From: Oscillospiraceae bacterium
Lineage (GTDB): Bacteria > Bacillota > Clostridia > Oscillospirales > Ruminococcaceae
Assembly (NCBI GenBank): GCA_022766785.1
Contig: JALEOL010000053.1
Location: forward strand, 1 to 38,042
DNA length: 38,042 nt
Reading direction: 5' to 3'
In this document: positions 1 through 38,042 of the stretch, one piece after another
Position numbering within the stretch: position 1 is the stretch's first letter
Layout: every line of letters begins with the position of its first letter
The notes under the pieces: generated by a model
Database searches by the model: none
Seen by the model: only the letters and a program-made list of their open reading frames with translations
Told to the model about the DNA's origin: nothing
Translations under genes and position numbers: made by a program

Positions 1-1365
1 CTTTGTACCGTTGTAGTCAAAATTATCGACATATACGGTACCGCTTTCTGTAAGCCTGAACGAATCATTGCCGAAGCGAATGTAATCCTCGCCATTATTC
101 GCTTCCAGATCGATGAAGTATATGAAGTTGTTCTCGCCTGCATTCAGCGAATCGCTCAAATAAGTGTTAGCGGTGGTATTAAATTTCTTGAGAACTTTGC
201 GCAGATCACCAATGGTGGTGTTGCCGTAGGTTTTGCCGACGGGATCGGGCACAATGTAATCTGCATATGCATAGCTGCCGATAAGCCAATCTTGTCCCTC
301 TTCGGCGGTGAGCACCATTGAGTACTCGTCTACCGCAGGGAGAGGCAATGCGATACGAGGGTCATAAGCGATCTCAAGCTGGATACGCGTATTCGGTTTA
401 GCTAATCTGATCTTATCGCTTACAGCCTGATTTTTTGAAATTTCGCCGTTCCAGAACAGCTTTGCACTGATCTCGATTTTTATTTCGTAGACAACGAAAG
501 AGTCCAGCTCGTCGGTACAAAGACTGTCGATGTATGTAGTGCCGGGGCTTGTAAGATCAAAACTATCCTCGCTGGACATAGTAGAGACCACAACTCCGTT
601 CCCGCATACAATCGCAACGTTGTAGTTGAATGCGTCTGCGCCTGCGTCCAGAGAGTCGCCGTAATAGGGGATCGCGCTCGTACTGATGTACTTGACATTC
701 TCGCGGAGTTGGCTAACGGTGGTTTCGCCGTAGGTAATGTCGTAATCGCAGCTTATCTTATCCGCAGGAATAGAGACTGAACCGAAGCAGTTGCCGCCAT
801 CCATCCAGTCGCTTGCGTCATAAGTGTTCACAGTGACATTCTCGCTGAGAGGAGCGAGAGAGATCGCTGCACGAGTGTCCGCAGTAAGATTGCTTACCGT
901 CACGGTGAATGTCGCAGCCGCGGGAATCTGGCTCTGAACCTTGAATACGGGGTTGTCCTCCAGCTGTTCCGCGGTGAGGGTCATTTCAAAAACCGTCTTG
1001 TTGGAGTCATAGGTGCAGCGGGGCATTGTAGCTTTGTCCCAGTTGTTGTTGATGACAACGCCGAACGCCGCCTCCGGAGCTTTTCCGTCACCGCCCACGA
1101 TTCCTGTTTCATCGGTCACGCAGGTGATCGTGACGGTGGTGAATTGGTTCATTATGCCGTACGATCTCAGATCCACGACAAAAGAATCCCAGCCATTAAC
1201 GGACTGACTGTCGATCACGGTCTGTGCCGCACCGTCTGCCGGCAGCATCGGGAGATCCCAGGTGCTGTCATCTGCCGCGAACGCTGTGGGAGATACTGAA
1301 GCGACCGATGATGTGATCGCCATTATCCCTGCCAGAGCGCCGGACAATAGTTTTTTGATATTCAT
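1..1365 (-). CDS. Secreted protein with internal repeat, function unknown (3' end outside window)
   Basis: The gene runs off the left edge of the window, so only the first 455 residues are visible. The ATG at 1365 follows AGGAGGTG at good spacing. Residues 1-30 form a clear Sec signal peptide (two Lys, hydrophobic core, TAFA cleavage before ADD), so the product is exported. The mature part is rich in Thr, Asp and Asn with no recognised catalytic motif. Two segments repeat about 168 residues apart (roughly 211-284 and 379-453): each begins TYGxTT, then has LR, DSLxAG, DSFxLT and GTxYxD. This suggests tandem beta-rich modules, perhaps adhesive or carbohydrate-binding. It has its own promoter and lies upstream, on the same strand, of nothing else visible. 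I do not recognise the family; no Fn3 or dockerin appears in the visible part. Confidence 0.85.
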   Translation of the reverse strand, partial: MNIKKLLSGALAGIMAITSSVASVSPTAFAADDSTWDLPMLPADGAAQTVIDSQSVNGWDSFVVDLRSYGIMNQFTTVTITCVTDETGIVGGDGKAPEAAFGVVINNNWDKATMPRCTYDSNKTVFEMTLTAEQLEDNPVFKVQSQIPAAATFTVTVSNLTADTRAAISLAPLSENVTVNTYDASDWMDGGNCFGSVSIPADKISCDYDITYGETTVSQLRENVKYISTSAIPYYGDSLDAGADAFNYNVAIVCGNGVVVSTMSSEDSFDLTSPGTTYIDSLCTDELDSFVVYEIKIEISAKLFWNGEISKNQAVSDKIRLAKPNTRIQLEIAYDPRIALPLPAVDEYSMVLTAEEGQDWLIGSYAYADYIVPDPVGKTYGNTTIGDLRKVLKKFNTTANTYLSDSLNAGENNFIYFIDLEANNGEDYIRFGNDSFRLTESGTVYVDNFDYNGTK

Positions 1366-1409
1366 TAATACACCTCCTGGCATTTTGCGCATTTCTGCGT
1401 CTTACTTTT

Positions 1410-1438
1410 ATTATATCCACATTATACCACTTTGTCAA
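1410..1438 (-). promoter_or_regulatory. Consensus sigma-A promoter of the partial secreted protein
   Basis: On the minus strand TTGACA (1438-1433) and TATAAT (1415-1410) are separated by exactly 17 bases, a perfect consensus. It lies 45 bases upstream of the start codon. This implies strong, basally constitutive transcription unless a repressor acts. Confidence 0.85.
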
Positions 1439-1580
1439 GAAAAAATGGTATGCATATCTGCATTTTTTTCGTGTTTATGTTTTGCGAAAATGAACGAATT
1501 TACTGCCTGTTTTTTGTATATTTTTATAATTACAGATTCTTTCTTTGTAAAGTTCACCTCTGAAAAATGCTTCAAATTAT

Positions 1581-1613
1581 AAAAAAAAAGCCCCAGGCAC
1601 TACGCCCGGGGCT
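1581..1613 (-). terminator. Rho-independent terminator of the 1310-aa GLUG/Fn3 gene
   Basis: Read on the minus strand, AGCCCCGGG and a matching CCTGGGGCT arm form a GC-rich hairpin followed by a run of nine T. It starts 17 bases after the stop codon. Related hairpins follow the GH5 gene, the 845-aa GLUG gene and the protease gene. Confidence 0.9.
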
Positions 1614-1629
1614 ATCGCACTATTTTGAT

Positions 1630-4600
1630 TTAAGATACCGAAGCCGATACAGTTTCGGACATATCGCTCCATGCGCCGTTTACATAAGCCTTGACTACGA
1701 AGTAATAGGTTTCTCCGCCTGTAAGGTCTTTCGCGGTGTATGTTGTCTTTGTTCCGGCAGCGCCGAGCGTTACCCAGCTGGTGCCTTTCTTTACCATTAC
1801 AACATAGTTTGAAGCGCCTGTTACTGCGTCCCATGTGATAGTAGCCTGACCTGCGCCGCCCACCGCCTTTACGTTCTGCGGTGTAATGCATACCGGGATA
1901 GCAGATACGATCGCGGATTCATCGCTCCACGAGCCGTTGACGTAAGCCTTAATCATGTAGAAGTACTTGCCGCCGTTCGCCAGACCTCTGGAGGTGAATG
2001 TTGTGCCTGCTCCGGAAGAACCGATTTTGAGCCACGCGGTGCCTTTCCTCAGGAACACGGCGTAGTTAGAAGCGCCGGGAACAGCGTCCCAGGTGAGAGT
2101 TACCTTGCTGTCGCCTGCGGAAGCCTTTACGTTCTGCGGCGTAATGCATACCGGGATCGCAGACACGATCGCAGATTCCTCGCTCCATACGCCGTTGACG
2201 TAAGCCTTTACCATGTAGAAGTACTTGCCGCCGTTCGCCAGACCTCTGGAGGTGAATGTGGTATTAGTGCCGGAAGAACCGATTTTGAGCCATGTTGTGC
2301 CTTTTCTCAGGAACACGGCGTAGTTTGTCGCACCGGAAACTTCATCCCAGGTGAGAGTTACCTTGCTGTCTCCTGGAACTGCCTTTACATTGGTGGGAGC
2401 AGGGGTGACAGCAGCCGTAGGAGTTGCGGATACCGGATCGGACATCTCGCTCCATGTGCCATAAACGTAAGCCTTGACGCCAAAGGTATAGGTCGTGCCA
2501 CCTGTAAGTCCGGTAGCAGTGTAGCTATTATTTGTGCCGGTCGCGCCAAGCGACTTCCATGAGGTGCCGTCCTTTACGAAAACAGCATAATTGGTCGCGC
2601 CGGAAATTGCCCCCCAGAACAAGGATACCTGTCCCACGCCGGGTGTTGCCATAACTATTGGTTTTTCAGCAATAAATGGTGTTGCATATACAAGATCAGA
2701 GAAAGAGAACTCTGTCCATTCTGAATCGATAAGCGCCCTCGCGATAAAGCCATACTCAACTCCGTTCGTAAGACCGTTTACTGTGATCGATGTTCCGCTT
2801 GTCTTTCCTGCAGAAGTGTACTTGCCATTGAGATAGTAAAATACTGCATATTGAGTTGCATCGGGATGCTCTTCCCATGAAACGACAGCATTTGCGTTAC
2901 CAGCCTTAACATTGAACATAAGGTCGGGATATCCTTCAGGCGTTGCATATACAAGGTTTGATTTATCCGTTGCTGTCCAATTATCATCAACGCACGCCAG
3001 CACAAGGAATCCGTATTTAACGCCGTTTGTAAGATCGACGGCGACCATGGAAGTACCGGACGTACTGCCTACATAATTAAACTCGTCATCAAGATAATAG
3101 TATAAGGAATATCTGGAAGCGCCGGTAACTTCAGTCCACGAAACAGTGACCTTGCAGTCGCCGGGAACAGCAGTGATCACAGGACTGGGAACTTCGCCGG
3201 GAGTGATGTAAATAAGATTTTCGGCGTTGATATCAGTCCAGCTGTCGTTAATGCAGGCAAGCACCAGAACGCCGTACTTTGTTCCGTTGGTGAGTCCGCT
3301 TATCGTGGCAGATGTTCCGGTCGTCACAGTGACGGGGGTATACTGTCCGTTAAGATAGGTGTAAACAGAATATTTTGAAGCTCCTGCTACTGTTGTCCAT
3401 GAAACATCTACCTGACCATCTCCGGTCTTGACCGCAAACCTGGGTGACGGAACCTTTAAAGGAGTTTCATAAACTATATCCTCGATGCCTGCCTTTGTCC
3501 ATATTCCGTTCACACAGGCAACCACAGCAAATCCGTACTTTGTGCCGTTAGTCAGCCCGGTAACTGTAAAAGATGTATCGGTGGTCATTCCGGAAAGTTT
3601 GCTGCCTGAGTTCAGGTAATAATATACTCCGTATCTGGAAGCACCTGTTACACCGTCCCATGTCACTGTTACCTGACCATCACCGGGTGTAAGAGAAGTG
3701 ATCGCCGGTTTGCCCGGTTTGAAATATGCCTCGTCATCGTCAAACGCAGTCAGGTCGGGGTAATAAAGACATTCGCCTGAATTTGACTCCTTTGTCCAAT
3801 AATTGCTGTCGAAGCCTAAATCGCTCAGCGCAGTTGCCGCAGTAAGCTGCATGGTTGTTTTGCTGAACTCATCTGCGCTGCCCCCGGATACGGTGATATC
3901 AAAGTAGATATTGCTGTGGGAGATGCAGGAACTGTTGCATGCGCCTAACAGAGATACTGTTGAGCCGCTGATCGTGCAGACGGCATAGCAATTACTTATA
4001 CTGGTGTCTTGTGAATCGGTAGTAGGGCCATATCCGATCAAGCCGCCTACATCTTGCTTGTCGCCTTTGTTGTAAATATTGCCGATATTGTAGCTGTTAT
4101 TTAACGCGCTCGAGTTAAAAGAACCGACTAATCCGCCGATACAATTAGAATAGCATGCCAGCGTGCCTGAATTATAGCAGCAGGAAATTTCGCTGGATTT
4201 ATTCAGATAACTGCAAATACCGCCAACATATGTTGTTCCTGTAATGCTTGCTGTATTATAGCAGCGAAGTATAGAAGCAGATATGCCATAGCCGCATATT
4301 CCTCCGGTGTATGTTGCTCCGTCAATCGTTCCATCATTATAGCAGTCGCATATTTCCGATCCATCAGAGTATCCGCACACACCGCCGGTATTGTTATTGC
4401 TTGTTACAGAACCCAGATTAAAGCAATTGGTGATGTCGCTGTTATCAACATAGCCGCATACTCCTCCCGAATACGAATAGCCTTTGACAATGCCTGTGTT
4501 ATCGCAGTTGGAAACGCTGGTATCATCAATCGAATTACCGCATATTCCGCCAGTCTTTTTCGAGCCGGTTATGGTGCCGGAATTGCTGCAGTCTGTGACA

Positions 4601-5562
4601 ATTACCGCGTCTGCATCGCCAACTACTCCGCCGACATTGGTGTTGCCTGTAACATTACCGGTGTTATAGCAGTTTTTTGTATAACCGCTGGTCAACGGGT
4701 CGCTAAAAAGCACCGGCATACATTCGCCGCATACTCCGCCGATATCCGACGCATAGTCTGAACCGAAAATTCCGCCTTCGTTGTGGCAGTCGGTGACAAT
4801 ACCCTGGTTTAAGCCGCATATGCCGCCGACCTTTAAGGTTTTATCCGTTGAAAAAGAGCCTGTTCCGGATATACTGCCGGTGTTGTAACAGTTGCTTATG
4901 GTGCCGCTGTTATATCCGGCTATTCCGCCGCCATATCCGCCTGTGTTGTATACATTTACAGTAGAGGTGTTGTAGCAGTCGATTATTTTGCCCGAGTTAT
5001 AGCCGCAGATACCTCCTGCATAATCCTTGTTTGTACGAACCCTGCCATCGGTAACGCCGAGGTTCTTAACAACACCAGAGGTGCCGATTCTTCCGAAAAG
5101 TCCACGCTCACTCGTATTGGTGTCTATGTATAAACCAATGACCTTATGCCCGTTTCCGTCGAAAGATCCGTTAAACGGAATGTATTCACTGCCCATAGGA
5201 GTCCAGGCATTGCTGAGCGAATCCGGATAGTTAAGCAGAATATCCGCAGTGAGCTTGAAATACATGCCGGTTCTGTCTGAGACACTTGCCATGTCATCGA
5301 AATGCATCACCGCCGCGAGCTGTTCTCCGGTGGCGATAAGATACGGGTCGCTTGGTGTGCCCGAGCCGCCCGCAAAGGAAGCGGCTATGTTTCCGCTCCA
5401 TAGGGGAGAGGTCGCGCCATCGCCTGTTTCGGTTATGCCGGTGCCAATTACTTGCGCAAATGCAGCAGAAGGGATCGCAGCTACGACAGTTGCTGCCGCA
5501 AGTATAGCCGCAAGAAACGATCTCAGTTTCTTGATCGTTTTTGTCTGACAATGCTTTTTCAT
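1630..5562 (-). CDS. Secreted GLUG-repeat surface protein with eight Fn3-like modules
   Basis: A 1310-aa exported protein. The ATG at 5562 follows AGGAGGATAA, and residues 1-36 are a signal peptide ending SAAFA. Residues about 60-130 carry a DPYLIATGEQL segment typical of proteins with GLUG repeats. About 14 GLUG-like repeats follow to roughly residue 550 (GGICGY...SxIxxCYNxGxI), probably stacking as a beta-helix. Eight Fn3-like modules of 86-89 residues fill about 616-1310; the last three are nearly identical to modules in the neighbouring genes. The C terminus ends SASVS. There is no LPXTG, dockerin or SLH motif, so the anchoring mode is unknown. The likely role is surface adhesion to polysaccharide or host glycan, inferred from GLUG family membership. 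The 845-aa protein at 9039-11576 is a paralogue with the same layout. Confidence 0.88.
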   Translation of the reverse strand: MKKHCQTKTIKKLRSFLAAILAAATVVAAIPSAAFAQVIGTGITETGDGATSPLWSGNIAASFAGGSGTPSDPYLIATGEQLAAVMHFDDMASVSDRTGMYFKLTADILLNYPDSLSNAWTPMGSEYIPFNGSFDGNGHKVIGLYIDTNTSERGLFGRIGTSGVVKNLGVTDGRVRTNKDYAGGICGYNSGKIIDCYNTSTVNVYNTGGYGGGIAGYNSGTISNCYNTGSISGTGSFSTDKTLKVGGICGLNQGIVTDCHNEGGIFGSDYASDIGGVCGECMPVLFSDPLTSGYTKNCYNTGNVTGNTNVGGVVGDADAVIVTDCSNSGTITGSKKTGGICGNSIDDTSVSNCDNTGIVKGYSYSGGVCGYVDNSDITNCFNLGSVTSNNNTGGVCGYSDGSEICDCYNDGTIDGATYTGGICGYGISASILRCYNTASITGTTYVGGICSYLNKSSEISCCYNSGTLACYSNCIGGLVGSFNSSALNNSYNIGNIYNKGDKQDVGGLIGYGPTTDSQDTSISNCYAVCTISGSTVSLLGACNSSCISHSNIYFDITVSGGSADEFSKTTMQLTAATALSDLGFDSNYWTKESNSGECLYYPDLTAFDDDEAYFKPGKPAITSLTPGDGQVTVTWDGVTGASRYGVYYYLNSGSKLSGMTTDTSFTVTGLTNGTKYGFAVVACVNGIWTKAGIEDIVYETPLKVPSPRFAVKTGDGQVDVSWTTVAGASKYSVYTYLNGQYTPVTVTTGTSATISGLTNGTKYGVLVLACINDSWTDINAENLIYITPGEVPSPVITAVPGDCKVTVSWTEVTGASRYSLYYYLDDEFNYVGSTSGTSMVAVDLTNGVKYGFLVLACVDDNWTATDKSNLVYATPEGYPDLMFNVKAGNANAVVSWEEHPDATQYAVFYYLNGKYTSAGKTSGTSITVNGLTNGVEYGFIARALIDSEWTEFSFSDLVYATPFIAEKPIVMATPGVGQVSLFWGAISGATNYAVFVKDGTSWKSLGATGTNNSYTATGLTGGTTYTFGVKAYVYGTWSEMSDPVSATPTAAVTPAPTNVKAVPGDSKVTLTWDEVSGATNYAVFLRKGTTWLKIGSSGTNTTFTSRGLANGGKYFYMVKAYVNGVWSEESAIVSAIPVCITPQNVKASAGDSKVTLTWDAVPGASNYAVFLRKGTAWLKIGSSGAGTTFTSRGLANGGKYFYMIKAYVNGSWSDESAIVSAIPVCITPQNVKAVGGAGQATITWDAVTGASNYVVMVKKGTSWVTLGAAGTKTTYTAKDLTGGETYYFVVKAYVNGAWSDMSETVSASVS

Positions 5563-5629
5563 GGTTTATCCTCCTATATTTGATTAATGCAATTCTGCAT
5601 TATTCTCCAAAAAGACCGAATGCGCTGTA

Positions 5630-5658
5630 TATATCGCTCAAGAGATATATACAGCGCA
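5630..5658. repeat. Inverted repeat in the 5' leader of the 1310-aa GLUG gene
   Basis: GCGCTGTATATATC and GATATATACAGCGC are perfect inverted copies separated by a few bases. Transcribed from the promoter at 5722-5750, this would give a stable stem of about 14 base pairs between transcription start and ribosome site. It has no T run after it, so it is more likely an mRNA-stabilising or protein-binding structure than a terminator. Confidence 0.6.
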
Positions 5659-5721
5659 GCATATTATGTACAGAGTTTTGGGTCGTCAGTAAAAATTGTG
5701 ACAAACTATTTCCCAATAATT

Positions 5722-5750
5722 ATTATACTCTCATATCTTATTTTTGTCAA
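5722..5750 (-). promoter_or_regulatory. Consensus sigma-A promoter of the 1310-aa GLUG/Fn3 gene
   Basis: On the minus strand TTGACA (5750-5745), a 17-base spacer and TATAAT (5727-5722) form a perfect consensus, about 160 bases upstream of the start codon. The long leader (roughly 5563-5715) has no recognised riboswitch or T-box; a short inverted repeat (GCGCTGTATATATCGCTC / GAGATATATACAGCGC, about 5630-5658) could form a hairpin there. Confidence 0.82.
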
Positions 5751-5837
5751 GAAAAAATTCATTTGTGCCTTTATGATCTCAATGAGAAAATACCGTTGAC
5801 CTTACCGGGATCGTCAATATCCGCCAATAAATTCTGC

Positions 5838-5873
5838 AACAAAAACAGCCCCAGGCATTTCACCTGAGGCTGT
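5838..5873 (-). terminator. Rho-independent terminator of the GH5 gene
   Basis: Minus-strand ACAGCCTCAGG pairs with CCTGGGGCTGT across a short loop and is followed by TTTTG. It begins 15 bases after the stop codon. The hairpin belongs to the same family as those after the other Fn3 genes. Confidence 0.88.
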
Positions 5874-5887
5874 CGCGCTATTTTAAT

Positions 5888-8566
5888 TTAAGATATCGAA
5901 GCGGATACAGTTGCGGACATATCGCTCCATGCGCCGTTCACAAAAGCCTTGACCACGAAGTAATACTTTCCTCCGCTTGCAAGACCTTTGGCGGTGTAGC
6001 TGGTCGTTGTGCCGGCAGCGCCGAGCGTTACCCAGCTGGTGCCCTTCTTCATCATTACAACATAGTTTGAAGCGCCTGTTACTGCGTCCCATGTGATGGT
6101 AGCTTCGCCGGTACCGCCGACTGCCTTTACATTCTGCGGTGTAATGCATACCGGGATAGCAGATACGATCGCGGATTCATCGCTCCATGAGCCGTTGACG
6201 TATGCCTTTACCATGAAGAAATACTTTCCGCCGTTTGCCAGACCTCTTGCCGTAAATGTGGTATTCGTGCCGGAAGCGCCGATCTTGAGCCATGTTGTGC
6301 CCTTTCTCAGGAACACAGCGTAGTTGGAAGCGCCGGGAACAGCGTCCCAGGTCAGCGTTACCTTGCCGTCGCCTGCGGAAGCCTTTACGTTCTGCGGTGT
6401 GATGCAAACCGGGATCGCAGACACTATCGCGGATTCCTCGCTCCATACGCCGTTGACGTATGCCTTTACCATGTAGAAGTACTTGCCGCCGTTTGCAAGT
6501 CCTCTTGAAGTGAATGTGGTGTTAGTTCCGGAAGCGCCTATTTTGAGCCACGCAGTGCCTTTTCTCAGGAACACAGCGTAGTTCGTTGCACCCTCTACTG
6601 CGTCCCAGGTGAGAGTTACCTTGCTGTCGCCTGGAACTGCCTTTACATTGGTGGGAGCAGGGGTAGCGGCTGCTTTCGGGGTGGCAGATACAGAGTCGGA
6701 CATCTCGCTCCACTTGCCGTTTGCATAGGCTCTTACAGCAAATGTGTAGACAGTGCCGTTTGTCAGCCCTGTTGCGGTATAGGTTGTATTAGTGCCGGTC
6801 ATACCCAGGGACTTCCACGATGTGCCGTCCTTTACGAAAACGTTGTAATTAGTAGCTCCGGAAACCTTATCCCAGGTGAGCGTTACCCTGCCGTCGCCGG
6901 GAGTTGCCTTTATGTTGCAGGGCTTAACAACCTCGCCATTTTCAAGCACTTCTATCTTGTAGGCGGTACAGCCGCTGACAGAACAGCCTATGGTCTTTCT
7001 TCCCTTTGTGGTGGCAGTAGCCGGTATCGTGATATTCTCAGTGCCGTTGTAAATGTGGGTATGCGCCGATGTCCTCGGGATATACACCTTTGTCACGGTA
7101 AGGGAAGAAAATGTTGCGCCGATAAAGCCTCTGCTGAGGTCGGAAAGATCGCCGCCGAATTTGCTCAACAGAGTGCTGAATTTCCACTGTGCTACTCCGT
7201 CGGCACAGCTGTCCGGCTCAATCTTTACCCAGCCCTTGGCGTCGTTGCTGTCGCTCTGGAGGATAAACTCGGGAGCGGCGTCGCTTGTGTAATTGCAGTA
7301 GATCGTGTCCTCTGCGGACAGCGTTACTATCGTGCCTGCGTCAAGCTGAACAGCCTGACCCCATGCGTCGCATGTTCCGCCGGCAGATAGCACATCTTCA
7401 CCCGTGGTATATTCCTCACAGGCGGGAGCACCGTCGTATGCACCGATAATTGCGTCGGCAATTCCGCCGTATGTAAAGCTTCTCTGTGAGCGGTTGTAAA
7501 TTCCGAAATTCTCTGCGCCCGTACCATAGCAGTTGTTGTCCCACCATACGCACGGAATATCCTGCTGCGCAAACTGCCTTGCAAGTCCGCCGTAGATCCC
7601 TGCATACTTCTCGCGGTCTGTTGTGTTATTCTTGTTGCATGCGCCGAACTCACCGATAACGACCGGAACGCCCTTGCTTAAAAACAGCGACTCCATCCGG
7701 CCGAAGAATGCGGCAAGCTCTGTAAGATCCGAATCTCTCCAATCTGTATGACCTGTGCCTTCAAAGGCAAAATCAAACGGGAGATATGCGTGTATGGAAA
7801 CTGCGATCATATCATCATCGGCATTTTTTGTCCATGCCGCTGCCTTGGCATAATCCCCCGAAGCACAATAGGTCGGCAGCATGACAAGTCTGTCGGCATT
7901 GTTGCCGCCCGTAGCTCTGATAGCTGCACGCGCTGCCTCGTTGCACTGGTTTACGCTCTCGTAATAAGCAGCAGTTCCCATCCAGTCTTCTTGGCATCTT
8001 GGCTCGTTGTTGACCTCAAAAATCAGCTTGTCGCCATAATTCTTAAAGCGTTCTCCTATCTGATCCCAGATCGCAGTCAGCTCTGCCGAGATAACGTCCG
8101 TATTGGGAACATTGTGCTGCAGGTCATTATGGTGTACGTTGAGGATAACATACATATCGTTATCCAGACCATAATTAACGACCTCTTCCACTCTGTCCAT
8201 GTAGCCGCTGTCAATGGTATATGTGGAAGCGTTGGTATAATGATCATCCCATCTTACCGGCACACGCAGTGTTGTAAAGCCGCGCTGTGCGATATCGTCG
8301 ATCATTCCCTTGGTGGTGACAGGGTTGCCCCAGTAGGTTTCGTTGTTTGAGCTTTCGAGGGTATTTCCAAGGTTCCAGCCTGCGCCCATGTCATTCACGA
8401 TCTGGAAAGCCGTTAATCCCCTCATCTGTGAAGAATAAGAGGGCTCGGCTGCGGCAGTATTCTCTGCCATTGCAGGTGCAGAAACGGCAGGTGCACAAGC
8501 CGCCATAACTGCCGCCATCATTGCGGAGATAAAACGCTTTATCCCCCGTGAGCTTTTGTTTGTCAT
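5888..8566 (-). CDS. Secreted GH5 endoglucanase with unknown middle module and four Fn3-like modules
   Basis: An 892-aa exported glycoside hydrolase, most likely GH5 (subfamily 4-like) acting on beta-1,4-glucans such as cellulose, xyloglucan or mixed-linkage glucan. Residues 1-34 are a signal peptide (PAMA). The TIM barrel spans about 48-380: GWNLGNTLE at 63-71, RVPVRW at 101-106, VHH at 144-146, acid/base Glu188 in NNEPR, SIHAY at 257-261, nucleophile Glu306 in IGEFG and the substrate-stacking WW at 341-342. Residues about 388-500 form a beta-rich module I do not recognise, possibly carbohydrate binding. Residues 503-543 hold an HTH...CxxxxC segment common in Firmicute surface proteins. Four Fn3-like modules follow to the C terminus (SASIS). 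There is no dockerin, so it is probably not a cellulosomal enzyme. The promoter just upstream borders a MITE-like element. Confidence 0.93.
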   Translation of the reverse strand: MTNKSSRGIKRFISAMMAAVMAACAPAVSAPAMAENTAAAEPSYSSQMRGLTAFQIVNDMGAGWNLGNTLESSNNETYWGNPVTTKGMIDDIAQRGFTTLRVPVRWDDHYTNASTYTIDSGYMDRVEEVVNYGLDNDMYVILNVHHNDLQHNVPNTDVISAELTAIWDQIGERFKNYGDKLIFEVNNEPRCQEDWMGTAAYYESVNQCNEAARAAIRATGGNNADRLVMLPTYCASGDYAKAAAWTKNADDDMIAVSIHAYLPFDFAFEGTGHTDWRDSDLTELAAFFGRMESLFLSKGVPVVIGEFGACNKNNTTDREKYAGIYGGLARQFAQQDIPCVWWDNNCYGTGAENFGIYNRSQRSFTYGGIADAIIGAYDGAPACEEYTTGEDVLSAGGTCDAWGQAVQLDAGTIVTLSAEDTIYCNYTSDAAPEFILQSDSNDAKGWVKIEPDSCADGVAQWKFSTLLSKFGGDLSDLSRGFIGATFSSLTVTKVYIPRTSAHTHIYNGTENITIPATATTKGRKTIGCSVSGCTAYKIEVLENGEVVKPCNIKATPGDGRVTLTWDKVSGATNYNVFVKDGTSWKSLGMTGTNTTYTATGLTNGTVYTFAVRAYANGKWSEMSDSVSATPKAAATPAPTNVKAVPGDSKVTLTWDAVEGATNYAVFLRKGTAWLKIGASGTNTTFTSRGLANGGKYFYMVKAYVNGVWSEESAIVSAIPVCITPQNVKASAGDGKVTLTWDAVPGASNYAVFLRKGTTWLKIGASGTNTTFTARGLANGGKYFFMVKAYVNGSWSDESAIVSAIPVCITPQNVKAVGGTGEATITWDAVTGASNYVVMMKKGTSWVTLGAAGTTTSYTAKGLASGGKYYFVVKAFVNGAWSDMSATVSASIS

Positions 8567-8652
8567 AAAATTCCTCCTTTATGCTGTCCGAATTTTTCGC
8601 TGATCATATATACACCGAAACAAAGCCTTGATCCAAAATCAGTGTTTTCTTA

Positions 8653-8681
8653 ATTATATACTATTTTTTCATTTTGTGCAA
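8653..8681 (-). promoter_or_regulatory. Probable promoter of the GH5 gene
   Basis: Minus-strand TATAAT (8658-8653) lies 17 bases from a weak -35, TTGCAC (8681-8676). The -35 is poorer than in the other genes here, which would fit an activated promoter. Element A1 ends 27 bases upstream of the -35. Confidence 0.5.
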
Positions 8682-8707
8682 CCCCAAAACAGGTGATTTT
8701 GGAAATA

Positions 8708-8868
8708 ATACTAATAACCATTTAAACTCAGGAAATCTTTGCAGAAATCCAGCAACGCTCTCGTCGTCAAAGAAACTTGACGTACATACAGTACGCCTGC
8801 GTTTCTTTTCCTAGATAACGGCACTGTCTTTCTGCAAATCTTTTCCTTCGTTAAACGGTTATTAGTAT
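8708..8868. mobile_element. MITE-like inverted-repeat element, family A copy 1 (161 bp)
   Basis: Both ends carry the inverted repeat ATACTAATAACCRTTTAAAC (right end GTTAAACGGTTATTAGTAT). Subterminal blocks GGAAATCTTTGCAGAAA and TTTCTGCAAATCTTTTCC are also inverted copies, and AAAGAAAC pairs with GTTTCTTT inside, so the whole element can fold into one long hairpin. It encodes no protein. Related copies lie at 21902-22226, 32387-32445 and, partly, at 35303-35319. The outer TA may be a target duplication of the IS630/mariner type, which is an inference. It sits between the 845-aa GLUG gene terminator and the GH5 promoter. Confidence 0.8.
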
Positions 8869-8989
8869 AAAATCTGCTAGCGCAATCGCACGGTAATAAT
8901 TGTGCAGTGTTGCCATTATACCACTTTTTCTTCTCTCCGCATCAACCACATGGGTGATATCTGGAGATTTTTTGAATAAATTCTGGAAA

Positions 8990-9024
8990 ATGAATACAGC
9001 CCCAGGTATTTCGCCTGAGGCTGT
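8990..9024 (-). terminator. Terminator hairpin of the 845-aa GLUG gene
   Basis: Minus-strand ACAGCCTCAGGC pairs with CCTGGGGCTGT. The downstream T tract is weak (ATTCATTTT). It is a homologue of the hairpins at 1581-1613, 5838-5873 and 35247-35285. Confidence 0.78.
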
Positions 9025-9038
9025 ATTTGTAATTTGAT

Positions 9039-11576
9039 TTAGGAAATAGACGCTGCTACCGTCTCGGACATATCGCCCCATGCGCCGTTTACAAAAGACT
9101 TAACCACGAAGTAATACTTTCCTCCGCTTGCAAGACCTTTGGCGGTGTAGCTTGTTTTTGCTCCGGTTGAGCCGAGGGTCAACCAGCTTGTTCCCTTCTT
9201 CATCATCACAGCGTAGTTAGTAGCGCCTGTTACTGCGTCCCATGTAATGGTAGCCTGACCTGCGCCGCCTACCGCCTTTACGTTCTGCGGTGTTATGCAT
9301 ACCGGTGTTGCAGATACTACCGCAGATTCATCGCTCCATGAGCCGTTGACGTAAGCCTTTACCATGTAGAAGTACTTGCCGCCGTTCGCCAGACCTCTGG
9401 AGGTGAATGTGGTGCCTGCTCCGGAAGAACCGATTTTGAGCCACGCGGTGCCTTTCCTCAGGAACACGGCGTAGTTGGAAGCGCCCTTAACAGCGTCCCA
9501 GGTGAGAGTTACCTTGCCGTCGCCTGCGGAAGCCTTTACGTTCTGTGGTGTTATGCATAACGGGATAGCCCATGCTGCGTCGGATTCGCCGCTCCATGCG
9601 CCGTTAACGTATGCCTTTACCATGTAGAAGTACTTGCCGCCGTTTTCAAGCCCTCTGGAAGTGAATGTGGTGTTAGTGCCGGAAGAACCGATTTTGAGCC
9701 ATGTGCTGCCCTTTCTCAGGAACACGGCGTAGTTTGTAGCGCCCTCTACTGCGTCCCAGGTGAGAGTTACCTTGCTGTCGCCGGGGATCGCCTTGAGATT
9801 GGTGGGCTTTGGTTTTTCGCCACTAATATAAAATGCTCCGTCATCGTCAAATGCTTTTAGATCCGGATAAAACCAGTAAGTATTTGTATTTGTTTTCTTA
9901 TCCCAGATTGAAGGATCCAGTCCCAGATCGTCAATTGCTTTTGCGCTTGTGAGCTGAACAGTGGTTCTTGCAAAATCAGAATTGTCTATCTCAGTGGTGT
10001 CGGATTCTTTTATAACATCGCTGTCATAATATAGACCGGACAATTTTCCCGTTGTATTGCCAACAGGGTAATGGTCTCCAAATTTGTCACTTGTAATTCC
10101 TATGTTAATGCAATTTGCCATTGTGGAATCAGAACTGTCTGACCAGCCCCATATACCGCCTGACCATTCAACACCTGATACCGTACCTGTGTTATAGCAA
10201 TTTTTTATTGTTGCATCTGAATTTTTCTCTATATACCCAGCAATACCTCCGGTTGTATATCCGGAAGATGACACTGCACCGGTATTATAGCATCTAGAAA
10301 TTGAACTGCTCCCTTCAATTTTACCGCAAATTCCTCCGGTGAAATAGTACTGTCCGTTTACCTTTCCCTTGTTATAGCAATTTGTTATCGTTGCACTTTT
10401 GATGTATCCGCATATTCCACCTGAATGACCATTTGTACCGCCAGTTACCAGTCCCAGATTATAGCATCCAGTTACATCATTAGGGATTCCGTATCCACTC
10501 TCATAATAAGTTCCGCTTTCTCCACACACACCACCTACATTCCAATAAACGCCAGTTACTTTACCGGAATTATAACAATCAAAGACCGATCCCGAACCGC
10601 ATACTCCTCCTACACTTTGATAGCCGTTAACTGTTCCTTCGTTATGGCAGTTTCTGACAATGCCTTTACCGCATACACCACCGACATATTGGTTATAAAC
10701 CGTTGCCAATACACTGCCTATGTTGTAACAATTCTTTATAGGCCCTGATGACAATCCACATACGCCGCCAATATTTTCTTTTTTTACCGAATCGGTACCG
10801 CCTGTGATATTCAAAGTGCCTTTATTATAACAATTATCCAATATACCATTATTATTTCCGCATACACCGCCGTAGTTACAATCAACAGTGGAGCTATCTA
10901 TGGTAATGGCACTATAACAATTGATTATTTTACCTTTAGAGCTTAATCCACAGATACCGCCAACATTTTCGCCGCCTGCTTTTATATAGCCATCAGTAAC
11001 ACCGACATTTTTCACCTCTGCTTTGATAACAGTTACTTCCTCACGATGTTGTATTGTGGTATAACTATTGTTTATAAAGCCAAACAAACCAATATTGTCA
11101 GTGCTGCCATCATAGATATACATACCGATAACCTTGTGGTTATCTCCGTCAAAGTAGCCGCCAAACGGATTGTAATTTTTTCCGATAGGCGTCCATTCTG
11201 TGGAATAATCATCAATAGTATCGTTCAGCAGAATATCAGCGGTGAGCTTGAAATAGTTGTCCTTATACGCGTTCCCGTGATTTACTTTGTATGCCAGCAA
11301 TGCAAGCTGCTCTCCGGTTGCGATAAGATAGGGGTCTTCTTCAGTACCTGTTCCTCCGTCGTAGGAATCTGCAATAGTGCCGTTCCATTCTTTGGACACA
11401 TTTCCCGATAACTCTGCTTCTGCCCGTGTGAATACCCCGTCGGTATCGTCAACTATGTCGTACTGCTCCGCAAAAGCCGTCATCGGAACAGATAATGCCG
11501 TTGCTGTGACAGCGGCTGCCATTGCTGCGGAAATAATACGCTTTATCCCACGCAGCTGATGTTTTGTGTTTTTCAT
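9039..11576 (-). CDS. Secreted GLUG-repeat surface protein with three Fn3-like modules, probably phase variable
   Basis: An 845-aa paralogue of the 1310-aa GLUG protein. I chose the ATG at 11576 because GGGAGG lies just upstream and the signal peptide (residues 1-36, MTAFA) starts there; the open frame continues further upstream only through the promoter. GGTGTEEDPYLIATGEQL comes near residue 60, followed by about a dozen GLUG-like repeats (GGICG...CYNxGxV) to roughly residue 510, a conserved FDDD-containing linker, and three Fn3-like modules from about 588 to the end (AASIS). No anchoring motif is seen. The likely role is adhesion or surface display. Its promoter contains a (TA)13 tract between -35 and -10, so expression may switch on and off by repeat slippage. 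Confidence 0.87.
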   Translation of the reverse strand: MKNTKHQLRGIKRIISAAMAAAVTATALSVPMTAFAEQYDIVDDTDGVFTRAEAELSGNVSKEWNGTIADSYDGGTGTEEDPYLIATGEQLALLAYKVNHGNAYKDNYFKLTADILLNDTIDDYSTEWTPIGKNYNPFGGYFDGDNHKVIGMYIYDGSTDNIGLFGFINNSYTTIQHREEVTVIKAEVKNVGVTDGYIKAGGENVGGICGLSSKGKIINCYSAITIDSSTVDCNYGGVCGNNNGILDNCYNKGTLNITGGTDSVKKENIGGVCGLSSGPIKNCYNIGSVLATVYNQYVGGVCGKGIVRNCHNEGTVNGYQSVGGVCGSGSVFDCYNSGKVTGVYWNVGGVCGESGTYYESGYGIPNDVTGCYNLGLVTGGTNGHSGGICGYIKSATITNCYNKGKVNGQYYFTGGICGKIEGSSSISRCYNTGAVSSSGYTTGGIAGYIEKNSDATIKNCYNTGTVSGVEWSGGIWGWSDSSDSTMANCINIGITSDKFGDHYPVGNTTGKLSGLYYDSDVIKESDTTEIDNSDFARTTVQLTSAKAIDDLGLDPSIWDKKTNTNTYWFYPDLKAFDDDGAFYISGEKPKPTNLKAIPGDSKVTLTWDAVEGATNYAVFLRKGSTWLKIGSSGTNTTFTSRGLENGGKYFYMVKAYVNGAWSGESDAAWAIPLCITPQNVKASAGDGKVTLTWDAVKGASNYAVFLRKGTAWLKIGSSGAGTTFTSRGLANGGKYFYMVKAYVNGSWSDESAVVSATPVCITPQNVKAVGGAGQATITWDAVTGATNYAVMMKKGTSWLTLGSTGAKTSYTAKGLASGGKYYFVVKSFVNGAWGDMSETVAASIS

Positions 11577-11653
11577 GTTTACCTCCCGTTTTGTTCGGAT
11601 TTGTCGTGAGACGCCGTGCACCGAATGCGATCGTCCCAGACTATTCCAATATC

Positions 11654-11688
11654 CATTATATATATATATATATATATATAATGTCAAG
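11654..11688 (-). promoter_or_regulatory. Promoter with (TA)13 spacer: likely phase-variation switch
   Basis: On the minus strand a perfect -35 TTGACA (11688-11683) and a perfect -10 TATAAT (11659-11654) are 23 bases apart, and nearly the whole spacer is a TA repeat (11656-11681, 13 units). Paralogous genes here have the same two hexamers at 17 bases. Loss of three units would restore 17 exactly. At the present length RNA polymerase might use TATATA at 17-base spacing or transcribe poorly. Confidence 0.75.
11656..11681. repeat. (TA)13 microsatellite
   Basis: Twenty-six bases of pure TA dinucleotide, the only long perfect dinucleotide tract in the window. It is located inside the promoter of the 845-aa GLUG surface protein. 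Confidence 0.97.
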
Positions 11689-11754
11689 TACTTTTTGGCA
11701 TAAAAATAACGATTTTTGCATTACACTTTCCAGAGACTGACAGTTTCTTGCTTT

Positions 11755-11791
11755 ACATATAAAAATCCCCGGGAATTACTTATCCCGGGGA
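11755..11791 (-). terminator. Rho-independent terminator of metG
   Basis: CCCCGGG (11767-11773) and CCCGGGG (11784-11790) form a perfect 7-bp GC stem with a 10-base loop. Read on the minus strand it is followed by ATTTTTAT. It begins 7 bases after the metG stop codon. Confidence 0.9.
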
Positions 11792-11797
11792 GATATA

Positions 11798-13828
11798 TCA
11801 TTCATCGTCAGCCGCAGCAAGCTGGCTCGGGTGCTTGGTAAAGAAATCCACCCTCGGCTCCAGGAATTTCAGCTTGTGATCCTTTCCGCCGGTGAAGTCC
11901 GAAAGGGTATCGAATATCCTGTCCCAGCTCCAGAAGCTCTTTTCGCAGCCGGGGAGCTGGAGATATTCCAGTATCATCTCCGTGCCGCCGGGTGCCATGG
12001 GGTGGAGCAGCACCGCCGCCGTCCTTATCATGTGGAACACCTGGATAAGCGCATGGCGGCGCGCCTCGTTGTCGTCCGCCTTGTCTGCGTCGCCGAGATT
12101 CTTCGCCATGTACTTGCTCGCTTTCCTGATGTAGCTGTCCAGAACATAGGTCGCCTGGTGGAACTCGAACCGGTACATGAACCGCTCGTAGTCGAGGATC
12201 GCTTTCTTCGCGTCCGCAAGCACCTGCTCGTCAACCTCGCCCACCGGCATTACTCCGTCAAAGTGCTTCTGGGTGGAATATATGCAGGTGCGGATAATTC
12301 TGTTGAACACGTTGGACAGCAGGAAACCGTCCTTTACAACGGGATCGGGGTCCTCCGGCTTTGCGTTCGGGTTGTAGGGCTTTGGCATGAAGCTTACGCT
12401 GCGCTGACCCAAACCAAGTCCCAGGAAGTGCATTCTCAGCTGCTCCGCGGTGTAGTAGTCCAGCAGATCCTGCGCCATGGGCGGCTTTATCGCACCGGAG
12501 CTGGAAGCCTTCTTGTCCAGGAACAGAATGTGGTTATTTGCGCAGAGCACCGGCAGCTGCATTTCGCCCTCGGGGGGATCGACGGTGTTCTCGCCCTCGT
12601 TAAGCCCCATGAACATCGCCATTTCAGCCACGCCGTAGAAGTAGATATTGTCCGCGCCGATGAACTGGTACACAGTAGCGTCCTTGCTGCACCAGAACTT
12701 CTTCCACTCCTCAGGATCTCTCCCCTGCTTTTCAAGCGCCGCCCGGGTGAAGGAGATAGGCGCCCACAGCGACTCCGGCCATACCCAGATAGTCAGCGGA
12801 TCTTCGCCCTCCAGAACCGGCGCAGGAACTCCCCACTCGATATTGCCGGTGAGCCGGAACGGAACAAGGGTCTTTCCGGTACGGTAGCGAATGCCGTTTG
12901 CGGAGAGTATCGCGGTCGCCTTGTTCATCTCGTCAAGCTCGGTGAACTTAATGGTGAAGCTGGGCTTCTTCTTTTCCTCGATGAATTCATGCGCCGGCAG
13001 CTGGTCTTTTACCTTGTTGTAGCTTTCCAGCAGCTCGTTCTTGATGTGGACAACCGGGTCTGCAAGGAACTCTGTAATAGTGCTGGAAACTAGCTGGCGC
13101 ACGTTCTTCTGCTTTGATATTTTCGCAGCATATTCCTTCATCAGCCCGTTGTAGCTGGGCAGGTCGAAGTACCAGTTCTCCACGTCCTTCATGACGGGGG
13201 TATCACCGGTGAGGGTGCTCTTGGGGTCGATGAGGTTTTCCGGCATGTACTGATGACCGAGGTCGCACTCGTCCGCATACGCCTTTTCGCTCTGGCAGCC
13301 GTCCACGGGGCACTTGCCTATGACCTGACGACCGTTTAAGAAACAGCCAGCTTTCTCGTCATAGAACTGCTTGGTGCTTATCTTTTTCAGGTGTCCGTTC
13401 TTGTATAAAGTGCGGATAAACCAGTCGGACACGCTGTTGTGTATTTCGGCAGTCCTGCCTAAACCGGACGCGCCGAAGATGTTCAGGCTTATCTCGTAGT
13501 TGTCCAGGGTCTGTTTCTGCGCCTTGTGGTTTTCTTCCACGAAATCGTGGATAGTGCCCTTATAGCCCTGTTCCTCGCACAGCTTGCGGTAGCTCTCCGC
13601 GATAGGGGAGCCGTAGCAGTCGGTGCCGGACACAAATATCACGTTCTCATCGCCGATCCTGTCCCGGAGAAATCTCGCGTAAACGTCCGCAAACACGAAC
13701 ACTCCGCCGATATGTCCGAAATGCAGCTTCTTGTTGCCGTAGGGCATACCGCCGGTTATTATCGCGCGCTTCGGGAATTCCGGGCGCGGTATCTCATGCT
13801 TTACATATTCCTTTTTTTCTTCGCTCAT
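11798..13828 (-). CDS. metG: Methionyl-tRNA synthetase with atypical KMSKS loop
   Basis: A 676-aa cytosolic class I aminoacyl-tRNA synthetase predicted to charge tRNA-Met. The HIGH-type motif is HFGH at 36-39, followed by SGTD at 68-71. The zinc knuckle is Cys173, Cys178, Cys188 and probably His192 rather than four Cys, then the PENLIDPKS stretch typical of MetRS. WVWPESLWAPI (about 348-358) and QFIGADNIYFYGV (388-400) match the MetRS core. The place of KMSKS is taken by KASSS (440-444), so the second lysine is missing. A helical anticodon-binding domain ends the protein; there is no C-terminal tRNA-binding (Trbp111) domain. The start ATG follows AGGAAAGG. It may be the only MetRS or a divergent second copy; the window cannot tell. 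Confidence 0.85.
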   Translation of the reverse strand: MSEEKKEYVKHEIPRPEFPKRAIITGGMPYGNKKLHFGHIGGVFVFADVYARFLRDRIGDENVIFVSGTDCYGSPIAESYRKLCEEQGYKGTIHDFVEENHKAQKQTLDNYEISLNIFGASGLGRTAEIHNSVSDWFIRTLYKNGHLKKISTKQFYDEKAGCFLNGRQVIGKCPVDGCQSEKAYADECDLGHQYMPENLIDPKSTLTGDTPVMKDVENWYFDLPSYNGLMKEYAAKISKQKNVRQLVSSTITEFLADPVVHIKNELLESYNKVKDQLPAHEFIEEKKKPSFTIKFTELDEMNKATAILSANGIRYRTGKTLVPFRLTGNIEWGVPAPVLEGEDPLTIWVWPESLWAPISFTRAALEKQGRDPEEWKKFWCSKDATVYQFIGADNIYFYGVAEMAMFMGLNEGENTVDPPEGEMQLPVLCANNHILFLDKKASSSGAIKPPMAQDLLDYYTAEQLRMHFLGLGLGQRSVSFMPKPYNPNAKPEDPDPVVKDGFLLSNVFNRIIRTCIYSTQKHFDGVMPVGEVDEQVLADAKKAILDYERFMYRFEFHQATYVLDSYIRKASKYMAKNLGDADKADDNEARRHALIQVFHMIRTAAVLLHPMAPGGTEMILEYLQLPGCEKSFWSWDRIFDTLSDFTGGKDHKLKFLEPRVDFFTKHPSQLAAADDE

Positions 13829-13894
13829 TGTATTGTTTTTCCTTTCCTGTGAAAGTTTGCCGTTCCCTTTGCAAGGTTTTTATTTATAATCTAT

Positions 13895-13923
13895 ATAATA
13901 CCACATTCTCCGAAAAAAATCAA
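13895..13923 (-). promoter_or_regulatory. Probable metG promoter
   Basis: Minus-strand TTGATT (13923-13918), a 17-base spacer and TATTAT (13900-13895), about 67 bases upstream of the metG start. The leader is too short for a T-box. Confidence 0.65.
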
Positions 13924-14180
13924 GGGCGGCAGGCTATTTTTTGTGAGCGACCGGAACATTGAAGGCGCTGCCCTCTTGAAGCCGCAGAGTGTTTCTGCCG
14001 AAGCGCCGTCAGCTCCGGGACAAGGTTATCGAAAAGATCTTCGCGCAGCCTGAACAGTCCTTATCCCCGGAATGACATGCATGCCGGGGTTTGAGAACGG
14101 TTTTGCAGTAAAATGCAGTAATAGATGATGTATATTCAATTTGCGGGAAGATCCCGACATTTAATATAGGAGGAAATATT
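13924..14180. other. Intergenic region between divergent genes, no gene seen
   Basis: This lies between the metG promoter and the tail-fibre-like gene. It holds one GC-rich hairpin, CCCCGG / CCGGGG at 14065-14089 with a 13-base loop and a short T run, possibly a decayed terminator or a leader structure for the plus-strand gene. No clear -35/-10 pair for that gene was found, and no coding signal. Confidence 0.5.
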
Positions 14181-15182
14181 ATGGTAAAGGAAAAGACAGT
14201 AATTTTATCAGGCGTGGAAAAAGAGGTTTCTCTTTCCGGATGCAACTGCGATATCCGAAACGACGGAATTTCGACTGTGTACATCAGCCGAAGCCCCGGT
14301 ATTCAGGAAGACGCAGACGGAGTAATGTCCGTTCCTGCCGGTCAGGCGGTGAAGTACATTGGCATAAGCGGTTCGGTATATCTGCTCGGATCGGGAAAGG
14401 TGCAGCTTTGTGGGAATGATTACATAGAATCGGTTTTTAACATTACCGCCGCTTCTTCCGGTGACGGCGGCACCATCGATCAGACCGCAAGAGATGCGAT
14501 CAACTTACACGAGAGCAATTCTGACATTCACACCTCTCTTTCCAGTGCAGCGGCTCTTTTCAGCAATCCCAGTCTGCTTGTGAACGGTGATTTCGCAATA
14601 AATCAGCGTGGACAAACAGAGTATACAGCGGACGGATACACCCTTGACAGATGGCGTCTGTACCGCTCCGGCACGGCAGGCGCTGGAGAGATAAGCGTGA
14701 AGAAGACCGCCGCGGGAATCAAGATCGACAATCAGACCAATGGCGGAATAGTACTGTATCAGCGTATCGAGAGATATACTGACCTTTTCGGAAAGGAGAT
14801 CACCGCGTCTGCTGAGATAAACGGAGAGATACTCAGCGTTACGGGAACTCCGGAAGAAACAACGGGCGTTCAGATGTCCGTCACCAGGGACTGGGGTTCT
14901 TTGCGGTATTTCACAAATACTTCCACCGGTTGTGGTGAGATCGAGATACTGGTTTCGTCAAATATGACAGCGGAGGTCAAATGGGTAAAGCTGGAGGCCT
15001 GCCCTTGTGCCACGGCATTCACGCCTGCTGATCCTGCATTGGAGCTGGTGAGGTGCCAGAGGTATTATCAGATCCGCTCTTCCGGTGATGTCAACGCAGT
15101 TGATTTGAGTCCTGCAATGTGCTCCGCGCCGGTCGTTACGCAGCTCGAAAGCGACAGATATGCTTATTCTGCTGAACTGTGA
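14181..15182 (+). CDS. Orphan phage tail-fibre / receptor-binding-like protein
   Basis: A 333-aa protein with a strong ribosome site (AGGAGG) and no signal peptide. The motif LLVNGDFAINQRGQ at about 132-145, followed by YTLDRWRL, and CQRYYQ near residue 291 preceded by ATAFTPAD are hallmarks of phage tail-fibre or tail-spike proteins from gut Firmicute phages, with a jelly-roll-like middle. The N-terminal 90 residues are an unrecognised beta-rich segment. Proteins of this type usually continue well past CQRYYQ, so this one may be shortened at the C terminus. No other phage gene lies nearby, and the gene has its own terminator. It could be a prophage remnant or a captured binding protein. Function is inferred from motifs only. 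Confidence 0.65.
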   Translation: MVKEKTVILSGVEKEVSLSGCNCDIRNDGISTVYISRSPGIQEDADGVMSVPAGQAVKYIGISGSVYLLGSGKVQLCGNDYIESVFNITAASSGDGGTIDQTARDAINLHESNSDIHTSLSSAAALFSNPSLLVNGDFAINQRGQTEYTADGYTLDRWRLYRSGTAGAGEISVKKTAAGIKIDNQTNGGIVLYQRIERYTDLFGKEITASAEINGEILSVTGTPEETTGVQMSVTRDWGSLRYFTNTSTGCGEIEILVSSNMTAEVKWVKLEACPCATAFTPADPALELVRCQRYYQIRSSGDVNAVDLSPAMCSAPVVTQLESDRYAYSAEL

Positions 15183-15222
15183 TAATGGTGAAGCGATAGC
15201 GGCATGACTCCGTTCATTTTTT

Positions 15223-15252
15223 CGGCAGGTTTATTTACCTGCCGATTTTTCT
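15223..15252 (+). terminator. Rho-independent terminator of the tail-fibre-like gene
   Basis: CGGCAGGT (15223-15230) and ACCTGCCG (15237-15244) form a perfect 8-bp stem with a 6-base loop followed by ATTTTTCTT. It separates the orphan gene from the polysaccharide operon. Confidence 0.93.
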
Positions 15253-15355
15253 TGTTTCATAAGCCAGATAATATGGAGTATTGTCGGAAAGTATGGCAGC
15301 TAGGATTTATCCCCTTTTTTACATGGATTTGCTATGCGGCGGAAACATATATGCA

Positions 15356-15384
15356 TTGACTTTTCTGATCGTTGGTGTTATAAT
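15356..15384 (+). promoter_or_regulatory. Upstream promoter P1 of the polysaccharide operon
   Basis: TTGACT (15356-15361), a 17-base spacer and TATAAT (15379-15384). It would give a leader of about 225 bases before the first gene. Confidence 0.72.
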
Positions 15385-15399
15385 TATAATGTGGTAAAA

Positions 15400-15549
15400 A
15401 TGTTTCAGGTGATCCCGGCTGATAAAGAGAAACATGGTGAGGCGTTTTTTGCGGAGCGTTTACGTTTATTTCCTTTTTATCCAAAAGATGTCTTTATTTG
15501 TTTCGGGCGCACGATCGACCTGAATGTATTGACAAAGTATGCCGATTAG
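15400..15549 (+). CDS. Possible 49-aa leader ORF between the two operon promoters
   Basis: This short open frame starts about 10 bases after the predicted P1 start site and ends inside the P2 promoter. It has no good ribosome site and no recognisable domain. It could be a leader peptide or chance. I list it because it fills otherwise unexplained leader sequence, and I give it low confidence. Confidence 0.15.
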   Translation: MFQVIPADKEKHGEAFFAERLRLFPFYPKDVFICFGRTIDLNVLTKYAD

Positions 15550-15557
15550 TGTATAAT
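15529..15557 (+). promoter_or_regulatory. Main promoter P2 of the polysaccharide operon
   Basis: TTGACA (15529-15534), a 17-base spacer and TATAAT (15552-15557): a perfect consensus, 60 bases before the first gene. No terminator follows until 32338, so it can drive the whole glycan cluster. Confidence 0.85.
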
Positions 15558-15617
15558 ATTTGGGTGTCTGAATTATCGTGCTATCGATCGTCCTGACGCC
15601 GGAGCAAGGAGTACCCA

Positions 15618-16628
15618 GTGAATGGTTCGATTTATGTTATCAGCACATATTATCATGCGTTCATCTCATGCGTGAAACAGCTTGTAAACAAAGAGAATGC
15701 TGATATCCTTGTTACCAGGTATATACCTGAAAGCGATATTCTGTCAGAGCGTCTGAAGCAGAGCGGATTATTCCATGGGGTATATCTTGCCGGTGATCCT
15801 GCGGAATATATCCCCAGAAACAAGATCGATCTTCTGATCAATCTTCACAGAAAAAACGCTGAAATGCTCCAGCCGGCGATACCGGTAGATCTTCGCGGCT
15901 ATCAAACGGTGAATATCTTTCATGACGACACCTGGGTCGCCCATTATCTGAAGGACTGCAGGATAAGATACAGGCTTATAGAGGACGGTCTGGACAGCTT
16001 TAAGACGATAAAAGACACGCCGTTTTCGTATATGGTGACTAAAAGAAGCCTTGTTTCTGCTGTGAAGCGCACACTGAGAATTGGATATGTTTTCAGCGGT
16101 TTCGATCCTCTGACGACTGAGATCGAGGTCAACGACAAAAACGGAGCAGTGATCGATCCTTCGGTAAAGCACAAGCTGGTGGAAGTTCCAAGAGCGCCCT
16201 TGCTCGGAATGCTGACGGATAAGGATATTGAAGTTTTAAAGAGCATTTTTGCGAGAGATATTCCGGAGATCGACCCGCTCAGATCTGTATTACTGCTCAC
16301 ACAGCCGATATATGCTGACGGCAATACGGTATCAAAGCCGGAACAGGCAGAGCTGTACAGAATGCTGGTCTCAGATCATATTAACGCAGATGAAACGCTT
16401 GTCATAAAGCCGCACCCCAGAGATGAAACTGATTATTCTGCTGTGTTTCCGGACGCGGTTATTATCAACAAGAATCTGCCTGCCGAAATGCTGACTTACT
16501 TTAATATCAACGCCAAAAAGTTGATCGGTTTTAATTCCACTGCGATGAAAACAGTAAATGCTGACCAACGTTTTTATGCAGAGCTTAATGAATATTTGCA
16601 AAAAATCAGGAGGACGAACAATGACTGA
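15618..16628 (+). CDS. GT52-like (sialyltransferase-type) glycosyltransferase
   Basis: A 336-aa cytosolic protein with a GTG start; AAGGAG lies 6 bases upstream. It resembles the lipooligosaccharide sialyltransferase / polysialyltransferase group (GT52-like, GT-B fold): an N-terminal ISTYYHAF segment, the acidic EDG motif at 122-124 (RLIEDGLDSF) and KPHPRD at 264-269 for CMP-sugar phosphate contact, then an FNSTAMKT segment near the end. Family members use CMP-activated ulosonic acids, which fits the CMP-sugar synthetase encoded later in the operon. It is the first gene of the operon and overlaps the next by 8 bases, suggesting translational coupling. Substrate and linkage are inferred, not shown. 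Confidence 0.75.
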   Translation: MNGSIYVISTYYHAFISCVKQLVNKENADILVTRYIPESDILSERLKQSGLFHGVYLAGDPAEYIPRNKIDLLINLHRKNAEMLQPAIPVDLRGYQTVNIFHDDTWVAHYLKDCRIRYRLIEDGLDSFKTIKDTPFSYMVTKRSLVSAVKRTLRIGYVFSGFDPLTTEIEVNDKNGAVIDPSVKHKLVEVPRAPLLGMLTDKDIEVLKSIFARDIPEIDPLRSVLLLTQPIYADGNTVSKPEQAELYRMLVSDHINADETLVIKPHPRDETDYSAVFPDAVIINKNLPAEMLTYFNINAKKLIGFNSTAMKTVNADQRFYAELNEYLQKIRRTNND

Positions 16629-18669
16629 ATTACCTGTTATTCCGGCTTTCGGGGGGAATAAGCTGGCGATAGTGCTCCAGGGCTCAGACTTTTACACGCC
16701 CTATAGTGCTGTTACTATCCGATCTATTATAGAGAATAGTTCCAGCGACCACTATTATGATATAATCCTCAAGACCCTTGACATGAGCGAGGAAAACGCT
16801 GCTGTCATCTGTAAGCTGGCAGAGGGAAAAGACAACGTCAGCGTCAGGGTCATCAACGTGAAAAACTGCTATGATCGTTACCTGAATAAAGAGCACATTT
16901 CCGGAGATAAGCGTTTCTCAGGCATGTCTGTTATGAAAATCCTTCTTCCCGAACTGCTTGAGAATTATGACAGAGCGATCCATGTGGACAGCGATATGCT
17001 CGTGTTAGGCGATATCGCAGGCGTATTCGACCTTGATCTTGATGAATACTATGCCGCTGCTGTACAGGATATTCTTGCGGAGTTTATGTATAATGACGAT
17101 GGATATGTAAAAAAAGCGATAGATACATTTCTTGAGATCGATTCGCCGAGGGATTATCATAACGCCGCGTTTATGATGTTCAACCTCAAAAAAATAAGAG
17201 AAGACTTCACTATCGACCAGTTCGTGGATTTTATCCTTGATAATAAGTGCGAGCTTTTTGAGCAGGACGCATTCAATCACTTCTTTAAAGGGAAGACGCT
17301 TGAACTGGGATATGAATGGAATTTCCCGATAGATACAAGAAGGATAATCGAAAACGGCAATAAAAAGAACCCCTCGCCGTTATACGAAAAATATATGGCT
17401 GTTAAGCCATACAGAAAGGTGATACATTATGCTACCGCGGTAAAGCCGTGGGACAGTGCGCTGTGTCCGGAGTCCGTAAAATGGTGGGACGTGGCGGCGC
17501 GTTCACCACTGTACAATATTATTGTTGACCGGCATAACAAGCTCGAGACCGGCAGCCGGAACTCCAACAGAATGTTTTTCGTTTGCGAGACTGTATTTCA
17601 GCTTATCAATATCCTCAATATCAAATATCATATTTACCCTGATGTCAAAGCGGATATCGGTCTGGTTTCGACAACTGATTTTTCAAGATATGTAAAGCCG
17701 CTCCAGGATTCAGGCTTGTTTGAGAATGTGTATATGTCGGGATACCGGGTCCAGACTGATATGGCAATATTCAAGGATAATGCGCCAAACAGGGATCTCC
17801 TTAAAAATCCCGACAGCTATGAGCATGCTTTTCCGCTGACAGAAAAGTATACGGATTACTTTATGTCGGTTTCGGCTTCGCCATTTCAGAAGCTCACCTA
17901 TTACCAGATAGTCAGAAAAGGTATTGTGCCGCGCGTCCATATTTTCGAGGACGGTTCGGACACATACATAACCAATATACACAGCACTCTTTGCGGTGAT
18001 ATGTTCGATCACGGAGTATTCAAAAAAGATCAGCAGATGCTGAATAACATCAACGAACTCTTGTTCTACGAGCCGGTGCTTTACAGCGGCAGAGATCCGT
18101 TCACTCTGTCCGTACTGCCAAAGATCCATGAAAACGATACGGAATTTACAGATCTCTTGTACAGTGTGTTCGGAAAGTGCGAGATGCCTAAAGAAAAGTA
18201 TATTTACTTTAATGAGTGCTTTTCCACCGATAAGATACCGACTAATGATATTCAGCTGCTTGACCTTATCGGCGATGTTGTCGGAAAGGATAATGTAACA
18301 GTAAAGCTCCACCCTCGCGCAGAAAGAGGAGAACAGCTGTATATGCTGCACGGATACAGCATCTTTGCGGAGAGCACCGTGCCGTGGGAGATGTTTGTTT
18401 TGTCTGCCCGGATGAAGGACAAGGTGCTGGTTTCGGTATCTTCCAACACTCTTATTAATCCTTACATCGTGTTTAATAAGCCCGTCTATGCGATCTATCT
18501 GAAGGACGTTATGAAATTGTCCCAGCGCGCTCATGTGCGCAATCCATCATATCGGATTTTCTTCAATAAAACCATGCATCTGCTTAATGACCCTGAAAAA
18601 AGGGTGTTCTGCCCTACTTCACTTGATCAGCTTTATGCAGATATAGAATTCTTGGAGGGTACTTTATAA
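16621..18669 (+). CDS. Fused GT8 and GT52-like glycosyltransferase
   Basis: A 682-aa two-domain enzyme. I chose the ATG at 16621 because AGGAGG lies 7 bases upstream; the longer frame has no ribosome site. Residues 12-295 are a GT8 retaining transferase: DSD metal site at 123-125 (HVDSDMLVLGDI), NAAFMMFNL at about 181-189, and the family C-terminal HY...KPW at 269-277. Residues about 317-682 are GT52-like: MFFVCETVFQL at the start, IFEDGSDTY at 441-449 and KLHPRAE at 562-568, matching the EDG and KPHPRD motifs of the preceding gene. The chain probably adds a hexose (GT8, from UDP-Glc or UDP-Gal) and a CMP-activated acid sugar in sequence. Its stop codon overlaps the next ATG (TAATG). Confidence 0.82.
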   Translation: MTELPVIPAFGGNKLAIVLQGSDFYTPYSAVTIRSIIENSSSDHYYDIILKTLDMSEENAAVICKLAEGKDNVSVRVINVKNCYDRYLNKEHISGDKRFSGMSVMKILLPELLENYDRAIHVDSDMLVLGDIAGVFDLDLDEYYAAAVQDILAEFMYNDDGYVKKAIDTFLEIDSPRDYHNAAFMMFNLKKIREDFTIDQFVDFILDNKCELFEQDAFNHFFKGKTLELGYEWNFPIDTRRIIENGNKKNPSPLYEKYMAVKPYRKVIHYATAVKPWDSALCPESVKWWDVAARSPLYNIIVDRHNKLETGSRNSNRMFFVCETVFQLINILNIKYHIYPDVKADIGLVSTTDFSRYVKPLQDSGLFENVYMSGYRVQTDMAIFKDNAPNRDLLKNPDSYEHAFPLTEKYTDYFMSVSASPFQKLTYYQIVRKGIVPRVHIFEDGSDTYITNIHSTLCGDMFDHGVFKKDQQMLNNINELLFYEPVLYSGRDPFTLSVLPKIHENDTEFTDLLYSVFGKCEMPKEKYIYFNECFSTDKIPTNDIQLLDLIGDVVGKDNVTVKLHPRAERGEQLYMLHGYSIFAESTVPWEMFVLSARMKDKVLVSVSSNTLINPYIVFNKPVYAIYLKDVMKLSQRAHVRNPSYRIFFNKTMHLLNDPEKRVFCPTSLDQLYADIEFLEGTL

Positions 18670-20432
18670 TGTCAAACAGTCCTTTGGTTTCAATACTTGT
18701 ACCGACATATAACGGAAGTAAATACATCAGAAGATTTCTCGATTCTGCGCTTGATCAGGAACTCAGCGATTTTGAGATCGTTTTTGTAGACGATATGTCT
18801 ACTGACGATACTCTTGATGTTCTTGAACAGTACAGAAAGGTTTTCCCTGATAAGATATGCATTTTCCCTTCCGATGTACACCATGGTTCCATTGGTGCAA
18901 TGCGCAATCTTGCATTCAGCCATGCACGCGGAAAATATGTTTATTGGTGCGATCAGGATGATATCCTTCACCCATGCGGACTGAAAAATCTTGTTGACAC
19001 GGCAGAAGAACATGACTGTGAGATAGTGTGCGGCTGGGCATATATCACGCAGGTCGGCGACGACGGAATTGCTACGACCCTTACTGTACATAACAAGAAG
19101 CAGACGCAGGCGGCAAGCATCGAAGCGTCTATAATCAACGGGATCGACTATTGGGTAAGGCTTATCAGAAAGGATTTTGCAGAGCAGCACGATCCTATTC
19201 CTGAGAATTGCTTTTTTGACGATGTGGCATACATGCCATGTCTTCAGTCATATGCCAAAAGCATTCGGTTTGTCAATTATCCGATCTATTATTATCATCG
19301 CCGGAAAGATTCTGCGTCAGGCAGCGTCAGACGGGAAGTCTGCGAAGGTTCTGTAAAGGCAGAAAAATATGCCCTGGAGCACTGCAACCCTGATTATCTG
19401 GAAGCGGTACAGTACTTTGTCGCCACCAGAACAGAGATGAATCTTAACATGCGCTGGCAGTATTTCGATGTCTTTGTGAACTGGGCAAAGGAACAAATGG
19501 CATGGATCCCTGACAATCACCTCATCACCCGAAACAGAAAGCTGTTCGACCGTATAAAGTGGGCGGCTTCCCTGACTGAAAATCTTATTCCGAACCGTGT
19601 TTATGTAAGCGGTTTCGGAGCTGCTCCTAAACAGGAACGGCTTGATGAGCTGAGGGAAAAGGTGTTTTACGACGGCTGCGATGTAGTTGTTCTTTCAGAG
19701 GAAAACTGTGACATCAACAGCAACGAATATGTTAAACGCGCATACGAGAACGGCGATTTTGAATTTGTTGCCGGTTATTTTGCCGTGAAAAACATTTTCG
19801 AAAACGGCGGTGTTTATATTCACGACAGAATAAGAATACTGAATTACTTCACATATTATAAATATCAACACGCGATCATATTCAGACTTGACAATACCAC
19901 ATTTTCTGACTGTATTTTTGGCGCTCCTGCCGGGAACCCGGTTTTTTCGGATATCCTTGAAACTTATTGCGATCACTGGGATAAAAAGCAGACCTATAGC
20001 CCCCTTGCGCAACGCATCAAGGTGATCCTTACAGCAAAATACGATATTCCGCTTAATAATTCGGGGAAAGGTTTCTCTTACCCTGTTTCGGTCATATCGC
20101 CGAACAATGGCTTGGTAAACATTGATTTCGGCAAGCAGATCTGTGAGCATGATTTCTCCGACAGATATGCAGACGAGGAATATGTGACAATAAAACGAAG
20201 TGAGATCCTGGCTCTTTGCGATATCCGTGCAATGTCGGGAGGAAGACGTTTCCCCGGAAATCAGGCACGGGGAAGTGCTGCTGAACGCGAGCTGAGCGAG
20301 ATCAAGAACTCTAATACATGGAAGATCGTTATGAAGCTCCGCAAGCTCGGAGACAGTCCCATTGGACCTTTCCTGAAAAAGATTTTTTATGGAATGCTGA
20401 AAATCAGGAAAAAATTCAAAAAGAAAAAGTGA
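18669..20432 (+). CDS. Fused GT2 glycosyltransferase with GT32-like C-terminal domain
   Basis: A 587-aa cytosolic protein. Residues 5-230 are a GT2 GT-A fold: SILVPTYNG at 8-16, VDD at 40-42 for nucleotide binding, and CDQDD at 94-98 as the metal site. From about 315 (YVSGFGAAP) to 500 the sequence looks like the GT32/capsular family: a CDVVVLSEEN strand, NIFENGGVYIHDRI, and FGAPAGNPVF. The DxD usually found after the GGxY of GT32 is replaced by HDR, so this half may be inactive or use another site. The basic, Lys-rich C terminus may touch the membrane. It starts on the stop codon of the previous gene. It probably adds one or two sugars to the growing repeat unit. Confidence 0.78.
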   Translation: MSNSPLVSILVPTYNGSKYIRRFLDSALDQELSDFEIVFVDDMSTDDTLDVLEQYRKVFPDKICIFPSDVHHGSIGAMRNLAFSHARGKYVYWCDQDDILHPCGLKNLVDTAEEHDCEIVCGWAYITQVGDDGIATTLTVHNKKQTQAASIEASIINGIDYWVRLIRKDFAEQHDPIPENCFFDDVAYMPCLQSYAKSIRFVNYPIYYYHRRKDSASGSVRREVCEGSVKAEKYALEHCNPDYLEAVQYFVATRTEMNLNMRWQYFDVFVNWAKEQMAWIPDNHLITRNRKLFDRIKWAASLTENLIPNRVYVSGFGAAPKQERLDELREKVFYDGCDVVVLSEENCDINSNEYVKRAYENGDFEFVAGYFAVKNIFENGGVYIHDRIRILNYFTYYKYQHAIIFRLDNTTFSDCIFGAPAGNPVFSDILETYCDHWDKKQTYSPLAQRIKVILTAKYDIPLNNSGKGFSYPVSVISPNNGLVNIDFGKQICEHDFSDRYADEEYVTIKRSEILALCDIRAMSGGRRFPGNQARGSAAERELSEIKNSNTWKIVMKLRKLGDSPIGPFLKKIFYGMLKIRKKFKKKK

Positions 20433-20463
20433 GCGCTGCTCCGGCAGAAAGGCGGGTCAACAG

Positions 20464-21327
20464 ATGAAAAGAATAGTGGTCACCGGCGCGGACGGATATA
20501 TCGGTACTCATGTGATCGCGGAGCTGGTCAAACAGAAGGAACGGTTTGATATCACCGCAGCAGTTCTGGACGCAGATCATTGTGAAAGGATCAGCGGAGT
20601 GAACTATGTCTCGTTTGATTTCGTGACAGATCACAGCCGTGAGAACCTCTGCGATGTGCTGGGACGTCCCGAGATATGCCTGCATCTCGCATGGCGTGAC
20701 GGATTTGTACATAACTCCACCAGACATATCGAGGATATTTCTTCCCACTTCGGTTTTCTGAAAAATCTGGCAGATCACGGAACGAAACAGTTCGCTGTTG
20801 CCGGATCATTCCGCGAGTACGGCAATGTCAACGGAATGGTTGATATTAACAGCTTTGCATATCCGGACAACATGTATATGCTTTCAAAGGTCATGCTGAA
20901 AAGGGCATTAGAGTTATATTTCGCCGGGAAAGATATCTGCCTTCAGTGGTTCAGACCGTTCACCGTATACGGCGATGAGGAGAAGAACCATTCTATCCTC
21001 AGCAAGATATTGATGTGGGAAAAGGAGGGCAAAGAGACCTTCCCGTTTACCGATGGAACAGAGCAGTACGACTATATCGAGATACACGAGCTTGCAAGGC
21101 AGATCGCGGCGATAGTTTCTCAGAACGAGATAGATGGTGTAATAGATTGCTGTTCAGGCGTTCCCACCAGATTAGGCGATATGGTAGAAAAGTTTATTTC
21201 TGACAATCATCTCAGGATCCGCCCTGAGTATGGCGCCTTTCCGAGCAGGAGCTATGATTCGAAGATCGTATATGGCGATGTCCGCAAAATAAACAGAATA
21301 ATGGAAATAACAGGAACAAACGGCTGA
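20464..21327 (+). CDS. NAD(P)-dependent sugar epimerase/reductase, candidate dTDP-4-keto-6-deoxyhexose reductase
   Basis: A 287-aa extended short-chain dehydrogenase. The Rossmann motif TGADGYIG is at 7-14, Ser115 (VAGSFREYG) and Tyr138-x3-Lys142 make the catalytic set, and RPFTVYG follows near 169. It lies directly before rmlC, rmlA and rmlB, while no typical rmlD is present. The best guess is the final 4-keto reduction giving dTDP-L-rhamnose or its C4 epimer dTDP-6-deoxy-L-talose. An epimerase role on another sugar is possible. The start ATG has a modest ribosome site (GGCGGG). The gap of 31 bases to the upstream gene and 14 to rmlC supports one operon. Confidence 0.72.
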   Translation: MKRIVVTGADGYIGTHVIAELVKQKERFDITAAVLDADHCERISGVNYVSFDFVTDHSRENLCDVLGRPEICLHLAWRDGFVHNSTRHIEDISSHFGFLKNLADHGTKQFAVAGSFREYGNVNGMVDINSFAYPDNMYMLSKVMLKRALELYFAGKDICLQWFRPFTVYGDEEKNHSILSKILMWEKEGKETFPFTDGTEQYDYIEIHELARQIAAIVSQNEIDGVIDCCSGVPTRLGDMVEKFISDNHLRIRPEYGAFPSRSYDSKIVYGDVRKINRIMEITGTNG

Positions 21328-21341
21328 CAAAGAGGAGAAAC

Positions 21342-21902
21342 ATGAACGTCACAAAGCTTGAAATTGAAGATGTGCTGGTTATCGAACCTGATGTTTACAA
21401 TGATTTCAGGGGTTACTTTTATGAATCATATTCGAAAAGAACGCTGGAAAAGTTCGGAATAACCAACGAGTTTGTCCAGGACAACCACCTGCTTTCCCTG
21501 AAAAAAGGAACTATTCGTGGGATACATTTTCAGAATGCCCCGATGTCTCAGGCGAAACTGCTGCGCTGCACAAAGGGAAGAATAATGGATTACGCAGTGG
21601 ATCTGCGTAAAGGCTCACCCACCTACAAAAAATGGGTCTGCGTGGAGCTGAGTGCGGAAAATAAAAAGCAGATCTTTATTCCCAAAGGATTCGGACATGC
21701 ATGCATCTCTCTTGAGGACGATACCGAGGTACAGTATAAGGTCGATGAGTTTTTCTCCCCTGAAAACGATCGGTCTGTCGCGTGGAACGACCCGGAGCTT
21801 GCCGTAGACTGGGGGACTGACGAGGTTATTGTGTCTGAAAAAGACCGAACGGCTCCATTCTTAAAGGAATGCGACATCAATTTTACTTACGGAAACGACT
21901 GA
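21342..21902 (+). CDS. rmlC: dTDP-4-dehydrorhamnose 3,5-epimerase
   Basis: A 186-aa cupin enzyme of the usual family length. It converts dTDP-4-keto-6-deoxy-D-glucose to the L-lyxo form by epimerising C3 and C5. Visible motifs are FRGYFYESY near 22-30, the catalytic His62 in IRGIHFQ with Arg59, VDLRKGSPTY at 86-95, IPKGFGHA at 113-120, Tyr132 in VQYKV and WNDPELAVDW near 148-157. A strong AGAGGAG ribosome site precedes the ATG. Its stop codon overlaps the first base of a family A mobile element, so the gene ends right at the insertion and remains intact. Confidence 0.95.
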   Translation: MNVTKLEIEDVLVIEPDVYNDFRGYFYESYSKRTLEKFGITNEFVQDNHLLSLKKGTIRGIHFQNAPMSQAKLLRCTKGRIMDYAVDLRKGSPTYKKWVCVELSAENKKQIFIPKGFGHACISLEDDTEVQYKVDEFFSPENDRSVAWNDPELAVDWGTDEVIVSEKDRTAPFLKECDINFTYGND

Positions 21903-22226
21903 TACTAATAACCATTTAAACTCAGGAAATCTGTGCCGAAATCCAGCACCGCTATCGTAATTAATGTGGTTTGCGAAGACTCGCTCACTTATGTCCAGCC
22001 TTTCCGGTCGGAGCGACCGGAATTTCGCCTGCGGCGAAACCGCACGGACTAACGAAAGAAACTTGAGCGTTTTCCGCGCAGCGGATAATGCGTACATACA
22101 GTACGCCGGCGTTTCTTTTCCAAGGGACACGCTGATTAAAGCGTAGAGTAACAAAATCAGCGTGTCTCTGGATATCGGTACTGTCTTTCAGCAAATCTTT
22201 TCCTTCGTTTAAACGGTTATTAGTAT
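21902..22226. mobile_element. MITE-like inverted-repeat element, family A copy 2 (325 bp), inside the operon
   Basis: The ends ATACTAATAACC... and ...GGTTATTAGTAT match copy 1, as do the subterminal blocks. It is longer because of extra segments holding three small perfect hairpins with 3-base loops (CCGGTCG-GAG-CGACCGG at 22004-22020; TTTCGCC-TGC-GGCGAAA at 22023-22039; TCCGC-GCA-GCGGA at 22073-22085) and a 12-bp stem GACACGCTGATT / AATCAGCGTGTC (22126-22166). No coding sequence and no T-rich terminator. It separates rmlC from rmlA and may change mRNA processing or stability there. Confidence 0.8.
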
Positions 22227-22258
22227 GAACACAGTGCTGATGTGAGGTGTGCAAAAGC

Positions 22259-23137
22259 ATGAAAGGTATTATTCTGGCAGGCGGCAAAGGAACACGATTA
22301 TATCCGAGTACTGCGGTAGTTTCAAAGCAGCTGCTCCCAATATATGATAAACCTTTGATCTATTATCCGCTTTCTGTTCTTTTACTTGCAGGTATAAGGG
22401 AAATTCTGGTCATATCAACTCCTCAGGACACGCCGAATTACAAGCGTCTCCTGGGTGACGGAGAGCGGCTGGGGCTTAATATACAATACGCAGTGCAGGA
22501 AACGCCGCGCGGGCTTGCTGACGCGTTTATCCTGGGAGCGGATTTCATCGGGGAAGACAGTGTTTGCCTGGTACTTGGTGACAACGTGTTTTATGGACAG
22601 GGTCTGACGCTTTATCTCAGGAATGCGCAGGAGCAGATAAAAAACGGCGGCGCATCTATATTTGGTTATCCGGTGGGCAATCCGAGAGAGTTCGGAGTGG
22701 TGGAATTTGACGAGAACAATAAGGTCATTTCCATTGAAGAAAAGCCTGCCAGACCTAAATCAAACTATGCGGTGCCGGGGTTATATTTCTATGATCCACA
22801 TGTTGTGGATATAGCCAGAAAGGTCGAGCCGTCGCCCAGAGGAGAGATCGAGATAACCGCAGTCAACAACGCCTATCTCGCGGAGGGAAGTCTGAATGTT
22901 ACGCTGCTGGGACGCGGCGTTGCGTGGCTTGATACCGGATCGCCGAAGGGCATGCTGAAAGCGTCGCAGTTCGTCCAGACAGTGCAGGATATGCAGGGTT
23001 TCTATATTTCCTGTATTGAGGAGATCGCATGGCGCAGAGGATTTATAAGCACAGAACAGCTCCACAGACTGGGTGAGGAGCTGTCCATGACTGCCTATGG
23101 ACAATATATACTGTCTCTATCGGAGGATATATTATGA
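22259..23137 (+). CDS. rmlA: Glucose-1-phosphate thymidylyltransferase
   Basis: A 292-aa enzyme that makes dTDP-glucose from dTTP and glucose-1-phosphate, the first step of the dTDP-6-deoxyhexose route. I chose the ATG at 22259 (GAGGTG upstream); the open frame extends to a GTG at 22247, which lacks room for a ribosome site. The signature [11 protein letters not shown] is at residues 8-18, followed by [25 protein letters not shown] near 108-115, [20 protein letters not shown] and WLDTG. Length and motifs are those of RmlA. Four bases overlap with rmlB (ATGA), indicating coupled translation. Confidence 0.96.
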
Positions 23138-24153
23138 ATATCATTGTAACTGGGGGCGCCGGTTTTATCGGCGGTAATTTCGTTCATTATATGCTGAGGT
23201 CACACCCGGATCATCGTATAGTCTGCCTTGACTGCCTCACCTACGCCGGCAACCTTGAAACGCTTGCGCCTGTAATGGAAAACCCGGGGTTTCGCTTCTG
23301 CAAGGTAGATATCACTGATCGCGAGGCGGTTTTTGGTGTGTTTGAAGAGGAAAAACCGGATATCGTGGTGAATTTTGCTGCGGAGAGTCACGTTGACCGC
23401 TCGATCGAAAATCCCGGAGTTTTTCTCAACACCAATATCATTGGTACACAGGTGATGATGGACGCATGCCGCAAATTCGGGATACAGCGGTTTCATCAGG
23501 TGTCTACGGACGAAGTGTATGGTGATCTGCCGCTTGACCGTCCGGATCTGTTATTTACCGAGGATACCCCTGTCCATACCTCCAGCCCTTATTCTGCGTC
23601 CAAGGCGAGCGCCGATCTTCTGGCAATGGCATATCACAGAACATTCGGACTTCCCGTAACTATTTCCAGATGCTCCAATAACTACGGTCCGTATCAGTTC
23701 CCGGAGAAGCTTATTCCGCTGATGATCGCTAATGCCCTCGGCGACAAACCGCTTCCGGTGTACGGCGAGGGACTGAATGTGCGTGACTGGCTGTATGTAG
23801 AAGATCACTGCCGGGCGATAGATCTGATCATTCACAACGGAACCGTGGGCGAGGTATACAACATCGGCGGCCATAACGAAATGAAAAACATTGATATCGT
23901 AAAGCTCATCTGCAAAATACTCGACAAGCCCGAGAGCTTGATAACCTATGTGTCGGACAGAAAAGGTCACGATATGCGCTATGCGATCGACCCCACAAAG
24001 ATACATAATGAACTGGGCTGGCTGCCTGAAACCAAATTCGCGGACGGAATACAGAAAACGATACAGTGGTACCTAGATAATCGTGAATGGTGGGAAAACA
24101 TTATCAGCGGCGAATATCAGGAATACTATCAGAAGATGTATTCACACAGATGA
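23134..24153 (+). CDS. rmlB: dTDP-glucose 4,6-dehydratase
   Basis: A 339-aa extended SDR enzyme converting dTDP-glucose to dTDP-4-keto-6-deoxyglucose with bound NAD. The Rossmann motif TGGAGFIG is at 6-13, the family-specific TDE triad at 125-127 (STDEVYGDL), and the catalytic Tyr153-x3-Lys157 in [26 protein letters not shown] near 175-192 and the RPGHD-like [12 protein letters not shown] stretch are also diagnostic. Ribosome site GGAGGA. It supplies the substrate of RmlC and of the SDR reductase at 20464-21327. Confidence 0.97.
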
Positions 24154-24169
24154 CTGGAGAGTATGAAAA

Positions 24170-24829
24170 ATGAAGGTTGCATGTTTTATTCCGATCAAAG
24201 CTAATTCGGAGCGGGTACCCGGAAAAAATCTCAAGATGATGAACGGAAAACCCTTGTTTCAGTACATTTGCGAGCATGTTAAGCAAGCAGATGTCTTTGA
24301 CGACATCTACATTGACACAAACAGCGAGATAGTGACCGAATACGCAAAGCAGAACGGCTTCATTCCCATAAAGAGGGAGGAGTGGCTTTCCACCAGTGCT
24401 GCAAACGGCAACGATCTGCTTGTTCATCATTACAAGATGTTTCCTCAATACGATCTGTATTTTCAGATCTTTGCCACAGCGCCGTATCTTCAGCCTGAGT
24501 CGATCAGAAAATGCGTGCAGACGCTGAAAGAAAATGAACAGTATGATTCCTGCTTTACTGCTACGGAAAACCACAGCTTTTACTGGTTCAACAACGTACC
24601 TGTAAACTATCGTCCGTGTATTCTTCCGAGAAGCCAGGATATGGCTCCTGTATTTGAGGAGACCACCGGGCTTTACGGCATGAGAAATTCTGCTCTGGAA
24701 AAGTATCGCTGCCGTATCGGAGCCAAACCATATATACACACCGTAAGCAAGTTCGAGGCGGTAGACATCAATACCGAAGAAGATTTCAGCGTTGCCGAAT
24801 ATATCGGAAAGGCATATTGGAAATACTGA
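24170..24829 (+). CDS. CMP-acylneuraminate synthetase-like cytidylyltransferase
   Basis: A 219-aa nucleotidyltransferase of the NeuA/KdsB/PseF type, expected to join CMP from CTP to a keto-acid sugar. The N-terminal CTP loop is IPIKANSERVPGKN at 7-20 with Arg15 and Lys19; ATAPYLQPESI lies at 102-112; and the C-terminal metal-site pattern VDINTEEDF is at 198-206. Length matches the minimal catalytic domain; there is no extra phosphatase or acetyltransferase domain. No NeuB, KdsA or PseI gene is in the window; the next two genes encode an aldolase-like enzyme and a HAD phosphatase that could supply its substrate. The two GT52-like domains at the start of the operon are the probable users of the product. 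Confidence 0.82.
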   Translation: MKVACFIPIKANSERVPGKNLKMMNGKPLFQYICEHVKQADVFDDIYIDTNSEIVTEYAKQNGFIPIKREEWLSTSAANGNDLLVHHYKMFPQYDLYFQIFATAPYLQPESIRKCVQTLKENEQYDSCFTATENHSFYWFNNVPVNYRPCILPRSQDMAPVFEETTGLYGMRNSALEKYRCRIGAKPYIHTVSKFEAVDINTEEDFSVAEYIGKAYWKY

Positions 24830-24860
24830 AAACAAAATTCTGGCAGGGGGTGAGATATAA

Positions 24861-26438
24861 TTGATACGAATGCTTGACTGCACGCTTCGTGATGGCGGGT
24901 ATATCAATAACTGGCATTTCGGGCGTTCCAAGGCGGTAAACATCGTCAGAAAACTGGAAAGCGCCGGAGTTGATATTATTGAGGTGGGTTTTCTTGATCA
25001 GAAATTCGCGTCTTCTGACGATCACACGGTATTCAACAGCGCTGCCGACATAAACAGGTTTATTTCGGAATGCAGTATCAATCCTGACACCAACGTTGTT
25101 GCGATGATCATGCACGGCAGCTTTAATGTTGACGATCTCCCCGAAGCAGCCGGAATACTGAAAGGCATAAGGTACTGCTTCAAAAAGGAATTCGTATGCG
25201 AAGCTCTTGAAATGTGCCGTAAAATAGCCGAAAAGAAATATGACGTTTATCTCCAGCCTGCGTCGCTCACTGATTATTCTGATCTCGACATCATTGACCT
25301 TGTGAACAGGGCAAACAAACTTGATATCAAGGCTTTTTATATCGTAGACACATATGGACTGATGCGCAGAGAACAGGTCGTAAGATATTTCTATATCATC
25401 GACAATAACCTTGCCGCTGGAGTGCCGATAGGATTTCATTCGCATAATAATCTTCAGCTCTCCTTTTCCAATTCCCAGGCGCTGATCGATATCTGCAAAC
25501 ATCGGGAACTGTATATCGACTCCTCAATATTCGGCATGGGGAGAGGTGCCGGAAACCTCTGCACCGAGCTGTTGATACAGTATATCAACGAAAATATACA
25601 GCCAGAATATGACCTGATCCCAATACTTGAAACAATGGACGAAAGCATTATGCCAATATATTCTGTTCGTCCATGGGGATATGCCGCTCCGTACTATATT
25701 GCAGCCATCAACGACTGCCACCCGAACTACGCGACCTATCTGGTGGACAGGCAGACGCTCTGTATTCGTGATATCAACTCGATAATAAAGAGCATACCCA
25801 GGGAATACAGGCATAAATACGATCAGACCCTGATCAGCGAATTGTATAATCAGTATCAGCAGTGCTCAATTGACGATTCAGCTGTCCTGGAAAGTCTCAG
25901 CAGGCTGTGCCTGGAAAAGAAAGTGCTGATCATCGCCCCGGGCAAGAGCGTTTCGACCCATTCCGAGATGATAAACAATTTCATCATCAGTAATTCGCCG
26001 ATAGTTTTTGCCGTCAATCATATCCCCGATCTGGTAAGGTTCGATAGGGTATTCGTGGCAAATTCCAAGCGTTTCAAGGAGATCACCGCTTCAGGACAAG
26101 AAATTGCAGACAAGATGATCTGTACGTCCAACATCAAGGAAAATGATCATTTCTGTGCTGTAAATTATTCCTCTTACCTTAACGACGATGACGCGATCTC
26201 TGATAATTCAGGGCTTATGCTGATAAATCTGTTGATAAAGGCAGGAGTGAATGATTTTGTTCTTGCCGGTTTTGACGGTTACAGTTCTGACAGCCAGAAT
26301 TATTTCAGCGACAGTCTTTCAGACAGCGTTGAGTATCAGAAAAGAGAGCTTACCAATGCCGCGGTAACGACTTATTTTTCAAAGCTGCGCAAATCAACAT
26401 CGGTAACATTCCTTACCCCATCGAAATACAGGAGTTAA
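24861..26438 (+). CDS. DRE-TIM pyruvate-aldolase-like enzyme with unknown C-terminal domain
   Basis: A 525-aa two-domain protein. A TTG start at 24861 fits AGGGGGTGA 8 bases upstream; the next ATG (24870) would be too far. Residues 1-300 are an HMGL-like TIM barrel related to 4-hydroxy-2-oxovalerate aldolases: LDCTLRDGGY at 5-14 (Arg10, Asp11), EVGF at 41-44, metal ligands His193 and His195 in GFHSHNN, and GMGRGAGN at 225-232. Such enzymes split or form 4-hydroxy-2-keto acids from pyruvate and an aldehyde using a divalent metal. Residues about 352-525 form a Rossmann-like domain (VLIIAPGKSV at 355-364, FAVNHIPD at 383-390, DFVLAGFDG near 465) reminiscent of Maf/DUF115-type proteins, function unknown. 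The likely role is making a keto-acid sugar for the adjacent cytidylyltransferase (inference). Confidence 0.75.
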   Translation: MIRMLDCTLRDGGYINNWHFGRSKAVNIVRKLESAGVDIIEVGFLDQKFASSDDHTVFNSAADINRFISECSINPDTNVVAMIMHGSFNVDDLPEAAGILKGIRYCFKKEFVCEALEMCRKIAEKKYDVYLQPASLTDYSDLDIIDLVNRANKLDIKAFYIVDTYGLMRREQVVRYFYIIDNNLAAGVPIGFHSHNNLQLSFSNSQALIDICKHRELYIDSSIFGMGRGAGNLCTELLIQYINENIQPEYDLIPILETMDESIMPIYSVRPWGYAAPYYIAAINDCHPNYATYLVDRQTLCIRDINSIIKSIPREYRHKYDQTLISELYNQYQQCSIDDSAVLESLSRLCLEKKVLIIAPGKSVSTHSEMINNFIISNSPIVFAVNHIPDLVRFDRVFVANSKRFKEITASGQEIADKMICTSNIKENDHFCAVNYSSYLNDDDAISDNSGLMLINLLIKAGVNDFVLAGFDGYSSDSQNYFSDSLSDSVEYQKRELTNAAVTTYFSKLRKSTSVTFLTPSKYRS

Positions 26439-26439
26439 A

Positions 26440-27096
26440 ATGAAGTACGATCTGGTAATTTTTGATTTTGACGGAACCCTTGCAGATACCTCTCTCGGGA
26501 TCTTTAACAGTATCCGGCATGCCTCTGCGGCACTGGGTCTTCCGGAGATCCCTCAGACGCAGATGCGCTCGTTTATCGGCCCGCCTCTCAGCAGCGCCTA
26601 TATCAGCAATTTTGGTCTGAGCGGGGAAGTCCTGGAAACCGCGATGCGGCTTCACAAGGAGTATGGCGTGGCTCACGGATACAAGGAGCTGGAGTTTTAT
26701 AACGGGATATTCAGCTTGCTTGAGTACCTGAAAAAAGCCGGAGTTCAGACGGCGATCGCAACGCTGAAGGTTCAGCCGACGCTGAATAAGATCGTTGAGG
26801 AATTTGATTGCTCAAAGTATTTTGACATTTGCAAGGGCGCTGATCTCGGCGCTCCCATGACAAAGGCAGAAATGCTCAGGTTCTGTATAAGTCAGGCAGG
26901 AAATATCCCTGATACCAAAGCAGTGCTTGTAGGCGACAGTATTTTCGACGCCGAAGGCGCACAGGAAGCCGGGATAGATTTCATAGCGGTCACATATGGA
27001 TTTGGCTTTGCAAAGGGAGAAAAGTTTAAGCTCCCCTGTGTGGCAGAGGCGGATTCTGTGGAGGAGCTGTCAGGGCTGTTTGAAAATATGCGGTAA
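26440..27096 (+). CDS. HAD-superfamily phosphatase, candidate sugar-acid phosphate phosphatase
   Basis: A 218-aa cytosolic HAD hydrolase of subfamily IA. The nucleophile Asp9 and acid/base Asp11 lie in FDFDGTLADT; a helical C1 cap follows at about 15-80; the Thr motif II is AIATLK near 106; and GDSIFDAEGA near 167 is the Mg-binding motif IV. Family members include phosphoglycolate phosphatase and the N-acetylneuraminate-9-phosphate phosphatase of animals. It starts 2 bases after the aldolase stop codon with AGGAG inside the aldolase end, so the two are coupled. Removal of phosphate from the aldolase product before CMP activation would fit, but a general sugar phosphatase role is equally allowed by the sequence. 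Confidence 0.75.
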   Translation: MKYDLVIFDFDGTLADTSLGIFNSIRHASAALGLPEIPQTQMRSFIGPPLSSAYISNFGLSGEVLETAMRLHKEYGVAHGYKELEFYNGIFSLLEYLKKAGVQTAIATLKVQPTLNKIVEEFDCSKYFDICKGADLGAPMTKAEMLRFCISQAGNIPDTKAVLVGDSIFDAEGAQEAGIDFIAVTYGFGFAKGEKFKLPCVAEADSVEELSGLFENMR

Positions 27097-27128
27097 GTAT
27101 GTCTGCATTGTCAAGAGGTAGTGGTTTT

Positions 27129-27896
27129 ATGCTTCAAAAAATACATCGGTATCGCTTCCTTTTTGAGGAGCTGGTAAAACGCGATTTTACAAAGAAATAC
27201 AAGAGAACAGTGCTGGGTATGTTCTGGAGCGTACTCGGGCCGCTTATGACTCTGGGAGTAATGGCGCTGGTGTTCACGCAGTTTTTTGGCAGGAACATTG
27301 AGCACTATATTATTTACCTGTTCTGTGGAAATCTGCTGTTCAGCTATTTCAAGGAGTCCACTTCAAGCGGAATGACTGCCCTGTATGATAACTCCGGAAT
27401 ATTCTCCAAGGTCAACGTCCCGAAATATATGTTCCTGCTTTCAAAGAATGTTTCTTCACTGATAAATTTCGGTATAAACATTCTGGTACTCTTTCTTTTC
27501 TGCATTATCGACGGCGTGGCGTTTTCGTGGAAGTTCCTGATGCTTATCTATCCCATATGCTGTTTAGTGGCATTCAATCTGGGAATGGGGCTTATCCTTT
27601 CAGCGCTTTATCTTATGTTCCGGGACATGAAATATCTCTATGATGTATTCACTCTGCTTCTTATGTATGTTTCGGCGATATTTTATTCTGTAGACGCATA
27701 TCCACAGGAAATACAATATCTGTTTAATCTCAATCCGGTTTATGTGTATATCAGTTATTTCAGAAAGATCATTCTTGATGGTGAAATACCTCAGTTTTCA
27801 TTTCATCTGATCGCAGCCGGATATGCACTGATCGCTCTTGCGCTCGGTGCAGTGATATACAAGAAAAAGAACTATAAGTTCCTGTATTACATCTGA
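27129..27896 (+). CDS. ABC-2 type polysaccharide exporter, permease
   Basis: A 255-aa integral membrane protein of the Wzm/TagG family. I prefer the ATG at 27129 because AGAGGT lies before it and homologues begin near the conserved VKRDFTKKYKRTVLG segment; an upstream ATG at 27099 has no ribosome site. About six hydrophobic segments are visible (for example VLGPLMTLGVMALVF, NILVLFLFCII, LIALALGAVIY), with the family loop QEIQYLFNLNPVYVYISYFRKI near the C terminus. With the ATPase encoded next it should flip or export a lipid-linked glycan finished in the cytoplasm. This explains the absence of a Wzx flippase and Wzy polymerase here. Confidence 0.88.
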   Translation: MLQKIHRYRFLFEELVKRDFTKKYKRTVLGMFWSVLGPLMTLGVMALVFTQFFGRNIEHYIIYLFCGNLLFSYFKESTSSGMTALYDNSGIFSKVNVPKYMFLLSKNVSSLINFGINILVLFLFCIIDGVAFSWKFLMLIYPICCLVAFNLGMGLILSALYLMFRDMKYLYDVFTLLLMYVSAIFYSVDAYPQEIQYLFNLNPVYVYISYFRKIILDGEIPQFSFHLIAAGYALIALALGAVIYKKKNYKFLYYI

Positions 27897-27906
27897 CGGG
27901 GGAAAT

Positions 27907-28659
27907 ATGGGCGATCCAGTTATTGAAGTTAAAAACGTATCTATCAGATATATCACCGGTGATCTGCGGAATATAGGGCTGAAAGAATTCCTGATGAAAA
28001 AGCTGACAGGAAAGTATCAGGTTCAGAGCTTTATGGCGGTAGACAATGTTAGTTTTACTGTTGAACAGGGCGATATGCTTGGCATCATCGGCACGAACGG
28101 CGCAGGTAAATCCACGCTCCTGAAGGCGGTCACGCAGATCATGGTGCCCACCAGAGGAAGCGTTAAGGTCAACGGCAAAATCGCCGCCCTGCTGGAACTT
28201 GCCAGCGGCTTTGACGGCGATCTTGATTTAAAGGAAAACGCCTATCTGAGAGGTGCTATGCTGGGGTACACGCGGAAATTCATGGACGAAAAGTACCCGG
28301 AAATACTTGCATTTTCAGAGCTTCAGGAGTTTGAGAACCGTCCGTTCAAGCAGCTGTCCAGCGGCATGAAATCAAGGATCGCATTCTCTATAGCCAGTAT
28401 GCTGGAACCGGAGATACTCATTCTTGATGAGGTGCTTTCCGTTGGTGATGGAGCGTTTCGCGAGAAAAGCGAAGCGAAGATGCGGGAGATAATCAGGAAC
28501 GGAAAGGCAACGATCCTGGTATCTCATTCTATCCAGCAGGTACGCAGGTTGTGCAACAAAGTGTTGTGGCTGGATCATGGAAAGCAGATAGCCTTCGGAG
28601 AAACAGACCCAATATGCGATAAATACGAAGAGTTCCTCAAGACAAAAAAACTTCCGTGA
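27907..28659 (+). CDS. ABC-2 type polysaccharide exporter, ATPase
   Basis: A 250-aa ATPase of the Wzt/TagH/KpsT group. Walker A is GTNGAGKST at 62-70, the signature LSSGM at 150-154, Walker B LILDE at 171-175, D-loop SVGD, and the switch His in LVSHS near 206. ALLELASGFDGDLDLKEN at about 94-111 is typical of polysaccharide and teichoic acid exporters. It ends soon after the nucleotide-binding domain, so there is no Wzt-type C-terminal glycan-binding domain; recognition of a chain-end sugar by that route is not expected. Eleven bases downstream of the permease; its stop overlaps the next start (GTGA). Confidence 0.92.
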   Translation: MGDPVIEVKNVSIRYITGDLRNIGLKEFLMKKLTGKYQVQSFMAVDNVSFTVEQGDMLGIIGTNGAGKSTLLKAVTQIMVPTRGSVKVNGKIAALLELASGFDGDLDLKENAYLRGAMLGYTRKFMDEKYPEILAFSELQEFENRPFKQLSSGMKSRIAFSIASMLEPEILILDEVLSVGDGAFREKSEAKMREIIRNGKATILVSHSIQQVRRLCNKVLWLDHGKQIAFGETDPICDKYEEFLKTKKLP

Positions 28660-29495
28660 ATAATATGATGAACGATATTCAGATATTCATGTGCTGCCAC
28701 AAGGCATTTGAGTTTCTGCCGCCAATGTGTCAGCCTATACAATGCGGAGCAGCTCTGTCCCAACCGGTGAAGGGCGCTGTTTCAGATAACACCGGTGACA
28801 GCATCTCGGCGAAAAACCGGGAATATTGTGAACTTACCGCTCACTATTATGCGTGGAAAAACGTTAAGGCAGATCATTATGGCTTCTGCCATTACCGTCG
28901 TTTTTTCTGCGCAGACGACAGTGTAAAGTATCCGTACCTGGCATGGGGTATGCGCCCGGACATTCCTGTGGGGGACGAAAACCACTGGCGTCACGCCGTT
29001 TCAGAATACGATATCGTTGTTCCGCGAAGCGAGGACATGGGACTTTCCGCAAGGGAGCACTACTGCACCTCGCTATATCATTATCCGGAGGATCTGGAGC
29101 TTTTCCTGAAAATACTGTCAGGACATTCTCCTCAGATAATGCCGACAGCGGAGCGTTATCTTTCTCAGAGACGTCAGTATTTTTGTAACATGTTCATTAT
29201 GAACAGAGAGGATTTCTTTGAGTACTGTGGGATCCTGTTCCCGGTTCTTGAGGAATTCGACCGCTGCAAGACGCTGCATGGGGATTTTCAGTCTGACCGT
29301 GTTGACGGATACCTTGGCGAGATATTCACGGGGATATTTATTACCCTGTGCCGGGAAAGAGGAGAAAAAATCAAGGAAGTGCCGCGTCTTGACGTTTGCT
29401 GTTCAGCAAAAAAAAGACTGTCATATCATTTGCTCCCACCGGAAAGCAGAAGAAGATTTTTGGTAAAAAAGCTGGCTAAGAAATTCAGAGGTTAG
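28656..29495 (+). CDS. DUF4422 capsule-type glycosyltransferase
   Basis: A 279-aa protein of the DUF4422 family, found in capsular and exopolysaccharide clusters and thought to be a glycosyltransferase. Hallmarks are DIQIFMCCHK at the start, DNTGDSISAKNREYCELTAHYYAWKN-type sequence at about 44-70 (conserved ISxKNxxYxELT and WKN) and YGFCHYRRFF at about 75-84. CNMFIMNREDFFEYC near 178-192 and DGYLGEIF near 215 also fit. The start is uncertain: the GTG at 28656 overlaps the ATPase stop, with ATGs at 28665 and 28668, and no clear ribosome site is seen. The sugar it adds is unknown; galactofuranose-related genes follow. Confidence 0.82.
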   Translation: MNNMMNDIQIFMCCHKAFEFLPPMCQPIQCGAALSQPVKGAVSDNTGDSISAKNREYCELTAHYYAWKNVKADHYGFCHYRRFFCADDSVKYPYLAWGMRPDIPVGDENHWRHAVSEYDIVVPRSEDMGLSAREHYCTSLYHYPEDLELFLKILSGHSPQIMPTAERYLSQRRQYFCNMFIMNREDFFEYCGILFPVLEEFDRCKTLHGDFQSDRVDGYLGEIFTGIFITLCRERGEKIKEVPRLDVCCSAKKRLSYHLLPPESRRRFLVKKLAKKFRG

Positions 29496-29496
29496 A

Positions 29497-30591
29497 ATGT
29501 ACGATTATCTTATTGTCGGGGCAGGATTGTTCGGGGCAGTTTTTGCACGGGAAATGACCGATCATGGAAAAAAGTGCCTTGTTATCGACCGCCGTCCGCA
29601 CATTGGCGGAAACTGTTTTACTGAGTGCGTTGAGGAGATAAACGTTCACAAATACGGCGCGCATATTTTTCATACCTCAGACAAGAAAATATGGAATTAT
29701 GTGAATAGATTTGCGGAGTTTAACAATTTTGTCAATTCACCGATCGCAGTATACGGCAGCGAACTGTATAATCTTCCGTTCAACATGAACACGTTCAGCA
29801 AAATGTGGGGAATTACCACTCCTGCTCAAGCGAAAGAGATCATTTCGGAGCAGATAGCCGCGCTGCATATCACCGAGCCGAAAAACCTTGAGGAACAGGC
29901 TATTTCTCTTGTAGGCAGGGACGTCTACGAAAAGCTCGTAAAGGGATACACAGAAAAGCAGTGGGGACGGAAATGCAGCGAACTTCCAGCGTTTATCATC
30001 AAACGCCTGCCCCTGCGCTTCACATATGATAACAACTATTTTTCGGACAGATATCAGGGGATCCCTATAGGCGGATACACTCCGGTTTTTGAGCGGTTAC
30101 TGGACGGGACGAGAGTTCTGCTGAACACCAAATACGATGATATCCGTGGGGAAAAAATCGCGGAAAAAACTGTATTCTGCGGCTGTATAGACGAGTTTTT
30201 CGGATACTGCCTTGGCGAGCTGGAGTATCGCTCAGTTCGTTTTGAGCAGGAGGTGCTGGATACCGATAACTTTCAGGGTAACGCTGTGGTGAATTATACT
30301 TCGGCTGATATTCCGTTTACCCGAATAATCGAGCATAAACACTTCGAGCATGGCAGTCAGGAAAAAACTGTTATAAGCCGGGAGTACCCGGTCAGCTGGC
30401 AGAAAGGGTCAGAGCCGTATTACCCCATAAATGATGAAAAAAACACAGAGCTTTACGGTAAATATGCCGAACTTGCACATACACGCCCGGATGTTATTTT
30501 CGGCGGCAGGCTGGGACAGTACAGATATTACGATATGGATAAGGTCATCCGAGCGGCGTTGGATACGGTCAGAAACGAACTAACGAGGTGA
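29497..30591 (+). CDS. glf: UDP-galactopyranose mutase
   Basis: A 364-aa FAD enzyme interconverting UDP-galactopyranose and UDP-galactofuranose. The FAD-binding loop is VGAGLFGAVFA at 7-17, followed by DRRPHIGGNC near 30-39 and KYGAHIFHT at about 51-59. KGYTEKQWGRKCSELPA and RLPLRFTYDNNYFSDRYQGIPIGG-type segments in the middle carry the substrate-binding Trp and Arg, and GRLGQYRYYDMDKVI near the C terminus is diagnostic. The start lies 1 base after the preceding stop. Its presence predicts galactofuranose in the exported glycan, matching the GlfT2-like transferase next to it. Confidence 0.96.
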   Translation: MYDYLIVGAGLFGAVFAREMTDHGKKCLVIDRRPHIGGNCFTECVEEINVHKYGAHIFHTSDKKIWNYVNRFAEFNNFVNSPIAVYGSELYNLPFNMNTFSKMWGITTPAQAKEIISEQIAALHITEPKNLEEQAISLVGRDVYEKLVKGYTEKQWGRKCSELPAFIIKRLPLRFTYDNNYFSDRYQGIPIGGYTPVFERLLDGTRVLLNTKYDDIRGEKIAEKTVFCGCIDEFFGYCLGELEYRSVRFEQEVLDTDNFQGNAVVNYTSADIPFTRIIEHKHFEHGSQEKTVISREYPVSWQKGSEPYYPINDEKNTELYGKYAELAHTRPDVIFGGRLGQYRYYDMDKVIRAALDTVRNELTR

Positions 30592-30595
30592 TACG

Positions 30596-32308
30596 ATGCG
30601 GCTGCAAAGCGTGATAATTCCCGAAACAAAACACGATACGGAGCTGTATTACAGAGGATCCCTGACGCCTGCTGACGGCGGTAGCCTTTCCTTTGACACA
30701 TATTTTAACAGCTTCTCATTTACAAAATACCGTAAGTACACAACTATCAATGATATACGATTTTTCTGTGAATTTACCGGAAGGGCTCGCATTGAAATGT
30801 GCGTTTTTGACGGTGAGGAGCATATCCTGTGCGGCGGTGAATTCAGCGGAGAAGCTGAGATCTCTGTAGAGTTTCCGGAGCTTTTGGAAAAGGGATTTCT
30901 GTACCCCAAAATCACTGCGCTTGATGATTTTTCTTTCGTCAGAGGCGAATACAGATCAGACTGCGTTCCAGGGGAAATATCCTGCTGCGTTGCGATATGC
31001 ACCTACAAAAGAGAAGATTATGTGCTGAAAAACACCGGACTGCTCCGGAAATATAAGTTCAGTTTTATTGACCGGGTGTTTGTTGTGGACAACGGAAATT
31101 CGCTGGACTGTGCTGCATTATCCGATGACATGATAAAGGTTCTGCCGAACAGGAATTTCGGCGGCAGCGGAGGGTTTACCAGAGGTCTTATCGAGGCTCA
31201 TGACGGGGGATTTTCTCACGTCATTCTGATGGACGATGATGTGGAATTTCACCCGGAAGTGCTTGAACGAATGACAGTGTTCGCATCTCTGTTAAAGCCG
31301 GAATACTCCGGTGCTCATTTCAGCGCTGCGATGCTGTCTCAGAATGTACCGTATATTCAGTTTGAGATGGGAGCGGATTGGGACGGACTTCGTATCTGCC
31401 ACGGCGGGCACAACGTTGATGTCCGTACCCCCGGCGCGCTGCTTGATAACAACAACGGTGATGATATCAGCTACGGAGCGTGGTGGTGCTTTATGCTGCC
31501 TGTTTCTGACATTGATGAGTTCGGGCTTCCGTATCCTTTTTTTATCAAAATGGACGATGTAGAATATGGAATGCGCACATGTGAAAACGCTCAGATCATT
31601 ACCATGAATGGTATTGCTGTGCGTCATGAGGATTTTGATAACAAGTACAGCATGCACCTGGAGTACTATCTTTTACGAAACCAGCTCGTGCTGAATACGA
31701 TCCAGAACAGAAAGCCCCTTGCCAATGGAATATTTCGTTTCCTTGGCGTTTCATTCAAGCATCTGGTGCTGTACAGGTATGACAATATTCCCGTAGTTCT
31801 AAAAGCCGTTGATGATTTCCTGGAAGGTGTGGATCTCTTCCTGTCATGTGACGAGGAGCAGAAAAACCGTGAGCTTATCAGTATTTCGCCAAAGCTTCAG
31901 CCTCTTTCACAGATCCCGGAATGGAATGATGATATGCGCAGGGCAGCGCGCGGCAGGGATCATAAGGTGCTTACTCCTGCGGCGCTGCTTTCCCTTGCAG
32001 GGCATTTATATCCTCCGTTTTTGCAGAAAAAAGGGGTCGGCGCGGCACCGCTGTCGCTCGCAGGGGCTGATGATACGCTGAGGTATAAGGCTGTGATCCA
32101 GTATCAGCTGGGCGCACAGACAGGCATGATCACCCGAAGGAGCGTCCGGAAATTCGTAATATACTCAGCAAAAATCCTGTGTATGACTTTCAGGCTTCTT
32201 TTCCGTTTCAACAAAGTAAAAAAGGACTATTTGTCACGAAAGTCAGAAATTACCTCACTGGATTTCTGGCGCAGGCATCTTGGTATTGACCTACCGGATC
32301 ATGTCTGA
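30596..32308 (+). CDS. GlfT2-like galactofuranosyltransferase
   Basis: A 570-aa GT2 enzyme of the GlfT2 type. Residues 1-120 form an N-terminal beta-sandwich, as in mycobacterial GlfT2. The GT-A core begins at about 130 (CVAICTYKRED), with the metal-binding DDD at 213-215 (LMDDDVEFHPE), YGAWWCFMLP at 293-302, the catalytic base region MDDVEYGMR at 319-327 and metal-ligand His344 in VRHEDFD. A helical C-terminal part follows. It should polymerise or add galactofuranose from UDP-Galf supplied by Glf. It is the last gene of the operon: stop at 32306-32308, terminator at 32338. Confidence 0.9.
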   Translation: MRLQSVIIPETKHDTELYYRGSLTPADGGSLSFDTYFNSFSFTKYRKYTTINDIRFFCEFTGRARIEMCVFDGEEHILCGGEFSGEAEISVEFPELLEKGFLYPKITALDDFSFVRGEYRSDCVPGEISCCVAICTYKREDYVLKNTGLLRKYKFSFIDRVFVVDNGNSLDCAALSDDMIKVLPNRNFGGSGGFTRGLIEAHDGGFSHVILMDDDVEFHPEVLERMTVFASLLKPEYSGAHFSAAMLSQNVPYIQFEMGADWDGLRICHGGHNVDVRTPGALLDNNNGDDISYGAWWCFMLPVSDIDEFGLPYPFFIKMDDVEYGMRTCENAQIITMNGIAVRHEDFDNKYSMHLEYYLLRNQLVLNTIQNRKPLANGIFRFLGVSFKHLVLYRYDNIPVVLKAVDDFLEGVDLFLSCDEEQKNRELISISPKLQPLSQIPEWNDDMRRAARGRDHKVLTPAALLSLAGHLYPPFLQKKGVGAAPLSLAGADDTLRYKAVIQYQLGAQTGMITRRSVRKFVIYSAKILCMTFRLLFRFNKVKKDYLSRKSEITSLDFWRRHLGIDLPDHV

Positions 32309-32337
32309 CAATAGGGCATCTCTAAAAACCTTGTTGG

Positions 32338-32373
32338 AGAGAAAAACAGCAGTGCACGCCGTTTTTCTCTTTT
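32338..32373 (+). terminator. Terminator of the polysaccharide operon
   Basis: GAGAAAAACAGC (32339-32350) pairs with GCCGTTTTTCTC (32358-32369) apart from one mismatch, and is followed by TTTT and, after a short gap, another T run. It lies 30 bases after the last gene. Confidence 0.75.
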
Positions 32374-32386
32374 CAAACCGTTTTTT

Positions 32387-32445
32387 ATACTAATAACCGT
32401 TTAAACGAGGGAAAAGATTTACAGAGTTTAAATGGTTATTAGTAT
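32387..32445. mobile_element. MITE-like element, family A copy 3 (59 bp, minimal palindrome)
   Basis: ATACTAATAACCGTTTAAAC and its inverted copy (19 of 20 bases match) are joined by only 19 bases (CGAGGGAAAAGATTTACAGA region). It is the smallest copy and can form a 20-bp cruciform or RNA hairpin just after the operon terminator. Likely an internal-deletion form of copies 1 and 2. Confidence 0.78.
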
Positions 32446-32486
32446 CAGAGGTGCCCAATAATTGTTTTTTTCACACCCAATTCCTG

Positions 32487-32515
32487 TTGACAATTACTTT
32501 ATTTCATGGTATAAT
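32487..32515 (+). promoter_or_regulatory. Consensus sigma-A promoter of the protease gene
   Basis: TTGACA (32487-32492), a 17-base spacer and TATAAT (32510-32515), a perfect consensus, followed by a leader of about 45 bases and a GAAAGGAAG ribosome site before the ATG at 32569. Confidence 0.88.
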
Positions 32516-32568
32516 AAAGGTGGCTGATATGCCATGGTGATACAATATTATATGAAAGGAAGAATACG

Positions 32569-35232
32569 ATGAAATCGTACAAGAAGCTCATTGCCGCGCT
32601 GTCTGCTGCGGCGATACTGGCGACTTCTGTCAGCGTGACGTCGTTCGCGCAAGCTGACGGTCCCACTGTCGAGATCATTCCGGTGATACCCGCGCCCGAG
32701 ACAGAAGAAGCTGAAGAACCCACCGCAGAAGCGACAACAGAGGAGACCGCTGAAACCTCCGAAACCGCTGAGACAGCTGAAACCGCTGAGACCACAGAGG
32801 AAACAGCAGAGATAACCGGCGAGGAGATCGACTACAGCCAATACCTCAAGGACGAACTTATTCCTGTTTATCCCCCGATGGAGGACGGTTCCGAGTTCGT
32901 TCCGGACTACATGCCGAAGAATGCAGAGGCTCTCAACTACGGCAACGCTTCCAGTTCTTACTACAACCTGGTGGACGAGGGCAGAGTTTCCGGCATAAGA
33001 AACCAGAACCCCTGGGGCACCTGCTGGGCTCATGCGGCTCTTGCCAGTGCCGAGTCCAACATGATCACAAAGGGCTACGCAAACACCACGATAGACTACT
33101 CCGAGGCGCACCTTGCGTGGTTCGGCATTGGCCCCGGCCCGTCCAGCACCTCCGACCCCCTGTACGGCGACTCCCGTGGAGCTGACGACGCTACCGCTTC
33201 TTATGTATACAACGCCGGCGGTCTGTGGTACGACTCTGTAGGCGCGCTGTCAAGATGGTCCGGCGCAGAGCTTGAGTCTGTTGTTCCCTACAGCATTGCG
33301 CTGAGCGGCAATGCTCCTGCGGAGTCCACCAGATACGACAGCTATGCTACCCTGACAGAAGCGACCGTTTACGACCCCAGCGACATGACCGGCATCAAGA
33401 ACTGCCTGGTCAAGAACGGCGCGATGCAGATCAGCTACTACCACGACAATACATACTACAACTCCAGCACTGCTGCATATTACACCACCCAAAACAGTTC
33501 CAACCACGCAGTTACTCTGGTAGGCTGGGACGACAACTATGCAGTGACTAACTTCAATTCCAGCTACCGTCCCTCCAGCAAGGGCGCATGGATAGTCAAG
33601 AACAGCTGGGGCTCCAACTGGGGCGACAACGGCTACTTCTACATCTCCTATGAGGACGCTTCCCTGAGGAATTTCGTGTCCTATGAAATGGAGAAGAAGG
33701 GTACATACAACAAGCTGTACCAGTACGACGGCTCACTGGGCATGCACGCAAGCGGAGGCTACATCTACTATGACGGCTACAAGTCGATGAGCAATGCCAC
33801 CAGTGCGAACGTGTTCACCGCAACCGCTTCCGACCAGCTCTCCAAGGTAGGCTTCTACACCACCAGCGCCGGCGTTGAGTACAAGGTGACTGTATTCACA
33901 AACGTAAGCAGCACCCCCAACACCGGTAAGGTGGCATTCACCACCTCCGGCACTATGGCCCGTGCCGGCTATCACACCGTGAACGTTTCCGGCGTAACTC
34001 TTACCAAGGGGCAGAAGTTCGCGGTTGCTGTCACCCTTTACGGCAGCACCTACCACTGCTACGACAAGTACAACAATAAGGAGGGTATCTCCTACTACTC
34101 GTACACCACCACTCCCGAAAGCTCCACCTCCTGGTATGACGCCTACACCAATCGCTCTGCAAGCCCCTGCATCAAGGCTTACACAAAGGCTGCGGCAGTA
34201 GGGACTCCCACTAATGTCAAGGCAGTGGCAGGCGACGGTCAGGTAACGATCTCCTGGAACGCAGTGCCCGGCGCGTCAAACTACGCTGTGCTGATGAAGA
34301 AGGGAACCAGCTGGCTGACACTTGGCTCTACAGGCACAAAGACCACATACACAGCAACAGGTCTTACAAACGGCGGTAAATATTACTTCGTTGTAAAGGC
34401 ATATGGCAACGGCGCATGGAGCGATGACTCCGAAATCGTATATGCTATACCGGTATGTACCACTCCCCAGAACTTAAAGGCAGTTGCAGGCGACAGCAAG
34501 GTAACTCTCACCTGGAACGCAGTTTCCGGCGCTTCCAACTATGCGATCTTCCTGAGGAAAGGCACTGAGTGGCTGAAGATCGGCGCTTCCGGAACAAGCA
34601 ACACATACACTGCAAGAGGTCTTACAAACGGCGGCAAGTACTTCTTCATGGTTAAGGCATACGCTAACGGCTCATGGAGCGATGAATCCGCGACCGTATC
34701 GGCAACACCGGTATGCATAACACCGCAGAACGTAAAGGCTTCCGCAGGCGACAGCAAGGTAACTCTCACCTGGAACGCAGTTTCCGGCGCTTCCAACTAT
34801 GCGATATTCCTGAGAAAAGGCACTGAGTGGCTGAAGATCGGTTCATCCGGAACAAGCAACACATATACTGCAAGAGGTCTTACAAACGGCGGCAAGTACT
34901 TCTTCATGGTTAAGGCATACGCTAACGGCTCGTGGAGCGATGAATCCGCGATCGTATCGGCAACACCGGTATGCATAACACCGCAGAACGTAAAGGCAGT
35001 GGGCGGCTCCCGCAAAGCTACGATCACATGGAACGCAGTAAGCGGAGCTTCAAATTATGTTGTAATGGTAAAGAAAGGCACCAGCTGGGTTACGCTCGGC
35101 TCGACCGGAACAAAGACCAGCTACATCGCAACAGGTCTTACAAGCGGAGGAAAGTATTACTTCGCAGTTAAGGCTTATGTAAACGGCGCATGGAGCGATA
35201 TGTCCGAGCCGGCGGCAGCATCTATTTCCTAA
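32569..35232 (+). CDS. Secreted papain-family (C1) cysteine protease with lectin-like domain and four Fn3-like modules
   Basis: An 887-aa exported protease. Residues 1-27 are a signal peptide (TSFA). Residues 43-86 are a Glu/Thr/Ala-rich linker with repeated TAE units. The C1 domain covers about 120-365: oxyanion Gln146, nucleophile Cys152 (GTCWAHA), His313 (NHAVTLVGWD) and Asn345 (VKNSWGSNWG), all present, so it should be active. Residues about 370-540 match the lectin-like domain that often follows bacterial C1 proteases. Four Fn3-like modules fill about 543-887, ending AASIS, closely like those of the GH5 and GLUG proteins. It has its own strong promoter and terminator. Codons lean strongly to C-ending and favoured forms, consistent with high expression. 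Possible roles are surface protein processing or diet protein degradation. Confidence 0.93.
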   Translation: MKSYKKLIAALSAAAILATSVSVTSFAQADGPTVEIIPVIPAPETEEAEEPTAEATTEETAETSETAETAETAETTEETAEITGEEIDYSQYLKDELIPVYPPMEDGSEFVPDYMPKNAEALNYGNASSSYYNLVDEGRVSGIRNQNPWGTCWAHAALASAESNMITKGYANTTIDYSEAHLAWFGIGPGPSSTSDPLYGDSRGADDATASYVYNAGGLWYDSVGALSRWSGAELESVVPYSIALSGNAPAESTRYDSYATLTEATVYDPSDMTGIKNCLVKNGAMQISYYHDNTYYNSSTAAYYTTQNSSNHAVTLVGWDDNYAVTNFNSSYRPSSKGAWIVKNSWGSNWGDNGYFYISYEDASLRNFVSYEMEKKGTYNKLYQYDGSLGMHASGGYIYYDGYKSMSNATSANVFTATASDQLSKVGFYTTSAGVEYKVTVFTNVSSTPNTGKVAFTTSGTMARAGYHTVNVSGVTLTKGQKFAVAVTLYGSTYHCYDKYNNKEGISYYSYTTTPESSTSWYDAYTNRSASPCIKAYTKAAAVGTPTNVKAVAGDGQVTISWNAVPGASNYAVLMKKGTSWLTLGSTGTKTTYTATGLTNGGKYYFVVKAYGNGAWSDDSEIVYAIPVCTTPQNLKAVAGDSKVTLTWNAVSGASNYAIFLRKGTEWLKIGASGTSNTYTARGLTNGGKYFFMVKAYANGSWSDESATVSATPVCITPQNVKASAGDSKVTLTWNAVSGASNYAIFLRKGTEWLKIGSSGTSNTYTARGLTNGGKYFFMVKAYANGSWSDESAIVSATPVCITPQNVKAVGGSRKATITWNAVSGASNYVVMVKKGTSWVTLGSTGTKTSYIATGLTSGGKYYFAVKAYVNGAWSDMSEPAAASIS

Positions 35233-35246
35233 AACAAATTACAAAG

Positions 35247-35285
35247 ACAGCCTCGGGTGTAATGCCTGAGGCTGTTTGCTGTTTT
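35247..35285 (+). terminator. Rho-independent terminator of the protease gene
   Basis: ACAGCCTCGGG pairs with GCCTGAGGCTGT (35247-35275), then TTGCTGTTTTG. It is a homologue of the hairpins after the three minus-strand Fn3 genes. Confidence 0.85.
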
Positions 35286-35302
35286 GTATTTGCCAACCCC
35301 TC

Positions 35303-35319
35303 GATTAAACGGTTATTAG
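35303..35319. mobile_element. Family A end remnant, interrupted by element B
   Basis: GATTAAACGGTTATTAG matches the right end of family A elements and continues as TTAGTATGAG after element B (35719 on). Joining the two sides rebuilds the GGTTATTAGTAT end seen at 8868 and 22226. No left end was found close by, so only a partial copy remains. Confidence 0.7.
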
Positions 35320-35718
35320 GGAAGCACTGATTAAATCTGGTGCGCAGATTGCGCAGTCAGATTTCTAGTTTGGCGCAAAAATTCACGTAATGCTTTCATA
35401 TGATGTTTCGTGTTGCGCCAAACCTGCAGATTGTATAAATTGAGTGCAGGCGGGCTGGTCTGTCGTTAGTTTGGCGCAACATGCAACATATCTTTTTAGC
35501 AATTATGAGATATTTTGCGCCAAACTGACCCCTCCGGCACTGCGTGCCACCTCCCCCACCGGGGGAGACACGCCCGTCAAGCGAAATTTGTGCAAGATGC
35601 AGGTTTGGCGCAAAGTGAAACATGATCGTTAACGCATTATGTGATATTTTGCGCCAAACTAAAAATATGCAAGCAAGATGCGTACCAAGCCGTCAGGCGT
35701 GATTTAATCAGTGCTTCC
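35320..35718. mobile_element. Miniature element B (399 bp) with IS5-like ends, TTAG target duplication
   Basis: Perfect 18-bp terminal inverted repeats GGAAGCACTGATTAAATC (35320-35337 and 35701-35718) are flanked by the direct repeat TTAG (35316-35319, 35719-35722). GGAAG ends and YTAR duplications are characteristic of the IS5 group, so a related transposase probably moves it in trans. There is no coding sequence. Inside are six copies of GTTTGGCGCAA in alternating orientation. A segment with two short hairpins (CTCCGGCACTGCGTGCC..., CTCCCCCACCGGGGGAG, about 35528-35570) looks like a further intergenic repeat embedded in it. Confidence 0.85.
35368..35659. repeat. Six alternating inverted copies of GTTTGGCGCAA inside element B
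   Basis: Forward copies at 35368-35378, 35469-35479 and 35603-35613 alternate with inverted copies TTGCGCCAAAC at 35413-35423, 35515-35525 and 35649-35659. Each pair can close a stem with a loop of 34-35 bases. All six are exact over 11 bases. Confidence 0.93.
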
Positions 35719-35771
35719 TTAGTATGAGTATCGGGGGAGTGAAGTTTTTTCTGCTTTAGGGATCAAAAGTA

Positions 35772-35800
35772 TTGACTTTTACGCTTTGATATGGTAAAAT
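35772..35800 (+). promoter_or_regulatory. Probable promoter of the TrpR-like / methyltransferase genes
   Basis: TTGACT (35772-35777), a 17-base spacer and TAAAAT (35795-35800), about 50 bases before the ATG at 35852. It starts 50 bases beyond the end of element B. Confidence 0.72.
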
Positions 35801-35851
35801 AGACGGTGAACTGCTATTGCTGTTTGGAATAACATTCAAATGGAGGTCAAC

Positions 35852-36142
35852 ATGAAAAAAGACGAGAATATGGACTATCTGTTCAAGGCTGTGCTTTCGC
35901 TGAAAACCGTTGACGAGTGCTACGCATTTTTTGAGGATCTCTGCACGCCGCAGGAGCTGAAGGCGATCTCCCAGCGGCTCCATGTGGCAAAGCTGCTCAC
36001 CGAAAACTGCGTGTACAATGATATCGTGAAGATCACCGGAGCCAGCACTGCTACTATCTCCAGAGTGAACAAGACCCTGAATTACCAGGCGGCAGGCGGC
36101 TATCAGATAGTTTTCGACCGCATGAAGGAAGATGAAAAGTAA
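35852..36142 (+). CDS. YerC/YecD family TrpR-like DNA-binding protein
   Basis: A 96-aa helix-turn-helix protein. The ATG at 35852 is chosen because GGAGG lies just before it; the upstream ATG at 35840 overlaps that ribosome site. The sequence is a TrpR-repressor-type fold: FFEDLCTPQELKAISQRLHVAKLL, then the helix-turn-helix YNDIVKITGASTATISRVNKTL near 60-80. Members of the YerC/YecD family are small regulators common in Firmicutes; the target and ligand are unknown. Its stop overlaps the methyltransferase start (TAATG), so the two are co-translated. Confidence 0.88.
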   Translation: MKKDENMDYLFKAVLSLKTVDECYAFFEDLCTPQELKAISQRLHVAKLLTENCVYNDIVKITGASTATISRVNKTLNYQAAGGYQIVFDRMKEDEK

Positions 36143-36882
36143 TGGCAGGCTACGGGCTTTTTGCGCAGGTATATGACAGCCTGACGGAGAATGTCCCCTA
36201 CGACCGTATCGCGGATCTTTACGACGAAAAGATAAGGCGATACCGCGATGGGGAGGGCGTTTTCCTCACGGACGCCGGCTGCGGCACAGGTAATCTCACC
36301 GCAAGAATGGCGGCTAAGGGCTATGATGTGATAGGCGCAGACGCGTCCCCGTATATGCTCTCGCAAGCTATGAACAAGCCGCACGACGGGGTGCAGTATA
36401 TCTGTCAGAGCATGACTGAGCTGGAGCTTTATGGCGAAGCAGATGTCATAATTTCTACCCTCGACAGCGTAAATCACCTGGACGGCAGGGCGGAGATCGC
36501 GGCGTTCTTCAGGGCTGCGGCGGTAAATCTGCGTAAGGGTGGACTGCTGCTGTTCGATGTTAATACTATATATAAGCATGAGATAATTCTCGCGGATAAC
36601 GTATTTGTGTACGATATAGACGGAATTTACTGCGTGTGGCAAAACGAATATTCCCCCGGGGATAACGGTGTGGACATTTCGCTGAATATCTTTGTGCAGG
36701 GCGAGGACGGACTGTACGAGCGCATGGAGGAGAGCTTCCGCGAGATAGCGCTTCCCTCTGACGATATCGCGCAAATGCTTGTGGAATGCGGCTTTGACGT
36801 TGTCGAGGTGTGCGAATATCTCACCGGAAAAGCCCCTGCGCCAGACAGCGAAAAGCTGCTGTTCTGCGCAAGAAAAAAGTAA
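36142..36882 (+). CDS. Class I SAM-dependent methyltransferase
   Basis: A 246-aa cytosolic Rossmann-fold methyltransferase. The SAM-binding motif I is DAGCGTGN at 44-51, the acidic end of beta-2 GADAS near 63-67, and motif IV IISTLDSVNHL near 107-117. Conserved LFDVNTIYKHE follows. The family (ubiE/small-molecule type) methylates small molecules or tRNA, but the substrate cannot be read from the sequence. It shares a base with the preceding regulator gene and is followed 36 bases later by hslO. Confidence 0.85.
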   Translation: MAGYGLFAQVYDSLTENVPYDRIADLYDEKIRRYRDGEGVFLTDAGCGTGNLTARMAAKGYDVIGADASPYMLSQAMNKPHDGVQYICQSMTELELYGEADVIISTLDSVNHLDGRAEIAAFFRAAAVNLRKGGLLLFDVNTIYKHEIILADNVFVYDIDGIYCVWQNEYSPGDNGVDISLNIFVQGEDGLYERMEESFREIALPSDDIAQMLVECGFDVVEVCEYLTGKAPAPDSEKLLFCARKK

Positions 36883-36918
36883 CGTTTTCCGCTCAATTGA
36901 ATATAATGGAGATATGAA

Positions 36919-37800
36919 ATGGGAAAAATAGTAAGAGCGCTGTCCGAGGACGGCAGCATTTTGTGTTCGGCGATAGACTCCACAGATATCGTCAGGTCAA
37001 TAGAGGAACTGCACGGCTCCAGCCCGGTAGTCACCGCGGCGCTGGGCAGAATGTGCACCGCAGGCTCCATAATGGGCGCCCTGCTCAAGAACGAGGGGGA
37101 TTCCCTCACGCTGAGGATAAACGGCGGCGGCCCCTGCGGTACGCTGACGGTGGTTTCGGACTACCGCGGCAACGTGAAGTGCTGCGCCGGAGATGTGCGC
37201 GCAAATGTACCCCTGCGTCCGGACGGAGGGCTGGACGTTCCGGCGTGCGTCGGCAGGGACGGCTCGCTCACGGTGGTGAAGGATATGGGGCTGAAAGAGC
37301 CGTATGTCGGGCAGATACCGCTGGCTTCGGGGAATATTGCGGAGGATATCACCGCATACTATTCTATAAGCGAGCAGATACCCACGGTGTGCGCTCTGGG
37401 GATAGTTTTCAATGACGACGCTACGGTGAAAGCCGCCGGGGGTTACATGCTTCAGCTGGTGCCGCCGGTTCAGGAGAGCGCGGTAAAGGTCATCGAGGAT
37501 AATCTGCAGAAAATGGAGAGCATCACCGGGCTTCTGGAAAAGGGGTTAAAGCCGGAGGAGCTTGCGGTCAGTGCACTGGAGGGACTCGGCGGCGAGATAC
37601 TCGACCAGTGGGAGGCACGGTATTACTGCGATTGTTCCAGGGAAAGGACGGAGAGGATACTTGCCAGTCTTGGAAGATCAGAGCTTGAGAAGCTGGAAAA
37701 AGAAGGCGAAAACGTGGAGGTTTGTTGTCACTTCTGCAATAAGAAATACGAGTTTTCAACAGCCGAAATAAGCAAGTTGCTCAAAGAACAAAAATCCTGA
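36919..37800 (+). CDS. hslO: Hsp33 redox-regulated chaperone
   Basis: A 293-aa cytosolic holdase chaperone, inactive when reduced and activated by oxidative unfolding. The N-terminal domain shows GKIVRALSEDGSI, the RMCTAGSIMGALLK helix and INGGGPCGTLTVVSD. The C-terminal zinc switch holds Cys237-x-Cys239 and Cys270-x2-Cys273, with an extra Cys269, matching the conserved CxC...CxxC pattern. Length is normal for the family. The start ATG follows GGAG (TGGAGATATGAA). It is the third gene of the apparent regulator-methyltransferase-hslO run; no clear terminator is seen before the tRNA promoter. Confidence 0.95.
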   Translation: MGKIVRALSEDGSILCSAIDSTDIVRSIEELHGSSPVVTAALGRMCTAGSIMGALLKNEGDSLTLRINGGGPCGTLTVVSDYRGNVKCCAGDVRANVPLRPDGGLDVPACVGRDGSLTVVKDMGLKEPYVGQIPLASGNIAEDITAYYSISEQIPTVCALGIVFNDDATVKAAGGYMLQLVPPVQESAVKVIEDNLQKMESITGLLEKGLKPEELAVSALEGLGGEILDQWEARYYCDCSRERTERILASLGRSELEKLEKEGENVEVCCHFCNKKYEFSTAEISKLLKEQKS

Positions 37801-37819
37801 AAATTTTTTAAAAAAACGC

Positions 37820-37848
37820 TTGACAAATCGGGTTTTTGAGTGTATAAT
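37820..37848 (+). promoter_or_regulatory. Consensus promoter of the tRNA operon
   Basis: TTGACA (37820-37825), a 17-base spacer and TATAAT (37843-37848): perfect consensus, 57 bases before the first tRNA. Confidence 0.9.
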
Positions 37849-37905
37849 ATAGAAGTCGCTTGACGAGAGGAACGAAAGGACTGAACGGAAAGCGAGTTCT
37901 GATGT

Positions 37906-37981
37906 GGAAGTTTAGCTCAGCTGGGAGAGCATCTGCCTTACAAGCAGAGGGTCATAGGTTCGAGCCCTATAACTTCCACCA
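37906..37981 (+). tRNA. tRNA-Val (anticodon TAC)
   Basis: The acceptor GGAAGTT pairs with AACTTCC (37971-37977). D arm GCTC...GAGC, anticodon stem TCTGC / GCAGA with loop CTTACAA giving TAC, and T arm ATAGG-TTCGAGC-CCTAT are all intact. The discriminator is A and CCA is encoded. Confidence 0.95.
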
Positions 37982-37984
37982 TAT

Positions 37985-38042
37985 GGCCTGGTAGTTCAGT
38001 TGGTTAGAACGCCGCCCTGTCACGGCGGAGGTCGTGGGTTCG
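37985..38042 (+). tRNA. tRNA-Asp (anticodon GTC), partial
   Basis: The acceptor strand GGCCTGG begins 3 bases after the CCA of tRNA-Val. The D arm and anticodon stem CCGCC / GGCGG with loop CTGTCAC give anticodon GTC. The window ends within the T loop (GGGTTCG). Confidence 0.92.

Follow-up and report, generated by a model that had tools for sequence, protein, structure and literature searches.

To our knowledge, bacteria enter the synthesis of CMP-activated ulosonic acids by KdsA and by the synthases of the NeuB family, and the absence of KdsA and NeuB has been used to predict species without Kdo or sialic-acid-like sugars. The Kdo pathway comprises KdsD, KdsA, KdsC and KdsB, and the pathways for sialic, legionaminic and pseudaminic acids combine NeuB, LegI or PseI with NeuA, LegF or PseF. 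The chemistry of 4-hydroxy-2-keto acids is a trait of the 4-hydroxy-2-oxovalerate aldolases (DmpG/BphI, TIGR03217), and the ThDP enzyme YerE takes pyruvate itself in the synthesis of branched-chain sugars. Here we describe an operon that probably makes and exports a glycan with a 3-deoxy-2-ulosonic acid, either Kdo-like or nonulosonate-like, by a route that dispenses with a PEP-dependent synthase and uses an aldolase fusion protein instead.

The window, meaning the whole analysed stretch of 38,042 nucleotides, belongs to a genome (G000) that is 85.75% complete. Three open reading frames are tightly packed on its plus strand within a glycan operon with GT52- and polysialyltransferase-like transferases and an ABC exporter: a cytidylyltransferase of 219 amino acids (24170..24829), the aldolase fusion of 525 amino acids (24861-26438; TTG start with GGGGGTG upstream) and a phosphatase of 218 amino acids (26440-27096). 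The positions and types given to them in the preliminary description are borne out by Pfam scores above the cut-offs. All further genes of the operon named here are likewise on the plus strand. The GT52-like transferase, a candidate user of the CMP-sugar (15618..16628), passes the curated GT52 cut-off (PF07922, 65.5 bits, cut-off 26.1) and shows 31% identity by BLASTP to the transferase of a KdsA-type cluster (L107); a sequence search returned no useful solved relative for it. The overlapping gene (16558..18669) encodes a GT8 domain (PF01501, 106.8 bits) followed by a polysialyltransferase-like domain, so that the earlier reading of two GT52-like domains holds for the first gene and fails for the C-terminal end of the second, which matches PF07388 only, at 23.4 bits with a cut-off of 23.3. 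A GT2 glycosyltransferase follows (18669..20432; PF00535, 113 bits), and downstream of the phosphatase lie a Wzm-like ABC-2 exporter permease (27099..27896; PF01061, 45.7 bits) and a Wzt-like exporter ATPase (27907..28659; PF00005, 82.6 bits). A promoter-like site, TTGACA-17-TATAAT (15529..15557, plus strand), precedes the gene with which the presumed operon opens and agrees with the consensus at 12 of 12 positions; such sites show no excess overall (36 compared with 30.5 in shuffled sequence, sd 6.0), and this one alone is no evidence of function.

The N-terminal part of the fusion (approximately residues 1-335; 24861..25865, plus strand) is a DRE-TIM pyruvate-aldolase-like domain, its place in the DRE-TIM metallolyase superfamily being given by the metal-site residues and by the HMGL-like match across residues 2-258 (PF00682, 76.9 bits, cut-off 29). 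The aldolase families are the closest in NCBIfam, with 4-hydroxy-2-oxovalerate aldolase at the top (90 bits, under its cut-off of 229), compared with 46 bits for Claisen-type synthases; isopropylmalate and homocitrate synthase families match weakly. The PDB search yielded residue-level alignments to 3dxi (E 7e-26) and 4lrs (E 3e-14), and Foldseek returned 3dxi, 4lrt and 1nvm. The closest solved relative, BVU_2661 of Bacteroides vulgatus (3dxi, N-terminal domain only), has the motif LDCTLRDGGY in common with the fusion; its entry is titled 'putative aldolase' without a stated function, and a search for open-access papers naming BVU_2661 found none. R10, D11, H193 and H195 are present in 103 of 103 aldolase relatives, and we take them to match the enolate-stabilising arginine and the residues that bind the metal in 4-hydroxy-2-oxovalerate aldolases. 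Tyr14, present in 100 of 103 relatives, occupies in the residue alignment the site of a histidine in these aldolases, and since this histidine is the general base of characterised pyruvate aldolases, the mechanism must differ in part. The protein thus shares with DmpG/BphI the fold and the Arg-Asp and His-x-His positions, but it falls outside TIGR03217 (85.5 vs 286 bits, with Tyr14 for His), carries an additional C-terminal domain and sits in a biosynthetic operon, among whose scanned genes no acylating aldehyde dehydrogenase partner was found. It is a putative pyruvate aldolase.

By sequence, the cytidylyltransferase is of the CMP-ulosonate type and of the NeuA/PseF subtype, with the motif VPGKNLK, a CTP_transf_3 score of 77.6 bits (PF02348, cut-off 22.6) and NeuA (9t4z) and CMP-Neu5Ac synthetase (1qwj) as best solved relatives; this places it among NeuA/PseF/LegF-type enzymes, although PseF, its top NCBIfam family, is matched at 99 bits, below the equivalog cut-off of 205.7. 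The genome contains two weaker CTP_transf_3 matches (C18, 34.4 bits; C28, 21.2 bits and under the cut-off of 22.6), in whose surroundings (L066 and L067) no aldolase relative was found. The phosphatase belongs to the HAD_2 type (PF13419, 112.8 bits, cut-off 23.8) and is proposed as a putative ulosonate-phosphate phosphatase; its top NCBIfam family among the best 25 of 29 is phosphoglycolate phosphatase (80 bits, under the cut-off of 225). For all three proteins NCBIfam gives the correct superfamily, with no family cut-off reached among the families listed.

A synthase gene elsewhere in the genome, such as NeuB, KdsA or PseI, had been named as the observation that would speak against an aldolase route. 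In the 85.75% complete G000 the search was negative, with no NeuB/PseI/LegI synthase (PF03102), no match to KdsA (TIGR01362), no KdsB-type cytidylyltransferase and, at E 1e-10, no KpsF-type KdsD (TIGR00393; the search covered KpsF-type proteins). The sole PF00793 protein of the genome is a DAHP synthase of the AroFGH type according to a scan of that protein. Among 148 genomes of the family the fused aldolase is present in 23 and KdsB in 18. In 17 of these 18 the aldolase lies within 200 bases of KdsB and no KdsA exceeds the cut-off, and the remaining one (G008) has KdsA and KdsD, so that either the aldolase or KdsA plus KdsD always accompanies KdsB, never both and never neither (Fisher p 2e-16, kinship ignored). 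KdsA passes its cut-off of 314 bits in G008 alone (388.6 bits; runner-up 128.6), and the lower TIGR01362 matches of other family genomes (at most 128.6 bits) are read as DAHP synthases. KpsF-type KdsD likewise passes only in G008 among the 24 genomes examined, including the 23 with the aldolase; four aldolase genomes have partial matches under the cut-off, the best of which (G056, 90 of 203.7 bits) lies in a frame with stops. With the Kdo pathway the relatives have in common a KdsB-type cytidylyltransferase, a HAD phosphatase of the KdsC type or another type, the cluster of exporter and transferases and presumably the product class, 3-deoxy-2-ulosonate, but the 23 aldolase genomes have the aldolase fusion in place of KdsA and KpsF-type KdsD above cut-off, and the window differs further in its NeuA-type cytidylyltransferase and HAD_2-type phosphatase. 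With the sialic, legionaminic and pseudaminic acid pathways the window shares the NeuA/PseF-like cytidylyltransferase and the GT52/polysialyltransferase-like transferases, but G000 lacks a NeuB-family synthase. At the level of the phylum, 5 of 42 KdsB genomes (G191, G281, G354, G480 and G491) have neither KdsA nor aldolase, so the absence of KdsA alone is no proof of replacement. The neighbours of KdsB in three of these five genomes are methyltransferase, 2-hydroxyacid dehydrogenase, SDR, cyclase and FkbH-like genes.

A clean case of enzyme displacement within a syntenic cluster would be provided by G008 and G127, two species of one genus whose flanking proteins are 79-95% identical (Wzm 95%, Wzt 94%, GT2 94%, GT4 92%, KdsC 88%, DUF2142 81%, GT52-like 79%), and it makes the question directly testable. 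Where G008 has kdsB-kdsA-kdsD, G127 has a kdsB' with 39% identity and the aldolase; kdsC is kept, and DNA similarity ends within kdsB and restarts at kdsC. Because the swap includes kdsB, and because conservation is lower in the GT52-like gene than in the genes around it, a sugar other than Kdo may be made. Together with the 17 of 18 KdsB genomes, this swap supports the proposal that the genes act together and that the aldolase replaces a PEP synthase.

The wider distribution was examined in the best 80 named of at least 577 confirmed aldolase loci, in stretches of up to 6 kb on each side and with one-sequence profiles; all counts out of 80 refer to this sample. A cytidylyltransferase lies directly upstream in 53 of the 80 loci, KdsB-type in 28 and NeuA-type in 25, and in 41 the distance from the aldolase to a HAD_2- or KdsC-like gene is at most 1 kb. 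The 80 stretches yielded no gene resembling KdsA or KdsD and a NeuB-family gene in one case (L158). The type of cytidylyltransferase switches repeatedly between KdsB and NeuA along the aldolase tree, and the window aldolase's nearest relative by path (L131) has a KdsB-type enzyme where the window has a NeuA-type. This gene pairing is seen across phyla, which indicates more than chance. However, 23 of the 80 stretches contain no cytidylyltransferase, so the aldolase is not tied to CMP-sugars. In a third setting it occurs with an acetolactate-synthase-like ThDP enzyme and either RfbF/RfbG/RfbH (L049) or RfbH (L196), and at L040 with a kinase closest to 2-keto-3-deoxy-gluconate kinases; these other partners also handle 2-keto or 2-keto-3-deoxy acids. 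The ThDP setting resembles that of YerE in its CDP-4-keto-3,6-dideoxyhexose genes and acetolactate-synthase-like enzyme, but the aldolase would here probably supply a longer keto acid. The aldolase is also found in the culturable Gottfriedia acidiceleris (locus L176). Matches from viruses and plasmids are distant: not one of the 6 plasmid and 2 phage-collection records reaches 80% query coverage, and where an annotation exists it mostly reads 'aldolase catalytic domain-containing protein' or else '4-hydroxy-2-oxovalerate aldolase'.

In the proposed pathway, the DRE-TIM domain of 24861-26438 would form the pyruvate enolate at a divalent metal, and addition of this enolate to an aldose, probably in phosphorylated form, would yield a 4-hydroxy-2-keto-3-deoxy sugar acid. 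The HAD phosphatase would then remove the phosphate, the cytidylyltransferase would convert the dephosphorylated sugar to the CMP-sugar, and the GT52/polysialyltransferase-like enzymes would move its sugar residue onto the glycan that the ABC transporter exports. In relatives with a KdsB-type cytidylyltransferase, the fused aldolase would replace KdsA and KdsD. Gene order, conserved residues, co-occurrence, the displacement of kdsA-kdsD and the exchange of cytidylyltransferase types were seen directly, and we infer each chemical step, the acceptor aldose and the identity of the product. The route had been called NeuB-independent and directed to a sialic-acid-like sugar; the former applies to the locus and not to every genome, as 13 of the 23 aldolase genomes also encode NeuB, either on a different contig or no closer than 78 kb, and for the latter the strongest evidence concerns Kdo-like sugars. 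In the open-access literature searched, no description of the aldolase route was found.

The aldolase might instead make an unrelated 2-keto acid for the glycan, with the cytidylyltransferase fed by salvage or by a PEP synthase encoded elsewhere. The 23 stretches without cytidylyltransferase, NeuB elsewhere in 13 aldolase genomes and the ThDP context, in which keto acids are likely used outside CMP-sugars, are compatible with this idea, but NeuB matches better than 9e-11 are absent from the other 10 aldolase genomes, and the cytidylyltransferase directly upstream in 53 loci, the 17 KdsB genomes with aldolase and without KdsA over cut-off, and the replacement of kdsA-kdsD in a cluster that retains kdsC render it improbable. 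We regard as more improbable still a Claisen-type or other DRE-TIM chemistry, in which an acyl-CoA or another keto acid donor would yield a hydroxy acid that is then cytidylylated. The superfamily includes the weakly matching isopropylmalate and homocitrate synthases, the usual general-base histidine is replaced, and two other KdsB-type loci adjoin 2-hydroxyacid dehydrogenases; against this, pyruvate aldolases are the top matches by sequence and by fold, a regulatory domain like that of isopropylmalate synthase is missing among the best 25 of 56 Pfam families for the C-terminal domain, and the aldolase replaces KdsA, which makes a 3-deoxy-2-ulosonate.

The C-terminal domain (residues 336-525, about 190 amino acids; 25866..26438, plus strand) has the type of fold of sialyltransferases GT42/GT29, Maf and MptE. 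The aldolase-Rossmann fusion envisaged before is real, as the structure model is confident (pLDDT 90) and the domain is seen only fused; no solo copy exists in 148 family genomes, and a free-standing enzyme was rejected. The loss of kdsD together with kdsA had suggested an arabinose-phosphate isomerase, which was set aside in view of the fold and the weak Pfam Lyx_isomer matches (best E 0.03, 7 of 92); SIS-type proteins were not prominent among the matches by fold, which in itself excludes no reading. That the domain is a CMP-ulosonate transferase, making the protein a synthase-transferase fusion, is suggested by its resemblance to GT42, GT29 and Maf enzymes and by a weak match to a GT42-like sialyltransferase profile (E 0.065). 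We consider this unlikely, because the domain is kept where no cytidylyltransferase is nearby, never occurs alone in the 148 genomes and shares its fold with MptE and thiamin pyrophosphokinase, which transfer no sugar. The domain may rather serve the aldolase, perhaps by binding a cytidine nucleotide sugar or by mediating feedback from one.

In some gut and soil microbes the textbook ulosonate pathway thus probably has a second, aldolase-based version. A more speculative extension, to which we give limited credence, is that a single fusion protein takes over the roles of both KdsD and KdsA and makes from pyruvate rather than PEP a new CMP-ulosonate precursor, e.g., an octulosonate epimeric to Kdo from ribose 5-phosphate, an acceptor for which no isomerase is needed; its sialyltransferase-fold domain would sense the final cytidine-nucleotide sugar, and one keto-acid module would feed two outlets with no other connection, CMP-ulosonates and ThDP-made branched CDP-sugars. 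If the aldolase route is true and widespread, pyruvate aldolases with complex acceptors would be added to the known repertoire, and a large family labelled, where annotated, 'aldolase catalytic domain-containing protein' would gain a function. Many Gram-positive gut bacteria, and likewise some Bacteroidales, Gastranaerophilales, Spirochaetes and archaeal MAGs, would then carry ulosonic acids that genome annotation has overlooked.

The route proposed in the preliminary description, from an aldolase to a CMP-activated keto-acid sugar without a NeuB-type PEP synthase, starts from three genes, which were confirmed as same-strand neighbors at 24170–27096. The cytidylyltransferase gene (24170–24829, + strand; CTP_transf_3), the fused aldolase gene (24861–26438, +; HMGL-like) and the phosphatase gene (26440–27096, +; HAD_2) each exceed their Pfam cut-off, and none reaches the cut-off of the NCBIfam models listed. 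They lie in a run of glycan genes (15618–32308), preceded by genes for a GT52-like transferase, a single protein that joins GT8 and polysialyltransferase-like parts, a GT2 transferase and an SDR and by rmlC/rmlA/rmlB-like genes (assigned at Pfam level only), and followed by an ABC exporter pair, DUF4422, a UDP-galactopyranose mutase and a galactofuranosyltransferase-like protein. Perfect promoter consensus sequences ahead of the first gene and past the end of the run amount to no more than pattern matches, and the region is not enriched in promoter-like sites over shuffled sequence. Outside the run, a large protein with papain-like protease, lectin-like and fn3 domains (32569–35232) has a perfect promoter consensus of its own (32487–32515), and a 333-aa protein (14181–15182) without Pfam match at E 0.05 is possibly of a phage tail or baseplate type.

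KdsB was found in 18 of the 148 genomes of the window's family, and in 17 of these the fused aldolase lies on the same contig within 200 bases of it (Fisher's test 2e-16, ignoring relatedness). The eighteenth, G008, is the only family genome with KdsA over the cut-off and, among 24 genomes examined, the only one with KdsD over the cut-off; partial KdsD matches in four aldolase genomes (G056, G107, G010, G052) score 43–90 bits against a cut-off of 203.7. G008 and G127, which belong to one genus, share a cluster with protein identities of 95% (wzm), 94% (wzt), 79% (GT52-like), 88% (kdsC), 81% (DUF2142), 94% (GT2) and 92% (GT4), and the interval from the GT52-like gene to kdsC holds kdsB-kdsA-kdsD in G008 and a different kdsB (39%) plus the aldolase in G127. 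Because DNA similarity covers 4437–7796 of the G008 locus (L107) and resumes only at 10177, the exchanged piece comprises most of kdsB together with kdsA and kdsD. The G008 KdsA and KpsF reach 388.8 and 305.1 bits (NCBIfam cut-offs 314 and 203.7). Both the pairing with KdsB and this exchange support the earlier reading that the aldolase stands in place of a PEP synthase; in its strongest form, sequence comparison supports the replacement of KdsA, with KdsD, by a fused aldolase whose chemistry, acceptor and product are putative.

The KdsC-type phosphatase scores 137.9 bits in both genomes (NCBIfam cut-off 106.95), and a homolog lies 3' of the aldolase in all ten loci ordered wzm-wzt-GT52-kdsB-aldolase (L044–L048, L050–L052, L054, L056) as well as in the contig-edge locus L053, in L055 and in L042. 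Since the phosphatase was kept in the exchange, the aldolase product is suggested to be a phosphate. The sugar may be a relative of Kdo rather than Kdo itself, because kdsB was exchanged along with the aldolase, most neighbors are better conserved than the GT52-like gene, and four of five scanned aldolase-linked KdsB proteins (L048, L044, L131, L141; L036 passes) miss the kdsB equivalog cut-off (155.2) passed by G008 KdsB. In two loci the gene after that for the KdsC-type phosphatase encodes a class II aldolase (PF00596; L046:10582–11262, L052:7864–8553).

Less probably, a classical synthase encoded elsewhere could supply the cytidylyltransferase. In the window genome, G000 (2.48 Mb, 112 contigs, 85.75% complete), neither NeuB, KdsA nor KdsB was found, nor a KpsF-type KdsD at E 1e-10, and the sole PF00793 protein belongs to the AroFGH-type DAHP synthases. 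Six family genomes carry the aldolase without KdsB: in G000, G111 and G056 a NeuA-type gene takes its place before the aldolase, G096 shows a ThDP context, G118 a 598-aa gene comparable to it in size, and the G047 locus is truncated by the contig end. Of the three with the NeuA-type gene, G000 and G111 lack NeuB, and G056 contains it. Of the 23 aldolase genomes, 13 carry a true NeuB-family gene (E below 1e-60), and the remaining ten contain no match better than 9e-11. In the 13, NeuB lies on a separate contig, where in such fragmented genomes it could still be close to the aldolase, or on the same contig at a distance of 78 kb in G054 and of about 650 kb in G020. A short aldolase paralog without the C-terminal domain (324 aa, motif DATLRDGG; L065:7039–8013, G000:C83:7096–7974) adjoins an apparent heavy-metal P-type ATPase in G000, and a similar form occurs in about 20 of the 148 genomes.

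Outside the family, the best 80 of at least 577 confirmed loci in named genomes derive from Bacillota, Bacteroidales, Gastranaerophilales, Spirochaetes, Fusobacterium, Akkermansia, Succinivibrionaceae and Thermoplasmata/Methanomassiliicoccaceae MAGs. According to profiles built in this analysis, a cytidylyltransferase lies directly upstream in 53 of these 80 (28 KdsB-type, 25 NeuA-type), farther off in four and nowhere within the stretch in 23, a few of which end at contig edges; 41 of the 80 have a HAD_2- or KdsC-like gene no more than 1 kb from the aldolase. KdsA and KdsD were found in none of the 80 stretches (one-sequence profiles, E 1e-5), and one stretch, L158, contains a NeuB-family gene that scores 132 bits with the PseI model (cut-off 340). 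In a quick maximum-likelihood tree built from 103 aldolases, KdsB and NeuA partners are interleaved, partner type (KdsB, NeuA or ThDP-like) requires 16 changes, and the nearest row by path to the window aldolase has a KdsB partner. The ThDP-like label reflects the size of the downstream gene and was profile-checked in 3 of 19 cases (L159, L196, L049), and in a fourth locus outside the tree (L214, genome G507). In L049:4995–11631, RfbF, RfbG and RfbH, each over its cut-off, precede the aldolase, after which comes an acetolactate-synthase-like ThDP enzyme, and L196:4126–10069 combines the aldolase with RfbH and a ThDP enzyme; RfbF/RfbG/RfbH are CDP-4-keto-3,6-dideoxyhexose genes. This setting suggests branched sugars built with a keto acid from the aldolase. 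Acetolactate-synthase-like ThDP enzymes use up a 2-keto acid, as do cytidylyltransferases of the KdsB/NeuA class. In five further loci (L040, L147, L178, L203, L213) the next gene after the aldolase is for a PfkB kinase, with no HAD phosphatase observed beside it; the one kinase scanned, that of L040 (9858–10883), has its best matches among 2-keto-3-deoxy-gluconate kinases (504 and 225 bits, under the cut-offs). The element common to the cytidylyltransferase, ThDP and kinase settings would be a 2-keto or 2-keto-3-deoxy acid, i.e., the product of a pyruvate aldolase.

No description of this aldolase or of such a route was found in the open-access library searched. Passages of one paper place kdsA, kdsB, kdsC, kdsD and kpsC on a Bacillus coahuilensis island and term Kdo genes unexpected in Firmicutes (PMC4744853); the kdsA named there is the classical one. 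A draw of 398 genomes from the phylum contained 42 with KdsB and 36 with KdsA, each of the 36 being among the 42; the aldolase is present in G159, G507 and the window's own genome. G507 holds KdsA and KdsB together, with the aldolase on a different contig in a ThDP setting. Six genomes have KdsB without KdsA: G159, with the aldolase beside KdsB, and five that lack both KdsA and aldolase (L211, L212, L215, L216, L217), whose KdsB-type genes possibly represent another use of this cytidylyltransferase fold. In the three of these loci scanned, the neighbors are methyltransferase, 2-hydroxyacid dehydrogenase, cyclase, SDR or FkbH-like genes. With KdsA in 36 of 42 KdsB genomes and the aldolase in three genomes of the draw, the classical pair therefore dominates elsewhere in the phylum, and the aldolase version is a specialty of some lineages, the window's family included.
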